In this document: piece by piece, positions 1-64,000 of the stretch
Position numbering within the stretch: the stretch's first letter is position 1
Layout of the letters: the number at the start of each line of letters is the position of its first letter
NCBI RefSeq assembly: GCF_001277175.1
Contig: NZ_CP012257.1
Span: 1,860,001-1,924,000, forward strand
Source of the DNA: Cronobacter universalis NCTC 9529
GTDB taxonomy: Bacteria > Pseudomonadota > Gammaproteobacteria > Enterobacterales > Enterobacteriaceae
DNA length: 64,000 nucleotides
Direction of reading: 5' to 3'
Position numbers and translations under genes: made by a program
Notes under the pieces: model-generated
Databases searched by the model: none
What the model saw: the letters and a program-made list of their open reading frames with translations, nothing else
What the model was told of the DNA's origin: nothing

Positions 1-1298
1 TTGACGTGAAAAGCCCGATGTGCCCGTCGATGAAAATCACCAGCAACCGCATTCACTCGCCGAAAGGGCGCGCGACGCTGGTGCGCGAGTGGCTGCGGCT
101 GCTCTCCGATCGCGGCGTCGATCCGCTGGCGCTCGAAAAAGCGCTGCCGCAAAAGCGCGCCAGCCTGCGCTCGCTCATTGAGCGCACCCGCAATAGCTGG
201 CACGCCGATCGCGGCGAATATGACTTCTCGCACGAGGTGAAAGAGGCGATGAGCGGCTGTCTCGCCTGTAAAGCCTGCTCGACCCAGTGCCCGATTAAAA
301 TCGACGTGCCGGAGTTCCGCTCGCGCTTTTTGCAGCTCTACCACACGCGTTATCTGCGTCCGGTGCGCGATCACCTGATTGCGACGGTGGAAAGCTACGC
401 GCCGCTGATGGCCCGCGCGCCGAAAACCTTTAACTTCTTTATGAGCCAGCCGTGGGTGCGCACGCTCTCGGAACGGCATATCGGCATGGTCGACCTGCCG
501 CTGCTCTCCACGCCGACGCTCCAACAGCAGCTGGTAGGGCACCGCAGCGCCGGCATGACGCTGGAGGAGCTGGAGCGGCTGCCGGAGGCCGAAAAAGCCC
601 GCACCGTGCTGGTGGTGCAGGATCCCTTCACCAGCTATTACGACGCGCAGGTGGTAGCCGATTTCGTGCGGCTGTGCGAAAAACTCGGATTCCAGCCGGT
701 AGTGCTGCCGTTCTCGCCGAACGGCAAAGCGCAGCACATCAAAGGCTTTCTCCAGCGCTTCGCCCGCACCGCGCAGAAAACCGCCGATTTCTTAAACCGC
801 GTCGCGGCGCTCGGCATGCCTATGGTGGGCGTCGATCCGGCGCTGGTGCTCTGCTATCGCGATGAATATAAACAGACGCTTGGCGAGGCGCGCGGCGAAT
901 TCCATGTGCAACTGGTGCACGAGTGGCTCACCACGGCGCTGGCGGAGCGTCCGGTCGCGCCGGTGGGCGGCGAGCCGTGGTATCTGTTCGGTCACTGTAC
1001 CGAAGTGACGGCACTGCCAGGCACCGCCGGGCAGTGGGCCGCGATTTTCGCGAAATTCGGCGCGAAGCTTGAAGGCGTTAACGTCGGTTGCTGCGGCATG
1101 GCGGGCACTTACGGGCATGAGGTGAAAAACCACGCCAACTCGCTTGGGATCTATGAGCTCTCCTGGCATCAGGCGATGCAGCGGCTGCCGCGCACGCGCT
1201 GTCTCGTCACGGGTTATTCGTGCCGCAGCCAGGTGAAACGCATCGAGGGCAGCGGCGTGCGCCATCCCTTGCAGGCGCTACTGGGAATGATTGTATGA
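1..1298 (+). CDS. ydiJ: YdiJ, C-terminal part (FAD/Fe-S oxidoreductase), 5' truncated by window edge
   Basis: The reading frame is open from base 3 with no need for an internal start, so this is the 3' part of a longer gene; YdiJ proteins are about 1018 residues and about 431 are visible. The family joins an FAD-binding oxidase domain (upstream, not in the window) to a C-terminal iron-sulfur module and is linked to D-2-hydroxyacid/2-hydroxyglutarate oxidation. Visible here are a 4Fe-4S motif CxxCxxCxxxCP ([12 protein letters not shown], near base 259) and a cysteine-rich CCG-type motif ([12 protein letters not shown], near base 1090). The stop codon overlaps the menI start as ATGA, implying translational coupling. 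The substrate is inferred from the family. Confidence 0.9.
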
Positions 1299-1705
1299 TC
1301 TGGCGACGTACCGCGACGCTTGACGCGCTCAACGCCATGGGCGCGAATAATATGGTCGGGCTGCTTGATATCCGCTTTACCCGGCTGGATGACCGTAAAA
1401 TCGAAGCCACCATGCCGGTGGACCACCGCACGCATCAGCCGTTCGGGCTGCTGCACGGCGGCGCGTCGGTGGTGCTGGCGGAAACGCTCGGCTCGGTGGC
1501 GGGCTATCTCTGCACCGAGGGCGAGCAGAACGTCGTCGGGCTTGAGGTCAACGCGAACCATCTGCGCAGCGTACGCAGCGGCCGCGTGCGCGGCGTCTGC
1601 CGCGCGGTGCATGTCGGGCGACGCCATCAGGTGTGGCAGATAGAAATTTTCGACGAGCAGGACCGCCTCTGCTGTTCCTCACGGCTGACGACGGCTGTGG
1701 TGTAG
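1295..1705 (+). CDS. menI: 1,4-dihydroxy-2-naphthoyl-CoA hydrolase (hotdog thioesterase)
   Basis: This 136-residue hotdog-fold thioesterase hydrolyses 1,4-dihydroxy-2-naphthoyl-CoA in menaquinone biosynthesis. The N-terminus [13 protein letters not shown] and the central [16 protein letters not shown] segment, with the catalytic glutamate of the hotdog helix, match MenI (YdiI). The ATG at 1295 overlaps the ydiJ stop by four bases. An alternative upstream start at 1220 would lie inside ydiJ and add residues unlike the family. The ydiJ-menI pair followed later by sufA is the usual enterobacterial order, except that about 6.4 kb lies between menI and sufA here. Confidence 0.93.
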
Positions 1706-1724
1706 TTTTCTCTCATCGATATAA

Positions 1725-1751
1725 AAAGCGCCATCACTGGCGCTTTATTTT
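1725..1751. terminator. Bidirectional terminator between menI and the lipoprotein gene
   Basis: Perfect 8-bp stem (AAAGCGCC / GGCGCTTT, 1725-1732 and 1739-1746) with a 6-base loop. A-rich sequence lies before it and T-rich sequence after it, so it can act on both strands between two convergent genes. Confidence 0.85.
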
Positions 1752-2480
1752 TCAGTATTTCTTTACCAGCCTGTCGATTTTTTCCTGATATTCGTCGGCA
1801 TTGCCGAGGCTTCTGCCCTGAACAATGCTGACGGAGACAGAGTACAAGTTAGCGACCCGGTTAGTGCGATCAAACTCAACATAGAGGCGGTTTGACTCCC
1901 CGGATTCCGTTCCTTTCGCCATATTGTAAAGCGGGATATAAGAGGACGCGTCGCGGGAAATTTCGGTTTTGCTGTAGATCCACAGTAAATCGCCGTTATC
2001 GGTAAATGTAGCATCGCGAGGCTGGCCCAGCAGTGACACCACGTTGCTCTGATTGTCGCCTTTATTGAGGTTTGCGAACGCGCTGTTTTTAGCGTTCACC
2101 GGATCTTTTTCGTAGTTATTTTCTTCCCGGAAATTATTGGTAATCACAGTGTGGTTAACAATCTTATCGCTGTTGTCGTAAGCCACAATCAGGTAACGAT
2201 GCGCATAGGTTCCGGTCAGCCCGTTCAGATGACCAATATATTGCGCCAGCGCGTATTTACCATCAGGGAAGCTTTTTGTGCGCAGATCGCGTTTTTTTAC
2301 GGGTTCACCAAACGTCTGGTTCACGTCCCGCAGCGTCATTTTTCCATCGACAACGCGCGTACTGACTTGCTGATCGCTTTCGCTGTCATTCGCGAGGGCT
2401 TTATTGCCGTGTATCCATGCCGAGCATGAGGTCAGAGAGAAGGTAACTAATGTAGCGGCCACTACTGCTTTAATTTTCAT
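1752..2480 (-). CDS. Predicted lipoprotein of unknown function
   Basis: This 242-residue protein has a lipoprotein signal: a basic N-terminus (MKIKAVVAATLV), a hydrophobic core and a lipobox LTSC with the cysteine at residue 19. Following residues do not show a clear inner-membrane retention Asp at +2 (Ser), so an outer-membrane location is likely. The mature part has two related-looking blocks, DGKMTLRDVNQTFGEPVKKRD and NKGDNQSNVVSLLGQPRDATF, each followed by a stretch typical of SmpA/BamE-like (BLIP-fold) lipoproteins ('...G.P...'). That fold assignment is an inference; I do not recognise a named orthologue. It converges on menI and opens the AT-richer block that separates menI from suf. 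Confidence 0.75.
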   Translation of the reverse strand: MKIKAVVAATLVTFSLTSCSAWIHGNKALANDSESDQQVSTRVVDGKMTLRDVNQTFGEPVKKRDLRTKSFPDGKYALAQYIGHLNGLTGTYAHRYLIVAYDNSDKIVNHTVITNNFREENNYEKDPVNAKNSAFANLNKGDNQSNVVSLLGQPRDATFTDNGDLLWIYSKTEISRDASSYIPLYNMAKGTESGESNRLYVEFDRTNRVANLYSVSVSIVQGRSLGNADEYQEKIDRLVKKY

Positions 2481-2830
2481 CCTGTTAATCCATTTATTTA
2501 AAAGCGTTATGCTTGTTTAAACAGAGCATCCTCACGCAGCAACGCCGTGGGCCGCGAGAATCAGCCCTCCTTGTTATATCAATCTCCACTGTGGATTAAG
2601 GTGTATCGGCAACGCGCTTTGTTTCTTTACGGATTTCAGTTCGGTATCCAGCTCAGGGGGAGAAGAGAAGCGTTTCGATACCTGATTTTGACTCATTTCG
2701 CTAATCCGCAATGCCCATTGGCTCTCTCAGCTTCTGTGTTTATTTATTACATATTTATCAGTATGAGTTATTTTTTTTGGAGAAAACGAGATAACAGGAA
2801 TGTTAAAACTTTTCTTATCGGTGTAATTTA

Positions 2831-3090
2831 ATGAAAACAAATTCTGTGTGCGGTGATGTTGTCTCTGGTCGTAAACGCCTGCAGATCAACGCTATTGGTT
2901 CCGGCATCGTGAGTTAAAACACCACCACCGGCGTGGATAACGCAGACCACTCCAGTGTGGCTGGCACCGCTGAACAGAATAATTTCATACTCAGGGAGCG
3001 GCTGACAACGATGCAGAAGCAACTGGATGGGAGGCGGAAATATATTAAAGAGGAATCATTTAAAATTGATCGGCAGCACGTTTTATTATA
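2831..3090 (+). pseudogene. Possible relic of a hemagglutinin/CDI-type exoprotein (pretoxin-like piece)
   Basis: After a 28-codon open stretch beginning at 2831 and a stop near 2914, the same frame reads on as TTTGVDNADHSSVAGTAEQNN and continues to a stop at about 3090. The short 'DNADHSSVAGTAEQNN' segment resembles the VENN-type pretoxin region of filamentous hemagglutinin/CdiA proteins. There is no large gene around it. This is an inference from a short stretch; the rest of 2481-2830 contains only an unconvincing open frame without a good ribosome site. Confidence 0.3.
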
Positions 3091-3153
3091 AATCATTTGA
3101 TGTTTGACTGTCAGTGAAAATAACATGTTATAGGTAATAAACACGGAGGGAAT

Positions 3154-3360
3154 ATGCTGACTGGATTTAATCTCAAGTCTGATCCTGATTGTGCTGAGTA
3201 TGTTTATGGCTGGGGAGTATGGCGTAGTTTTCCCTGGGATTTGGCCGGGATATTCCCAGCAAGAGAACAAGCAGAGTTAATCGCAGAGAAGAAAGGCGCT
3301 GACTACGAAATCGGATGGGGTAAACATCGCCTTGGTAGTCAGAGTTTTGAACCGATTTAA
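3154..3360 (+). CDS. Small protein of unknown function (68 aa)
   Basis: The ATG at 3154 is preceded by a good ribosome-binding site (ACGGAGGG, seven to eight bases upstream). The product is soluble-looking, acidic to neutral and rich in aromatic residues (YVYGWGVWRSFPWDLAGIF), without a signal peptide or membrane segment. I do not recognise the family. It lies directly upstream of the YdcH-like gene (49-base gap) on the same strand and both probably end at the terminator at 3652. Its place between two hemagglutinin-like relics would fit an orphan immunity-type or accessory gene, but nothing in the sequence proves this. Confidence 0.55.
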   Translation: MLTGFNLKSDPDCAEYVYGWGVWRSFPWDLAGIFPAREQAELIAEKKGADYEIGWGKHRLGSQSFEPI

Positions 3361-3409
3361 TAGCCGGTAAATATACTTATTCGATAAATAAATGAAGTGT
3401 GGAGGACAT

Positions 3410-3637
3410 ATGTTTCCTGAATACAGGGAGCTGATTTCCCGTTTGAAAAAAGAAAATCACCGCTTTCAGACTTTATTTGAAAAACATAATGCTTTAGATC
3501 ATGAGATCGCAAGGCTTGAGCAGAATATCGGAAGCGGATGTGGAAGTGAAATTATACGGCTTAAGAAAGAGAAGCTGTATATAAAAGATTGCCTGTACAA
3601 AATTCTTATAGAAGAAAGTCGCAGCAATAACATCTGA
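3410..3637 (+). CDS. YdcH/DUF465-family small coiled-coil protein
   Basis: This 75-residue protein begins MFPEYRELISRLKKEN and contains HNALDHEIARLEQ and IIRLKKEKLYIKDCL, the layout of the DUF465 family (E. coli YdcH, about 74 residues): two helices predicted to form a coiled-coil hairpin. The start at 3410 is chosen over the in-frame ATG at 3392 because GGAGG lies at 3401-3405 and the family begins at MFPEY. It is probably a paralogue, because it is much more AT-rich and diverged in the central and C-terminal part (NIGSGCGSE, ESRSNNI) than the E. coli protein. The function of the family is not established. A strong terminator follows. Confidence 0.8.
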   Translation: MFPEYRELISRLKKENHRFQTLFEKHNALDHEIARLEQNIGSGCGSEIIRLKKEKLYIKDCLYKILIEESRSNNI

Positions 3638-3651
3638 AAATGAAATAGAAG

Positions 3652-3678
3652 ACCAGCGCATCCGCTGGTTTTTTTATT
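3652..3678 (+). terminator. Rho-independent terminator after the YdcH-like gene
   Basis: Seven-bp stem ACCAGCG / CGCTGGT with a CATC loop, followed by seven T residues. Confidence 0.85.
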
Positions 3679-3689
3679 CCGCTACCAAG

Positions 3690-3845
3690 CAGTATCGGTA
3701 TAAACGTTACCGGTTGACCAGCACACAGGCTGGTGCACAGGAGCTAAAGTTGGCGTGAGCGGTGGCAGTTATGGTCGCGATAAGGGGAGAGGGTGAAAGT
3801 AAGACGACTGCCACTTATCAGCGACAGTCGGGCAGATCCATATCT
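3690..3845 (+). pseudogene. Possible frameshifted relic of a hemagglutinin-repeat gene
   Basis: Between the terminator and lpxR, one frame reads CTGAKVGVSGGSYGRDKGRG and stops. Shifting the frame continues as EGESKTTATYQRQSG. The pattern (G/S-rich beta-strand, then 'K/G..ES.TT.T.....') resembles repeats of filamentous hemagglutinin/CdiA proteins. The piece is about 150 bases and broken by a frameshift, so it is at most a relic. The resemblance is by eye only. Confidence 0.25.
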
Positions 3846-3863
3846 TTATATTTTTACTGATGA

Positions 3864-4823
3864 TTAAAACAAGAATGTCATGGAACCATTAATAAAGGAA
3901 TAATCGTTACCCGTTTTAAATTCCGGCGACACACGGTTAAATGATAAGGTGAAAGCGACAGGAGAATAACCTACAGTGGCCCCAAGCTGATACTCATCAA
4001 CAGTATGATTAAGGGTGACGGTTTCGTTTTTAGTGAGAAGCGTTTGCCCTTGTAATGTATAGTTGCGGTCAACCTCACGGCGTTCCAGCCCGGCAAATAT
4101 TTTATATATAAAACCGCCATTGTTTGATGTATGCATTAATCCACGCGTCGCCAGCAGACCATACCCGTTATCTGAGTTCAGCGTTTTGTCATTGCCAATG
4201 GCAAGCGTTGCACCGTATCCCACATATTCAAAAAGATTTCCACTTACCGCAGATATTTCTGGATAAATACCAACATGTGTTCCCATGATATCCACATCAG
4301 GAGTCAGTGACAGCATTCCTTTAACCGTGTATCCATAGCGATTTTCGATTTGATCATCCCAGGCTTGATATTTTTCAGCATTGATAATTTGATGCGCTTT
4401 ATTCTGGACTTGTTGACCGCCAGCATCAGGTCCTGTCACGCCAAAGTCTGTACCTAAGCGATAGCGAAACCAGCTATTCGCTAAGGCATTCCATTCAACA
4501 CCCGTGTAAAGAAATGCACTAAAAGCCCTGTCTCCAGTTATCGCTGTTGGTAGCCTTTTATTCTCTCCTGATGGAGAATAAATATCTTGCGCCAGATGGA
4601 GCGATAACTGACCAGAATCAGTAATATCATGGCTGTAACCCAGGAACAGACCTTGAGTATAATCATCGCGGGCTTCATCTTTATGACTATAGATTTTGTT
4701 GAGCAAAGGCTGAAAGACGCCTGCGTCATCATTTGACAATGATAATGCAACGCTATCAGCATGAACGGCAGGCGTCATTAAGAACATGGTGAATAATGCC
4801 ACACTGGTTAATGACTTGCTCAT
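3864..4823 (-). CDS. lpxR: Lipid A 3'-O-deacylase LpxR
   Basis: This outer-membrane beta-barrel enzyme removes the 3'-acyloxyacyl chain of lipid A. At 319 residues it matches Salmonella LpxR in length. A 22-residue signal peptide (ending AVHA) precedes DSVALSLSNDDAG. Asn31, Asp32, Thr56 and His144 are present and correspond to the N9, D10, T34 and H122 active-site residues of mature Salmonella LpxR. The protein ends in the aromatic SMTFLF, a barrel C-terminus recognised by the Bam machinery. It is AT-richer than the flanking core genes and lies in the block inserted between menI and suf. LpxR is sporadically distributed in enterobacteria, which fits acquisition. Confidence 0.95.
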   Translation of the reverse strand: MSKSLTSVALFTMFLMTPAVHADSVALSLSNDDAGVFQPLLNKIYSHKDEARDDYTQGLFLGYSHDITDSGQLSLHLAQDIYSPSGENKRLPTAITGDRAFSAFLYTGVEWNALANSWFRYRLGTDFGVTGPDAGGQQVQNKAHQIINAEKYQAWDDQIENRYGYTVKGMLSLTPDVDIMGTHVGIYPEISAVSGNLFEYVGYGATLAIGNDKTLNSDNGYGLLATRGLMHTSNNGGFIYKIFAGLERREVDRNYTLQGQTLLTKNETVTLNHTVDEYQLGATVGYSPVAFTLSFNRVSPEFKTGNDYSFINGSMTFLF

Positions 4824-5529
4824 AATCAGTCTCCTCAGAAAGGTTTTTATCCATCGTGCAGGTACGGTCTGGCATATAAATTAACATAAAGTAAACATGT
4901 TCTTTTATGCAACAGAATGCTGTCTGTCTTTTATTTTTTTATCACTTTATACTTTTGAAGTGTGGTAAAGAATTTTCGGGAGGGAGTAATGGATTTCTTA
5001 TATTCTCAGAAGTTTATGAAGTGAACGCCGTCAGGAATCGATTACACTGCAAATAGTAAACCGGGACGGTAACAATAAAGCATTAATCCCGGTGAGAGAA
5101 ACCAGAGGTCTTAAACTTTACCCTGTAGAGTATTGTCCATGTGCTAAAGGGTATGGTGTAATTCATATTACCGGCTGCAATGTAATAATCATGCGCTATT
5201 CGGGTGTGCTTGTTGATACAAAAAAACCGCATATTACTATGCGGTAATCCATCGACAGAAACATTAAGCATTTCTGATTTTCGCCAGTATGCTGTGGTAA
5301 ATAGCTAAGTTTTTGTTACGTGTCATAGCTTAACTGTGCCAATCTTGTTATTTTATTATCATTTTGTTTGTGTTTTGTTCGCGATTAGACGGCATAATAT
5401 CGATATGAGAATAAACTATTTTACCAAACCGTACGGGCAAATAGCTATTCTGCAGTTTAGATCATTGGTGCACCTGTCTCCTTTAGTGCTTTTCCTTCCC
5501 GGACATTCATTGCTCCGCTCGATTATTTC
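4824..5529. other. AT-rich intergenic region downstream of a possible small gene
   Basis: About 700 bases lie between the lpxR start and the small gene ending at 5530. The lpxR promoter must lie just above 4823, where the sequence is AT-rich. The only clear structure is the minus-strand terminator at 5219-5245. Short open frames at 5083-5271 and 5336-5563 have no convincing ribosome sites and are not called. Confidence 0.5.
5219..5245 (-). terminator. Minus-strand terminator
   Basis: Seven-bp stem ACCGCAT / ATGCGGT with a 6-base loop. Read on the minus strand it is followed by about eight T residues (the A run at 5219-5226). The nearest minus-strand gene it could serve is the 71-residue frame at 5530-5745. 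Confidence 0.7.
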
Positions 5530-5745
5530 TCAAAAGATTTTGTTAAAAGGGGTGACGTTATAAATGGTTATCGGAAAGAATTTTCCATCGATATAAATTC
5601 CTGAGTTAGTCTGCATGACACTGGAACCAGGAGGCAGAAAGACATCAGATTCATACCAAATAATAAGCTTTATTTTACACCACAGGATTGAAAATGAAAT
5701 TCTGGCGGAAGCACATACGATAGTATCAACAACTAACCATTCCAT
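5530..5745 (-). CDS. Possible small protein (71 aa), unknown
   Basis: The ATG at 5745 has AAGGTG six bases upstream (complement of 5752-5757), and a strong minus-strand terminator lies downstream at 5219-5245. These are the reasons to take it as a real gene. The product starts MEWLVVDTIVCASARISF and ends FNKIF, with a compact motif LPPGSSVMQTNSGIYIDGKF in its second half. It has no clear signal peptide, although the first 30 residues are hydrophobic. I do not recognise it; it could also be a fragment of a larger lost gene. Confidence 0.35.
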   Translation of the reverse strand: MEWLVVDTIVCASARISFSILWCKIKLIIWYESDVFLPPGSSVMQTNSGIYIDGKFFPITIYNVTPFNKIF

Positions 5746-6360
5746 ATTAGACACCTTAACATTATCAATGAGAGTGATTTGTAGGTGAGAAGTGTAGCCA
5801 TTTATTTATAACTCATTGAAAAAGATCGACTTTTTAATTACCAATTTGATTTGTGAGTCATTGATTTTATTATTATAATGCCCTTTCTGCTGAAAATTTT
5901 TGTTTCACTTTTTTAATATTTCTTTATTTTTTTAAAGACTCATTAAATCTTTGATAAAATCACATCTATAGATTTTGTCAGAGCGTCAGGTGAGTATTCA
6001 GGCTGCGGTAATACATGTTCGCTATTATGCATAGTGACATGGCTCACTATTTTCATCCTTTATCAGATAGGGCGAGCAGCATGTATGTCGATGGGCGCTT
6101 CCCATCAGCAAAGCAAAGTATGTTGCATTTGGGAGACCAGTTATAGCGATGCTGCAGAGTTATGTCTCTCGTATGCGCCAGGGGGAGAAGGTTTTCGTTT
6201 AGTGAAAAATAGCGGTGGAGGTCTGATAAGAATCTCACTTTCTTAAGCAATGTTATTCATTGAAAAAGTGGCGTGTCAGGCGTGCTTATGTGATAAAATG
6301 ACAAAGTAAAAATGCCCGTATTAGCTATTTATGGTTCATTAACTATAAGGTTGGCTGACA
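5746..6360. other. AT-rich intergenic region upstream of appA
   Basis: About 615 bases, strongly AT-rich at 5800-5970. It presumably contains the appA promoter, but no single -10/-35 pair stands out. A GTG-initiated frame at 6034-6246 lacks a ribosome site and family resemblance. Confidence 0.4.
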
Positions 6361-7677
6361 ATGAATACGCTATTTTTTCGATTATTCATCTTCATCGTTA
6401 TTTTCATGCCTGGTGTTTTCCCGTTACATGCGCAAGGGGCTAATAAAATGAAGCTTGAACGCGTGGTGATCGTCAGTCGCCACGGAGTCAGAGCGCCAAC
6501 AAAGTTCACGCCGTTAATGCAAGAGATTACACCTTACCCCTGGCCTCAATGGGATGTTCCGCTGGGCTGGTTGACGACCCGGGGCGGTGAACTCGTCACC
6601 GAACTGGGGCGATATCAAAAAAGCGTACTCATCGATAAAGGGATTCTGGAAAGTAACGCATGTCCTTCACCAGAGCAGGTGGCCGTTATTGCGGATACCG
6701 ATCAACGTACGCGTAAAACCGGTGAGGCATTTCTGGCTGGATTTGCGCCGGGATGTCAAAATAAAGTTCATTATCAAAAAGAGCACGATAAGAAAGATCC
6801 CTTGTTTAATCCCGTAAAAACGGGGGTGTGCTCGTTTGATATATCAAAGACTCAGGACGCGATTCTGACGCGTGCTGGAGGAAATATTGAACGGTACACG
6901 CAGCGTTATGACTCTGCATTCCGTACTCTGGAACAGGTTCTCAATTTCTCACAGTCAGCATCATGCAAATCAACACATCAGCCGGGTTGTACGCTCCCGG
7001 GAGTCTTACCTTCAGAACTCAGGGTTTCTTCAGATAACGTATCGCTATCCGGCGCATGGAGTCTGTCTTCCATGCTGACGGAAATATTTCTGTTGCAAGA
7101 GGCGCAGGGAATGCCAGAGGTCGCGTGGGGGCGCATTCACGGTGAGAAAGCATGGACAGAGTTATTAACTCTGCATAATGCTCAGTTTGACCTTTTGCAA
7201 AGAACGCCCGAAGTTGCCCGTACCAGAGCAACTCCACTACTCGATTTGATAAGCCGGGCATTAATCAGTAATGGGGTAACAGAAAATCCTTACGGCATTA
7301 AATTGCCCGTCTCGTTATTATTTATTGCGGGTCATGATACCAACCTTGCCAATCTCAGTGGGGTATTCAATCTTAACTGGTCTTTACCCGGTCAGCCTGA
7401 TAATACGCCTCCTGGCGGTGAGCTGGTTTTCGAAAGATGGAAGCGAGTGAGTGATAATACTGACTGGATTCAAATTTCTTTTGTTTATCAGACCCTTCAA
7501 CAAATGCGAGAGTTTAAGTCTTCTTCATCGTTCTCTTCCCCACATAAGATTGTGCTTACGTTACCCTCCTGTCAGGATAAAAATGCTGAGGGAATGTGTG
7601 CATTGAAAGCCTTTAGTGACATTGTGCAGACAGTACGTGTTCCCCAATGTGCGGTAATGGCTGATATAAACCGATAA
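6361..7677 (+). CDS. appA: Periplasmic histidine acid phosphatase / phytase
   Basis: This 438-residue branch-2 histidine phosphatase resembles E. coli AppA (432 residues) throughout. It hydrolyses phosphomonoesters, including phytate, at acid pH in the periplasm. A hydrophobic signal peptide of about 25 residues ends near LHAQG. The RHGVRAPTK motif carries the nucleophile His41 and the proton-donor pair is His325-Asp326 in AGHDTN. Segments such as NVSLSGAWSLSSMLTEIFLLQEAQGMPE and LPGQPDNTPPGGELVFERW are AppA-specific rather than Agp-like. A weak AAGG ribosome site precedes the ATG. It is in the AT-rich inserted block beside lpxR, whereas E. coli appA is next to appCB, so it is out of its usual context. 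Confidence 0.94.
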   Translation: MNTLFFRLFIFIVIFMPGVFPLHAQGANKMKLERVVIVSRHGVRAPTKFTPLMQEITPYPWPQWDVPLGWLTTRGGELVTELGRYQKSVLIDKGILESNACPSPEQVAVIADTDQRTRKTGEAFLAGFAPGCQNKVHYQKEHDKKDPLFNPVKTGVCSFDISKTQDAILTRAGGNIERYTQRYDSAFRTLEQVLNFSQSASCKSTHQPGCTLPGVLPSELRVSSDNVSLSGAWSLSSMLTEIFLLQEAQGMPEVAWGRIHGEKAWTELLTLHNAQFDLLQRTPEVARTRATPLLDLISRALISNGVTENPYGIKLPVSLLFIAGHDTNLANLSGVFNLNWSLPGQPDNTPPGGELVFERWKRVSDNTDWIQISFVYQTLQQMREFKSSSSFSSPHKIVLTLPSCQDKNAEGMCALKAFSDIVQTVRVPQCAVMADINR

Positions 7678-8170
7678 AGAGACTGCGCCGGGCATTCGGG
7701 AGATTAAGGGCGGCTGTGACAGCCCGGTGCACGTTTAAAAGCGAATTTGGGGGATTTCAGGTGTGCATTCTGGGGCAAAGTAGTCTCAGGGACGCGTTTG
7801 GCGGCAAAATAATGTCCGCACCGCTCCGTATTTATCCGCTACACCATTCAGTCAGCTAAAAATCTATGTGTTTGATTTATCCCTGTCCATGAGATCTATA
7901 GCATAAATAGGTATAAACGATACATCTTTTCTTCAGGCCCTCACGCTGCCGCTTAATCTCTTCGTTTCGATTCTTAATTCATTGATAAGTAAAAATTTTT
8001 ATCCGTCATTTTTGCCCGCTGCACGCTTGCGGAGAGGGTCTATGCTTAATGAAAGTGTTCAAAAAGTGCCGTTTAGAGTAATACCCCTGATCCACAGAGG
8101 TTGAAGTGAGAATTATTACCACTAACATAGCGTTATCGCCCGAAAGGCACTCACTCCAGGAGGCAGACCT
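7678..8170. other. Intergenic region upstream of the suf operon
   Basis: About 490 bases without a supportable gene. The proximal 150 bases should hold the sufA promoter and its regulators (OxyR, IHF, IscR and Fur in E. coli). I can point only to the Fur-like box. In E. coli the small RNA gene rydB lies in the corresponding region; I could not confirm a homologue. Confidence 0.45.
8103..8121. promoter_or_regulatory. Candidate Fur box upstream of sufA
   Basis: The 19 bases contain GTGAGAATTATTACCAC, which resembles the Fur consensus (GATAATGATAATCATTATC) and lies about 50 bases before the sufA start. Fur repression of suf is established in E. coli; the site here is a by-eye match. Confidence 0.55.
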
Positions 8171-8548
8171 ATGGAATCACAAACAGGTACGTTCAATCCC
8201 GCCGAGTTTAACTGGCAGGGCCTGACGATGACCCCAGACGCGGCCAGACATATTCGCGACTTAATGGCGCAGAAACCGGGTCTGCTGGGTGTGCGTCTGA
8301 GCGTCAAACAGAGCGGCTGCGCCGGGTTTGGCTATGTGCTCGATACGGTCAGCGAGCCGAAAGACGAAGACCTCGTGTTCGAGGCCGATGGCGCGCGGCT
8401 TTATGTTCCGCTACAGGCCATGCCGTTTATCGATGGCACGGAAGTGGATTACGTGCGCGAAGGCTTAAATCAGATTTTCAAATTCAATAACCCTAAAGCG
8501 CAGCATGCGTGCGGCTGCGGCGAAAGTTTTGGGGTCCAGGCGGAGTAA
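8171..8548 (+). CDS. sufA: Fe-S cluster assembly A-type carrier SufA
   Basis: This 125-residue A-type carrier receives Fe-S clusters from the SufBCD scaffold and passes them to target proteins under oxidative stress or iron limitation. The three ligand cysteines are at the family positions: Cys50 in [10 protein letters not shown] and Cys114/Cys116 in CGCGES. The ATG at 8171 has CAGGAGG upstream. It is the first gene of sufABCDSE and lies two bases before sufB. Confidence 0.97.
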
Positions 8549-8550
8549 TT

Positions 8551-10041
8551 ATGTCCCGTAACAGTGAAGCAACTGACGATGTGAACACCTGGAGCAGCCC
8601 CCTGAACTATAAAGAGGGCTTCTTTACCCGGCTTCAGACCGATGAACTGGCAAACGGCATCAATGAAGATGTGGTGCGCGCCATTTCAGCCAAACGCAAC
8701 GAGCCCGAGTGGATGCTCGAATTTCGCCTGAGCGCGTATCGCGCCTGGCTTGAGATGGAAGAGCCGCACTGGCTGCATGCGCATTATGACAAACTGAATT
8801 ATCAGGATTACAGCTACTACTCGGCGCCCTCATGCGGCCATTGCGACGACGCCTGCGCCTCACAGCCAGGCGCGGTGCAGCAGCCGGGCGGCAACAATAA
8901 CAGCTACCTGACGCAGGAAGTGGAAGAGGCGTTTAACCAGCTCGGCGTACCGGTGCGCGAAGGGCGCGAAGTGGCGGTGGACGCCATCTTCGATTCCGTT
9001 TCCGTCGCCACCACCTACCGCGACAAGCTGGCGGAGCAGGGCATTATCTTCTGCTCGTTCGGCGAAGCGATTCACGATCATCCGGAGCTGGTGAAGAAAT
9101 ACATCGGCACCGTCGTGCCGTCGAACGATAACTTCTTCGCCGCGCTGAATGCCGCGGTCGCCTCCGACGGCACCTTTATCTACGTGCCGAAAGGCGTGCG
9201 CTGCCCGATGGAGCTCTCGACCTATTTCCGTATCAACGCCGAGAAAACCGGTCAGTTCGAACGCACCATTCTGGTGGCGGACGAAGGCAGCTACGTGAGC
9301 TACATCGAAGGCTGTTCCGCGCCGGTGCGCGACAGCTACCAGCTTCACGCGGCGGTGGTGGAAGTCATCATCCATAAAGACGCCGAAGTGAAATACTCGA
9401 CGGTGCAGAACTGGTTCCCCGGCGATAACAACACCGGCGGTATCCTGAACTTCGTGACCAAGCGCGCGCTGTGCGAAGGCGAGAACAGCAAGATGTCCTG
9501 GACGCAGTCGGAAACCGGTTCGGCCATCACCTGGAAATACCCGAGCGTCATCCTGCGCGGCGACAACTCCATTGGCGAGTTTTACTCGGTGGCGTTGACC
9601 AGCGGTCATCAGCAGGCCGATACCGGCACCAAGATGATCCACATCGGCAAAAACACCAAATCGACGATCATCTCCAAAGGCATCTCCGCCGGGAAAAGCC
9701 AGAACAGCTACCGCGGCCTGGTAAAAATCATGCCGACCGCCACTAACGCCCGTAACTTCACGCAGTGCGATTCCATGCTGATCGGCCCCGACTGCGGCGC
9801 GCATACCTTCCCGTATGTCGAGTGCCGCAATAACAGCGCCCAGCTTGAGCACGAAGCGACCACCTCACGCATCGGTGAAGACCAGCTGTTCTACTGCCTG
9901 CAGCGCGGGATCAGCGAAGAAGACGCTATCTCGATGATCGTTAACGGCTTTTGTAAGGATGTCTTCTCAGAGCTGCCGCTGGAATTCGCGGTCGAAGCGC
10001 AAAAATTATTAGCCATTAGCCTTGAGCACAGCGTCGGCTAA
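8551..10041 (+). CDS. sufB: Fe-S cluster scaffold subunit SufB
   Basis: This 496-residue protein is the core scaffold subunit of the SufBC2D complex, where sulfide from SufE and iron are assembled into a cluster. The start at 8551, two bases after the sufA stop, gives the usual N-terminus ([14 protein letters not shown]); a longer frame back to 8509 would overlap sufA. The C-terminal half contains the beta-helix core and the conserved cysteine-rich segment [19 protein letters not shown] followed by [18 protein letters not shown] 20-base gap leads to sufC. Confidence 0.97.
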
Positions 10042-10061
10042 GGTAAGAAAAAGGATAAGAC

Positions 10062-10808
10062 ATGTTAAGCATCAAAGATTTACAGGTCAGCGTGGAAGAG
10101 AAGGCGATCCTGCGCGGTTTAAACCTTGAAATAAAACCCGGCGAAGTGCACGCCATCATGGGGCCGAACGGCTCCGGCAAAAGTACGCTGTCCGCGACGC
10201 TCGCCGGGCGTGAAGATTATGAAATCACCGGCGGCGAAGTGCGTTTCAAAGGCAAAGATCTGCTGGAGCTGTCGCCGGAAGAGCGCGCGGGCGAAGGCAT
10301 CTTTATGGCGTTTCAGTATCCGGTGGAAATTCCGGGCGTCAGCAACCAGTTCTTCCTGCAAACTGCGCTGAACGCGGTGCGCGAATACCGCGGCCAGGAA
10401 GAGCTCGACCGTTTCGACTTCCAGGATCTGATGGAAGAGAAAATCAAGTTGCTGCAAATGCCGGAAGACTTGCTGACCCGTTCCGTTAACGTCGGTTTCT
10501 CCGGCGGTGAGAAAAAGCGTAACGACATTCTGCAGATGGCGGTGCTGGAGCCGGATCTGTGCATTCTTGATGAAACCGACTCCGGCCTTGACATTGACGC
10601 CCTGAAAATCGTCTCCGAAGGGGTTAACGCGCTGCGCGACGGCAAGCGTTCGTTCATCATCGTCACCCACTACCAGCGCATTCTGGACTATATCAAGCCC
10701 GATTTCGTCCATGTGCTGTATCAGGGACGGATCGTGAAGTCTGGCGACTTCTCTCTGGTCAAACAGCTGGAGGAGCAGGGCTATGGCTGGCTTACCGAAC
10801 AGCAGTAA
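10062..10808 (+). CDS. sufC: Fe-S cluster assembly ATPase SufC
   Basis: This 248-residue ABC-type ATPase drives conformational change in the SufBCD scaffold; it has no membrane partner. Walker A GPNGSGKS is at 34-41, the signature SGGEKKR at 147-153 and Walker B CILDETDSGLD shortly after. The last 26 bases overlap the start of sufD, which implies coupled translation. Confidence 0.97.
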   Translation: MLSIKDLQVSVEEKAILRGLNLEIKPGEVHAIMGPNGSGKSTLSATLAGREDYEITGGEVRFKGKDLLELSPEERAGEGIFMAFQYPVEIPGVSNQFFLQTALNAVREYRGQEELDRFDFQDLMEEKIKLLQMPEDLLTRSVNVGFSGGEKKRNDILQMAVLEPDLCILDETDSGLDIDALKIVSEGVNALRDGKRSFIIVTHYQRILDYIKPDFVHVLYQGRIVKSGDFSLVKQLEEQGYGWLTEQQ

Positions 10809-12057
10809 CGCGCTGCAACAGTGGCATCGCCTGTTTGAAGCGCAGGGCGGGGAACGCTCGCAAGAGGCGCGCGAGCATCTGCAACAGCTGCTGCGCCTTG
10901 GCCTGCCGACCCGTAAGCATGAAGACTGGAAATACACGCCGCTCGACGGTCTGCTGAAGCACGACTTCGTCGCACCCGTCGCCGCGGCGCTGAGCCGCGA
11001 AGAGCTCAGCGCGCTGGCGCTGCCCGTCGACGCGCTGCGCCTGGTGTTCATCGATGGCCGCTTCGCGCCGGAGCTGAGCGACGCGACCGATAACAGCGGC
11101 TTTGAGATTAGCGTAAACGACAGCCGCAGCGGGCTTCCCGCGCCGGTGCAGCCGGAGGCGTTTTTACACCTTACCGAAAGCCTGGCGCAGAGCGTGACGC
11201 ATATTCGCGTGGCGCGTAACCAGCAGCCGTCGAAAGCGCTGTTGCTGATGCATATCAGCGCGGGCCGCGCGGGCGATGAAATCAACACCGTGCATTACCG
11301 CCATCATCTGGAGCTTGCCGAAGGCGCGCAGGCGACGGTTATCGAACATTACGTCAGCCGCGACGAAAAGCCGCACTTTACTGGCGCGCGCCTGACCATG
11401 CAGGTGGGCGCTAACGCGCAGCTTAATCACTACAAGCTCGCGTTTGAAAACCCGGTGAGCTGGCATTTCGCGCATAACGATCTGGTGGTTTCTCAGGACG
11501 CGCACGCCGCCAGCAGCAGCTACCTGCTGGGCGCGGGCGTGTTGCGCCACAACACCAGCACGCAGCTCAACGGCGAAAATATTACGCTGCGCGTGAACAG
11601 CCTGGCGCTGCCGGTGAATAACGAAGTGTGCGACACCCGCACCTGGCTTGAGCACAACAAAGGCTACTGCAACAGCCGTCAACTGCACAAAACCATCGTG
11701 CGCGATAAAGGCCGCGCAGTCTTTAACGGGCTGATTAAAGTGGCGCAGCACGCCATTAAAACCGACGGCCAGATGACCAACAACAATCTGCTGCTCGGCA
11801 GGCTGGCGGAGGTGGACACCAAACCGCAGCTGGAAATCTACGCCGATGACGTGAAATGCAGCCACGGCGCCACCGTGGGCCGTATCGACGACGAACAGAT
11901 GTTCTATCTGCGCTCGCGCGGCATTAACGAACAGGCGGCGCAGCAGATGATCATTTACGCGTTCGCCGCGGAGCTGACCGAAAGCATCCACGACGAGGCG
12001 CTTAAACAGCAGGTGCTGGCGCGTATCGGCCAGCGCTTTGCAGGGGGAGAGGCATGA
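10783..12057 (+). CDS. sufD: Fe-S cluster assembly protein SufD
   Basis: This 424-residue SufB paralogue completes the SufBC2D scaffold and is needed for iron acquisition during assembly. The C-terminal beta-helix and the segment [30 protein letters not shown] are diagnostic. The start ATG at 10783 lies inside the 3' end of sufC and the stop overlaps the sufS start (ATGA). Confidence 0.96.
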
Positions 12058-13274
12058 GTTTTTCTCTACAGCAGATCCGCAGCGACTTCCCGGTGCTGAC
12101 GCGCGAGGTTAACGGCCAGCCCCTGGCCTATCTCGACAGCGCCGCCAGCGCGCAGAAGCCGACGGCGGTGATTGAGGCCGAGGCGGAGTTCTTCCGTCAC
12201 GGTTACGCGGCGGTGCATCGCGGCATCCATACCCTGAGCGCGGACGCGACCCAGCGAATGGAAGCCGTGCGCACCCGCGCGGCGCAGTTCATTAACGCGC
12301 GCCTGCCGGAAGAGATTGTATTCGTGCGCGGCACCACCGAGGGGATCAACCTCGTGGCGAACAGCTGGGGCAACAGCCAGCTGCGCACGGGCGATAACCT
12401 GATTGTTACCACGATGGAGCACCACGCCAATATCGTGCCCTGGCAGATGCTCTGCGCGCGTACCGGCGCTGAGCTTCGCGTGTTGCCGATTAATGAGGAC
12501 GGCACGCTACAGCTCGATAAACTGCCGTCGCTGATGGACGAGCGCACCCGCCTGCTGGCGGTGACGCACGTCTCCAATGTGCTCGGCACCGAAAACCCGA
12601 TCGCGGACATTATCGCGACGGCGCACCAGGCGGGCGTTAAAGTGCTGGTGGACGGCGCGCAGGCGGTGATGCACCACAAGGTTGACGTACAGGCGCTGGA
12701 TTGCGATTTCTATCTCTTCTCCGGCCATAAACTCTATGGGCCGACCGGGATCGGCATTCTGTACGCCAAAGAAGATATTCTCCAGGCGATGCCGCCGTGG
12801 GAAGGGGGCGGGGCGATGATCGCGACCGTCAGCCTGACCGAAGGCACCACCTGGGCGGCGGCGCCGTGGCGGTTTGAAGCCGGAACGCCGAACACGGGCG
12901 GCATTATCGCCCTTGGCGCGGCGATGGATTATGTCGACGCCATTGGCCTTGAGAATATTCACGATTACGAGCGCACGCTGATGGCTTACGCGCTGCGCGA
13001 GCTACAGGCGGTGCCGGACTTACAGATTTATGGCCCGGCGGAGCGCCTTGGCGTCATCGCGTTTAACCTTGGCAAACACCACGCCTATGATGTTGGCAGT
13101 TTTCTGGATAATTACGGTATTGCGGTACGTACCGGCCACCACTGCGCGATGCCGCTGATGGAGTTCTACGGCGTGCCTGCGATGTGCCGCGCGTCGCTCG
13201 CGATGTACAATACCGAAGATGAAGTGGACCGGCTGGTCGCCGGGCTTATCCGCATTCATCGTTTGTTAGGCTAA
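12054..13274 (+). CDS. sufS: Cysteine desulfurase SufS
   Basis: This 406-residue PLP enzyme of the group II (CsdB-like) cysteine desulfurases takes sulfur from L-cysteine as a persulfide for SufE. The PLP lysine is Lys226 in [10 protein letters not shown] and the persulfide-forming cysteine is Cys364 in [11 protein letters not shown]; both fall at the E. coli positions. It starts within the sufD stop and is followed by sufE after 11 bases. Confidence 0.97.
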
Positions 13275-13285
13275 AAGGAGCGAGA

Positions 13286-13702
13286 ATGGCTGGTTTGCCG
13301 GAGAAAGAAAAACTGCTGCGTAACTTTAACCGCTGCGCCAACTGGGAAGAAAAGTATCTCTATATCATCGAGCTGGGCCAGCGCCTGGCGCCGCTCGATG
13401 ACGCCGAGCGCACGCCCGCGCACCGCATCCAGGGCTGTCAGAGTCAGGTCTGGATTGTGATGAATCCCGGCGAGAATGGGCTGATAGAGATGCGCGGCGA
13501 CAGCGATGCGGCTATCGTCAAAGGGCTTATCGCCGTGGTCTTCGCGCTCTATCAGCAGATGACCGCGCAGGATATCGTGAACTTCGACGTGCGCCCGTGG
13601 TTTGAAGAGATGTCGCTGACCCAGCATCTTACCCCGTCCCGCTCTCAGGGCTTGGAAGCCATGATCCGCGCGATTCGCGCGAAAGCGGCCGACCTGAGCT
13701 AA
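13286..13702 (+). CDS. sufE: Cysteine desulfuration protein SufE
   Basis: This 138-residue sulfur acceptor stimulates SufS and carries persulfide to SufB. The acceptor cysteine is Cys51 in [11 protein letters not shown]. An AAGGAG ribosome site lies before the ATG. It is the last gene of the suf operon. The 88 bases that follow contain GC-rich inverted sequences (CACGGCTTTCACCTGT ... ACAGGTCGTG) that may serve as a terminator or REP-like element. Confidence 0.97.
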
Positions 13703-13790
13703 TCTTAAAGCACGGCTTTCACCTGTCACGCGCGGCCCTCCGGGCTTCGCGGATGCATTCCGGCCTCGCCGGTGAAAACAGGTCGTGCTT

Positions 13791-14825
13791 ATGAAACAGA
13801 TCTTTTCTTTCCCGCTGTTCGCGCTGCTGCTGATGGGCGCGACGCCGGCGTCGGCGGTGGATTATCCGCTCCCGCCGCCCGGCAGCCGCCTGATTGGCCA
13901 GAACCAGACCTGGCTTGTTCCCCCAAACAGTCAAAGCCTGGAGAAAATCGCCGAGCGGTATCAGACCGGCGTGCTGTTGCTGCTGGAAGCCAATAACACG
14001 GTTGACCCTTATCTGCCGATGCCGGGCAGCGAGCTCATCATCCCTTCGCAAATGCTGCTGCCCGACACGCCGCGCGAGGGGATTGTGGTTAATCTTGCTG
14101 AGCTGCGTTTGTATTACTATCCGCCCGGCGAGAACCGCGTGGAGGTTTATCCGATAGGCATTGGCCTGACGGGGCGCGAAACGCCGGTCATGACCACACG
14201 CATTATTCAGAAGATCCCAAACCCTACCTGGACGCCGACGGCCGCCATGCGCGCCCGTTCCCAGGCGCAGGGTATTACGCTGCCTGCCGTGATACCCGCC
14301 GGGCCGAATAACCCCTTAGGGCGCTTTGCGCTGCGTTTACAGCAGGGCGGCGGCGAATATCTCATTCACGGCACCAATGCCCGCAGCAGCATCGGGCTGC
14401 GCGCCAGCTCCGGCTGTATCCGTATGCGCGCGGCGGATATCAAAGCGCTGTTTAGCCAGGTGGCGTGGGGCGCGCGGGTGCAAATCATCAATGAGCCGGT
14501 GAAATACTCGACGGAGCCGGACGGCAGACGCTATGTGGAAGTGCACCAGCCGCTCTCGCGCAGCGATGCCGACAATCCGCAGACGATGCCGGTGGCGATT
14601 AACGCCGCTTTCGGACAGTTTATTGACGACGCGGGCACCGACGCGGTGGCGGTGGATAACGCGCTGACGCGCCGGGCGGGTTATCCGGTAGCCGTAGACG
14701 CGCACAGCGCGCTGCCCGCGCCCGTGACGACGATACAGAGCGTCAGAGCCACGGTGACGACGCCGGGTGGCGAGACGCTCTCTGAGAGCATGAATGCATC
14801 TTCGGGACGTGCGATTGCGCAGTAA
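13791..14825 (+). CDS. ldtE: L,D-transpeptidase LdtE (YnhG)
   Basis: This periplasmic L,D-transpeptidase (YkuD family, 344 residues from this start) forms 3-3 cross-links between meso-DAP residues in peptidoglycan. The order is signal peptide ([22 protein letters not shown]), a LysM-like region (about 35-85), then the YkuD catalytic domain with [11 protein letters not shown] and the nucleophile Cys209 in SSGCIRMRA. The methionine at 13791 is preferred to the GTG at 13785 because it gives a normal signal peptide. The C-terminal tail is longer and more variable than in E. coli. It lies beside lpp, whose product another subgroup of these enzymes attaches to the wall. Confidence 0.94.
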
Positions 14826-14931
14826 CGCTGTCAGGGAGTTTTAAAACGATGAAGGGCGTGGTGCGCCAGAAAGGGAGCATACCACCAGAGAACAAGCGGC
14901 GGGGCGAGGGGCAGGGGAGAGGCAAAAAAAA

Positions 14932-14956
14932 ATGGCGCACAATGTGCGCCATTTTT
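14932..14956 (-). terminator. lpp terminator
   Basis: Stem ATGGCGCAC / GTGCGCCAT with an AAT loop, followed on the minus strand by a long T run (the A run at 14924-14932). It lies directly after the lpp stop and can also end transcription from ldtE. Confidence 0.9.
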
Positions 14957-14972
14957 CTTTCACACGGTACTA

Positions 14973-15221
<249 letters not shown>

Positions 15222-15253
15222 CTAGATTGAGTTAATCTCCATGTAGCGTTACA

Positions 15254-15300
15254 AGTATTACACAAAGTTTTTTAGGTTGAGAATATTTTTTTGATGGGAA
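15254..15300 (-). promoter_or_regulatory. lpp promoter
   Basis: On the minus strand the -10 AATACT lies at 15254-15259, with a weak -35 (TCTCAA) 17 bases upstream and an A/T-rich stretch beyond. The arrangement closely follows the strong E. coli lpp promoter. Confidence 0.65.
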
Positions 15301-15467
15301 TACGCTTAATTTTGATCGTTCGCTCAAAGAAGCATCGACATTGCGCGGATCATTAAAAAAATTGAGGGAAAACAGCTAACTTTCATCGGATTCATCTTAG
15401 AAAAAAACAGACTTAAATAGTGAAATCCGATTTGCTTTTTTATTCACAGCGTCTATTTAAGACAAAT

Positions 15468-15497
15468 TAAAAAGGCGCCTTTCGGCGCCTTTTTAAT
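15468..15497 (-). terminator. pykF terminator
   Basis: Stem AAAAAGGCGCC / GGCGCCTTTTT with a short TTTC loop, symmetrical A and T runs, located directly downstream of the pykF stop. Confidence 0.9.
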
Positions 15498-15522
15498 CAT
15501 ATCTAAAAAAGGGTGGATATTA

Positions 15523-16935
15523 TTACAGGACGTGAACAGACGCAGTATTGGTCGTACCGCTCGGTACCAGCGCGCCAGAGACCATCACCACCACATCGCC
15601 TTTCTTCGCCAGACCGCTTTCCAGCGCGGCGTCTTTACCCAGACGGTAGAAATCGTCGGTAGAGGAGATCTCTTTCACCAGCTGCGGCACTACTCCTTTG
15701 CTCAGCACCAGCTGACGCGCGGTCAGTTCGTTGGTGGTCAGCGCAAGGATAGTCGCGTCCGGGAAGTATTTACGAACGGACTTCGCGGATTTACCGCCTT
15801 CGGTCGCCACCACAATCAGCGGCGCTTCCAGTTTCTCGGCCGTTTCTACCGCACCGCGGCAGACGGCTTCGGTGATGCGCAGTTTACGGCTGTCGTTGTT
15901 GAACTCCAGACGGCTGGTCATCACGCGGTCGGTACGCTCGCAGATGGTCGCCATAATAGTCACGGCTTCCAGCGGGTATTTACCTTTGGCGGATTCGCCA
16001 GACAGCATCACGGCGTCGGTGCCGTCAAGAATGGCGTTCGCCACGTCGCCAGCTTCAGCGCGGGTCGGACGCGGGTTCTTGATCATAGAGTCCAGCATCT
16101 GAGTCGCGGTAATAACCACTTTGCGCGCGCGGATGCATTTCTCGATCATCATCTTCTGCGCGAAGATCACTTCTTCAACCGGGATTTCCACGCCCAGGTC
16201 GCCACGCGCCACCATGATGCCGTCAGACGCTTCGAGGATGTCGTCGAAGTTGTTCAGGCCTTCCTGGTTTTCGATTTTGGAGATGATCTGGATATGTTCG
16301 CCGCCGTGCGCTTTCAGGTGCTGGCGAATCTCTTCGACGTCAGAACGCTTACGAATAAAGGAAGCCGCCACAAAGTCGACGCCCTGTTCGCAGCCGAAGA
16401 TCAGGTCTTTCTTATCTTTTTCCGCCAGGGCCGGCAGCGCGATGGAAACGCCCGGCAGGTTAACGCCTTTGTTTTCGCCCAGATCGCCGTTGTTCAGCAC
16501 TTTACAGATCACTTTGTTGCCTTCGATGGCGGTGACTTCCATGCCAATCAGGCCGTCATCCACCAGCACGGTATTGCCGACGGAGAGATCTTTGGTGAAG
16601 CCTTCATAGGTCACCGCAACGATTTCGCTGTTGCCGACAACGGATTTGTCAGTGGTGAAGGTAAAGGTCTGGCCCGCTTTCAGAGAGACGTCGTTGCCGC
16701 CTTCCAGTTTAATGGTGCGGATTTCCGGACCTTTGGTGTCCAGCAGGATAGCGGCCTGTTTGCCGGTTTTCGCCAGAACATTGCGCAGGTTTTTGATGCG
16801 CTGACCATGTTCTTCGTAATCGCCGTGGGAGAAGTTAAGGCGCATTACGTTCATGCCCGCGTCGAGCATTTTGGTCAGCATTTCTTCGGATTCGGTTTTC
16901 GGGCCGATGGTGCAAACAATTTTCGTCTTTTTCAT
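15523..16935 (-). CDS. pykF: Pyruvate kinase I (fructose 1,6-bisphosphate activated)
   Basis: This 470-residue glycolytic enzyme converts phosphoenolpyruvate and ADP to pyruvate and ATP. The start at 16935 gives the family N-terminus [18 protein letters not shown]; the frame extends further upstream but without family similarity. Visible signatures are [17 protein letters not shown], the pyruvate kinase active-site block [15 protein letters not shown] ... [12 protein letters not shown] and TATQMLDSM with [12 protein letters not shown]. Located beside lpp as in E. coli. A candidate Cra site overlaps the region just downstream of the -10 element. Confidence 0.97.
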
Positions 16936-17138
16936 GACAGTCTTAATCTTTAGTTGAAGGATATGGAAATCATGCCCTGCGGCGTGCTCTGCCGTTCGGG
17001 TAAACTTGTGTTGCGAAAGTTGTGATGCCACAGCCTAAGGATAGGTGACATCAAAAAAGCGTGCAGGAGAATGTGTGCTTGAGGTTCAGCCAGGCGGCGG
17101 GTGAGCGATTGTTCGACGGTAAAGGCGATATCCAATGT

Positions 17139-17173
17139 GCTGAAACCATTCAAGTTAGAATGCCCGCATTATA
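17139..17173 (-). promoter_or_regulatory. pykF promoter -10 with candidate Cra (FruR) operator
   Basis: On the minus strand a perfect TATAAT lies at 17168-17173. GCTGAAACCATTCAAG at 17139-17154 matches the Cra consensus (TGAAWCSNTHHW) and falls just downstream of the -10, a position for repression. Cra repression of pykF is established in E. coli. The -35 is weak. Confidence 0.6.
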
Positions 17174-17942
17174 GCTTCCACACGCGCAGAAAGGAATTAA
17201 AAACGCTGTTTCATAATGGAAAAGCTGTGACCGCTTCGTTTCTGTTGCTTGTCGGTTAAGGAAGGATGACAAAACGTTATCCCGCCGTCTTTATTGTACA
17301 ACTTCCTTGTGAGGGGCTTCGCAAATAGCATAAGAATTGTTCGAAATATATTCGCCCGGCCAAAACGTTTCGGAATATCTATTATCGTTTATACACGAGC
17401 TCAAACAATAATTATTTTCACAAGCACCTGTGGCTGTGTTGTTTGATTTTTATTCATTAATTAATTCCCCAGAGTAACCAATCCCTACTAATATCTGTCT
17501 TAAGAAAGAGCCTATAGCTTCCGTTTTTCCTATTGAAAAGCCGCAAAGATTATGTTTTCAGCGTCTGGTTTACTGCCGTTTTAATATATTCTCCCCGCCC
17601 TAAAATAGCCTTATTTGCGTATTGCAAGGTAAGGATAATCCTAAAAGAGTGTCTCTCTAGAAGAGCTAAATGCTTGTAAAGTTTAGCTTTAGTGAAAAGT
17701 CACTGAGAGTGACATTTTTGCATATTGCTGATTTTAAAGGCTTTTTATATTTGGTAAAAATTTGCAATAAGTAACGATGTAGCTACACTAAAACCAGCTT
17801 TATGACGGCTCAAGGGATGGGCAAGATGTCGGATAAATAACTGCCTCGGGCAACAACGCTCCGAGAATTGACGTGTGTCTGATACACGGCGGGTTAATTA
17901 TTTAATAGCAGCATAACCCTGATACTGATAATTAAGGTAGGT
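17174..17942. other. AT-rich regulatory region with structured leader before the heptosyltransferase gene
   Basis: About 770 bases without a gene. 17174-17640 is plain AT-rich sequence. 17664-17688 holds stem AGCTAAA / TTTAGCT. 17699-17718 holds stem GTCACT / AGTGAC with a three-base loop, A4 before and a T run after, so it resembles a terminator inside the presumed leader. Two further inverted repeats lie at about 17848-17895 (CTCGG ... CCGAG; CGTGT ... ACACG). A long structured 5' leader or attenuator is possible; its regulator is unknown. Confidence 0.4.
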
Positions 17943-19205
17943 ATGGCGATGACGCTTTCTTCATCTGCCAGTAATGGCTACGCCTTTATTTTACCCCCGG
18001 AAATACCCACGCAGCAGGGTCCGGAAGGCATTTTTTACGATTTTAACGACGGCGCCAGGCTACTGCTTCCGGCAGGCGACTGGCGCGTCGAAATAAGCGA
18101 TGACGAAACGGGAAATATACTTTTTGCGAGTGATATCGCCGAAGGCTGGGTGATTAGCACCAAAAAATACTATGTGCCGTTTCGGTTGCAGGTCTGGAAG
18201 AAAGGGGAGAGCGAGCCGCTGCTCGATCACGCGCTCGATATGCGCGACAAACCGGTTTTGATCTCCTTTCCGACCGGTACGCTGGGCGACCTCGTGGGAT
18301 GGGTGCCTTACGCTGAACGCTTTCGTCAGACTTACGGCTGCCAGGTGGAATGCACCATGGCGCAGCCGATAATCGATCTTTTCGCGCCAGTCTACCCGGA
18401 ACTGCAGTTTTACGCGCCGGAGCGCTGGGCGAGCCAGCGCACTCACCGCGAACCGCCTTACGCCACCTGGCGCGTCGGACTGTTCTTTCAGGGCGATCTC
18501 GACAAACAGCCGTTTGACTTTCGCGCCGTCGGTTTGCACCGCACGGCCGGGCATATTCTGGGTGTCGACCCGAGCGAAATCGTTCCCGATCTGCGCGTGA
18601 ATTCGCCGCGCCAGATAGCCGAACCCTACGTCTGCATCGCCACGCAATCCACCAGCCAGGCCAAATTCTGGAATAACGGCAGCGGCTGGCATGAGGTTAT
18701 CGAATTTCTGAAAGCGCAGGGCTATCGCGTCCTGTGCATCGACAAAGAGCGCGTCGTCGGACGCGGCTACGTCTGGAACAAAATCCCGCACGGCGTAGAG
18801 GATTTCACCGGCAACCTGCCGCTGCGCGACCGCGTGGCGCTGCTGGAACACGCGGAATTTTTCATCGGCCTCGGCAGCGGTCTTTCCTGGCTTGCCTGGG
18901 GCTGTCGCATTCCGGTGGTGCTGATTAGCGGTTTCAGCCTGCCGGCCAGCGAGTTTTACACCCCCTGGCGCGTCATCAACACCCACGTCTGCAACGGCTG
19001 CTGGGATGACGTGCGGCTTAATTTTGACCATCAGGACTATTTCTGGTGTCCGCGCCACAAAGGCACGGACCGGCAGTACGAGTGTACGCGTTTTATCACG
19101 GGTAAACAGGTGATTGGCCATTTACGTCGGCTGATCTCTCTGAAAAGCAACCCATTCGACATCAAAACAACAGCATTGGCAGACCCAAATCAGCACGCCG
19201 CATAA
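17943..19205 (+). CDS. Autotransporter heptosyltransferase (TibC/Aah type)
   Basis: This 420-residue cytoplasmic glycosyltransferase (418 if the second ATG at 17949 is used) belongs to the BAHT family, which transfers ADP-heptose-derived heptose to Ser/Thr in the passenger domain of AIDA-I/TibA-type autotransporters. The N-terminal beta-barrel-like region is followed by a GT-B fold with RVALLEHAEFFIGLGSGLSWLAW. The C-terminal cysteines CNGC, FWCPRH and YECTRF reproduce the four-cysteine iron-binding set known in TibC, which assembles as a dodecamer. It lies 31 bases upstream of the adhesin gene, and the pair is expected to be one operon. Confidence 0.93.
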   Translation: MAMTLSSSASNGYAFILPPEIPTQQGPEGIFYDFNDGARLLLPAGDWRVEISDDETGNILFASDIAEGWVISTKKYYVPFRLQVWKKGESEPLLDHALDMRDKPVLISFPTGTLGDLVGWVPYAERFRQTYGCQVECTMAQPIIDLFAPVYPELQFYAPERWASQRTHREPPYATWRVGLFFQGDLDKQPFDFRAVGLHRTAGHILGVDPSEIVPDLRVNSPRQIAEPYVCIATQSTSQAKFWNNGSGWHEVIEFLKAQGYRVLCIDKERVVGRGYVWNKIPHGVEDFTGNLPLRDRVALLEHAEFFIGLGSGLSWLAWGCRIPVVLISGFSLPASEFYTPWRVINTHVCNGCWDDVRLNFDHQDYFWCPRHKGTDRQYECTRFITGKQVIGHLRRLISLKSNPFDIKTTALADPNQHAA

Positions 19206-19236
19206 CGGCGTCTGAGCGGGTTTCGAGGGCATCAAC

Positions 19237-22200
19237 ATGAAGAGAAGTCTTAATTGCAGTTACCGGCTGGTGTGGAGTGAAGTCCAGCGTGCGTTTATCG
19301 TGGTCTCCGAGCTCACCAGAGCGAAGGGCAAACGCGCCAGCGGGGCGGTGTTGTTGACGGCGGCGGTAGGGAGTTCGCTTGCCAGCGGCGGGGCGTTCGC
19401 GTTTACGCCCGATGTCACCTCGTCGGTGCAGGATGAGCTGGTGCAGAACGGCACCCAGCAGGTTCTGGTCGGCGGGACGACGACGAATCATACTATCGGC
19501 GCGCTGGGCAATCAGATTGTCGCGGGCGGCCTTGCACAGAAAACCACGCTGAACGACGGCGGCGTACAGGTTGTCCGCCAGCAGGGCGTGGCGACCGGCA
19601 CCACCATCAACGATGGTCTGCAGGTGATTGAAAAAGACGGCCAGGCGCAGAGAACCGTGATCCTGGACGGCGGCGTGCAGCAGGTGGAGGGTTCTGCCGT
19701 CCATACCGTGGTCGGCAACGGCGGCGAACAGCATGTGCTGACCAGCGGTACGGCGACCACCACCATCATCAACAACGGCGGCACCCAGTCGGTTGACGGC
19801 ACGTCCATCTCCGCCGTGGTCAACGATGGCGGTCATCAGCTGGTTGAGCGCGGCGGTTACGCCCGTAACACCACCGTCAACGACGGCGGCATCCAGTATG
19901 TCAGCGCAGGCGGCTCATCCTCTGACGGCGTGATTTTCGGCGGCGGCATCCAGCAGGTCTCCGGCACCGCGTCCGGCACCAGCATCAACGACGGCGGCAG
20001 CCAGCAGGTCCAGGTCGGCGGCCAGTCCCGCGACGCGCAGATCAATAACCGCGGCACCCAGGCGGTGGACGGCACGGCGATTTCCGCGATTGTAAAAGAT
20101 GGCGGCACCCAGATAGTCAACCGTGGCGGCCTTGCGAAAAACACCCAGGTCAACAGCGGCGGTCTGCAGCATGTGTCGCTTGGCGGCGCGTCTGCCGATG
20201 CCCACCTCTTCGGCGGCACGCAGCAGCTGGCGGGCACGGCTTCAAATACCCAGATCGACGCCGGCGCCGAGCAGCATATCGAAGCGACCGGGCTTTCCGT
20301 CAGCGCGACGGTCAACAGCGGCGGTCTGCAGAATGTCGACGGCACGGCTAATTATGCGACCATCAAAGACGGCGGTGTGCAACTGGTGCAGACCGGCGGC
20401 CATGCCAACAGCACCGTGGTGCGCGACGGCGGCATCCAGGACGTGGCGCTGGGCGGCTCGGCGTCTGACTCCATTCTTCTCGGCGGCACCCAGCAGCTCG
20501 CGGGCAACGCGGGCGGCACCATCATCGGCGACGGCGGCGTACAGCATGTGAAAACCGGCGGCTCGGCGTCCGGCTCGCTGATTAACGCCGGCGGCTTACA
20601 GCGCGTCGACGGTACCGCGAAAGACACCACCATCAACGACAAAGGCATCCAGCTGGTCAACAGCGGCGGCCTCGCGGACAACACCGCGGTTCACAGCGGC
20701 GGCCTGCAATACATCGCCCAGGGCGGCGCGGCCTCGGAAGGCGTCGTCTTCGGCGGCGGTATTCAGCAGGTGTCCGGCACCGCGTCAGGCACCAGCGTCA
20801 ACGACGGCGGCTCCCAGCAGGTGCAGGTGACCGGTAAAGCGATCGGCACCCAGATCAACAATCGCGGTACCCAGTCGGTTGACGGCACGGCAATTTCTGC
20901 CGTGGTAAAAGACGGCGGCACTCAGCTTGTTAACAGCGGCGGCCTGGCGAAAGATACCCAGGTCAACAGCGGTGGCCTCCAGCACATCGCGGTGGGCGGG
21001 GCGTCTGCTGACGCGCACCTCTACGGCGGCGTTCAGCAGCTCGCGGGCACCGCGTCTAACACCCAGATCGATGCGGGCGCGGAACAGCATATCGAAGCGA
21101 CCGGTAAATCGGTCAGCGCGACCGTGAACAGCGGCGGCCTGCAAAACGTCGACGGCACCGCCAATTTCGCGACCGTGAACGACGGCGGCACCCAGCTGAT
21201 TCAGGTCGGCGGCCACGCCAACAGCACCGTCGTGCGCAGCGGCGGCGTTCAGGATGTGAAACTCGGTGGCGCGGCCTCTGGCTCCATTCTGCTTGGCGGC
21301 ACCCAGGAGCTGGCGGGCACCGCGGGCGACACCATCATCGGCGACGGCGGCGTACAGCATGTGCAGGTGGGCGCGAACGCCTCCGGCACGCTTATCAACG
21401 CAGGCGGTTTACAGCGCGTGGACGGCACCGCGAAAACCACCACCATCAACGATAAAGGCATTCAGCTGGTCAACCGCGGCGGCAAAGCGGACAGCACGAC
21501 GATTAACAGCGGCGGCCTGCAATATGTGGCGGAAGGCGCTTCCGCCTCCGACAGCGTCGTCTTCGGCGGCGGCATCCAGCAGGTGTCCGGCAACGCGTCC
21601 GGCACCAGCGTGAACGACGGCGGCTCGCAGCAGGTGCAGGTCACCGGTCAGGCGACCGGCACGCAGATCAACTCTCGCGGCACCCAGGCCGTTGACGGTA
21701 CGGCTATTTCCGCCATCGTCAAAGACGGCGGCACCCAGATTGTTAACAGCGGCGGTCTGGCTAAAAACACCCAGGTCAACAGCGGCGGTCTGCAACACGT
21801 CTCCGTGGGCGGGGCCTCTGCCGACGCGCACCTCTTTGGCGGCGTGCAGCAACTGGCGGGCACCGCGTCCAACACGCAGATCGACTCTGGCGCGGAGCAG
21901 CATATCGAAGCGACCGGTAAATCGGTCAGCGCGACCGTGAACAGCGGCGGTCTGCAGAATGTGGATGGCACCGCGAACTACGCCACTATCAACGACGGCG
22001 GCGTACAGCTGGTGCAGAACGGCGGCCACGCCAACAGCACCGTGGTGCGCGACGGCGGCGTACAGGATGTGAAATTCGGCGGCGCGGCGTCTGATTCCGT
22101 TCTGCTCGGCGGCATTCAGTCGGTCTCCGGCACCGCGGGCCGCACCGTGATCGGTCAGGGCGCTATTCAGCATGTGAAAACCGGCGGTCTGGCTTTCGCA

Positions 22201-25200
22201 TCGCTGGTGAACGCGGGCGGTCTGCAACGCGTCGACGGCACGGCCACCTCGGCGGTCGTGAATAAAGACGGCATCCAGCTCGTCAACAGCGGCGGTCTGG
22301 CGCGCGCCACCACGGTCAACAGCGGCGGCCTGGAGCATATTAACTTCGGCGGCGCGTCTTCCGACGGCGTTATCTTCGGCGGCGGCGTGCAGGTGGTCGC
22401 GGGCATGGCGTCCGGCACCAGCATCAGCGACGGCGGTCTCCAGCTCGTCACCAAAACCGGTATGGCGAACGATACCCACGTCAACCGCGGCGGTGTACAG
22501 AGCGTTGACGGCACCGTGACGTCCGCGGTCGTGAAAGACGGCGGTACGCAGATCATCAATAACGGCGGCCTGGCGCGCGGTTCTATTGTGACCGACGGCG
22601 GCCTGCAGCACATCAACAAAGGCGGCGCGTCCTCTACCGCGAAAATCTTCGCCGGCGGCACCCAGGTGGTGGCCGGTACAGCGTCCGGCACCAGCATCGG
22701 CGACCGCGGCACGCAGCTCGTGCAGGAAAGCGGTAAAGCGGTGGACGCGCAGATTAACCAGGGCGGCACCCAGGCGGTTGACGGTACGGCTATCTCTGCG
22801 GTCATCAACGACGGCGGCCTGCAAATCGTCAACGTCGGCGGTCTGGCGGCGGGCTCTATCGTCCACAGCGGCGGCGTCCAGCATGTGAAACTGGGCGGCG
22901 CGGCGTCTGACGGCACCGTCTTCGGCGGCGGCACGCAGCTGGTTGAAGGCACCGCGTCCGGCACCAGCATCAGCGACGGCGGCGTACAGCTCATCATGGC
23001 GAGCGGCCAGGCGAAAGGCACGCTGGTCAACAGCGGCGGCGTACAGCGCGTGGACGGCCAGTCCTTCGATGCGGTGATTAATAACGGCGGGCAGCAGATT
23101 GTCGACCCGTACGGCTGGTCGCGCAGCACCGTGATTAACGCCGGCGGCTCCCAGATCCTGAGCAACTCGGCAGTGGCTATCTCTACCGTGATGAACGGCG
23201 GCGAGCAGCACGTTAACAACGGCGCGCAGGCGCTGGCGACCCGTCTGCTGGGCGGCACGCAGAATATCAGCAGCGGCGGCAAGGCCTTCGATACCCGCGT
23301 CGAGAAAGGCGGCGTGCAGAACGTTAATTCCGGCGGCTACACCTACGGCGGCACCATCTCCACCGGCGGCAGACAAAACGTCTTTACCGGCGGCACTACC
23401 GATTTCACCTTCGTGGATGGCGGCCTGCAGGTCGTTGACGGCACCTCTATTGTCAGCATCGTTAAAAATGGCGGGCGTCAGATAGTCAACAAAAATGCCA
23501 ACGCTGAAGTCTCGATTGTTATTGATGGCGGCGTGCAGGATGTTTATGGCACCACCACGGGCTCGGAAATCACCAGGGCGGAGCAGCGCGTGTATGAAGG
23601 CGCGAACGTCACCTCGACTTGGCTTAACGACAATGCGAAGCAGACCGTCTACAACGGCGCGGTGGTTACCGAAACCCGTAACCGCGGCGGCGAGCAGAAC
23701 CTGCTGAGCGGCGCTCGCGCCGTCAACACGGTGATGGAAACTGGCGCGGTTCAGAACATCGCCGCAGGCGCGACGGCGGTTAACACGTCGCTGATTAACG
23801 GCTCCGTGCAAAACGTGCGTGGTACCGCAGACGGCGCAGATTTCTCAGCCAACACGGTGCAGAACGTTTACCGCGGCGGGGTAGCGAAAAACACCGGCCT
23901 CTATTCCACCGGTGTGCAGAACATCTACAACGGCGGCCAGACCTTCAATACCAATATTGAAAACGGCGGCATTCAGAACGTGCTGACCGGCGGTACGGCG
24001 ACCAGCACCACCATCAACCTGGGCGGTACGCAGAACGTCAACAGCGGCGGTACGGTTATCTCGACCATCATCAAGGCGGGCGGGATCCAGAACGTCAATG
24101 ACGGCGGGATTGTTATCGACAACACCGTGGTCGGCGATCAGGTCGTCAACAACGGCGGTACGGTGGCCTCGTCTACCGTCAGCGAAAACGGCAGCCAGAG
24201 CGTGACGCTGGGCGGTACGGCTATCGCGACCACCGTGACCAAAGGCGGCGTACAGTTTATCCGTAAAGGCGGCGTGGCCGACCAGACCATCATTCAGCAG
24301 GGCGGTATGCTGGCGGTGGCGGATGCCGCCGAGGCGACCAACATCGACCTCAACAGCGGCGCGGGCATTATCGCCAGCACCGACACCACCGTTAACGGCA
24401 CCAACGCGCAGGGTCAGTTCTCCATCGCTAACAAGCTGGCGAACAGCCTGCTGCTGGAAAGCGGCGGCGCGCTCACGGTCGCGGCGGACGGTATCGCCAA
24501 CAACACCGTGGTGCAGAACGGCGGTAAACTCAGCGTGGCGGATGGCGGTATCCTGACCGGCACCACGGAGCTGAAAGACGGCTCCTCCATCGCGGGCAAC
24601 GTCACCAACACCGGCAAGCTGAGCGTGACCACCGATAAGAGCGACAACACGATTGCCGCGAATATCAGCGGTACCGGCAGCCTGTATAAAGAGGGCGACG
24701 GCAAACTGACCGTCAGCGGCATTCTGAACCAGACCGGCGGCACCTGGCTGCAGAGCGGTACGCTGGTGTTCAGCGGCCTGGAAGCGGTGACGGACGTTAT
24801 CGCGCAGCTTGGCACCTCGCTGCAACTGACCAACGGCACCTCGCTCACCGGTATGATTGACCCGACCGATCTGACGGTAGATGCAGGCTCCACCTGGCTG
24901 ATGACCGGCAACTCGCTGCTTGACGACCTGACGCTGGGCGGCAACATCGATTACCAGGCACCGACGGGCGCGTTTGTTCCGAAAACCCTGACGGTCACTA
25001 ATCTGACGGGCAACGGCGGCACCATCACCCTGAACACGCTGTTCCAGGGCGGTACGGCGACCACCGACAGCCTGATCATCAACGGCGGCACCGCGACCGG
25101 CAACACCCGCATCGCCATCCGTAACCAGGGCGGTCTGGGCGCACGCACCACCGGCGACGGTATCCAGGTCGTGAACGCCATCAATGGCGCGACGACGACG

Positions 25201-26307
25201 GACAACGCCTTCAGCCTTGCCAATAACCTGCAGGCGGGGGCGTATAACTACAGCCTGCGTCAGGGCGCTGGCAACGAAAGCTGGTATCTGACCACGGCGT
25301 CCGGCAGCGGCAACGAAAACGGCCCGCAGAACTACCGTTCGGCCATGTACCTCTACAGCTCGCTCTATGCGCAGGCGATGGACTACGACAGCGCGCTGCT
25401 TGGCTCGCTCGACAGCCGTCGTTACGCGGCGCGCAGCCCGTCCGGGGATGGCAGCAACGTGTGGGCGCGCTTCCAGGCCGGCCAGCTGAACCATGAACAT
25501 GGCGGTTCGGATCTGCGTAACGGCAACACGCCGGAAAGCAAAGGCGGCTACACCTTCCTGCAGATCGGTAGCGACCTGTGGAGAGGCCAGGCGTCCTCCA
25601 TGGAATGGGGTGTCGGCATCTACGGTGCGGCGGGTCTGTCAGCTATCGACGTTCAGCGCAGCGAGAAATCGAAAGCGGGTACGGTACGTGACGACGCGTA
25701 CAGCGTCGGTCTGTATGTTAACGGCGTGCATGAGAGCGGCTGGTGGGTTGACGTGGTGGCGCAGGGTACGCGTCATAACTTCGATACCAACCCGCGCGAC
25801 GGCGACGGTATGAAGACGCACGGCTGGGGCTATGTCGGCTCCTTCGAAACCGGCCTGCCGTTTGATATCGGCAGCGGTCTGGTGCTCGAACCGCAGGTGC
25901 AATACCAGTACCGCGGCGTGAACCTGAAAGATGGTGGCGACGATGCCGCTGACGTGCAGTTTGGCGACGGCCACAGCCAGCAGGTGCGTGCCGGTCTGCG
26001 CTTTGGCAACAACGCGACGCTGAAAGAGAGCGGCAAACCGGTTCCGGTGAGCTGGTGGGTGCGTCCGTCCTTTATCCAGACGTTTGACTCCAAAGGCGAC
26101 GTGAACGTGAGCGCGCCGGGTGTGGCAGGTAGCGAGGTCTCCTTCAATCCGGATCAGGACGGCACCGCCGCCGCGCTGGATGTGGGTCTCGACGGTCAGA
26201 TCCGCGACAACGTGACGCTGGGCGTTCGCGCCGGCTACACCAAAACCATCGACGACGCCGGCACCGGCGGCTACGGCGGCCAGGTGACGCTGAAAGTCAG
26301 CTTCTGA
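19237..26307 (+). CDS. Giant AIDA-I-type self-associating autotransporter adhesin
   Basis: This 2356-residue type Va autotransporter starts with an extended signal peptide (ESPR block LNCSYRLVWSEVQRAFIVVSELTRAKGK, hydrophobic core to about residue 55). Residues 60-1700 consist of AIDA repeats of about 18-19 residues (pattern 'GG.Q.V..GG.A..T.V..'), rich in Ser/Thr/Gly, the substrate of BAHT heptosyltransferases. Within them an 813-bp (271-residue) super-repeat begins at residues 235, 506, 777 and 1048. A pertactin-like autochaperone region (about 1920-2025) and a 12-strand barrel (about 2076-2356, ending VTLKVSF) follow. Apart from Cys6 in the signal it has essentially no cysteine. No obvious protease site separates passenger and barrel. 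Likely role: autoaggregation, biofilm and host or surface adhesion. Confidence 0.95.
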   Translation: MKRSLNCSYRLVWSEVQRAFIVVSELTRAKGKRASGAVLLTAAVGSSLASGGAFAFTPDVTSSVQDELVQNGTQQVLVGGTTTNHTIGALGNQIVAGGLAQKTTLNDGGVQVVRQQGVATGTTINDGLQVIEKDGQAQRTVILDGGVQQVEGSAVHTVVGNGGEQHVLTSGTATTTIINNGGTQSVDGTSISAVVNDGGHQLVERGGYARNTTVNDGGIQYVSAGGSSSDGVIFGGGIQQVSGTASGTSINDGGSQQVQVGGQSRDAQINNRGTQAVDGTAISAIVKDGGTQIVNRGGLAKNTQVNSGGLQHVSLGGASADAHLFGGTQQLAGTASNTQIDAGAEQHIEATGLSVSATVNSGGLQNVDGTANYATIKDGGVQLVQTGGHANSTVVRDGGIQDVALGGSASDSILLGGTQQLAGNAGGTIIGDGGVQHVKTGGSASGSLINAGGLQRVDGTAKDTTINDKGIQLVNSGGLADNTAVHSGGLQYIAQGGAASEGVVFGGGIQQVSGTASGTSVNDGGSQQVQVTGKAIGTQINNRGTQSVDGTAISAVVKDGGTQLVNSGGLAKDTQVNSGGLQHIAVGGASADAHLYGGVQQLAGTASNTQIDAGAEQHIEATGKSVSATVNSGGLQNVDGTANFATVNDGGTQLIQVGGHANSTVVRSGGVQDVKLGGAASGSILLGGTQELAGTAGDTIIGDGGVQHVQVGANASGTLINAGGLQRVDGTAKTTTINDKGIQLVNRGGKADSTTINSGGLQYVAEGASASDSVVFGGGIQQVSGNASGTSVNDGGSQQVQVTGQATGTQINSRGTQAVDGTAISAIVKDGGTQIVNSGGLAKNTQVNSGGLQHVSVGGASADAHLFGGVQQLAGTASNTQIDSGAEQHIEATGKSVSATVNSGGLQNVDGTANYATINDGGVQLVQNGGHANSTVVRDGGVQDVKFGGAASDSVLLGGIQSVSGTAGRTVIGQGAIQHVKTGGLAFASLVNAGGLQRVDGTATSAVVNKDGIQLVNSGGLARATTVNSGGLEHINFGGASSDGVIFGGGVQVVAGMASGTSISDGGLQLVTKTGMANDTHVNRGGVQSVDGTVTSAVVKDGGTQIINNGGLARGSIVTDGGLQHINKGGASSTAKIFAGGTQVVAGTASGTSIGDRGTQLVQESGKAVDAQINQGGTQAVDGTAISAVINDGGLQIVNVGGLAAGSIVHSGGVQHVKLGGAASDGTVFGGGTQLVEGTASGTSISDGGVQLIMASGQAKGTLVNSGGVQRVDGQSFDAVINNGGQQIVDPYGWSRSTVINAGGSQILSNSAVAISTVMNGGEQHVNNGAQALATRLLGGTQNISSGGKAFDTRVEKGGVQNVNSGGYTYGGTISTGGRQNVFTGGTTDFTFVDGGLQVVDGTSIVSIVKNGGRQIVNKNANAEVSIVIDGGVQDVYGTTTGSEITRAEQRVYEGANVTSTWLNDNAKQTVYNGAVVTETRNRGGEQNLLSGARAVNTVMETGAVQNIAAGATAVNTSLINGSVQNVRGTADGADFSANTVQNVYRGGVAKNTGLYSTGVQNIYNGGQTFNTNIENGGIQNVLTGGTATSTTINLGGTQNVNSGGTVISTIIKAGGIQNVNDGGIVIDNTVVGDQVVNNGGTVASSTVSENGSQSVTLGGTAIATTVTKGGVQFIRKGGVADQTIIQQGGMLAVADAAEATNIDLNSGAGIIASTDTTVNGTNAQGQFSIANKLANSLLLESGGALTVAADGIANNTVVQNGGKLSVADGGILTGTTELKDGSSIAGNVTNTGKLSVTTDKSDNTIAANISGTGSLYKEGDGKLTVSGILNQTGGTWLQSGTLVFSGLEAVTDVIAQLGTSLQLTNGTSLTGMIDPTDLTVDAGSTWLMTGNSLLDDLTLGGNIDYQAPTGAFVPKTLTVTNLTGNGGTITLNTLFQGGTATTDSLIINGGTATGNTRIAIRNQGGLGARTTGDGIQVVNAINGATTTDNAFSLANNLQAGAYNYSLRQGAGNESWYLTTASGSGNENGPQNYRSAMYLYSSLYAQAMDYDSALLGSLDSRRYAARSPSGDGSNVWARFQAGQLNHEHGGSDLRNGNTPESKGGYTFLQIGSDLWRGQASSMEWGVGIYGAAGLSAIDVQRSEKSKAGTVRDDAYSVGLYVNGVHESGWWVDVVAQGTRHNFDTNPRDGDGMKTHGWGYVGSFETGLPFDIGSGLVLEPQVQYQYRGVNLKDGGDDAADVQFGDGHSQQVRAGLRFGNNATLKESGKPVPVSWWVRPSFIQTFDSKGDVNVSAPGVAGSEVSFNPDQDGTAAALDVGLDGQIRDNVTLGVRAGYTKTIDDAGTGGYGGQVTLKVSF
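19939..22377 (+). repeat. Three tandem 813-bp super-repeats in the adhesin passenger
   Basis: The phrase GGGIQQVSGxASGTS recurs at 19939, 20752 and 21565, and in altered form (GGGVQVVAGMASGTS) at 22378. The spacing is exactly 813 bases each time. Neighbouring phrases (GLQHV..GGASADAHL, GAEQHIEATG.SVSATVNSGGLQNVDG) recur with the same period. The fourth unit quickly diverges from the pattern. Confidence 0.95.
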
Positions 26308-26324
26308 TAACAGGCAATGTGAAC

Positions 26325-26354
26325 AGCCGCCCCACACGGGGCGGCTTTTTTTTG
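26325..26354 (+). terminator. Terminator of the heptosyltransferase-adhesin operon
   Basis: Nine-bp GC-rich stem AGCCGCCCC / GGGGCGGCT with an ACAC loop, followed by nine T residues, 18 bases after the adhesin stop. Confidence 0.93.
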
Positions 26355-26409
26355 CGTGTAATAAAGGAAGAGGAATGGATGTGGTGGCGGCATCAGCGTC
26401 ACGTGGTTC

Positions 26410-26806
26410 GTAGGGGGGGTAAGCGTAGCGCACCCACCGTTTACGTTTTGGGAAAATACCGGGAAAGGGAAATAGTCCAGGCCGGTGTACGCGTTCCGTT
26501 CGCCATAACGCCGCCTTTATATGGGCGCTCATCTCACGCGAACGTGCAAAGGGGGCTCGCCGCCGCCCCCTTTGCAATCCCGGCTCCCGGCGGAAAATCG
26601 CCCCTGCGGGGAAGCCTCGCCTTATTCCCTCCGGCCACGGGTCGGGCATGACAATACCTCCCTGTATTGTCATGCCCTCGCACCGGGTCCCTCCGGTGCG
26701 CCCCGGCCTGCGGCGAAACGGCGAAGCCGATTTTTTTTAGCCGGAGCAAAACCACCAACATCGCCGCCGCGTGGTTCGTAGGGTGGGTAAGCGAAGCGCA
26801 CCCACC
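26410..26806. repeat. Composite repeat, copy A (expanded), between adhesin and puuB
   Basis: It is flanked by REP-like units at 26410-26438 and 26778-26806 (GTAGGG.GGGTAAGCG.AGCGCACCCACC). The core starts at GCGTTCCGTTCGCC (26491) and contains a perfect 12-bp stem hairpin at 26545-26576 (TGCAAAGGGGGC, 8-base loop). It ends with a T8 run and AGCCGG near 26735-26745. Compared with copies B, C and D, about 130 extra bases sit inside the second hairpin, among them a perfect 14-bp inverted repeat at 26644-26677 (GGGCATGACAATAC). No coding function is likely; frames across it read as the usual 'GWVSAAHPP' artefact. Confidence 0.85.
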
Positions 26807-26813
26807 ATGACCA

Positions 26814-28094
26814 TCACACGCCCAGCCGATCGCGCAGGCTGTAATACGCGGCACCCATCGCGGTAAACGGGATCTGGAACGAGCGCCCGCCGGGGAACGG
26901 ATAATGCGGCAGCGTCGCGAACGCGTCGAAACGCTCGGCGTCGCCGCGCAGCGCCTCGGCGATAAGCCTGCCGGCAAGGTGCGTACAGGTCACGCCGTGG
27001 CCGCTGTCGCCCTGCATATAATAGATGTTGTTCTCAAGCCGCCCGAACTGCGGCATTCGCGAGAGCGTCAGCAGGAAGTTCCCCGTCCAGCGGTAATCAA
27101 TTTTCACGCCTTTCAGCTGCGGGAACGTCTTCAAAAGCTTCGGCATGATCAGCCGGTCAATGTCATCCGGGTCGCGCGCGCCGTAGACCACGCCGCCGCC
27201 ATACAGCAGACGGTTGTCCGCCGTCAGACGGTAATAATCGAGCAGATAGTTACAATCCTCGACACAATAATTATTCGGCAACAGCGACGCCGCCACGTCC
27301 GGGGCCAGCGGCTCGGTCGTCACTACCTGCGTGCCGCACGGCATACTGCGCCGCGCGAGCGCAGGCTCAAGACGCGTGCCGAGATAGGCGTTGCCCGCCA
27401 CAATCACATAGCGCGCCGTCACCTGGCCCTGCGCGGTTTTCACCACTGCAGGCTGGCCGTGTGTAATACTCACCGCCGCCGACTGCTCGAAAATCTTACC
27501 GCCGAGCGAGCGAATCGCTTCCGCCTCGCCGAGCGCCAGGTTCAGCGGATGAATATGGCCGCCGTTATGGTCAAGCAGCGCGCCGGTATAACGATGGCTC
27601 GCGATTTCGCCGCGCACCGCGTCGGCATCCAGCAGCTCAAGACGGTTATTGCCGTAGCGCTCCCAGGTGGCCTTTTGCTCCATCAGCCCGAGATATTGCT
27701 TGCGGTTCAGCGCCACAAACATCCCGCCAGGGCGGTAGTCGCACTGAATGTCGTAACGCGTAATGCGCTCGCGGATGATCTCGCCGCCCTCAAACATCAT
27801 GCTGCCGAGCATTCGCGCCGTTTCTGCGCCGTAGCGCGCCTCGATAACGTCGATATCGCGGCTGTAGGAGTTCACCACCTGGCCGCCGTTGCGCCCGCTC
27901 GCGCCAAACCCAATCCGCGCGGCCTCCAGTAACACCACGTCATAACCTTGCTCCACCAGATGCAGCGCCGACGAAAGACCGGTATAGCCGCCGCCGACAA
28001 TACAGACATCGCACTGGAGCGACTCCGTGAGCGTCGGGAAGGGCGCATGCGGGTTGGCGCTTGCGGCGTAGTAGCTGTTTACATGTTCAGTCAT
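26814..28094 (-). CDS. puuB: Gamma-glutamylputrescine oxidoreductase PuuB
   Basis: This 426-residue FAD-dependent oxidase of the DAO family oxidises gamma-glutamylputrescine to gamma-glutamyl-gamma-aminobutyraldehyde. The N-terminal dinucleotide-binding motif is VCIVGGGYTGLSSALHL. The SGRNGGQVVNSYSRD and GDSGHGVTCTHLAGRL segments are typical of PuuB. Its start overlaps the puuC stop by eight bases. In E. coli puuE follows; here the repeat copy A follows instead. Confidence 0.95.
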   Translation of the reverse strand: MTEHVNSYYAASANPHAPFPTLTESLQCDVCIVGGGYTGLSSALHLVEQGYDVVLLEAARIGFGASGRNGGQVVNSYSRDIDVIEARYGAETARMLGSMMFEGGEIIRERITRYDIQCDYRPGGMFVALNRKQYLGLMEQKATWERYGNNRLELLDADAVRGEIASHRYTGALLDHNGGHIHPLNLALGEAEAIRSLGGKIFEQSAAVSITHGQPAVVKTAQGQVTARYVIVAGNAYLGTRLEPALARRSMPCGTQVVTTEPLAPDVAASLLPNNYCVEDCNYLLDYYRLTADNRLLYGGGVVYGARDPDDIDRLIMPKLLKTFPQLKGVKIDYRWTGNFLLTLSRMPQFGRLENNIYYMQGDSGHGVTCTHLAGRLIAEALRGDAERFDAFATLPHYPFPGGRSFQIPFTAMGAAYYSLRDRLGV

Positions 28095-29586
28095 GACTGT
28101 GCTCCAGGCTCATCCAGATGGTTTTCAGTTCGGTGAATTTTTCCAGCGCGTGCAGCGATTTATCGCGCCCGTTGCCGCTCTGCTTATAGCCGCCGAACGG
28201 CACGGTCATATCGCCGTCGTTATAGTTATTGATAAACACGGAACCCGCCTTCAGCCGCCGGGCCATACGGTGGGCGCGGGAGAGCGAGCGGGTCCAGACG
28301 GCGGCGCCGAGCCCGTAGTCGCTGTCGTTCGCGAGCCGCAGCGCTTCCTGCTCGCTGCTAAACGTGGTGACCGCCAGCACCGGACCGAAAATCTCCTCGC
28401 GGGCGACGCGCATCTGATTATCCACGTCGGTAAAAATCGTCGGGCCGACGCAGGCCGGGTGGGGCTGCGCGCAACCATCGAGCCACAGCGTCGCGCCCTC
28501 GGCCTGGCCAAGCTCAATATAGCGACGCACGCTGGCGGCGTGATCGTCATCGATCAGCGTGCCCATGGTGGTCTGCGGGTCGAGCGGATCGCCCGGCGTA
28601 AAGCTTTGCGCATGGGCTTTCACGCACGCCAGAAACGCGTCTTTAATGGAGGCTTCCACCAGCAGGCGCGTACCGGCGATGCAAACCTGACCCTGGTTAT
28701 AGAAGATCCCGGCGGCAGCCGACGCCGCGGCCTGGTCGAGATCCGGGCAGTCGGCGAAGACGATATTGGCGCTTTTGCCGCCCGCTTCGAGCCAGACGCG
28801 CTTCATGTTCGATTCGCCCGCGTCTTTAAGGAGCTGTTTGCCGGTGCGGGTGGAGCCGGTAAAGGTCATCACGTCCACATCCGGGTGCAGCGAGAGCGCC
28901 TGGCCCGCCTCGTGGCCGAAGCCCGGTATCACATTCAGCACGCCGTCCGGCAGCCCCGCTTCACGCGTAAGCCCCGCAAGGCGCAGCGCCGAGAGCGGCG
29001 ATTTCTCAGACGGTTTGAGCACCACGCTGTTACCGGCGGCAAGCGCCGGGCCCAGCTTCCAGCAGGCGAGCAGCAGCGGGAAATTCCAGGGCACCACGGC
29101 CGCCACCACGCCGACCGGCTCGCGCACGATCATCGCAAGCGACGCGTTATCGGTGGGCGCCACCTCGCCATAGAGTTTATCGACCGCTTCGGCGTACCAG
29201 CGCAGCGCGCGGGCGGCGCCTGGAATATCATCACGCAGGCTATGGCGAATCGGTTTGCCGGTGTCGAGCGACTCCAGCAGCGCCAGCTCCTCGTGATGCT
29301 GCTCCATTAGCGCGGCCAGGCGCATGAGCGCCGCTTTGCGCGCGGCGGGCGCCGCCTGCGACCAGTCGCCGCGCTCGAACACCGCGCGGGCGCTCGCCAC
29401 CGCGGCGTCAACGTCGCGCTTCGCGCCGCGTGCCACCTCAGCAAGCGTCTCGCCGGTGGCCGGGTTGACGACGGTAAAGGTGTCGCCGCTCGCGGCCTGG
29501 CGGTAAGCGCCCTGATAAAATAACCGGCCTTCGATGGACAGCCGCGCCGCCTTATCCTGCCAGTAGCTTAAATTGTGAAATTCCAT
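28087..29586 (-). CDS. puuC: Gamma-glutamyl-gamma-aminobutyraldehyde dehydrogenase PuuC
   Basis: This 499-residue NAD(P)-dependent aldehyde dehydrogenase converts gamma-glutamyl-gamma-aminobutyraldehyde to gamma-glutamyl-GABA. Signatures are VVPWNFPLLLACWKLGPAL, the catalytic glutamate in WLEAGGKSANIV and the nucleophilic cysteine in FYNQGQVCIAGTR. The length is within a few residues of E. coli PuuC. A 166-base gap separates it from puuR upstream, enough for its own promoter. Confidence 0.96.
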   Translation of the reverse strand: MEFHNLSYWQDKAARLSIEGRLFYQGAYRQAASGDTFTVVNPATGETLAEVARGAKRDVDAAVASARAVFERGDWSQAAPAARKAALMRLAALMEQHHEELALLESLDTGKPIRHSLRDDIPGAARALRWYAEAVDKLYGEVAPTDNASLAMIVREPVGVVAAVVPWNFPLLLACWKLGPALAAGNSVVLKPSEKSPLSALRLAGLTREAGLPDGVLNVIPGFGHEAGQALSLHPDVDVMTFTGSTRTGKQLLKDAGESNMKRVWLEAGGKSANIVFADCPDLDQAAASAAAGIFYNQGQVCIAGTRLLVEASIKDAFLACVKAHAQSFTPGDPLDPQTTMGTLIDDDHAASVRRYIELGQAEGATLWLDGCAQPHPACVGPTIFTDVDNQMRVAREEIFGPVLAVTTFSSEQEALRLANDSDYGLGAAVWTRSLSRAHRMARRLKAGSVFINNYNDGDMTVPFGGYKQSGNGRDKSLHALEKFTELKTIWMSLEHSHD

Positions 29587-29752
29587 AGCCTCTCCTGTTA
29601 TAACAAAGGGTTAGCGCGTGTAAGGCGGCGGTTCCGCCTGAATTTTCGACGCAGAAGCCCGCAGGCGAAAAAAGCCCGTTTAGCTCAGGTCAGATGCGGC
29701 CCGTGTCAGGCGCGCCCGGCGTCTTCTTCCAACCGAACGCGCTGAACGGTTA

Positions 29753-30310
29753 TCAGAAGGTGGTGGGCGTATGCGCGCTGATGATGCGGCAGATCCCGGC
29801 CGAGGTATTGCTGAAGCTGTGAGGTATGCCGGTGTTGATGGCATAGCTCTGGCCTGCGGTCAGGTGAAACGTCTGGCCGTTGACGGTCAGCACGATTTCC
29901 CCTTCCAGCAGGGTGCCAATCTCTTCACCCTGATGTTTAATCCTCTCCCCGGTCGTGGTGCCGGGCTGGTAGGTTTCAAAGAGCATCGCCAGCGTGCGAT
30001 GCGGATCCCCGTTATGAATCAGCTTCATCGAGACGCCCTGGCTGCCTATCTCAATCAACTCATCCTGATTGATGACGACCTGCGGTTCGTCCGGTTTTTC
30101 TGGTTCGGCAAAAAATTCCGACAGCGAAAGCCCGTACACCTTCAGCAGCTTTTGCAGCGTACTGATGGCCGGACTCACTTTGTCCTGTTCAATGGTGCTG
30201 ATAGCGCTATGCGTAAGCCCGGAAAGTTCAGCGACGCGGCGCTGCGACAAACCCAGTTGCTGGCGGATCTGCGCTAAACGCTTCCCCGGCGCCAGGGTGA
30301 CATCGCTCAT
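29753..30310 (-). CDS. puuR: Putrescine-utilisation repressor PuuR
   Basis: This 185-residue regulator has an N-terminal Cro/CI-type helix-turn-helix (about 10-65, LAQIRQQLGLSQRRVAELSG) and a C-terminal cupin (about 110-180, HQGEEIGTLLEGEI and GIPHSFSN). It represses the puu genes and is relieved by putrescine in E. coli. It is encoded inside the cluster, 24 bases after puuD. Confidence 0.95.
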   Translation of the reverse strand: MSDVTLAPGKRLAQIRQQLGLSQRRVAELSGLTHSAISTIEQDKVSPAISTLQKLLKVYGLSLSEFFAEPEKPDEPQVVINQDELIEIGSQGVSMKLIHNGDPHRTLAMLFETYQPGTTTGERIKHQGEEIGTLLEGEIVLTVNGQTFHLTAGQSYAINTGIPHSFSNTSAGICRIISAHTPTTF

Positions 30311-30334
30311 AGAGTCTCTTCCTTCATAGTAACG

Positions 30335-31102
30335 TCAGGCGGGTCGGGGCTTTTCGGCCCGAAACCCCCGACAGGCGGTAATAAAACCTTCAAACAACAG
30401 CCGCGAGAGTGCGTACTCGCTGCTGTTCCATTCCGGGTGCCACTGCACCCCCAGTGCAAACGGGTGATCGATAACGCTTGCAGCTTCCACAAGGCCGTCC
30501 GGCGAGCGCGCTTCCACGCGCAGCCGCGCGCCCAGCGTGCGGGCACCCTGGCCATGCAGCGAATTTACCCAAAACGTGTTGCAGCCCGGTATCAGTTTGC
30601 CAAGAAGCCCTCCCGGCACCACCTGTACCTCGTGCGAGGGCGCGTACTGCTGATCCAGCGGCAGTTCAGGATCTTCGCGGTGTTCCAGCAGTTCCGGCTC
30701 GTCAAACAGCCGACGATACAGCGTCCCCCTGGTGGCGACAACCAGTTCCTGAAGCCCGCGACAGATGGCGAAAAGGGGGATGCGCCTTTCCAGCGCGCGC
30801 TCAATCAGCGCGATGCTCAGAGTGTCCCGCCCGGGGTCGGCGGCAGGCTCATCGCCGTTTTCACCATACAGGTGCGGCTGGACGTTGCTGGGGCTGCCCG
30901 GCAGCATAATGCCGTCAAGCTCCGCGAGCAGCTGATCGAGGAGTACGGGTTCAGCGACGATATGGGGCAGGGGCACCGGCAAGCCGCCAGCGTTCAGCAC
31001 GGCGTTAATGTACTTCTCTTGCAACGTCTGGCTTGGGTGCCCCTTGATACTGTTTCTGCACATCACGACGCCTATCATCGGCCTGTTAAATATAATGCCC
31101 AT
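30335..31102 (-). CDS. puuD: Gamma-glutamyl-GABA hydrolase PuuD
   Basis: This 255-residue class I glutamine amidotransferase-like hydrolase releases GABA and glutamate from gamma-glutamyl-GABA. The nucleophile cysteine is in FAICRGLQELVVATRG, and the His-Glu pair is in GVQWHPEWNSSEYALS. It is the first gene of the minus-strand puuDRCB group and diverges from puuA. Confidence 0.96.
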   Translation of the reverse strand: MGIIFNRPMIGVVMCRNSIKGHPSQTLQEKYINAVLNAGGLPVPLPHIVAEPVLLDQLLAELDGIMLPGSPSNVQPHLYGENGDEPAADPGRDTLSIALIERALERRIPLFAICRGLQELVVATRGTLYRRLFDEPELLEHREDPELPLDQQYAPSHEVQVVPGGLLGKLIPGCNTFWVNSLHGQGARTLGARLRVEARSPDGLVEAASVIDHPFALGVQWHPEWNSSEYALSRLLFEGFITACRGFRAEKPRPA

Positions 31103-31156
31103 ACAATCCTCTCGCGCTGGTCTAAATTATGCACAAACGCCACGTTTGCACCGCCA

Positions 31157-31173
31157 TTTGTTCAATATTTTCT
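31157..31173. promoter_or_regulatory. Candidate PuuR operator between puuD and puuA
   Basis: On the minus strand AAAATATTGAACA (complement of 31159-31171) closely resembles the E. coli PuuR target AAAATATAATGAACA, in the 212-base divergent promoter region. A second, weaker AT-rich match lies near 31205-31230. Confidence 0.55.
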
Positions 31174-31314
31174 CAATCTAGCAGCGCTGTAACTAAAATT
31201 CAAACGTCATTTAACATTTGAAAAACATTTATGTTGCATCTAGATTCTAAAAATGGAAATTATATCGAACGGTCTGAATGCCCTGACCGGTATCTGCAAC
31301 AACGGCGGTGAATC

Positions 31315-32733
31315 ATGGAAACCAATATTGTGGAAGTAGAGAACTTTGTGCATCACAGTGAAGAGAGGCGAACCAGTGCGTTTGCGCGCGAAGTGAATGC
31401 CTACCTGGAGCGTTACCCGTTGACCGAGTATGTCGACGTAATGCTGACGGATCTCAACGGCAGTTTTCGCGGCAAACGCATTCCTGTGACGGGTCTTTTG
31501 AAAGTCGAGAAGGGTTGTTATTTCCCGGCCTCGGTCTTTGCGATGGATATTCTGGGCAATGTCGTGGAAGAGGCGGGGCTGGGGCAGGATCTCGGCGAGC
31601 CGGACCGCCGCTGCGTGCCGGTCCTGGGAAGCCTGGTGCCGTCGGCCACCGACCCGGAGTATCTCGGGCAGCTCCTGCTCACCATGCAGGATGAAGATGG
31701 TACTCCCTTTGACGTTGAGCCGCGCAATGTGCTTAACCGCCTCTGGCAGCAGTTGCGCCAGCGCGGTCTGCACCCCGTGGTAGCGGTAGAGCTGGAGTTC
31801 TATCTCATTGACCGCCAGCGCGACGCCGAAGGCTATCTCCAGCCGCCGTGCGCGCCCGGCACCCAGGATCGCAACACCCAAAGCCAGGTCTATTCGGTGG
31901 ACAATCTCGACCGCTTCGCCGATGTGTTAAGCGATATCGACGAGCTGGCGCGCATGCAGCAGATCCCCGCCGACGGCGCAGTGGCCGAAGCCTCGCCAGG
32001 CCAGTTTGAAATCAACCTTCACCACACCGACAACGTCTTACAGGCCTGCGATCACGCGCTGGCGCTCAAGCGCCTCGTGCGGCTGGTGGCCGAAAAACAC
32101 GGCATGCAGGCCACCTTTATGGCCAAACCCTATGAAGAGCACGCCGGCAGCGGGATGCACATTCACATCAGCATTGTCGATGACAACAGGCAGAACGTGC
32201 TGGCGCTTCCTGACGGCGAAGATTCCGACCTGCTTAAGCAGGCGCTCGCCGGCATGATCGACATGATGCCCGCCTCGATGGCGCTGCTGGCGCCGAACGT
32301 TAACTCCTACCGCCGCTTCCAGCCGGGGATGTATGTCCCGACGCAGGCCTCCTGGGGTCACAACAACCGCACCGTGGCGCTGCGCATTCCCTGCGGCGAT
32401 CGCGACAGCCACCGCGTGGAATATCGCGTGGCGGGCGCGGATGCGAACCCTTATCTCGTGATGTCTGCGGTGCTTGCAGGTATAGTGCACGGCCTGGAAA
32501 ACGACTTGCCGCTGCCCGAGGCGGTGGAAGGCAACGGTCTGGAGCAGGAAGGAACGCCGTTTCCTATCCGCCAGAGCGACGCCCTGTACGAATTCCAGGT
32601 TCATCCGGCGATGCGCGAGCGGCTGGGCGCGCGGTTTTGCGAGGTCTTTCACGCCTGCAAAAACGACGAGCTTATCCAGTTCGAGCGGCTCATCACCGAA
32701 ACGGAAATTGAGTGGATGCTGAAAAACGCCTGA
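31315..32733 (+). CDS. puuA: Glutamate-putrescine ligase PuuA
   Basis: This 472-residue glutamine-synthetase-fold ligase joins glutamate to putrescine with ATP, the first step of the gamma-glutamylated putrescine pathway. The beta-grasp N-terminal domain (about 30-130) and catalytic domain are complete, with VELEFYLID, AGSGMHIHIS and NRTVALRIP motifs carrying metal and ATP ligands. It is divergent from puuD and in line with puuP. Confidence 0.96.
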   Translation: METNIVEVENFVHHSEERRTSAFAREVNAYLERYPLTEYVDVMLTDLNGSFRGKRIPVTGLLKVEKGCYFPASVFAMDILGNVVEEAGLGQDLGEPDRRCVPVLGSLVPSATDPEYLGQLLLTMQDEDGTPFDVEPRNVLNRLWQQLRQRGLHPVVAVELEFYLIDRQRDAEGYLQPPCAPGTQDRNTQSQVYSVDNLDRFADVLSDIDELARMQQIPADGAVAEASPGQFEINLHHTDNVLQACDHALALKRLVRLVAEKHGMQATFMAKPYEEHAGSGMHIHISIVDDNRQNVLALPDGEDSDLLKQALAGMIDMMPASMALLAPNVNSYRRFQPGMYVPTQASWGHNNRTVALRIPCGDRDSHRVEYRVAGADANPYLVMSAVLAGIVHGLENDLPLPEAVEGNGLEQEGTPFPIRQSDALYEFQVHPAMRERLGARFCEVFHACKNDELIQFERLITETEIEWMLKNA

Positions 32734-33125
32734 CGGCTGGCCTGAAACTTTCCCCGCTTTTATGGCAGGCGGGCGTTATCCAGGCTACAGGTTGTTTATA
32801 CCCAAAGCGGATTCAGTACGCACCATGCCGCGCCACAGAAGGCCGCGGCGAAAGCTCGCCGGGCCTGTCGTGCCGGCGTTTCCGGTGTCGCGTGAAGGAA
32901 TAGCGCGCGGCAGCGGTTTACAGACGACGTTCAGGATACGTTACGAGGATAATGAGATGGTGCCACTTTATGTCTGTCCGCTGCGCGCGGGCACCCGCCT
33001 GAGCCGCAGTAATTACGGGCCCGCGCCCGAGGCTTTGCTTCATCCGCGTTTTCAGCGCGCGTCACGACGACTCCCTCCGGCCTCTGTTTCACGACGAATC
33101 ACAGAGACGAAAGGGGGAACGCGCG
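32734..33125. other. puuA-puuP intergenic region
   Basis: 392 bases without an established gene. It is unusually long for an operon-internal gap. No strong terminator was found. A short frame with a ribosome site (32957-33136) overlaps the puuP start and is listed separately. Confidence 0.5.
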
Positions 33126-33136
33126 ATGGCGATTAA
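32957..33136 (+). CDS. Possible 59-residue upstream ORF overlapping the puuP start
   Basis: The ATG at 32957 follows GAGGATAATGAG; the frame reads [20 protein letters not shown], ends at 33136 and overlaps the puuP start by 11 bases. The composition (many Arg/Pro/Ser) is not typical of a folded protein. It could be a leader peptide coupled to puuP, or chance. Confidence 0.2.
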
Positions 33137-34487
33137 CTACGATCTCAACGTTGCCGCGGCGCGTCCGCAGCTGCGCAAATCGCTTAAACTCTGGCAGGTG
33201 GTGATGATGGGCCTGGCCTATCTGACCCCGATGACCGTGTTCGATACCTTCGGCATTGTCTCCGGCATCAGTAACGGCCATGTGCCGGCCTCCTATTTAC
33301 TGGCGCTGGCGGGCGTGCTGTTTACCGCCATCAGTTACGGCAAACTGGTCAAACGCTTCCCGACGGCGGGCTCCGCCTATACCTACGCCCAGCAGGCGAT
33401 TAACCCGCACGTCGGGTTCCTGGTGGGCTGGTCGTCGCTGCTCGATTATCTGTTCCTGCCGATGATCAACGTCCTGCTGGCCAAGCTCTATCTCTCCGCG
33501 ATGTTCCCGGAGGTGCCGCAGTGGATCTGGGTGGTGCTTTATGTGGGCATCATGACTGTCGCGAACCTCAAAAGCGTCAACCTGGTGGCGAACTTCAATA
33601 CGCTGTTTGTCATGGTGCAGGTGGCGATCATCGCGGTATTTATTTTCCTTGTGATCCACGGCCTGCATAAGGGCGAGGGCACAGGCACCATCTGGTCGGT
33701 ACAGCCGTTTGTCAGCGAAAATGCGCAGCTGTTGCCGATTATCACCGGGGCGACCATCGTCTGTTTTTCGTTTCTCGGTTTCGACGCCGTGACGACGCTC
33801 TCAGAAGAGACGCCGGATGCGGGCAAGACCATTCCGCGCGCGATTTTCCTGACGGCGCTTTACGGCGGCGTGATTTTCATCGCGGCCTCGTTTTTTATTC
33901 AGCTCTTTTTCCCGACGATGGGGCGCTTTAAGGAGCCGGATGCGGCGCTGCCGGAGATCGCGCTCTACGTGGGCGGCAAGCTGTTCCAGTCGGTTTTCCT
34001 CTGTTGTACGTTCGTAAACACGCTGGCGTCCGGCCTTGCGTCGCACGCCAGCGTGTCGCGCCTGCTGTATGTGATGGGCCGCGATAACGTGTTCCCGGAA
34101 AAGGTGTTCGGCTATGTGCACCCGAAATGGCGCACGCCCGCGCTGAACGTGATTCTGGTGGGCGTGGTGGCGCTGAGCGCGCTTTCCTTCGACCTGGTGA
34201 CCGCGACGGCGCTGATTAACTTCGGCGCGCTGGTGGCGTTTACGTTTGTGAACCTCTCGGTGGTGAATCACTTTTTCCTGCGGGAAGGGCGCAATAAAGG
34301 CTGGAAGGACCGGATTAACTTTCTTGTCCTGCCGCTGGTGGGCGCGCTGACGGTCGCGGTGCTGTGGCTGAACCTGGAGAAGAGTTCGCTGACGATGGGG
34401 CTTATCTGGGCCGCGCTGGGGCTGATGTATCTGACATGGCTGACGCGCCGTTTCCGCCGCCCGCCGCCGATGTTTAAGGGTGAATGA
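33126..34487 (+). CDS. puuP: Putrescine importer PuuP
   Basis: This 453-residue inner-membrane proton symporter of the APC superfamily has about 12 transmembrane segments. The N-terminus [20 protein letters not shown], the [17 protein letters not shown] block and [18 protein letters not shown] agree with E. coli PuuP. GGGGGAACG precedes the ATG. It provides substrate for the PuuABCD pathway. The C-terminus is slightly shorter than in E. coli (453 against 461). Confidence 0.95.
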
Positions 34488-34510
34488 GCCGTTCAGCGGT
34501 GGTGTATACG

Positions 34511-35301
34511 GTGGGTGCGCTGCGCTTACCCACCCTACAAGAGAAGCCCACCGTCGTCGTAGGACGGGTAAGCGCAGCGCACCCGCCAGTAAACGAAAAT
34601 CACCGTCATCGTAGGGCGGGTAAGCAACGCGCACCCGCCATCGAGCATGTATTCAGGTGATATATACCCGGTCGGTGAACGCGTTCCGTTCGCCCTGATG
34701 TCACCCGCATATGAAGGGGGCTCTCACGCGAACGTGCAAAGGGGGCTCGCCGCCGCCCCCTTTGCAATCCCGGCTCCCGGCGGAAAATCGGCCTCATGGG
34801 CCGATTTTTTTTTAGCCGGAATAAAACCAACACCTTACCGTTCGTTTTGTGGCCGGGTAAAAAAACGGTGGGTGCGCTTCGCTTACCCACCCTACAAGGG
34901 AAGCCCACCGTCGTCGTAGGGCGGGTAAGCAACGCGCACCCGCCAGCAAGCGAAAACCACCATTACCGTAGGGCGGGTAAGCGCAGCGCACCCGCCATCG
35001 AGCATCTATTCAGGTGATATATACCAGGTCGGTGAACGCGTTCCGTTCGCCCTGATGTCACCCGCATATGAAGGGGGCTCTCACGCGAACGTGCAAAGGG
35101 GGCTCGCCGCCGCCCCCTTTGCAATCCCGGCCCCGGCGGAAAATCGGCCTCATGGGCCGATTTTTTTTTAGCCGGAATAAAACCAACACCTTACCGTTCG
35201 TTTTGTGGCCGGGTAAAAAAAACGGTGGGTGCGCTTCGCTTACCCACCCTACAAGTGAAACCCACCGTCATCGTAGGGCGGGTAAGCATCGCGCACCCGC
35301 C
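34511..35301. repeat. Composite repeat copies B and C (tandem, period 357) with eight REP-like units
   Basis: The core element is duplicated head-to-tail: GCGTTCCGTTCGCC at 34681 and 35038, perfect 12-bp stem hairpins at 34735-34766 and 35092-35123, and a terminator-like hairpin AATCGGCC / GGCCGATT with T9 at about 34795-34812 and 35149-35169. REP-like units lie at 34511, 34559, 34611, 34868, 34916, 34968, 35225 and 35273. Some are inverted relative to others. This fills the 828-base gap between puuP and fhlA; no gene is supported. Confidence 0.88.
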
Positions 35302-35315
35302 AAAACCCCAAACGC

Positions 35316-37394
35316 CTATAACGCTTCTTTATCGATTCCCAGCCGCTTCATTCTGGAAAGCAGCGTGGTGCGCTTCACGCCCAGACGCGCGGCGGCGCCT
35401 TTCGGCCCGGCGATCACGCCGTTGGTTTCCTTCAAAACCCTTGTTATCCGCGCCACCTCGTCTTCGCCGTCGCGCACCTCGACGGCCGGCGGCGCGGCCG
35501 GTTTTTTCGCCGGGCGCAGCGTCAGCTCCGGCAACGAGAGCTGCAACACATTGCCGCGCGTCAGCAGGACCGCGCGCTCAATCACATTCTCCAGCTCGCG
35601 CACGTTGCCCTGCCACTCCATCTCGCTCAGGACGTGCAGCGTTTCGGCGGGAATACTGTCGATGCTGCGGCCCAGACGGCGCGCGATCTTAAAGGTGAAC
35701 GCCTTCACCAGCAGCGGAATATCCTCCGGGCGCTCGCGCAGCGGAGGCAGGTGGATCGGGAACACGTTCAGGCGGTAATAGAGATCGCTGCGAAACTCGC
35801 GGTCCGCCACCATCTGCCGTAAATCGCGGTTGGTGGCGGCAATCAGCCGCACGTCGGTCTGGATGACTTTGTTGCTGCCGAGCCGCTCAAACTCCTGCTC
35901 CTGCAACACGCGCAGCAGCTTCGGCTGCAAATCCAGCGGCATATCGCCCACTTCATCCAGAAACAGGCTGCTTTTATCAGCGAGCTCAAAACGCCCGATG
36001 CGCTGGGCGCTGGCGCCGGTAAACGCGCCGCGCTCGTGGCCAAAGAGATCGCTTTCCAGAAGCCCTGCGGGCATCGCCGCGCAGTTCATCTTCACCATGC
36101 GCCGCCCGTTGCGGTCGCTCAGGTTATGAATCGCGCGCGCGATAAGCTCTTTGCCGGTGCCGGTTTCACCCAGGATCAGCACTGTGCTGTCGCTTTTGGC
36201 GACCATCTCCACCTGCTTCATCACGGCCATCATCGCATCCGAGCGCCCGATGATCTCGCCGAAATCCGCCGGAACATTATTAATCTGCTCGGTCAGCGCC
36301 AGGTTTTCATCCACGAGCCGCTCTTTAAGGCGGTGGATCTCCTGGTACGCCAGCGCGTTATCCACCGCAATCGCGATGCGCTCGGCAATCTGGCGCAGCA
36401 GTTTGAGGTTGGCGGCGGTGAAAATATGCTCCTCGCACTGCGCGAGCTTCAGCACGCCCAGCATCTTCTCGCCGAACATCAGCGGCAGCAGACAGATGGT
36501 CTGGATCTGGTTATCCCACATCTCAAACAGCATCTGTTCGTAAGGCGCGAGATCGTCGCGCTGGTGCAGATTCACCAGCAGCATTTCGCGCGAGCTGAAC
36601 ACGCGCGCCGAGAGCGTGCCTTTCTCCTGCACCTCGCTCTGATCGTGCAGCGGCGCGGCCTCATCGACATAGTGCGTGGAGTAAATCGTCAGTTTGCCTT
36701 TGCGCGCCGCCGGCAGGACGATACTGATGGAATCGATGCTGAAATAGCGGTGGATCTCGTGAGAGATCTCGGTCACCAGTTCGTCGAGATGCAGTTTGGA
36801 GAGCACCGCGTTAGTGATGGCGACCAGAATGCGAAAGTCGTCGCGCTCGCGGCACAGCAGCGCGTAATCCTGGCTGTTGCCAAGCCGCGTCTGGATTTGT
36901 TCCGCCGCGACGCTCACGATTTGCGTGAGTGTTTGTAGCCGTGAAAACGCTTTTTCGCTAAAGCTTTCGTGCGTGTCGCGAATAAACTCGCAGCCGCCGA
37001 AAATATGCCCTTCGGCGGCGAGCGGCGCCAGGCAGTAGTAGCCAAACGCCGAGTAGAGCGGGAGCGCGGCAAGCTGCGGCCAGGTCTCGGCGAATTCGTC
37101 ATACCGGCAGTGCAGCACCTCGGGGCGCGAGAGCAGCCGACGCACCGGGCCGTGAGAGAGCACCGTTTCGTCTTCATACGTCACGGCATTGCCGACGCTG
37201 TCGACGCTGTAAAAACAGGTACGCTGATGTTTCGGGTGATACAGCAGAATGTTAACCCGATCCGCCATGCCGGAGGCGTTGAGCAGCGATTTCAGCGCCT
37301 CCGCCAGCGCGCAGAGATCGGGCTGGCGCATCAGAGTGCGAGTGATGTCGAACAGCCCTTGCTGGCCGAGATCGCTCATGGGTGTGTATGACAT
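35316..37394 (-). CDS. fhlA: Formate hydrogenlyase transcriptional activator FhlA
   Basis: This 692-residue sigma-54 enhancer-binding protein senses formate through its N-terminal GAF region. It has GAF domains (to about 350), an AAA+ domain (about 380-620) with Walker A GETGTGKE and the sigma-54 contact loop GAFTGA, and a C-terminal helix-turn-helix (about 650-690, AARLGVKRTTLLSRMKRLGI). The start at 37394 gives MSYTPMSDLGQQGLFDITRTL, identical to the E. coli N-terminus; the frame runs 19 codons further upstream without similarity. It follows hypE on the same strand. Confidence 0.97.
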   Translation of the reverse strand: MSYTPMSDLGQQGLFDITRTLMRQPDLCALAEALKSLLNASGMADRVNILLYHPKHQRTCFYSVDSVGNAVTYEDETVLSHGPVRRLLSRPEVLHCRYDEFAETWPQLAALPLYSAFGYYCLAPLAAEGHIFGGCEFIRDTHESFSEKAFSRLQTLTQIVSVAAEQIQTRLGNSQDYALLCRERDDFRILVAITNAVLSKLHLDELVTEISHEIHRYFSIDSISIVLPAARKGKLTIYSTHYVDEAAPLHDQSEVQEKGTLSARVFSSREMLLVNLHQRDDLAPYEQMLFEMWDNQIQTICLLPLMFGEKMLGVLKLAQCEEHIFTAANLKLLRQIAERIAIAVDNALAYQEIHRLKERLVDENLALTEQINNVPADFGEIIGRSDAMMAVMKQVEMVAKSDSTVLILGETGTGKELIARAIHNLSDRNGRRMVKMNCAAMPAGLLESDLFGHERGAFTGASAQRIGRFELADKSSLFLDEVGDMPLDLQPKLLRVLQEQEFERLGSNKVIQTDVRLIAATNRDLRQMVADREFRSDLYYRLNVFPIHLPPLRERPEDIPLLVKAFTFKIARRLGRSIDSIPAETLHVLSEMEWQGNVRELENVIERAVLLTRGNVLQLSLPELTLRPAKKPAAPPAVEVRDGEDEVARITRVLKETNGVIAGPKGAAARLGVKRTTLLSRMKRLGIDKEAL

Positions 37395-37486
37395 TGGCTC
37401 ATCCAGAATGCGTTCGCAAAATGCAGAAACGTAAATCAATATTGTAGGCACAGCCTGTTTATCAGGTTCTTGCGCAAAAACAGGGT

Positions 37487-38497
37487 TTAGCAGATCCGGG
37501 GTAAAGGTTCGCTATGCGGCAGATCAAGCGTGCGCTTCACGCCGTAAATACCGGCGAGACGTACCCCTTTTTGCGCCACCACCTCGCCAATGATGGCCGC
37601 GTCCTGCCCCAGCGGATGCGCGCGCAGCGCCGCCAGCGCGTGTTGCGCCTCCTCGCGCGCTACGCCTATCACCAGTTTGCCTTCGTTGGCGAAATTCAGC
37701 GCATCCAGCCCGAGCAGCTCGCAGACGCCGCGCACGGCGGGTTTCAGCGGCAGCGCGCGCTCCTGTAATTCGATCCCGCACCCCGCGCTTGCCGCGAACT
37801 CATGCGCCACGGCGTTAACGCCGCCGCGGGTAGCGTCGCGCAGGGCTTTCACGCCCGGCACGGCGCGCAACTGCTGAATGAGCGGCGAGAGCAGGGCGCA
37901 GTCGCTCGCCAGTTCCCCTTCAAGCCCCAGCTGTTCACGCAGGTTAAGGATAGTCGCGCCGTGATCGCCAAGCGTGCCGGAGACCAGCAGCACGTCGCCG
38001 GGCGCAAGCTGCCGCGCGCCCCAGTGAATATCGGCGGGGATAGCCCCAAGCCCGGCGGTGTTGATAAAGAGCTTATCCGCCGCGCCGCGCGGCACCACTT
38101 TGGTGTCGCCGGTGACAATCTGGATGCCTGCCGCGCGCGCCGTCGCGGCCATGCTGTGGGCGACTTTTTCAAGCGTCGCCATCTCCAGGCCCTCTTCAAG
38201 AATAAAACCGCAGGAGAGCCAGCGCGGCACGGCGCCGCTCACCGCGACATCATTGGCCGTGCCGCAAATCGCGAGCTTACCGATGTCGCCGCCGGGGAAA
38301 AACAGCGGATCGATAACATAGCTGTCGGTGGAGAACGCCAGCCGGTCGCCTCTGGCCGTCAGTTCGGCGAGCGGCAGGCGCGCCTGATCTTCCTGCTCCG
38401 CCAGCCACGGATTTGCAAATGCCTGCATAAACAGGCGGTCGATCAACTGCTGCATCGCCTGGCCGCCGCTGCCGTGGGCGAGAGTAATGATGTTCAT
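37487..38497 (-). CDS. hypE: Hydrogenase maturation protein HypE
   Basis: This 336-residue ATP-dependent dehydratase turns the carbamoyl group delivered by HypF into thiocyanate on its C-terminal cysteine, giving the cyanide ligands of the NiFe site. The C-terminus ends PRIC, with the modified cysteine last. The start at 38497 gives MNIITLAHGSGGQAMQQLI; it overlaps the hypD stop by four bases. Confidence 0.97.
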   Translation of the reverse strand: MNIITLAHGSGGQAMQQLIDRLFMQAFANPWLAEQEDQARLPLAELTARGDRLAFSTDSYVIDPLFFPGGDIGKLAICGTANDVAVSGAVPRWLSCGFILEEGLEMATLEKVAHSMAATARAAGIQIVTGDTKVVPRGAADKLFINTAGLGAIPADIHWGARQLAPGDVLLVSGTLGDHGATILNLREQLGLEGELASDCALLSPLIQQLRAVPGVKALRDATRGGVNAVAHEFAASAGCGIELQERALPLKPAVRGVCELLGLDALNFANEGKLVIGVAREEAQHALAALRAHPLGQDAAIIGEVVAQKGVRLAGIYGVKRTLDLPHSEPLPRIC

Positions 38498-39615
38498 GCG
38501 TCGCACTCCTCTGAACGATACTGATACCAGGCGGCGCAGGCTCCTTCCGAGGAGACCATCAGCGCGCCAAAGGCGTTTTGCGGGTTACAGCGCCTGCCGA
38601 AGAGCGGGCACTGGGCGGGTTTACAGCGGCCTGTCAGTACCTCGCCGCAGCGGGCGTCGGGGGAATCATTGACCTGCTGCGGCGCGGGCGCGAAATGCGC
38701 CTCGGCGTCAAAGGCCTGAAACGGCGCGCGAAGCCGCACGCCGGAGTGGTTTATCACGCCGAGCCCGCGCCATTCGCTGTCGCCCTTGACGCAAAACACC
38801 GTGTCGATCGCCTGCTGCGCCGCCGGGTTGCCCGCGTCCGGCACCACGCGGCGGTACTGGTTTTCCACGCGGCTTTCTCCGGCGATGCGCTGCTCGACCA
38901 GCATCAGCACGCCCTGTAGCAGATCCAGCGGCTCAAAACCGACCACCACCAGCGGGCGCGCGAAACGCCCGGCGATGAAACTATACGGATCGGTGCCTAT
39001 CACCATGCTGACGTGCCCTGGCGCCAGAAACGCGTCAATCTGGTTATCCGGCTGCTCCAGCAGGCTTTGCAGCGTCGGGATAAGCGTAATGTGCTGGCAG
39101 AAAAAGTAAAAATTGCGTACGCCGCGCGCTTTCGCCTGGATAAGCGTCAGCGCGGTGGCGGGCATGGTGGTTTCAAAGCCTAAGCCGAAAAACACCACCT
39201 CGCGCTCTGGCTGCTGTTCGGCGATTTTCAGCGCGTCCATCGGCGAATAGACGATACGCACGTCCGCGCCTTCGGCTCTCGCCTGGAGCAGCGAGCCGTT
39301 TTTGCCCGGCACGCGCATGGCGTCGCCGAAGGTGCAGAAGATAACGCCGGGGCGGCGGGCGATTTCGGTGGCGTTGTCGATGCGTCCCATCGGCAGTACG
39401 CAGACCGGGCAGCCGGGGCCGTGGATAAACTCGATGTTCTCCGGCAGCAGGCGGTCGAGGCCGAATTTAAAAATGGCGTGGGTGTGGCCGCCGCACACTT
39501 CCATAATGCGCAGCGGTTTCTGCGCCGTGTGGCTTAAGCGCGGCGCGCGCTCGCACAGCCGGTCCATCAGGCGCAGCACCCGTTCCGGGTTGCGGTATTC
39601 ATCGACATAACGCAT
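38494..39615 (-). CDS. hypD: Hydrogenase maturation protein HypD
   Basis: This 373-residue Fe-S protein forms the HypCD scaffold on which Fe(CN)2CO is built. The MEVCGGHTHAIFKFG motif, GPGCPVCVLP and the C-terminal cysteine cluster (including CGEVLTGRCKPAQCPLFGRRC) are present. It starts at 39615 within the hypC stop (one-base overlap). Confidence 0.97.
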   Translation of the reverse strand: MRYVDEYRNPERVLRLMDRLCERAPRLSHTAQKPLRIMEVCGGHTHAIFKFGLDRLLPENIEFIHGPGCPVCVLPMGRIDNATEIARRPGVIFCTFGDAMRVPGKNGSLLQARAEGADVRIVYSPMDALKIAEQQPEREVVFFGLGFETTMPATALTLIQAKARGVRNFYFFCQHITLIPTLQSLLEQPDNQIDAFLAPGHVSMVIGTDPYSFIAGRFARPLVVVGFEPLDLLQGVLMLVEQRIAGESRVENQYRRVVPDAGNPAAQQAIDTVFCVKGDSEWRGLGVINHSGVRLRAPFQAFDAEAHFAPAPQQVNDSPDARCGEVLTGRCKPAQCPLFGRRCNPQNAFGALMVSSEGACAAWYQYRSEECDA

Positions 39616-39893
39616 CAGCGGTTCTCCTCGCCATACAGCAGCGCGCCGACATCCGGCTCCACCTCAAACATCGTTTGCAGCGCCTCCAGCGTCTCGCGCG
39701 CCTCGCGCTCGTTAATCAGACTCATGGCGAAACCGACATGCACTAGTACCCACTGGCCGAGGCGCGGCTGGCCGTTCTCGTCATGCGTGCCCACCAGCGT
39801 TAAGTCAACCTCGCGCCGCACGCCGCACACCTCGACGCGGGCGAGATTGCCGGCGAGCAGTTCACAGATTTGCCCCGGAATGCCTATGCACAT
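39615..39893 (-). CDS. hypC: Hydrogenase maturation chaperone HypC
   Basis: This 92-residue chaperone begins [13 protein letters not shown]; Cys2 binds the Fe(CN)2CO unit and the HycE precursor. The start at 39893 is fixed by that motif; the open frame continues upstream inside hypB. It overlaps the 3' end of hypB by 10 bases. Confidence 0.96.
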
Positions 39894-40756
39894 CGCTGTT
39901 CCTCCAGCCAGGCGAGCCACGCGCTCATGCCGTCGCCGCGCGTGGCGGAGACCAGCAGGATAGTGATGTTCGGGTTGACCTCGCGCGCGTACGCCATGCA
40001 TTGCTCGACGTCGAAGTTCAGGTACGGCAGCAGGTCGATTTTATTGAGCAACATGAGAGAGGCGGCGGCGAACATATGCGGGTACTTGAGCGGCTTATCT
40101 TCGCCCTCGGTTACCGAGAGCACCGCCACTTTGTGGCGCTCGCCGAGATCAAACCCCGCCGGGCAGACCAGGTTGCCGACGTTTTCAATAAACAGCACGC
40201 CGTTATCGGCAAGCGGCAGCCGCGCCATCGCGTCCTCGACCATCTGCGCGTCGAGATGACACCCTTTGCCGGTATTGACCTGAATCGCCGGCGTACCGGT
40301 GGCGCGAATGCGCTCGGCGTCGTTCACCGTCTGCTGATCGCCTTCGATAACGGCGCAGGGCGTGGCGTCGCGCAGGCGTTTGAGGGTCTCGGTGAGCAGC
40401 GTCGTTTTGCCGGAGCCGGGGCTGGAGACCAGGTTCAGCGCCAGCTGGCCGCGCGCGGCGAGCCGCTGGCGGTTGCGCTGCGCAATCTGGTTGTTTTTAT
40501 CGAGCACGTTAATTTCAATCTCCACCATTTTGCGCTGGCTTAAGCCGGGCGCATGGGTGCCCGCCTCGCCGTGGCCGTAATCGAGAGCGCCATCTGGCGC
40601 TACGTCAGGCGAGAACGCGTTCAGGCTTATCGTGGAGATGGGCGCCGCGGCGCGCGGCGCGGCGGCAAAGGGGGCGGCGCGAAACGGCGAATGCGGGTTG
40701 CGCTCATCGCCTTCTATATACAGGTTGCCGTGCTGGCAACCGCAGGTCGTACACAT
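39884..40756 (-). CDS. hypB: Hydrogenase nickel incorporation GTPase HypB
   Basis: This 290-residue GTPase inserts nickel into hydrogenase precursors with HypA. The N-terminal high-affinity nickel motif CTTCGC (residues 2-7) is intact. A long Ala/Pro-rich linker (about 25-75) precedes the G domain with P-loop SSPGSGKTT and metal site near CHLDA. It lies three bases downstream of hypA. Confidence 0.96.
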
Positions 40757-40759
40757 CTT

Positions 40760-41110
40760 CTACTCCTGTTCTATTTCCAGACGCTTGATTTGCACGCTGT
40801 CATCGGCATCGATGCGCAGATCCGCGCTGTGGCAATGCGGGCAGCGGCGTACCAGCGTCGTCAGTAACTGAACGTTGCGCTGGCACTGCGGGCACCAGCA
40901 CTGCGCCTCCTGCTGGCTTAAATGCAGCGCGCAGCCTTCGGCGCGGGTGTCGCGGCACGCCAGATCAAAGCAAAACTCCAGCGCGCTGCGCTCAACACAG
41001 GAGAACGCGCCGATTTCCAGCCACACGCCGGTGATCTTGCGCGCGCCAAGCTGCTGCGCCTGCTGTTCAATAATTTCCACTGCCCGCTGGCAGAGGGTGA
41101 GTTCGTGCAT
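40760..41110 (-). CDS. hypA: Hydrogenase nickel chaperone HypA
   Basis: This 116-residue protein begins MHELTLCQRAVEIIE, with nickel ligands at the first residues including His2, and has a zinc site in two CxxC motifs (CWCPQC, RRCPHC). The ATG at 41110 is chosen by this N-terminus over an upstream in-frame start. It is first in hypABCDE-fhlA and is served by a sigma-54 promoter on the minus strand at 41153-41168. Confidence 0.96.
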   Translation of the reverse strand: MHELTLCQRAVEIIEQQAQQLGARKITGVWLEIGAFSCVERSALEFCFDLACRDTRAEGCALHLSQQEAQCWCPQCQRNVQLLTTLVRRCPHCHSADLRIDADDSVQIKRLEIEQE

Positions 41111-41152
41111 AACGCCTCCGGTACGTTTCGCGTTTGCGAATGCCATACGTTA

Positions 41153-41168
41153 TGCAATAACGGTGCCA
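41153..41168 (-). promoter_or_regulatory. Sigma-54 promoter of hypA
   Basis: On the minus strand TGGCACCGTTATTGCA is a near-perfect -24/-12 element (TGGCAC-N5-TTGCA) with exactly ten bases between GG and GC, 43 bases upstream of the hypA start. Confidence 0.88.
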
Positions 41169-41213
41169 GCGCAGGAGAAGGGGGCGGGAGGCTGTCGCGG
41201 CGGGTGTCGAGGC

Positions 41214-41236
41214 TGTCGAAATGACATGTCATGACA
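41214..41236. promoter_or_regulatory. Candidate FhlA upstream activating sequence, hypA-hycA
   Basis: TGTCGAAATGACATGTCA lies in this 23-base stretch between two divergent sigma-54 promoters. TGTCGAAAT recurs upstream of hycB. A shared site could serve both directions. Confidence 0.55.
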
Positions 41237-41291
41237 GGCGGCGTGATGTGACGCTTCAGAATAAACCTTTTAAAAACAGTTAATTAAAAAA

Positions 41292-41307
41292 TGGCATGGT
41301 TCCTGCT
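41292..41307 (+). promoter_or_regulatory. Sigma-54 promoter of the hyc operon
   Basis: TGGCATGGTTCCTGCT has GG at 41293-41294 and GC at 41305-41306 with ten bases between, 36 bases before hycA. Confidence 0.85.
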
Positions 41308-41342
41308 AAAGAGGGTTATCTCTGTTAAATGAGCTAACCACT

Positions 41343-41807
41343 ATGATCCTGTCCGAACTTAGCCAGAAGGCGGAATTTATCGCCGACCGTCACCGCGCGT
41401 TACAGACGCACTGGCACACCTACTGCAATACGCTGGTCCAGGCCATTACGCTGTCGCGCCAGAAGCTGCATCACTCGCTCGGCTGCGAGCCGCAAAACGG
41501 GTTGTGCTTCTTTCTCTTTGAGCATTTCGCCATCCGCGTGGAGCAGGCCGAAGGCTTTCACTGCCGCACCATTAACTACCTGATAGCCCGCCGCGACGGC
41601 AGCGAAGAGACGCTGCTCGCCACCGCGCAGCTCGACGCAAAAGGCATGCTGGACGGCGCGGTCGATATCCGCGACCGCGAGCGGGTGCTGGCGCACTACC
41701 TCGACAAAATCGGCGCGCTGGTCGACGGGCTCTATGACGCCGTCCAGCAAGACGCGCCGCTGCGCATCAGCGAGATCCTGGCGGCCCGCGACGCGTCGTC
41801 ACATTAA
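41343..41807 (+). CDS. hycA: Formate hydrogenlyase regulatory protein HycA
   Basis: This 154-residue protein counteracts FhlA-dependent activation in E. coli and is the first gene of the hyc operon. It is similar to E. coli HycA throughout (SQKAEFIADRHRALQTHWHTYCNTLVQAITLS; ITREVL region replaced by VDIRDRERVLAHYLDKIGALVD). No known fold motif is visible. A further FhlA-like site follows before hycB. Confidence 0.93.
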   Translation: MILSELSQKAEFIADRHRALQTHWHTYCNTLVQAITLSRQKLHHSLGCEPQNGLCFFLFEHFAIRVEQAEGFHCRTINYLIARRDGSEETLLATAQLDAKGMLDGAVDIRDRERVLAHYLDKIGALVDGLYDAVQQDAPLRISEILAARDASSH

Positions 41808-41827
41808 CCGGGCGAGGTGTCGCCGAC

Positions 41828-41869
41828 TGTCGAAATCGTCCGTCGTCGTCACTTTTCGTCAAAAATGTC
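41828..41869. promoter_or_regulatory. Candidate FhlA binding region before hycB
   Basis: It contains TGTCGAAATCGTC (as upstream of hycA) and CGTCACTTTTCGTCA (as upstream of the Sec-type fdhF). FhlA binding between hycA and hycB is established in E. coli. Confidence 0.5.
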
Positions 41870-41889
41870 CATCACCTGAGGAACACCTG

Positions 41890-42495
41890 GTGAACCGTTT
41901 TATCATTGCCGACTCCACGCTTTGCATCGGCTGCCACACCTGCGAGGCCGCCTGTTCAGAGACGCACCGCCTGCATGGACTGCAATCCAGGCCGCGCCTG
42001 ACGGTTATGCGTAACCAAAAAGATTCCGCCCCGCAGCTGTGCCACCACTGCGAAGACGCGCCGTGCGCGCAGGTCTGTCCGGCGAACGCCATCACCCGCG
42101 AGGCGGGGGCGATTCAGCTCAATGAAAGCCTGTGCGTGAGCTGCAAACTCTGCGGCATCGCCTGTCCGTTCGGCGCGATTGAATTCTCCGGCAGCCGCCC
42201 GCTGCATATCCCGGCCAACGTCAACAGCCCGAAAGCGCCCCCCGCGCCGCCTGCGCCTGCGCGCGTCGGCGCGTTTCTCGACTGGACGCCGGGCGTGCGC
42301 GCCGTGGCGGTGAAGTGCGATCTCTGCCAGTTCGACGCGGACGGCCCGGCCTGCATACGCACCTGCCCGACCGGGGCGCTGAAGCTTGTCGATAACCACG
42401 ACATCGCCCGCGCCAGCCGCCGTAAACGCGAGCTGACCATTAACGCCGATCTCGGCGACTTATCGCTGCTGCTGCAACCGCGCGGAGGAGAATAA
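41890..42495 (+). CDS. hycB: Formate hydrogenlyase Fe-S subunit HycB
   Basis: This 201-residue ferredoxin-like subunit with four 4Fe-4S clusters takes electrons from formate dehydrogenase H. Cysteine motifs: CIGCHTCEAAC, CHHCEDAPCAQVCP, CVSCKLCGIACP and CDLCQFDADGPACIRTCP. The start is GTG at 41890, after GAGGAAC, and gives the family N-terminus VNRFIIADSTLCIGC; there is no ATG at the right position. It overlaps hycC by one base (TAATG). Confidence 0.95.
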   Translation: MNRFIIADSTLCIGCHTCEAACSETHRLHGLQSRPRLTVMRNQKDSAPQLCHHCEDAPCAQVCPANAITREAGAIQLNESLCVSCKLCGIACPFGAIEFSGSRPLHIPANVNSPKAPPAPPAPARVGAFLDWTPGVRAVAVKCDLCQFDADGPACIRTCPTGALKLVDNHDIARASRRKRELTINADLGDLSLLLQPRGGE

Positions 42496-44321
42496 TGAAC
42501 GCGATTTTCTTATATCAGGGCGCGCTGGCGGCCTTTGGCGCCGGGCTCGCGCTCGCGCTGCTGAGCGCCTGGCATAAGCCGCTCAGCGCGCTGTTTGCCG
42601 GTCTCGGCGGCGCGCTCGGTTGCCTGTGCGCGCTGGCGACCGGCGGCTGGCTGCTGCTCAACGTGAACGACGGGCCGCTTACGACGCATATCGGCGCGCT
42701 TGCGGCGCATCTCACCGCCTTTAACGCCATCTGGCTGGCGACACTCGGCCTGTCGGGCTTCTTTATCTGCCTGTTTACGCTTATCCATTCGCGCGACGGC
42801 CAGGCGCGCGCCAGCGGGGCGCTTATCAACCTGCTGCTTGGCGCCGCGACGCTCGCGGTGACCGCGCAGAGCCTCGCCGCGCTGGTGGTCATGGCGGAAA
42901 TCATGGCGCTCGCCGCCGTGTTCCTGACCGGAGACAGCGCGGGCGGCAAGCTCTGGTTTGCGCTGGGGCGTCTCGGCACGTTGCTGCTGGCGCTCGCCTG
43001 CTGGCTGCTGTGGCGGCAGTACGGCACGCTGGACGTGCTGGCGTTAAGTTCGCTCACCGCCGGGCAACCGTTTAGCGCGGTCACCTGGCTCTCGGGGCTG
43101 GCAGGCTTCGGGCTGCTCGCAGGCGTGATTCCGCTGCACGGCGGCGTGGTGCAGGGCCATGCGCAGGCCGCCGCGCCCGCCGCCGCGCTCTTCTCCGCCG
43201 TGGTGCTGAAAGTGGGGCTCTACGGCATCCTGGTCTTTTCGCTGATGAACGCCGCGCTGCCGCTCTGGTGCGGCGTGCTGGTGCTGCTGCTCGGCATGGT
43301 GACCGCGTTTATCGGCGGGCTTTACGCGCTGCTTGAGCACAACATCCACCGGCTGCTGGCGTACCACACGCTTGAGAACATCGGCATTATCCTGCTGGGG
43401 CTCGGCGCGGGGCTTGCGGGGATTTCGCTTGGCGAGCCTGCGCTGGTGGCGCTCGGCCTGGTGGGCGGGCTCTATCACCTCTTCAACCACAGCCTGTTTA
43501 AAACCACGCTGTTCCTCGGCGCGGGCGCGGTCTTTCACCGCACCGGCCTGCGCGATATCGAAAAGCTCGGCGGTATCGGCAAAACCATGCCGCTTATTTC
43601 GATCTCCATGCTGGTGGGCCTGATGGCGATGGCCGCGCTGCCGCCGCTGAACGGCTTCGCGGGCGAGTGGGTGATTTATCAGGCGTTCTTTGACCTGGGC
43701 GCGCAGCCGCTGTTTATCGCCCGTCTGCTCGGGCCGCTGCTGGCGGTGGGGCTGGCGATTACCGGCGCGCTGGCGGTGATGTGTATGGCGAAGGTCTACG
43801 GCGTGACGTTCCTCGGCGCGCCGCGCACGCAGGCGGCCGCGCAGGCGACCGATGCGCCCTGGCTCATGCGCCTTTGTGTGATGGGGCTGGCGCTGTGCTG
43901 CGTGGCGGGCGGCGTCGCCGCGCCGTGGCTGTTGCCGCTGCTGGGCCGCGCCGTCCCGCTGCCGATCGTCACCGCCGGCACCACCGTCTCTCAGCCGGTG
44001 ATCACGCTGCTGCTGGCAGGCTCGCTGCTGCTGCCGTTCCTGCTGGCGACGCTCTTCAAAGGCGATCGCCTGCCGTCGCGCACGCGCGGCAGTGCCTGGG
44101 TGTGCGGCTACGATCACGAACCGGAGATGGTCATTACCGCGCATGGTTTCGCCCGGCCCGTTAAGGCCGCCTTCGCGCCGCTGATTCAGCTGCGCCATAT
44201 CCTTAATCCGGCGCGCCTGCTGCCGGGCTGGCAGAGCGCCAGCCTGCCGCTGCTGTGCCGTCGTCTGGCGGCGGTCGAACTGGCCGTGCTGCTGGTCGTC
44301 GTGATTTCACGGGGAGTGTGA
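42495..44321 (+). CDS. hycC: Formate hydrogenlyase membrane subunit HycC
   Basis: This 608-residue integral membrane protein has about 16 predicted segments and is related to the NuoL/ND5 and Mrp antiporter subunits of complex I. It anchors FHL and may move ions. The central antiporter-like block (GVIPLHGGVVQGHAQAAAPAAALFSAVVLKVG) and LLAYHTLENIGIILLGLG are visible. Length equals E. coli HycC. Confidence 0.96.
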   Translation: MNAIFLYQGALAAFGAGLALALLSAWHKPLSALFAGLGGALGCLCALATGGWLLLNVNDGPLTTHIGALAAHLTAFNAIWLATLGLSGFFICLFTLIHSRDGQARASGALINLLLGAATLAVTAQSLAALVVMAEIMALAAVFLTGDSAGGKLWFALGRLGTLLLALACWLLWRQYGTLDVLALSSLTAGQPFSAVTWLSGLAGFGLLAGVIPLHGGVVQGHAQAAAPAAALFSAVVLKVGLYGILVFSLMNAALPLWCGVLVLLLGMVTAFIGGLYALLEHNIHRLLAYHTLENIGIILLGLGAGLAGISLGEPALVALGLVGGLYHLFNHSLFKTTLFLGAGAVFHRTGLRDIEKLGGIGKTMPLISISMLVGLMAMAALPPLNGFAGEWVIYQAFFDLGAQPLFIARLLGPLLAVGLAITGALAVMCMAKVYGVTFLGAPRTQAAAQATDAPWLMRLCVMGLALCCVAGGVAAPWLLPLLGRAVPLPIVTAGTTVSQPVITLLLAGSLLLPFLLATLFKGDRLPSRTRGSAWVCGYDHEPEMVITAHGFARPVKAAFAPLIQLRHILNPARLLPGWQSASLPLLCRRLAAVELAVLLVVVISRGV

Positions 44322-44322
44322 G

Positions 44323-45249
44323 ATGCAAAACCTGATTTTCCCTCTTTTACAGGCGCTGGCGCTCTTTGCCTGCTCGCCGCTGCTCGCGGGCGTCACCCGC
44401 GTGGCGCGCGCGCGTCTGCATAATCGTCGCGGGCCCGGCGTGCTTCAGGAGTATCGCGATCTGCTGAAATTGCTGGGCCGCCAGAGCGTCGCGCCCGCGG
44501 CGTCCGGCTGGGTGTTCCGGTTTACGCCGTACGCCATGCTGGCGGTGATGTTCACCATCGCCGCCGCGCTGCCGGTCGTGACCGTTCGCTCGCCGCTGCC
44601 GGGCGCGGGCGATCTCATCACGCTGATTTATCTCTTCGCCATCGCGCGCTTCTTTTTCGCCATTGCCGGGCTGGATACCGGCAGCCCGTTCACCGGGATC
44701 GGCGCAAGCCGCGAGGCGATGCTGGGCGTGCTGGTGGAGCCGATTCTGCTGCTCGGCCTGTGGGTCGCGGCGACGGTGGCGGGGTCAACGCACATCAGCC
44801 AGATCGCCGCGCGCGTCTGTGACTGGCCCGTCGCGCACAGCCTGACGCTGGCGCTGGCGCTCGCCGCCTGCGCCTTCGCCACGTTTATTGAAATGGGCAA
44901 GCTGCCGTTCGATCTCGCCGAAGCGGAGCAGGAGTTACAGGAAGGCCCGCTGTCGGAGTACAGCGGCGCGGGCTTCGCGCTGCTGAAATGGGGCATAAGC
45001 CTCAAACAGCTGGTGGTGTTGCAGATGTTCGTCGGCGTATTTGTGCCCTGGGGCCAGATGCTGACCTTCAGCCTGAGCGGCATGGCGATAGCCCTGGCGC
45101 TGGCCGTCGTCAAACTGCTGGCAGGCGTGCTTATCATCGCGCTCTTTGAAAACAGCATGGCGCGTTTGCGTTTTAACGCCGTTTCGCGCGTCACCTGGAC
45201 CGGTTTCGGCCTGGCCTTTTTAGCTTTCGTCTCCTTGCTGGCGGCGTGA
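44323..45249 (+). CDS. hycD: Formate hydrogenlyase membrane subunit HycD
   Basis: This 308-residue, about eight-segment protein is related to NuoH and connects the soluble arm with the membrane part. The conserved loop EMGKLPFDLAEAEQELQEGPLSEYSG is intact. It begins one base after the hycC stop. Confidence 0.96.
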   Translation: MQNLIFPLLQALALFACSPLLAGVTRVARARLHNRRGPGVLQEYRDLLKLLGRQSVAPAASGWVFRFTPYAMLAVMFTIAAALPVVTVRSPLPGAGDLITLIYLFAIARFFFAIAGLDTGSPFTGIGASREAMLGVLVEPILLLGLWVAATVAGSTHISQIAARVCDWPVAHSLTLALALAACAFATFIEMGKLPFDLAEAEQELQEGPLSEYSGAGFALLKWGISLKQLVVLQMFVGVFVPWGQMLTFSLSGMAIALALAVVKLLAGVLIIALFENSMARLRFNAVSRVTWTGFGLAFLAFVSLLAA

Positions 45250-45264
45250 TTAGAGAACTGAACA

Positions 45265-46974
45265 ATGTCTGAAGAAAAAACAGGGCAACACTATCTGCGC
45301 GCGCTGCATGAGGCGTTTCCCGGCGTGGTGCTTGATGAAGCCTGGCAAACCAAAGACCAGCTGACGGTCACGGTGAAAATCAATTATCTGCCGGAAGTGG
45401 TGGAGTTTCTTTACTACCAGCAGGGCGGCTGGCTCTCGGTGCTGTTCGGCAATGACGAGCGTAAGCTCTGCGGCAGCTACGCGGTCTACTACGTGCTCTC
45501 GATGGAGCAGGGCGTGAAGTGCTGGATAACGGTGCGCGTCGAGGTGGACGCGAATAAACCGGAGTTTCCGTCCGTAACGCCGCGCGTGCCCGCCGCCGTC
45601 TGGGGCGAGCGTGAAGTGCGCGATATGTATGGTCTGGTCCCGGTCGGCCTGCCGGATGAGCGCCGCCTGGTGCTGCCGGATGACTGGCCGGACGACCTCT
45701 ATCCGCTGCGCAAAGACAGCATGGATTACCGCCAGCGCCCGGCGCCGACCAGCGATAAAGAGACCTATGAGTTCATCAACGAACTGGGCGATGCCAAAAA
45801 TAACGTGGTGCCCATCGGCCCGCTGCATGTCACCTCCGACGAGCCGGGCCACTTCCGGCTGTTCGTGGATGGCGAAAACATCATCGACGCCGACTACCGG
45901 CTCTTTTACGTCCACCGCGGCATGGAAAAACTCGCCGAAACCCGCATGGGCTACAACGAAGTGACGTTTCTCTCCGACCGCGTCTGCGGCATCTGCGGAT
46001 TCGCCCACAGTACGGCCTACACCACCTCGGTGGAAAACGCGATGGGCATTCAGGTGCCGGAACGCGCGCAGGCGATCCGCGCGATTTTGCTGGAAGTCGA
46101 GCGGCTGCACAGCCACCTGCTGAACCTCGGCCTGGCGTGTCACTTTGTCGGCTTCGACTCCGGCTTTATGCAGTTTTTCCGCGTGCGTGAAACGTCCATG
46201 AAGATGGCGGAGATCCTGACCGGCGCGCGTAAAACCTATGGCATGAACCTGATTGGCGGCATTCGCCGCGATCTGCTGAAAGACGACATGACGCAGACCC
46301 GCCAGCTGGCCCAGCAGATGCGCCGTGAGGTGCAGGATCTGGTGAGCATTCTGCTCAGCACGCCGAATATCGAACAGCGCACGGCGGGCATTGGCCGTCT
46401 CGACCCGCAGATCGCCCGCGATTTCAGTAACGTCGGGCCGATGGTGCGCGCGAGCGGCCACGCCCGCGACACCCGCGCCGATCACCCGTTTGTGGGTTAC
46501 GGCCTGCTGCCGATGGAAGTGCACAGCGAACAGGGTTGCGACGTTATCTCTCGCCTGAAAGTGCGCATCAACGAGGTGTTCACCGCGCTCAATATGATTG
46601 ACTTCGGGCTGGATAACCTGCCCGGCGGGCCGCTGCTGGTGGAAGGGTTTACCTATATTCCGAACCGCTTCGCGCTTGGGTTTTCCGAAGCGCCGCGCGG
46701 CGATGACATTCACTGGAGCATGACCGGCGACAACCAGAAGCTTTACCGCTGGCGCTGCCGCGCGGCGACTTACGCCAACTGGCCGACTCTGCGCTACATG
46801 CTGCGCGGCAATACGGTGTCTGACGCGCCGCTGATTATCGGCAGTCTCGACCCATGCTACTCCTGCACCGACCGTATGACGGTGGTGGACGTGCGCAAGA
46901 AGAAAAGCCAGGTGGTGCCGTACAAAGAGCTGGAGCGCTACAGCATTGAGCGCAAGAACTCGCCGCTGAAATAG
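45265..46974 (+). CDS. hycE: Hydrogenase 3 large subunit HycE
   Basis: This 569-residue precursor has an N-terminal NuoC-like domain (about 1-170) and a NuoD/[NiFe] large-subunit domain. NiFe ligands: Cys241 and Cys244 in RVCGICGF, Cys531 and Cys534 in DPCYSCTDR, the same positions as E. coli HycE. The C-terminal tail after the arginine of CTDR is removed by HycI after nickel insertion. The next gene, hycF, is separated by 176 bases filled with REP-like units, unusual inside this operon. Confidence 0.97.
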   Translation: MSEEKTGQHYLRALHEAFPGVVLDEAWQTKDQLTVTVKINYLPEVVEFLYYQQGGWLSVLFGNDERKLCGSYAVYYVLSMEQGVKCWITVRVEVDANKPEFPSVTPRVPAAVWGEREVRDMYGLVPVGLPDERRLVLPDDWPDDLYPLRKDSMDYRQRPAPTSDKETYEFINELGDAKNNVVPIGPLHVTSDEPGHFRLFVDGENIIDADYRLFYVHRGMEKLAETRMGYNEVTFLSDRVCGICGFAHSTAYTTSVENAMGIQVPERAQAIRAILLEVERLHSHLLNLGLACHFVGFDSGFMQFFRVRETSMKMAEILTGARKTYGMNLIGGIRRDLLKDDMTQTRQLAQQMRREVQDLVSILLSTPNIEQRTAGIGRLDPQIARDFSNVGPMVRASGHARDTRADHPFVGYGLLPMEVHSEQGCDVISRLKVRINEVFTALNMIDFGLDNLPGGPLLVEGFTYIPNRFALGFSEAPRGDDIHWSMTGDNQKLYRWRCRAATYANWPTLRYMLRGNTVSDAPLIIGSLDPCYSCTDRMTVVDVRKKKSQVVPYKELERYSIERKNSPLK

Positions 46975-46983
46975 GCGGCCACG

Positions 46984-47116
46984 GTGGGTGCGCTGCGCTT
47001 ACCCACCCTACGGGGGATGGCTCGCCTGTTAATCCTGGCGTGTAAGCGGTAGCGCACCCGCCGGGTAAAACCGCCGCAAAGTGACCGTAGGGCGGGTAAG
47101 CGGCAGCGCACCCGCC
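46984..47116. repeat. REP-like units inside the hyc operon (hycE-hycF gap)
   Basis: Three units: 46984-47011 (inverted), 47040-47062 (partial) and 47087-47116, separated by short variable sequence. They share the GGGTAAGCG..AGCGCACCC.CC core with the clusters at 26.4, 34.5 and 49.3 kb. Confidence 0.88.
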
Positions 47117-47150
47117 AGGTAAAACCGTCGCGCAGGCGACAGGAGACAAC

Positions 47151-47693
47151 ATGTTTACCTTTATCAAAAAAGCCTTAAAAACCGGCGTGGCGACGCAGCC
47201 TTATCCGCTGCAACCGATGCCGGTCGATAAAAATTTTCGCGGCAAGCCGCAGCACAATCCGCAGCAGTGTATCGGCTGCGCGGCCTGCATCAACGCCTGC
47301 CCGTCCAATGCCTTAACGGTCGAAACCGACCTTCAGCACGACCGCCTCGACTGGCAGTTCAATCTCGGCCGCTGCATCTTCTGCGGCCGCTGCGAAGAGG
47401 TCTGCCCGACGGCCGCCATTCGCCTGACGGCCGAATATGAGCTGGCGGTCTGGCGCAAAGAGGATTTTCTCCAGCAGGCGAGCTTCGCGCTCTGCCGCTG
47501 CCGCGTCTGCCAGCAGCCGTTCGCGGTGCAAAAAGAGGTGGATTACGCGATAGCGCTGCTCGCGCACAACGGCGATGAGCGCGCCGAGCGCCATCGCGCG
47601 AGCTTTGAAACCTGTCCTGACTGCAAACGCCAGCAGGGCCTTGCGCCCTCGGAGCTTATCGATCTGACCCGCGAAATGAAGGAGGCGGTGTGA
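47151..47693 (+). CDS. hycF: Formate hydrogenlyase Fe-S subunit HycF
   Basis: This 180-residue NuoI-like ferredoxin carries two 4Fe-4S clusters: [12 protein letters not shown] (about residues 41-52) and [12 protein letters not shown]. Its C-terminal half has extra cysteine pairs (CRCRVC, CPDC). CAGGAGAC precedes the ATG, so it has its own ribosome site despite the repeat cluster upstream. The stop overlaps the hycG start. Confidence 0.96.
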
Positions 47694-48457
47694 TGAACCT
47701 GCTCGGCCCACGCGATGACAACAACATTCCGGTGCCCGTGACGGTGGAAGAATCCATCGCGCGCATGAAAACCTCGCTACTGAAAAACATCAAGCGCTCG
47801 GCGTATGTTTACCGCGTCGACTGCGGCGGCTGCAACGGCTGCGAAATCGAAATTTTCGCCATGCTCTCGCCGCTCTTTGACGCCGAGCGCTTCGGCATCA
47901 AAGTCGTGCCGTCGCCGCGTCACGCCGATATTCTGCTGTTTACCGGCGCGGTGACCCGCGCCATGCGCTCGCCCGCGCTGCGCGCCTGGGAATCGGCGCC
48001 CGATCCGAAAATCTGTATCTCTTACGGCGCGTGCGGCAACAGCGGCGGCATTTTCCACGATCTCTACTGCGTCTGGGGCGGCACCGACAAAATCGTCCCG
48101 GTAGATGTTTATATCCCCGGCTGCCCGCCGACGCCCGCCGCGACGCTCTACGGCTTTGCGATGGCGCTCGGCCTGCTGGAGCAGAAAATCCATGCCCGCG
48201 CGCCTGGCGACGAGGACAATCAGGCCGCCGCCATTCTGCACCCGGAGATGGTGCAGCCGCTGCGCGTGCGTGTCGATCGCGCCGCGCGCCGCCTGGCGGG
48301 GTATCGCTACGGGCGCCAGATTGCCGACGACTATCTGCGCCACCTGACGGCAGGCGAGCAGAGCGTGGCGGGGTGGCTGTCGCAGGAGAACGATCCGCGG
48401 CTTAGCGAAATCGTCGCGCAGCTTGAGGCGGTGGTGGCGCAGGAGCGCATCGGATGA
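47693..48457 (+). CDS. hycG: Hydrogenase 3 small subunit HycG
   Basis: This 254-residue NuoB-like small subunit holds one 4Fe-4S cluster proximal to the NiFe site, with [12 protein letters not shown] and later [12 protein letters not shown] and [16 protein letters not shown] at 47693 overlaps the hycF stop; a GTG one codon upstream is possible. A 4-base overlap links it to hycH. Confidence 0.96.
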
Positions 48458-48861
48458 GCGAAACCGTGGTGTTCAGCCGCCTGTCGCGCAAGTTCGTCGA
48501 TGAAAACGATGACACCCCGCCGCAGGCGCAGCAGGTTATCTACTACAGCCTGGCGATAGGCCATCATCTGGGCGTGATCGACTGCCTCAAGGCGTCGCTG
48601 GTCTGCCCGTTTGAGGCATACGAGGCGTGGATCGCCACCCTCGCGCCCGGCGAGGCGCAGCGCAAAATGCAGGGCGTGCCGCGCTACGGAGAGATTGTTA
48701 TCGACCAGAACCATGTCTCGCGGCTGGCGCGGGCGTTTGACGAGGCGCTGCCGCGCCAGAACGCGCAGCAGCAGGCGTGGAGCCGCGAGCTTTTAGGGCT
48801 GCTTCAGGCCATCCAGCGGGAGCCGGCGGTGTATGTGATGGTAAGGAGGGATCGTGACTGA
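48454..48861 (+). CDS. hycH: Formate hydrogenlyase maturation protein HycH
   Basis: This 135-residue cytoplasmic protein is needed for processing of HycE in E. coli, and its mechanism is not well defined. It is similar to E. coli HycH in length and sequence ([34 protein letters not shown]). It overlaps both neighbours. Confidence 0.93.
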
Positions 48862-49327
48862 CGTTTTATTGTGTGTCGGAAACAGCATGATGGGCGACGA
48901 CGGCGCGGGGCCGCTGCTCGCCGAGAAATTCCGCGCCGCGCCGCAGGGCGAATGGGTGCTGGTGGACGGCGGCAGCGCGCCGGAAAACGATATTGGCGCC
49001 ATCCGCGAGTTGCGCCCCGAGCGGTTGTTGCTGGTGGATGCCACCGAGATGGGGCTCGACTCTGGCGAGATCCGAATTATCGATCCGGATGATATTTCAG
49101 AGATGTTTATGATGACGACCCATAACATGCCGCTGAATTATCTGGTGGATCAATTGCGCGAGGATGTGGGTGAGGTGATTTTTCTCGGCATCCAGCCCGA
49201 CATTGTGGGGTTTTATTACCCGATGACCGACCCGGTGAAACGCGCGGTCGACACCGTGTATGACCGTCTGGCGCAATGGACCGGCAAAGGTGGGTTTGCG
49301 GCGCTGGCAGTGGAGGAAGGCGTGTAG
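48854..49327 (+). CDS. hycI: HycE C-terminal processing protease HycI
   Basis: This 157-residue nickel-dependent endopeptidase of the HybD/HupD family removes the C-terminal tail of HycE. Metal ligands are expected at Asp in GNSMMGDDGAGP, Asp in LVDATEMGLD and His in MMTTHNMPL. It is the last gene of hycABCDEFGHI. Confidence 0.96.
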   Translation: MTDVLLCVGNSMMGDDGAGPLLAEKFRAAPQGEWVLVDGGSAPENDIGAIRELRPERLLLVDATEMGLDSGEIRIIDPDDISEMFMMTTHNMPLNYLVDQLREDVGEVIFLGIQPDIVGFYYPMTDPVKRAVDTVYDRLAQWTGKGGFAALAVEEGV

Positions 49328-49338
49328 CCAGGCGGGAT

Positions 49339-49705
49339 GGCGGGTGCGCCGCGCTTACCCGCCCTACCAATTATGGTTCGCACGTAGGGTGGGTAAGCGA
49401 AGCGCACCCACCGTTTTTCCGCCCCGAGTGTTAATTAGTTGGTAAGGTGGATGGTTTTGCTCCGGCTAAAGAAAATCGGCCCCTGAGGGCCGATTTCCGC
49501 CGGGAGCCGGGATTGCAAAGGGGGCGGCGGCGAGCCCCCTTTGCACGTTCGCGTGAGGGAAGCGCTCATATAAAGATGACATTGTGGCGAACGGAACGAA
49601 TTCACCAACCTGATATATCAAAAACTGGATGGCGGGTGCGCATTCGCTTACCCGCCCTACGTTGAGAATGTTTTTTGTAGGGTGGGTAAGCATCGCGCAC
49701 CCACC
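49339..49705. repeat. Composite repeat copy D (inverted) with four REP-like units, after hycI
   Basis: REP-like units lie at about 49339-49366, 49384-49412, 49631-49660 and 49677-49705. The core element is on the minus strand at about 49457-49599, with its perfect 12-bp stem hairpin at 49514-49545 and the AATCGGCCC / GGGCCGATT hairpin at 49478-49499. It reads in the opposite sense to copies A, B and C. The 49328-49874 gap holds no other supportable feature. Confidence 0.87.
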
Positions 49706-49874
49706 TTTAATTTCCCAGGACTAATCTCCCTCATTCATCGCCTCAACCGTTAAAAATCAATGCCTCCCGCTTACCGGAACGTTCCGAAAGCGCCTGCCGC
49801 CCACCAGGAATCCTCTGAATAAAAAAAGCGCGGTGCAGCATCGTATACAGTTGATGGAGTGGAGGGAGAAACTG

Positions 49875-50096
49875 ATGAACAGACAAGATATTTATTCGTT
49901 CAAGAACTTTGATTTTCTGGCGAGCAGTTTTGCCCGTATGAACGGAGAAGGACGCCGTATCGATATCGACGCCGTCACCGGCAATATGAGCGAGGCGCAG
50001 TCCGCCTGGTTCCGTGAACGTTACAATCACTACCGTAAACAAGGGCTGCCGCGCAATCTCAGCGTCGCCCGTAATGAAACGGAGCTGTGCGCGTAA
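49875..50096 (+). CDS. Small conserved-looking protein of unknown function (73 aa)
   Basis: The ATG at 49875 has GGAGGGAG upstream and a terminator follows the stop, so it appears to be a complete single-gene unit. The product starts [19 protein letters not shown] and contains [28 protein letters not shown], predicted helical and cytoplasmic, without cysteine apart from the penultimate residue. I do not recognise the family. It lies between hycI and hydN, on their strand, but separated from both by repeats and a terminator. Confidence 0.65.
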
Positions 50097-50122
50097 CGCC
50101 GTAAAAAATGTACGACCGACGA

Positions 50123-50147
50123 AGCGGGTAATCAGACCCGCTTTTTT
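50123..50147 (+). terminator. Rho-independent terminator upstream of hydN
   Basis: Seven-bp stem AGCGGGT / ACCCGCT with a 6-base loop, then a T6 run. It isolates the small gene from the hydN operon. Confidence 0.87.
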
Positions 50148-50171
50148 GTTGCCTGAAACCCGTCACTCTCA

Positions 50172-50192
50172 TCGTCATAAATGTCGATGACA
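50172..50192. promoter_or_regulatory. Candidate FhlA site upstream of hydN
   Basis: It contains CGTCATAAATGTCGATGACA, with ATGTCG/CGTCA half-site elements shared with the hycB and fdhF upstream regions. It lies about 60 bases above the sigma-54-like element. Confidence 0.45.
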
Positions 50193-50248
50193 CCTCCGGT
50201 CAAACACCTCTCGAAAATAAAACTATTTAAAATCAGTAAATTAAAATC

Positions 50249-50264
50249 TGGCATGGATCGTGTA
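50249..50264 (+). promoter_or_regulatory. Degenerate sigma-54 promoter of the hydN operon
   Basis: TGGCATGGATCGTGTA has GG at 50250-50251 but GT instead of GC at the -12 position (50262-50263) after ten bases. The TGGCATGG block is identical to the hycA promoter. Confidence 0.5.
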
Positions 50265-50300
50265 TTAACAAGTGGGTTCAACCCACAGCCGGAGATCATG

Positions 50301-50846
50301 ATGAACCGCTTCATCATTGCTGATTCAAGTAAATGTATAGGATGCCGCACCTGCGAGGTGGCGTGCGTGGTGTCGCACCAGGAAAACCAGGACTGCGCCG
50401 CGCTTACCCCGCAAACCTTTCTGCCGCGCATTCATGTCGTCAAGGGCGTGAATGTCTCTACCGCCACCATGTGCCGCCAGTGTGAAGACGCGCCGTGCGC
50501 CAGCGTCTGCCCGAACGGCGCTATCAGCCGCGACGGCGATTTTGTCCATGTCCATCAACAGCGCTGCATCGGCTGCAAAACCTGCGTCGTGGCGTGCCCT
50601 TACGGCGCGATGGAAGTCGTGGTGCGCCCGGTGGTACGCAACAGCGGCGCGGGCCTTAACGTGCTGGCCGAGAAAGCCGAAGCCAACAAATGCGATCTCT
50701 GCCATCACCGCGCCGAAGGCCCGGCCTGCATCGAGGCGTGCCCGACTAACGCCATCGTCTGCATCGATCGTAACCGCCTGGAAGCGCTCAGCGCCGAACG
50801 CCGCCGCCGCGCCGCGCTCGATGGCCTCTCATCCCTGGCTTTTTAA
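50301..50846 (+). CDS. hydN: Electron-transfer Fe-S protein HydN
   Basis: This 181-residue HycB-like ferredoxin has four 4Fe-4S motifs: CIGCRTCEVAC, CRQCEDAPCASVCP, CIGCKTCVVACP and CDLCHHRAEGPACIEACP. It is thought to support formate dehydrogenase H or its maturation. The start at 50301 gives the family N-terminus MNRFIIADSSKCIGC; the frame is open further upstream. Its location immediately before a formate dehydrogenase gene (34-base gap) makes a dedicated electron-acceptor role for that enzyme plausible. Confidence 0.94.
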   Translation: MNRFIIADSSKCIGCRTCEVACVVSHQENQDCAALTPQTFLPRIHVVKGVNVSTATMCRQCEDAPCASVCPNGAISRDGDFVHVHQQRCIGCKTCVVACPYGAMEVVVRPVVRNSGAGLNVLAEKAEANKCDLCHHRAEGPACIEACPTNAIVCIDRNRLEALSAERRRRAALDGLSSLAF

Positions 50847-50880
50847 GCCGCCGATTTCACTTTTAACAGGTCTGTTACTG

Positions 50881-53031
50881 ATGAAAAAAATCACCAGCGT
50901 CTGTCCGTACTGTGGTGCGGGTTGCAAACTCAAGCTCGTTGTGGACAACAACAAAATCGTTCGCGCCGAGGCCGCCGAAGGCGTCACCAACCAGAACCAG
51001 CTCTGCCTGAAAGGCTATTACGGCTGGGATTTCCTTAACGATACCCAGCTTCTGACGCCGCGCCTCACCCAGCCGATGATCCGCTACCAGAAAGGCGGCG
51101 CGCTTCAGGCGGTCTCCTGGGATGAAGCCATTCGCTACACCGCAGAGCGCCTCTCGGCCATCAAAAAGCAGTACGGCCCGCGCGCCATCATGACCACCGG
51201 CTCTTCGCGCGGCACTGGCAACGAAACCAACTACGTGATGCAGAAATTCGCCCGCGCGGTGCTCAACACCAATAATGTCGACTGCTGCGCGCGCGTCTGT
51301 CACGGTCCGTCGGTGGCGGGGCTGCAGCAGACGCTCGGCAACGGCGCGATGAGTAACTCCATCGGCGATATTGAAAACTCCAAATGTTTGCTGGTGTTTG
51401 GCTATAACTGCGCCGATTCGCACCCGATTGTGGCGCGTCGCGTGCTGAAAGCCAAAGAAAACGGCGCGAAGGTGATTGTCTGCGACCCGCGCAAAATCGA
51501 AACCGCGCGTATCGCCGATCAGCATCTGCAAATCAATAACGGCTGCAACATGGCGCTGGTCAACGCCTTTGGCTACGTGCTGCTCGAAGAAGCGCTCTAT
51601 GACAAAGAGTATGTGGCGCGCTACACCGAAGGGCTGGATGCCTACCGCGAGACGGTAAAAGATTACGCGCCGGAAGCGGTCGAGCATCTCACCGGCGTCA
51701 GCGCGCAGCAGATCCGCCAGGCGATGCGTACGTTCGCCGCCGCGCCGTCCGCCACCATTATGTGGGGCATGGGCGTGACGCAGTTCGGTCAGGCGGTGGA
51801 TGTCGTTAAAGGCCTCTCAAGCCTAGCGCTGCTCACTGGTAATCTCGGGCGCGAGCATGTCGGCGTCGGCCCGGTGCGCGGCCAGAATAACGTGCAGGGC
51901 GCGTGTGACATGGGCGTGCTGCCGAACCAGTTCCCCGGCTATCAGGATGTCGAAGACGCGGCGGTGCGGGAAAAATTCGCGCGCGCCTGGGGCATCGATC
52001 CGGCCGTGATGGACGACAAAATCGGCGTGCGCATCACTGAGGTGCCGCACCTGGCGCTCGAAGGCAAAGTCAAAGCCTACTACATCATGGGCGAAGATCC
52101 GCTCCAGACCGAAGCCGATCTCGGCCTGGTCCGTCAGGGCTTCGACGCGCTCGATTTCGTGGTGGTGCAGGACATCTTTATGACCAAAACCGCCGAAGTG
52201 GCGGACGTTCTGCTGCCCGCCACCTCCTGGGGAGAACATGGCGGCATCTTTACCTGCGCCGACCGCGGCTTCCAGCGCTTCGAGGCGGCGGTGGAACCTA
52301 AATATAACGTCAAACGCGACTGGGAAATCATCAGCCTTATCGCCACCGCGATGGGCTACCCGATGCATTACGACAATAACCAGCAGATCTGGGACGAAAT
52401 GCGCGAGCTCTGCCCGCTCTTTTACGGCGTGACGTACCAGAAAATGGGCGATATGGGACATGTGCAGTGGCCATGCCCGACGCTGGATCACCCCGGCACG
52501 CCGTACCTCTACGCCGGGAATCACTTCGACACGCCGACCGGCAAAGGCCAGCTTTTCGCCGCCCCGTGGCGCGCCCCGGCGGAACAGCCGGACGCCGACT
52601 ACCCGCTGGTGCTCTGTACCGTGCGCGAAGTGGGGCACTACTCCTGCCGCTCGATGACCGGCAACTGCGCGGCGCTGCAAACGCTCGCCGACGAGCCGGG
52701 CCGCGTGCAGATGCACCCACAGGACGCGGAACGCCTCGGCGTGCGGGACGGCCAGCTGGTGTGGGTGAACTCCCGTCGCGGGCGGGTGATCAGCCGCGCC
52801 GATGTCAGCGAGCGCATCAACCCCGGCGCGGTCTACATGACCTACCAGTGGTGGATCGGCGCGTGCAACGAGCTCACCCAGGATAATCTCGACCCGGTCT
52901 CCAAAACGCCGGAAACCAAATATTGTGCGGTGAATGTCGAGGCTATCGCCGATCAGCGCGAGGCCGAAGCCTATGTCCAGACCACCTATACCAGCATGAA
53001 GGCGCGCCTGCGCGACGCCGCCGCGGTATAG
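50881..53031 (+). CDS. fdhF: Formate dehydrogenase H paralogue with cysteine in place of selenocysteine
   Basis: This 716-residue molybdopterin enzyme oxidises formate to CO2. The N-terminal 4Fe-4S ligands are in [10 protein letters not shown] and [11 protein letters not shown]. The residue that is selenocysteine in E. coli FdhF (position 140) is Cys here: codon TGT at 51298-51300 in [14 protein letters not shown], followed by the conserved His141. The SECIS hairpin sequence seen in the second copy is not conserved after this codon. The start at 50881 gives the family N-terminus; the frame runs into hydN upstream but without similarity. Lies in hydN-fdhF-hypF-nickel permease. In E. coli this position in the operon is empty. 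Confidence 0.95.
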
Positions 53032-53075
53032 CTCAGCCTGCGCGGGCCTCGCGCCCGCGCGTTTTCAACGAGACG

Positions 53076-55315
<2,240 letters not shown>

Positions 55316-55322
<7 letters not shown>

Positions 55323-56338
55323 CTCAATTGCGTAATCACCCGCCCCGCGCGCTGGCCCTGGTGGCCGCGCTCGGCCTTGCCAATCTGGCCGCCTGGATCT
55401 GGGCGTTTTATGCCTTTCACGACACTCCCGCGCTGATGGCCGCGAGCCTGCTGGCCTGGGGTTACGGGCTGCGCCACGCGGTGGACGCCGACCATATCGC
55501 CGCCATCGATAACGTCACGCGCAAAATGATGCAGCAGGGTAAACGCCCGTGTGGCGTCGGGGCGTGGTTTTCGCTAGGCCACTCCAGCATCGTGGTGCTG
55601 GCGTCCGTCGCCATTGCCGCGACCGCCGCGGCGGTAAAAGACGAGATGGCCTGGTTTCACGACGTAGGCGGGGTGATTGGCACCACTGTCTCGGCGGCGT
55701 TTCTGCTGGCGATGGCGCTGGTGAATCTCGTTATCCTGCGCGGTATCTGGCGCAGCTTCAGCAGGCTGAAACGCGGCGAGCCGCTGAATGATGGCGCAGA
55801 CGCCCTGACTGCAGGCGGGCCGATGAGCTGGCTGTTTCGCGCGACCTTCCGGCTGGTGAGCAAAAGCTGGCATATGTATCTGGTTGGTTTTCTTTTTGGG
55901 CTCGGCTTTGACACCGCGACTGAGATTGGCGTGCTGGGCATCTCGGCGGCGGGCGCGTCAAACGGCATGTCGGTCTGGTCGATTCTGGTCTTCCCGGCGC
56001 TCTTTACCAGCGGTATGGCGCTTATCGACACGCTCGACAACCTGGTGATGGTGGGCGCGTATGGCTGGGCCTTCAGCAAGCCGCAGCGCAAGCTCTATTA
56101 CAATATGACCATTACCGGCACGTCGGTGGTGGTGGCGCTCTTTATCGGCGGGCTGGAGGCGCTGGGGCTGCTGATGGATAAATTCGGTCTTTCCGGCGGC
56201 CTCTGGGATTGGGTGGCCGGCGTGAACGATAATCTTGGCGACGCCGGGTTTATCGTGGTCGGTCTGTTCATCGCCTGCTGGGCGCTGTCGATTCTGAACT
56301 ACCGCCTGAAAGGCTACGACGCGCTGCCTGCGCGCTGA
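55316..56338 (+). CDS. High-affinity nickel permease, NiCoT (HoxN/NixA) family
   Basis: This 340-residue membrane protein has about eight transmembrane segments and the NiCoT signature [17 protein letters not shown] in segment II. Further conserved blocks are [29 protein letters not shown] and [16 protein letters not shown]. It is expected to import Ni2+ (possibly Co2+) by secondary transport. The ATG at 55316 overlaps the hypF stop, so it is cotranslated with a hydrogenase maturation factor. E. coli uses the NikABCDE ABC system for this instead. Selectivity between Ni and Co cannot be told from the sequence. Confidence 0.93.
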
Positions 56339-56354
56339 GCCGCAACGCGCCTTT

Positions 56355-56376
56355 CGTCACGTCACTTTTGACGACA
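56355..56376. promoter_or_regulatory. Candidate FhlA site upstream of Sec-type fdhF
   Basis: CGTCACTTTTGACG at 56360-56373 is an inverted repeat (CGTCA / TGACG). CGTCACTTTT is identical to the hycB upstream motif. It lies about 60 bases above the sigma-54 promoter. Confidence 0.55.
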
Positions 56377-56435
56377 GGCGCGCCCTCGACACGTATTTTC
56401 CTCTCCAACCCGCATGCGGCGCGCTTTCCGGCAGC

Positions 56436-56450
56436 TGGCACGCTTTCTGC
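56436..56450 (+). promoter_or_regulatory. Sigma-54 promoter of the Sec-type fdhF
   Basis: TGGCACGCTTTCTGC: GG at 56437-56438 and GC at 56449-56450 with ten bases between, 45 bases before the start codon. Confidence 0.9.
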
Positions 56451-56495
56451 ATTATCCGCTCCACTATTTACGCAGTTAACTCTGGAGCATGACCG

Positions 56496-58643
56496 ATGAA
56501 AAAAGTCGTTACGGTTTGCCCCTATTGCGCGTCGGGTTGCAAAATCAACCTGATCGTCGATAACGGCAAGGTCGTTAAGGCGGAAGCGGCAATGGGGAAA
56601 ACCAATCAGGGCGATTTATGCCTGAAGGGCTATTACGGCTGGGATTTTATCAATGATACCCAGATCCTCACTCCGCGCCTGAAAACGCCAATGATTCGCC
56701 GTGAGCGCGGCGGCCGGCTGGAAGCGGTCTCCTGGGAGGAGGCGCTGGACTATGTGGCGCAGCGCCTCGGCGACATTAAAGCCAAATATGGCCCGGACGC
56801 CATCATGACCACCGGCTCCTCGCGCGGCACCGGCAACGAAACCAACTATGTGATGCAAAAATTTGCCCGCGCGGCGATCGGCACCAATAACGTCGATTGC
56901 TGCGCGCGCGTCTGACACGGCCCCTCGGTTGCAGGTCTGCACCAGTCGGTCGGTAACGGCGCCATGAGCAACTCCATCACTGGCATTGAAAATACCGATT
57001 TAGTCTTTGTATTTGGGTACAACCCGGCGGATTCGCATCCGATCGTCGCCAATCGCGTGATCAAAGCGAAGAAAAACGGGGCGAAAATTATCGTCTGCGA
57101 TCCGCGGAAAATCGAAACCGCGCGGATTGCGGATATGCATCTGGCGCTGAAAAACGGCTCCAACATCGCGCTGTTGAACGCGATGGGGCACGTGATTATC
57201 GAAGAAGATCTCTGGGACCACGCCTTTGTATCGGCGCGTACTGAAGGCTTTGAAGAGTATCGCAAAATCGTCGAGAGCTATACGCCGGAGTCGGTGGAAG
57301 CCATCACCGGCGTCAGCGCCAGTGAGATCCGCGAAGCGGCGCGGATGTACGCCCGCGCGGAACGTGCGGCGATCCTCTGGGGCATGGGCGTAACGCAGTT
57401 TTATCAGGGCGTCGAGACGGTGCGTTCACTCACCAGCCTCGCGCTGCTGACGGGTAATCTTGGCAAGCCGAGCGCGGGCGTTAACCCGGTGCGCGGGCAG
57501 AATAACGTACAGGGCGCGTGCGACATGGGCGCGTTGCCGGATACCTATCCGGGCTACCAGTACGTGAAATTCCCGGAACACCGCGAGAAGTTCGCCAAAG
57601 CCTGGGGCGTGGCGTCGCTGCCTGCGCATACCGGCTATCGCATTAGCGAGTTGCCGCACCGCGCGGCGCATGGCGAAGTGCGCGCCGCCTACATCATGGG
57701 CGAAGATCCGCTGCAAACCGATGCTGAACTCTCGGCGGTGCGCCAGGCGTTTGAAACGCTGGAACTGGTGATTGTGCAGGACATCTTCATGACCAAAACC
57801 GCCTCGGCGGCGGACGTGATTTTGCCTTCCACCTCCTGGGGCGAGCATGAAGGGGTCTATACGGCGGCGGACCGCGGCTTCCAGCGCTTCTTTAAAGCGG
57901 TGGAGCCGAAGTGGGATCTGAAAACCGACTGGCAGATAATCAGCGAGATCGCCACCCGGATGGGCTATCCGATGCATTACGACAACACCAAACAGATCTG
58001 GGATGAGCTGCGCGCGCTGTGCCCCGATTTTTATGGCGCCACTTATGAAAAAATGGGTGAGCTCGGCTACATTCAGTGGCCGTGTCGCGATGAATCAGAG
58101 GCCGATCAGGGCACCGATTACCTGTTTGAGAAGGAGTTCTCCACGCCGAACGGGCTCGGGCAGTTCTTCACCTGTGACTGGGCGCCGCCGCTTGACCGGG
58201 TGAACGAGGAGTATCCGCTGGTGCTCTCCACGGTGCGCGAAGTGGGGCACTACTCCTGCCGCTCAATGACCGGCAACTGCGCCGCGCTGGCGGCGCTGGC
58301 GGATGAGCCGGGTTACGCGCAAATCAACAGCGCCGACGCAAAACGCCTCGGCATTGAAGACGAGGCGCTGGTGTGGGTGGTGTCGCGCAAAGGCAAAGTC
58401 ATTACCCGCGCGCAGGTGAGCGACAGGCCGAACAGAGGGGCGGTCTACATGACGTACCAGTGGTGGATCGGCGCCTGTAACGAGCTGGTGGCGGAGAACT
58501 TAAGCCCGATCACGAAAACGCCGGAGTATAAGTACTGCGCCGTGCGGGTTGAGCCGATAGCCGATCAGCGAGCCGCCGAGCAGTATGTGATTGACGAGTA
58601 CAACGCCCTGAAAACCCGGCTGCGGGAGTCCGCGCAGGGTTAA
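56496..58643 (+). CDS. fdhF: Formate dehydrogenase H, selenocysteine-containing
   Basis: One gene read through an in-frame TGA at 56913-56915 (codon 140), giving a 715-residue selenoprotein as in E. coli FdhF. Without recoding it would appear as two open frames (56496-56915 and 56964-58643). The TGA is in the context [13 protein letters not shown], and the downstream sequence matches the E. coli fdhF SECIS. Other motifs: [40 protein letters not shown]. It has its own sigma-54 promoter and terminator, directly after the hydN operon; in E. coli fdhF is unlinked to the hyc locus. It needs selA, selB, selC and selD elsewhere in the genome. Confidence 0.96.
56913..56955 (+). promoter_or_regulatory. 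UGA (Sec) codon and SECIS hairpin
   Basis: The stem-loop after the TGA contains TCGGTTGCAGGTCTGCACC, whose apical part GCAGGTCTGC is identical to the E. coli fdhF SelB-binding hairpin with the bulged U. In the Cys paralogue the same position reads GGCGGGGCTGCAGCAGACG and no longer forms it. Confidence 0.92.
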
Positions 58644-58649
58644 ATAACG

Positions 58650-58674
58650 AATCCCCCGGCAGGGGGATTTTTTT
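58650..58674. terminator. Terminator after fdhF
   Basis: Stem AATCCCCC / GGGGGATT with a four-base GGCA-type loop and T7. It lies between convergent fdhF and the LysR gene. Confidence 0.9.
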
Positions 58675-58683
58675 GCCCGGCAT

Positions 58684-59595
58684 TCAGCCTTCCGGCATCC
58701 GCGCGCGGCATTCGGCCAGGACAAACTGGCGCAGCCAGCGGTGCGCCGGATCGGCATCGAGACGTGGGTGCCACATCTGCGACACGGTAATAGGCCGGGT
58801 CGCCACAGGCAATTCAAACCACGTAAGCCCGGTGTCGCCCGGCAGATTAATCAGAAACGAGGCGGGCACCAGCGCCACCAGATCGGTGCCGCGCGCGACG
58901 GCGAGCGCCGCCGGGAACCCCGGCACCACGGCGGCGATATGCCGCGTAACCCCGTGTTGTGCGAGCGCGTCATCGACCGGCCCGGTAAAGACGCCGCGCC
59001 GCGACGCCGCCACATGGCTCCACGCGGTGTAATCTTCAGGCGTCACGTCGCGGCCCGCGAGCGGATGGCCGCTTCTCACCACGCCCACGAAGCGGTCGCG
59101 GAAGAGCCGTTGCTGTTTGATCTCCGGCCCCATTTCACCCGGCACGCCTATTTCCAGATCCGCTTCGCCTTCACGCAGCGGCCGGTCGCTTTTTACCGGC
59201 TTTGGCGCAAAGCGCAGGCGTACGCCGGGCGCGCACCGGGCGGCCGCGGCAATCAGCGCCGGGCCGAACGCCTCCACAAAACCGTCATTGGCGCGCAGGG
59301 TAAAGGTCTGCTGGTGGCTGACGATATCAAACGCCTGCGGCGCGGGGCGCAGCACGGCGCGCGCGGCGAGCACCGCGCCCTGGGTGCGTTCGCGAAGAGA
59401 GTCGGCGTAGGGCGTGAGCACCATCTGGCGGCCGGCGCGTACCAGCAGCGGATCGCCGGTGGCCTCGCGCAGACGGCTCAGCGTGCGGCTCATCGCCGAC
59501 GCGCTTAAGTTCAGGCGACGCGCCGCCGCAGCCACGCTTTTCTCGGCGAGCAGGACATCCAGCGCAAAAAGCAGATTTAAATCCGGGTCATTCAT
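58684..59595 (-). CDS. LysR-family transcriptional regulator
   Basis: This 303-residue regulator has an N-terminal winged helix-turn-helix (about 5-65, LLFALDVLLAEKSVAAAARRLNLSASAMSRTLSRLRE) and a type 2 periplasmic-binding-like effector domain. The start at 59595 (MNDPDLNLLFALD) is preferred to an upstream in-frame Met at 59634. It is transcribed divergently from the MFS exporter gene with 124 bases between, the usual arrangement of a LysR regulator and its target. The effector is unknown. Confidence 0.9.
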   Translation of the reverse strand: MNDPDLNLLFALDVLLAEKSVAAAARRLNLSASAMSRTLSRLREATGDPLLVRAGRQMVLTPYADSLRERTQGAVLAARAVLRPAPQAFDIVSHQQTFTLRANDGFVEAFGPALIAAAARCAPGVRLRFAPKPVKSDRPLREGEADLEIGVPGEMGPEIKQQRLFRDRFVGVVRSGHPLAGRDVTPEDYTAWSHVAASRRGVFTGPVDDALAQHGVTRHIAAVVPGFPAALAVARGTDLVALVPASFLINLPGDTGLTWFELPVATRPITVSQMWHPRLDADPAHRWLRQFVLAECRARMPEG

Positions 59596-59719
59596 CGTCA
59601 GGCTCCGGGCGCATGATGACAGATGGCGTTTCATGCAGGTTTATAGTGCAATCGTTGCGTCTTCCGCTATGTATCGCCGGAAAGTAGAGTGAACGCAAGC
59701 ACACATTTTCGGAGTGACC

Positions 59720-61111
59720 ATGACGTTATTTACTGACCTGCCCGGCGATGAAGGGCTGCCGGGGCGCGAGCGCGCGCTGGCGATGATCGCGGTGATGACC
59801 AGTACCACGATGGCGGTTTTTGATGGCGCGATGGTGAATATCGCGCTGCCGGAGATGGCCCATGCCCTGAATGCGACGGCGGCGCAGACCGTCTGGGTGG
59901 CGAACGGCTATCTGCTCTCGGCGGCCATGACGCTGGCGATTTTCGCCGCGCTGGCCGGGCGGCTCGGCTTTCGCACGCTGTTTGCCGCAGGCGTCGGGCT
60001 GTTTACGCTCGCCTCACTCGGCTGCGCGCTCGCGCCGTCGCTCCCCTGGCTGGTCGCAATGCGTCTGTTACAGGGCGTGGGCGGGGCGGCGACGCTCAGC
60101 ATTGCGCCGGCTATTTTGCGCACCGTGTTCCCGAACCGGCTGCTCGGGCGCATTCTCGGCATGAACGCGCTGCTTATCGCCACCAGCACGGCCATCGCGC
60201 CGGTGCTGGGCGGGGCGCTCCTCGCCACGCTCGGCTGGCCGTGGCTGTTTGCGATTAATATCGCGCCGGGCGCGCTGGCGCTGTTTCTCGCGCTGCGCAC
60301 CTTACCGGATGAGAAGCAGCCCGCGCGCGGGCCGTTTGACGTGCCGGGCGCGCTGCTCTCGGCGCTGATGCTGGGCGCGGCGGTGATGGCGTCAGACGCG
60401 CTGTCGCTTAAGGCGCTGACAGGCTTCGGCGCGCTGGCGCTGGCGGCGGGCCTGCTGCTGGCCTGGCGGCTACCGCGCGCGCCAGAGCCGCTGTTACCGC
60501 CACAGCTTTTTGCCAACGCGCGGTTTACGCTCGCGGCGCTGACCTCGCTGGCGTCGTTTGTGAGCCAGGGGATGACCTTCGTGGCGCTGCCGTTTCTGTT
60601 CCAGAGCGTGTACGGCTTTAGCGCGCTGCACGCCGCGCTGCTCTTTACCGCCTGGCCGGTAGGGATCATTCTGGTGGCCCCGCACGCCGGGCGGTTGGCT
60701 GACCGCTACGCGCCCTCGGCTATCGCCACCGCAGGTCTGGCGCTTTTTGTGGCGGGCTTGGTGGCGCTGGCGCTCCTGCCTGCGCACGCCGCCGCCTGGG
60801 ATATCAGCCTGCGCGGATTGCTGTGCGGCATTGGTTTTGGCTGCTTTCAGAGCCCAAATAATCGCGAGATGCTGGCCGGCGCGCCCCGCGAGCACAGCGG
60901 CTATGCCTCCGGCGTACTGGCGATTATGCGCACCTTCGGCCAGTGCCTGGGCGCAGCGCTGGTGGGCGTGATCCTCACGCTTGGATCGCCTGCGGCCAGT
61001 GGCGTCGCCGGCGCTGCCGGGGTGCGTCTTGCGTTATGGATTGCCGCCGCCGCCTCGCTGCTGGCGCTGGCGTTTAGCCTTAGCCGGTTAGACAAAAGGC
61101 GGACGGCGTAA
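59720..61111 (+). CDS. MFS drug-resistance-type exporter (DHA2, 14 TM)
   Basis: This 463-residue inner-membrane protein is predicted to have 14 segments. Segment I ends with TTMAVFDGAMVNIALPEMA, the D-x-x-x-V-N-(I/V)-A-L-P signature of the EmrB/QacA branch, and segment V has the antiporter motif C form (LLIATSTAIAPVLGGALLATLGWPWLFAIN). Proton-driven efflux of organic cations or drugs is the family expectation (SmvA-like proteins are similar in size); the real substrate is unknown. The ATG at 59720 has GGAG upstream; a GTG two codons earlier is less likely. Confidence 0.88.
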   Translation: MTLFTDLPGDEGLPGRERALAMIAVMTSTTMAVFDGAMVNIALPEMAHALNATAAQTVWVANGYLLSAAMTLAIFAALAGRLGFRTLFAAGVGLFTLASLGCALAPSLPWLVAMRLLQGVGGAATLSIAPAILRTVFPNRLLGRILGMNALLIATSTAIAPVLGGALLATLGWPWLFAINIAPGALALFLALRTLPDEKQPARGPFDVPGALLSALMLGAAVMASDALSLKALTGFGALALAAGLLLAWRLPRAPEPLLPPQLFANARFTLAALTSLASFVSQGMTFVALPFLFQSVYGFSALHAALLFTAWPVGIILVAPHAGRLADRYAPSAIATAGLALFVAGLVALALLPAHAAAWDISLRGLLCGIGFGCFQSPNNREMLAGAPREHSGYASGVLAIMRTFGQCLGAALVGVILTLGSPAASGVAGAAGVRLALWIAAAASLLALAFSLSRLDKRRTA

Positions 61112-61340
61112 TCCACTGCTTTCTGGTTTATATTGCGAAATGAAAGCGTGTTTCTGGTTGGTTTTGTCGGATAATTTTTTAACCGAACGGGGTATGGCGG
61201 CATAAAAAACCAGTAAACCGATCAATTCGTCTGCCTGCGTGTCATTTTCGCTACTTCGTGCCGGAGAAACGCAAATTACGCTACATTAATCGCTATTGGC
61301 AATTGATTGTTAATTTTCTATTGGTAATTCCGATCTCATG
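61112..61340. other. Intergenic region downstream of the exporter gene
   Basis: AT-rich, no gene seen. It would contain the promoter of the transcript that ends at 61461-61493; no strong -35/-10 pair is visible, although CATGAT at 61338 could be a -10. Confidence 0.4.
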
Positions 61341-61344
61341 ATAG

Positions 61345-61493
61345 GGTGGTTTGAGGGGCTGTACACCCAGCCAACACCAGCTACAGCGCCTGTTTACCCA
61401 CCGTGCTTCACCCGTCAGGGTGGCACACGAGCCTGATACTTAAGCAAGGTAAACCTTTCCAAAGGTCGCGCTCCGGCGTGACCTTTTCTTTTT
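61345..61493 (+). ncRNA. Candidate small RNA or leader with own terminator
   Basis: About 150 bases without coding potential contain several GC-rich inverted stretches (GGGGCTGTACACCCAGCC; GGTTTACC / GGTAAACC type pairing between TGTTTACCCACC near 61390 and AAGGTAAACC near 61447) and end in a Rho-independent terminator. The next gene starts 110 bases after the terminator. It could be a free small RNA or an attenuated leader. I could not assign it to a known RNA family. Confidence 0.4.
61461..61493 (+). terminator. Terminator of the candidate small RNA
   Basis: Ten-bp stem AAAGGTCGCG / CGTGACCTTT (one G-T pair) followed by TTCTTTTT. Confidence 0.8.
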
Positions 61494-61603
61494 ACGCGAT
61501 CGCAGAAACGTTATTCCCGTAAGCACCATTTCTGGCGCTATCAAACGACCGGTAACGCCGTGGCACATCGCGTGCCTCATCTGATCTTTCTTTAAGGATG
61601 CTT

Positions 61604-61855
61604 ATGCTTGACGTGATGTTATTCGGCCATGGATGGGCTGGCGAACTGGCCGAAGTGGCAGAAGGCGCCAGGACGTTGACGCAACCCTCCCGCGAAACGG
61701 GTGAGGGTGCCATTACCTTTTTTATCACCGTCTGGCTTTCGGACGACGGCGTGGCGTATCTGACCGGCACCGCAGACCTGGAGCCTTATGGCGACGATAT
61801 TAAGGCGGCCGTCGCGCGCTGGCAGCCGAAACCCGCCCCATTCCCGCGTTACTAA
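61604..61855 (+). CDS. Small protein of unknown function (83 aa)
   Basis: AAGGATG lies five bases before the ATG at 61604, so this start is preferred to the ATG at 61598, which overlaps that ribosome site. The product begins MLDVMLFGHGWAGELAEVAE and ends PFPRY. It is acidic, with a compact beta-rich look (TFFITVWLSDDGVAYLTGTAD), and has no signal or membrane segment. Family not recognised. Confidence 0.65.
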   Translation: MLDVMLFGHGWAGELAEVAEGARTLTQPSRETGEGAITFFITVWLSDDGVAYLTGTADLEPYGDDIKAAVARWQPKPAPFPRY

Positions 61856-61929
61856 GCGGGTTATAAAATCAGGCGCGCCCGCGCTGCCTGTGTTAAGGTC
61901 GATTTTTAATCACACCAGAGGGCTAACGT

Positions 61930-62148
61930 ATGCCAAAGAATGTCGTGACAATTTTGCCAGGCGGACAGGTTGAGCATGTGGCTGTGGATGATGAGCTGCA
62001 GGTCATGCGGATCAGCGGAGAAAAGGGCGCCACGCTTGAGTTGCCGATTGAAAGTTATAAGCTCGACGGGGAGACCTATCTGGTAGCGCGGTTTTCCGGG
62101 CTGGTGAGCGATCAGGAAACCGAAAACGCGATCCGACAGTTTTATTAA
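61930..62148 (+). CDS. Small protein of unknown function (72 aa)
   Basis: The product starts MPKNVVTILPGGQVEHVAVDDE and ends ENAIRQFY. Beta-rich, acidic, cytoplasmic. A strong hairpin follows the stop. It may be cotranscribed with the preceding small gene (74-base gap). Family not recognised. Confidence 0.65.
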   Translation: MPKNVVTILPGGQVEHVAVDDELQVMRISGEKGATLELPIESYKLDGETYLVARFSGLVSDQETENAIRQFY

Positions 62149-62153
62149 TTCTT

Positions 62154-62180
62154 CGCTACGGGGGCCTGGCCCCCGTAGCG
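62154..62180. terminator. Hairpin terminator between convergent genes
   Basis: Perfect 12-bp stem CGCTACGGGGGC / GCCCCCGTAGCG with a three-base loop, between the 72-residue protein gene and the iraP-like gene. The T-run is poor, so termination may rely on the stem strength. Confidence 0.65.
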
Positions 62181-62191
62181 GTTATTCTCGG

Positions 62192-62536
62192 TCAGAATTG
62201 CTTATCGCTGGTGAGAGAGGATGAGAGTTTACGCAAGGCTTCAATATCCAGTTCCGGCTTCTCGTTATCCAGCACACAGGCAATCGATAACAGCTCGTTA
62301 AACTGGTTGAGTAATATTTCAGTATCCGATTTAAACGCGTTATCTTCCGCATCCAGCGCCGCATTGATGGCTTTTTTAACGCCCTCAATCATTTCATCCA
62401 TTCCGCCGTTTTTCCCGATGGTCATCAGCATGGCGCTTAACAGCAATGCCTGCGCTTCTACCTGGGCCGTGAGAATTTTCGCTTCTGCATCCATTTTCGA
62501 GATTTTAGCAATCATGCTGTAAATCACATTATTCAT
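62192..62536 (-). CDS. iraP: IraP-like anti-adapter (RpoS stabilisation)
   Basis: This 114-residue helical protein resembles E. coli IraP (86 residues): MNNVIYSMIAKISKMDAEAK against [20 protein letters not shown], followed by a shared AQVEA segment and an AML block. IraP binds the adapter RssB and so protects sigma-S from ClpXP, especially under phosphate starvation. The present protein is about 28 residues longer at the C-terminus. The AAGGAGG ribosome site before 62536 is strong. The identification rests on N-terminal and central similarity seen by eye. Confidence 0.7.
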   Translation of the reverse strand: MNNVIYSMIAKISKMDAEAKILTAQVEAQALLLSAMLMTIGKNGGMDEMIEGVKKAINAALDAEDNAFKSDTEILLNQFNELLSIACVLDNEKPELDIEALRKLSSSLTSDKQF

Positions 62537-62852
62537 GGCACTTCCTCCTTTTGCCCGTCCAGCATATCAGCGGGGCGGGCACGGGCAATGTTGTGTAGTC
62601 TTAAATCAGCGCAACGCGCCGCAAGAATGCTGAACGCAACGGCCTGTGCCTGGCGCGCAGGTGTGGTTCAGAGAAAGTTGTTAAATGATGTCATTAAAAG
62701 AGAGAGGGTACCTATTATATATACGATAATGGGCCCGTCTGTCTGCATATTCACATGTAAAAGCGCGGGCGTAATCTCACAATAAATAGCGCGTAACGCC
62801 ATGCCGGCGAGCGCATCTGAAAAGAAACGTTATTGGCGAGGAGACGTACATC
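62537..62852. other. Intergenic region between iraP and the GFA-family gene
   Basis: About 315 bases between divergent genes, so promoters for both are expected here. No recognisable regulator site or RNA gene was seen; the short frame at 62588-62785 has no ribosome site. Confidence 0.4.
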
Positions 62853-63263
62853 ATGAAAAAAATGAACGGCCAGTGTCACTGCGGCACGGTAAAATTTACC
62901 GTGGAATTAACGGACGGGCTGAATACCGCCCGACGTTGCAACTGTTCTTATTGTCGGATGCGCGGCGCCATTACGGTGTCGGCGCCGCTTACCGGTATTA
63001 CGGTGCTGGAGGGTAAGGAAAAACTCACGGAGTACCGTTTTAATACCCGCCAGGCAGCGCACTATTTCTGTTCGGTGTGCGGCATTTATACTTTTCACCA
63101 GCGGCGTTCAAACCCGGATCAATATGGCGTGAATGTGGCTTGCCTTGAAGGCGTTTCGCCATTTGATTTTCCTGAAATCAAAGTCACGGAAGGCATCCAT
63201 CATCCGAACGACGGCGGTGGCGGGGTGGCTGGCTATTTACGCTATACGCCTGCAGAAAAGTGA
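62853..63263 (+). CDS. GFA/CENP-V-fold zinc protein
   Basis: This 136-residue protein of the glutathione-dependent formaldehyde-activating enzyme (Gfa/CENP-V) fold has zinc ligands in GQCHCGTVKF, RRCNCSYCRMRG and FCSVCGIYTFHQ. The family binds two zinc ions; some members act on S-hydroxymethylglutathione, but many have no known substrate. GGAGACG precedes the start, which could also be the Met four residues in (MNGQCHCG). Confidence 0.88.
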   Translation: MKKMNGQCHCGTVKFTVELTDGLNTARRCNCSYCRMRGAITVSAPLTGITVLEGKEKLTEYRFNTRQAAHYFCSVCGIYTFHQRRSNPDQYGVNVACLEGVSPFDFPEIKVTEGIHHPNDGGGGVAGYLRYTPAEK

Positions 63264-63291
63264 CGGCCTGCGCCCGAAAACAGCGGTGCCG

Positions 63292-64000
63292 TCACGCCGG
63301 TATCAGGCGATAACCGTCGCCTGCCTGCTGCACATACGCAAAACCCTGGCGGCCGGTGTGCATCCCGGCAATCAGCAACCTTTCGCGGGCGGCCTGCGCC
63401 AGCACCGTCTGGCGCGTGATTTCAGCCTGCGCCGGGTCGTTATCAAACGCGATAGTCACCGAGGGATGCGCCGTCTGGATAAACGGGTAGTGCACGATAT
63501 CGCCCCAGATAAGCAGACTCTCTGCGCATGAATCGATCCGTAAACCGGTATGGCCCGGCGTATGGCCCGGCAGCGGGACAGGGCGCACGCCCGGCGCGAT
63601 GTCAGCGTCATCCGTAAAACGCAGGCGCGGCGCGTAACGCTCAAGCGTGCGGCGCGCCAGCAGGATATTGCGCTGCGTGCGTTCATTCGCCGCCAGCAAC
63701 CGCGCCTCGTCCTGCCAGAAGGCCGCCTCCGCAGGGTGCAGGCAGAGGGCGGCATGCGGGTAAGCGGGTTCGCCGTCTTCGCGCAGCAGGCCGCCGAGAT
63801 GATCCGGGTGGCCGTGCGTCAGGAACACGGTGTCGATATCCTCAGGCGCGACGCCGGACGCGCGCAGGGCAGCCGATAATCCTCCCCCGGCGTTATTCCT
63901 GCCGCCGGTTCCGGCGTCAACCAGCATGACGCGGCCGTGCCCACGGATAAGATAACTGCTGATATCTATCGTGGCGTGCGGCGTAACGCCGTGGCTGCTC
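63292..64000 (-). CDS. Metallo-beta-lactamase-fold hydrolase, 5' end beyond the window
   Basis: The frame is open from 63292 to the window edge on the minus strand; the first visible methionine at 63927 is internal, since coding similarity continues upstream (DISSYLIRGHGRVMLVDAGTGG). Metal ligands: HGHPDH in FLTHGHPDHLGG, the next His in PLPGHTPGHTG, and Asp in LIWGDIVH. The loop after HxHxDH and 'NNAGGGL' suggest the quorum-quenching lactonase/YycJ-like MBL group of about 290 residues. The substrate is unknown. Confidence 0.85.
   Translation of the reverse strand, partial: SSHGVTPHATIDISSYLIRGHGRVMLVDAGTGGRNNAGGGLSAALRASGVAPEDIDTVFLTHGHPDHLGGLLREDGEPAYPHAALCLHPAEAAFWQDEARLLAANERTQRNILLARRTLERYAPRLRFTDDADIAPGVRPVPLPGHTPGHTGLRIDSCAESLLIWGDIVHYPFIQTAHPSVTIAFDNDPAQAEITRQTVLAQAARERLLIAGMHTGRQGFAYVQQAGDGYRLIPA

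Follow-up and report, generated by a model that had tools for sequence, protein, structure and literature searches.

Escherichia coli, the model organism for formate hydrogenlyase (FHL), has only the selenocysteine (Sec) form of formate dehydrogenase H (FdhF), and its FHL is therefore selenium-dependent. The E. coli fdhF gene is unlinked to the hydrogenase genes and lies between mdtP and yjcO, and when 5,426 E. coli genomes were searched by blastn, not one had a Cys-type match at E 1e-200. Treponema primitia reportedly carries both a Sec and a Cys FDH-H in one genome, with selenium controlling their transcription. For Pectobacterium atrosepticum, the relevant passages of PMC7384014 identify a Cys FdhF (ECA1250) by deletion as the main FDH of hydrogen production, with hydrogen reduced about 500-fold in the deletion strain. 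They put its identity with E. coli FdhF at 65% (another passage has 85%), place it in the FHL-2 gene order fdhF-hypF-hoxN (ECA1250-1252), name hydrogenase-4 as its partner, and describe the organism as having no selenocysteine machinery (PMC7384014). For FdhA, Zhang et al. 2006 (PMC1794560) reported Cys homologues to be very scarce among organisms that use Sec.

The window analyzed here, the whole stretch of 64,000 nucleotides from Cronobacter universalis NCTC 9529, shares features with each of these systems (Table 1). As in FHL-2, hypF and then a nickel permease gene lie downstream of a gene for a Cys140 FdhF (fdhF-A); unlike in P. atrosepticum, these accompany hydrogenase-3, selA and selB (both detected in the genome), and a second FdhF of the Sec type (fdhF-B). 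The hydrogenase-4 (hyf) partner that characterizes FHL-2 was not found, the sole group-4 hydrogenase large subunit detected in the genome (E 1e-120) lying in a hyc-type operon with hycA, hycC, hycH and hycI. The locus resembles E. coli FHL-1 (PDB 1aa6, 1fdo and 7z0t) in its SECIS-bearing Sec copy and its similar hyc and hyp genes, and differs from E. coli in that a Cys type is present and the fdhF pair is linked to hyc. It differs from T. primitia in that the pair adjoins the hyc operon and nothing at the locus pointed to selenium-controlled transcription. Among the matches listed in the open-licence literature there was no report of a paired FHL locus such as this one; the parts are known, and a Sec/Cys pairing beside hydrogenase genes is little described.

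Table 1. Features of the paired fdhF locus and its surroundings (positions in the window)
Feature	Position	Strand	Remarks
fhlA, formate hydrogenlyase transcriptional activator	35316..37451	-	PRK15429, 1379.5 bits (cut-off 830); GTG start, model match from residue 20
hyp maturation genes	37487..41146	-	hypE, hypD and hypB by model; others from position only
hyc operon, hydrogenase-3 of FHL-1	41343..49327	+	hycE at 45265-46974; hycA, hycC, hycF-type iron-sulfur subunit, hycH and hycI from curated models; hycB, hycD, hycE and hycG from order and weaker matches
Palindrome TGTCGATGACA upstream of hydN-unit sigma-54-like site	50182-50192		
Sigma-54-like site of hydN-fdhF-A unit	50249..50264	+	GT replaces the expected -12 GC
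hydN, electron transport protein HydN	50301..50846	+	PRK10330, 369 bits (cut-off 260); start assigned by inspection of the sequence
fdhF-A, formate dehydrogenase H (FdhF), Cys140 type	50881..53031	+	Codon 140 = TGT at 51298-51300; TIGR01591, 907 bits (cut-off 666)
SECIS-homologous region of fdhF-A	51293..51347	+	50.9 bits (gathering score 70); loop codon GGG
GC-rich terminator-like hairpin between fdhF-A and hypF	53039..53065	+	Not in the terminator-scan list
hypF, carbamoyltransferase	53076..55322	+	ATG at 53076 picked inside longer ORF 52923-55322
HoxN/NixA-family nickel/cobalt permease gene	55316..56338	+	TIGR00802, 401 bits (cut-off 333)
Palindrome/hairpin between permease gene and fdhF-B	56346..56383	+	Core TCGTCA-N9-TGACGA, one mismatch in this copy
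Sigma-54-like site of fdhF-B, TGGCACGCTTTCTGCA	56436..56451	+	In 7/7 genus genomes examined
fdhF-B, formate dehydrogenase H, Sec140 type	56496..58643	+	Codon 140 = TGA at 56913-56915; NCBIfam TIGR01591, 1034 bits (cut-off 666)
SECIS element (Rfam SECIS_2)	56908..56962	+	80.2 bits (gathering score 70)
LysR-type regulator gene	58684-59634		Downstream of fdhF-B; sole regulator gene adjoining the pair

The initial annotation had described two full-length FdhF genes 3.5 kb apart, the second with a SECIS element and a sigma-54 promoter of its own, and the open frames, the NCBIfam and Rfam matches, and a sigma-54-like site ahead of fdhF-B bear this description out. The fdhF-B protein is identical to an E. 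coli FdhF at 637 of 714 aligned residues (89.2%). The fdhF-A protein is 67% identical to E. coli FdhF, has E. coli-type FDH-H as its best PDB match, and shares 66% identity with FdhF-B. Both proteins keep Cys8, Cys11, Cys15 and Cys42, which we take to be the [4Fe-4S] cysteines, together with the other presumed key residues Lys44, Sec/Cys140, His141 and Arg333. Across 102 clade-A Cys sequences the [4Fe-4S] cysteines and Lys44 were identical in all 102, and His141 and Arg333 were each kept in 101; the only exceptions at key residues among these and 85 clade-B Sec sequences were one H141C and one His at position 333, both in Cys sequences.

An in-frame TGA followed by a SECIS, as expected of a selenoprotein gene, was present in fdhF-B, and the UGA/SECIS itself would make its translation selenium-dependent. 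Neither mark was found in fdhF-A, which has a TGT codon and a SECIS-homologous region scoring below the gathering threshold. The SECIS loop codon was GGT in 85/85 clade-B, 4/4 Shewanella-type and 12/12 basal Sec copies; among the 102 Cys copies it was GGG in 40, GGT in 38, GGC in 15 and GGA in 9. With this codon free to vary among the Cys copies, we read the residual score of fdhF-A as shared coding sequence and rejected a functional SECIS relic. Gene conversion around codon 140 is one candidate history for the Shewanella-type Sec copies, which we compared by an identity scan and split trees.

A tree of 232 of the 243 genes (excluding identical proteins and the rows L128, L147, L166 and L167, which were partial or carried one stop too many) places fdhF-A and fdhF-B as ancient paralogues that separated before the genus and the family. 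Recent duplication of the Cys copy was rejected by this tree and by the AU test (p-AU 1.2e-47, from 69 of the 232 rows and quick trees), which settles the phylogenetic check proposed earlier against a recent decayed duplicate. Clades A and B are told apart by 52 positions (residue 140 and one gap among them) at which both clades have a consensus of 93% or more, so the partner or the kinetics of the two FdhF proteins may differ. That fdhF-A is a functionless, decaying leftover is an idea with next to no probability in our judgment. The lack of a Cys copy in E. coli does show that it is dispensable in some relatives; however, fdhF-A was full length in 7/7 genus genomes examined, and its median dN/dS over 21 genus pairs was 0.037, compared with 0.053 for fdhF-B and 0.155 for hypF. 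This low ratio and the retained metal-site and catalytic residues place fdhF-A under strong constraint, and decay was rejected. Family-wide, the Cys clade evolved faster than the Sec clade (dN/dS 0.104 and 0.069). These estimates used 30 sequences out of 73 and 30 out of 68, restricted to pairs with dS <1.5 (323 and 435 of 435).

From the sequence, the Cys copy had been proposed to share a transcript with hydN, hypF and the permease gene. The close spacing agrees with it, with 34 bases between hydN and fdhF-A, 44 bases between fdhF-A and the hypF ATG, and an overlap of hypF and the permease gene; a single transcript can thus be surmised, but the terminator-like hairpin after fdhF-A counts against it. 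Folding revealed hairpins at the fdhF-A/hypF junction also in six congeners, Franconibacter and two Silvania loci. The palindrome upstream of fdhF-B resembles an FhlA-like UAS and is possibly an mRNA 3' end as well.

We scored control motifs by a scheme of our own against what we take to be the FhlA and sigma-54 consensus sequences, with shuffles that preserve single-base content only. Of the 34 stand-alone Cys copies, 30 were preceded by a sigma-54-like site scoring at least 14 (0.1% in shuffled sequences), and the same score was reached by only 20/67 hydN units and 19/85 Sec genes. FhlA-like palindromes preceded 27/34 stand-alone Cys genes, 55/67 hydN units and 64/85 Sec genes (shuffled, ∼4%). 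Over the whole window, the sigma-54 pattern with two mismatches occurred at chance level (28 sites, 39 expected), and the motif is informative only because its position is conserved in orthologues. With two mismatches, the pattern TGTCGNNNNTGACA gave 62 sites scattered over the window (46 expected) and did not mark out the locus. Judged by the control motifs, the two fdhF units seem to belong to a single FhlA regulon.

To follow the pair among relatives, we used an order-wide sample of 394 genomes, each at least 90% complete, which is fairer than a named set of 79 genomes, each picked because it carries a gene closely related to the Cys copy (the best 80 of at least 583 loci); that choice makes the Cys frequency in the named set meaningless. 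Sec and Cys FdhF occurred together in 18 of the 61 FdhF-bearing genomes of the order-wide sample, more widely than in the few bacteria for which the initial annotation had called such pairs known, and the larger genome sets used here contrast with Zhang et al. 2006 in showing many Cys homologues. Co-occurrence is common and close linkage is rarer, the latter being seen in 7/7 genus genomes examined and in Franconibacter, Silvania and Hafnia alvei. In the named set, 12 of the 66 selA-bearing genomes had no Sec FdhF (one more was ambiguous), so a Cys enzyme can be enough by itself even in users of selenium. All 55 genomes with a group-4 hydrogenase match in the order sample also had an FdhF match.

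The two FdhF proteins might instead divide their labor, one serving hydrogenase-3 and the other mainly another acceptor, such as an AegA/YgfT-type formate-dependent route or another ferredoxin-like partner, in which case they would not be mutual backups. The clade-distinguishing positions fit this reading, as does the lone Cys gene of Citrobacter, Klebsiella and Enterobacter, which stands apart from hydN and hyc; FdhF is described, in the part of PMC7384014 that treats its attachment, as loosely bound to FHL and possibly moonlighting, and 6 of the 61 FdhF genomes lacked a group-4 hydrogenase match. However, none of these six has a clade-A Cys copy, and all 20 genomes of the order sample that do have one possess a group-4 hydrogenase. 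The stand-alone Cys genes still have FhlA/sigma-54-like motifs, and fdhF-A of the window sits with hydN, hypF and hyc. We therefore regard such a division as unlikely, although worth keeping in mind.

Control in the manner reported for T. primitia, where selenium would repress the Cys gene, shares with the present case the logic of paired Sec/Cys paralogues. This is improbable, since similar FhlA-like motifs lie on both units and no selenium-specific transcriptional regulator was found beside the fdhF pair; the adjoining LysR-type gene evolves loosely (dN/dS 0.15) and scores 21 bits against a selenium-associated LysR model with a cut-off of 250. Nothing found here points to the selenium-controlled transcription suggested earlier. 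The UGA of fdhF-B alone would suffice for a selenium response, and transcriptional control by selenium is a hypothesis.

Taken together, the sequence evidence favors, with a probability of roughly 60%, the view that one formate hydrogenlyase is served by two interchangeable electron-input subunits, both encoded at this locus. FdhF-A is best read as a selenium-free backup, and hydrogen production from formate probably continues when selenium is scarce. The selenium-independent partner first proposed for this hydrogenlyase thus gains support from an ancient and conserved Cys copy, FhlA/sigma-54-like motifs, the one group-4 hydrogenase detected and the role of a Cys FdhF in the FHL of P. atrosepticum. 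Counting against the backup reading, E. coli manages without a Cys copy, the -12 element of the hydN-unit sigma-54 site is degenerate, and the 52 clade-distinguishing positions and the six FdhF genomes lacking a group-4 hydrogenase match weigh in the same direction. In the mechanism that we propose, formate and anoxia would activate FhlA, which with sigma-54 would turn on both units. When selenium is available, SelB and the SECIS would allow UGA140 of fdhF-B to be read as Sec, and the presumably faster Sec enzyme would feed hydrogenase-3. Without selenium, fdhF-B would be translated no further than codon 140, leaving FdhF-A, made from the same unit as HydN, as the only enzyme to sustain the conversion of formate to hydrogen. 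Both FdhF lineages are retained by selection. Joint expression, assembly of both FdhF proteins with Hyd-3 and a selenium-dependent swap are what we infer from this arrangement. More tentatively, and at slightly less than even odds, two exchangeable FDH subunits in one FhlA regulon, with the UGA of fdhF-B as a selenium sensor that needs no regulator, may be old and general in Enterobacterales, E. coli being without the selenium-free half.

E. coli serves as the FHL model, and many of its relatives retain a conserved Cys enzyme beside the Sec one despite having selenium machinery. The Sec/Cys pair is a natural experiment on the benefit of Sec in one enzyme and complex and on the reason for keeping both, and a selenium-free FDH for hydrogenase-3 would be useful in engineering.

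The initial annotation had read TGT at codon 140 of one formate dehydrogenase H gene (fdhF-A, the Cys copy) and TGA, followed by a conserved SECIS, in its paralogue (fdhF-B, the Sec copy). As listed in the table, both codons are present, and at Rfam gathering scores SECIS_2 was recovered from fdhF-B alone in the window; the corresponding region of the Cys copy reached 50.9 bits, below the cut-off of 70. Loop codon 147 is GGT in every Sec copy (85, 4 and 12 sequences), and all four glycine codons are in use in the Cys copies, with GGG in that of the window. The same genome (4.44 Mb, two contigs) also carries selA and selB, and a HycE search at E 1e-120 detected one group-4 hydrogenase in it.

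Features of the formate hydrogenlyase locus (window coordinates)
Feature	Position	Strand	Remark
fhlA	35316-37451	minus	
hyp genes	37487-41146	minus	
hycA-hycI	41343-49327		
'tagggtgggtaag' variants	49380-49410, 49670-49700		hycI-hydN gap
hydN	50301-50846		
fdhF-A	50881-53031		TGT at codon 140
GC-rich hairpin	53039-53065		T-run in some relatives
hypF	53076-55322		
HoxN/NixA-type permease gene	55316-56338		
fdhF-B	56496-58643		TGA at codon 140
SECIS_2	56908-56962		
LysR-type gene, MFS transporter gene			after fdhF-B

To place the two copies, trees were built with FastTree (n = 232) and with an IQ-TREE mixture model (n = 69), the codon-140 column being removed from both. The window's Cys copy fell within a clade of 106 sequences (A clade; 102 Cys, 4 Sec) and its Sec copy within a clade of 85 Sec sequences that includes E. 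coli FdhF (B clade). A constraint mimicking recent duplication, in which the copies from the window, from one congener and from Franconibacter group together, lowers the log-likelihood by 556 units (p-AU 1.2e-47). Since uniting both copies on the tree was rejected, the pair is, judged by sequence, two ancient lineages brought side by side. The linked Sec copies fall in a 13-member Sec subclade (support 0.99), and in Silvania such a copy occurs alongside a second Sec copy adjoining gltP and yjcO. The Sec fdhF of this subclade adjoins genes resembling a nickel ABC transporter (nik-like, recognised by eye) in Atlantibacter subterranea and Citrobacter freundii M-21, a second instance of Sec fdhF beside putative nickel uptake.

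The four Sec sequences nested in the otherwise Cys A clade come from Shewanella fodinae and genomes grouping with it (L085, L188, L198, L199), and three have a Cys sister copy ~12–18 kb away. Monophyly of all Cys A sequences was rejected with the full-length protein (p-AU 6e-5) and with the segment lacking codon 140 (p 1e-7), but the segment containing codon 140 gave no rejection (p 0.21). These nested copies would reflect either Cys-to-Sec reversal or gene conversion; for FdhA, PMC1794560 reports such reversal as not seen. The three scanned (L085, L188, L198) lay below every Rfam SECIS cut-off, as did the L221 Sec copy. FdhF sequences of both types are also intermixed on the tree in groups f9 (L219–L221) and f27 (L217, L222) of the order-wide sample; in the L221 genome a Cys and a Sec copy lie ~10 kb apart.

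The pair, ~3.5 kb apart, was present in 7/7 genus genomes examined (that of the window and six others). One fetched locus contained both the clade-A Cys gene and the clade-B Sec gene in these seven, in Franconibacter pulveris, in two Silvania species and in Hafnia alvei, where the Sec gene is upstream. Among 79 named genomes, chosen because they carry a gene closely related to the Cys copy, from the best 80 of at least 583 loci, 54 additionally had a TGA-bearing FdhF (one, G117, with a further TAA), and another, G109, had merely contig-end fragments. selA was found in 66 of the 79; Sec FdhF occurred in 53 of these 66 versus 1 of the 13 without a selA match, the latter being a MAG from whose assembly selA may be absent. 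The flanks fetched for 54 of the 85 clade-B Sec copies contain gltP or yjcO, neighbours of E. coli fdhF. In an order-wide sample of 394 genomes (completeness ≥90%), 61 had a close FdhF: 48 the Sec type, 31 the Cys type and 18 both. In E. coli the Sec gene was matched in 5,369 of 5,426 genomes and the Cys gene in none of the 5,426 (E 1e-200).

Within the genus, dN/dS (median of 21 genome pairs) was 0.037 for the Cys copy versus 0.053 for the Sec copy; neighbours gave 0.026 (hydN), 0.046 (hycG), 0.107 (permease gene) and 0.155 (hypF). Family-wide, however, the order was reversed, at 0.104 for the A clade (30 of 73 sequences) and 0.069 for the B clade (30 of 68), so that over longer times the Cys lineage has been less constrained. 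All 102 Cys sequences keep the four [4Fe-4S] cysteines and Lys44, and 101 of them keep His141, as 101 keep Arg333; 52 positions distinguish the clades (≥93% consensus; residue 140 and one gap included). The Cys-type FdhF of Intestinirhabdus alba (L078, 10001-12145) has Cys-Cys at 140–141, with a Cys in place of His141, and its two other copies, which are clade-B-like, break off at contig ends before codon 140.

A sigma-54-like site, TGGCACGCTTTCTGCA, lies 60 bases 5′ of the fdhF-B ATG. Farther upstream a palindrome (core TCGTCA-N9-TGACGA) sits inside a long hairpin whose pairing is kept with changed letters between this genus and Silvania; the hairpin is not retained in Franconibacter. Upstream of hydN are the palindrome TGTCGATGACA and a sigma-54-like site, TGGCATGGATCGTGTA, with a degenerate −12 part. 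Of 34 Cys genes lacking an adjacent hydN (in Citrobacter, Klebsiella, Enterobacter and other genera), 30 are preceded by a strong sigma-54-like site (shuffles, 0.1%). These assignments use the FhlA and sigma-54 consensus patterns, and on these motifs the simplest view would place both fdhF genes in one FhlA regulon. The hairpin between fdhF-A and hypF is possibly an attenuator that would uncouple hydN and fdhF-A from the genes downstream, hypF and the permease gene; the tagggtgggtaag variants are perhaps a dispersed intergenic repeat.

The individual parts of the pair are already known. In the open-licence literature searched, we found no description of frequent retention of both FdhF forms with intact selenium machinery, nor of Cys and Sec FdhF placed jointly at the hyc locus. 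In the order-wide sample, all 55 genomes with a group-4 hydrogenase match had FdhF, 6 of the 61 FdhF genomes had no such match, and by our own count 20/20 clade-A Cys genomes had the hydrogenase. Finney et al. (PMC7384014) state that over half of the species with FHL have a formate dehydrogenase of the Cys type and that in Pectobacterium atrosepticum such an FdhF is the main formate dehydrogenase of hydrogen production, the nearest proof of principle; they also cite dramatically lower turnover of the E. coli enzyme after Sec-to-Cys exchange, which fits a fast Sec form with a slower Cys reserve. One hydrogenase would likely be fed by two enzymes, one selenium-dependent and one selenium-free, and the choice between them would probably be made at translation, by UGA.
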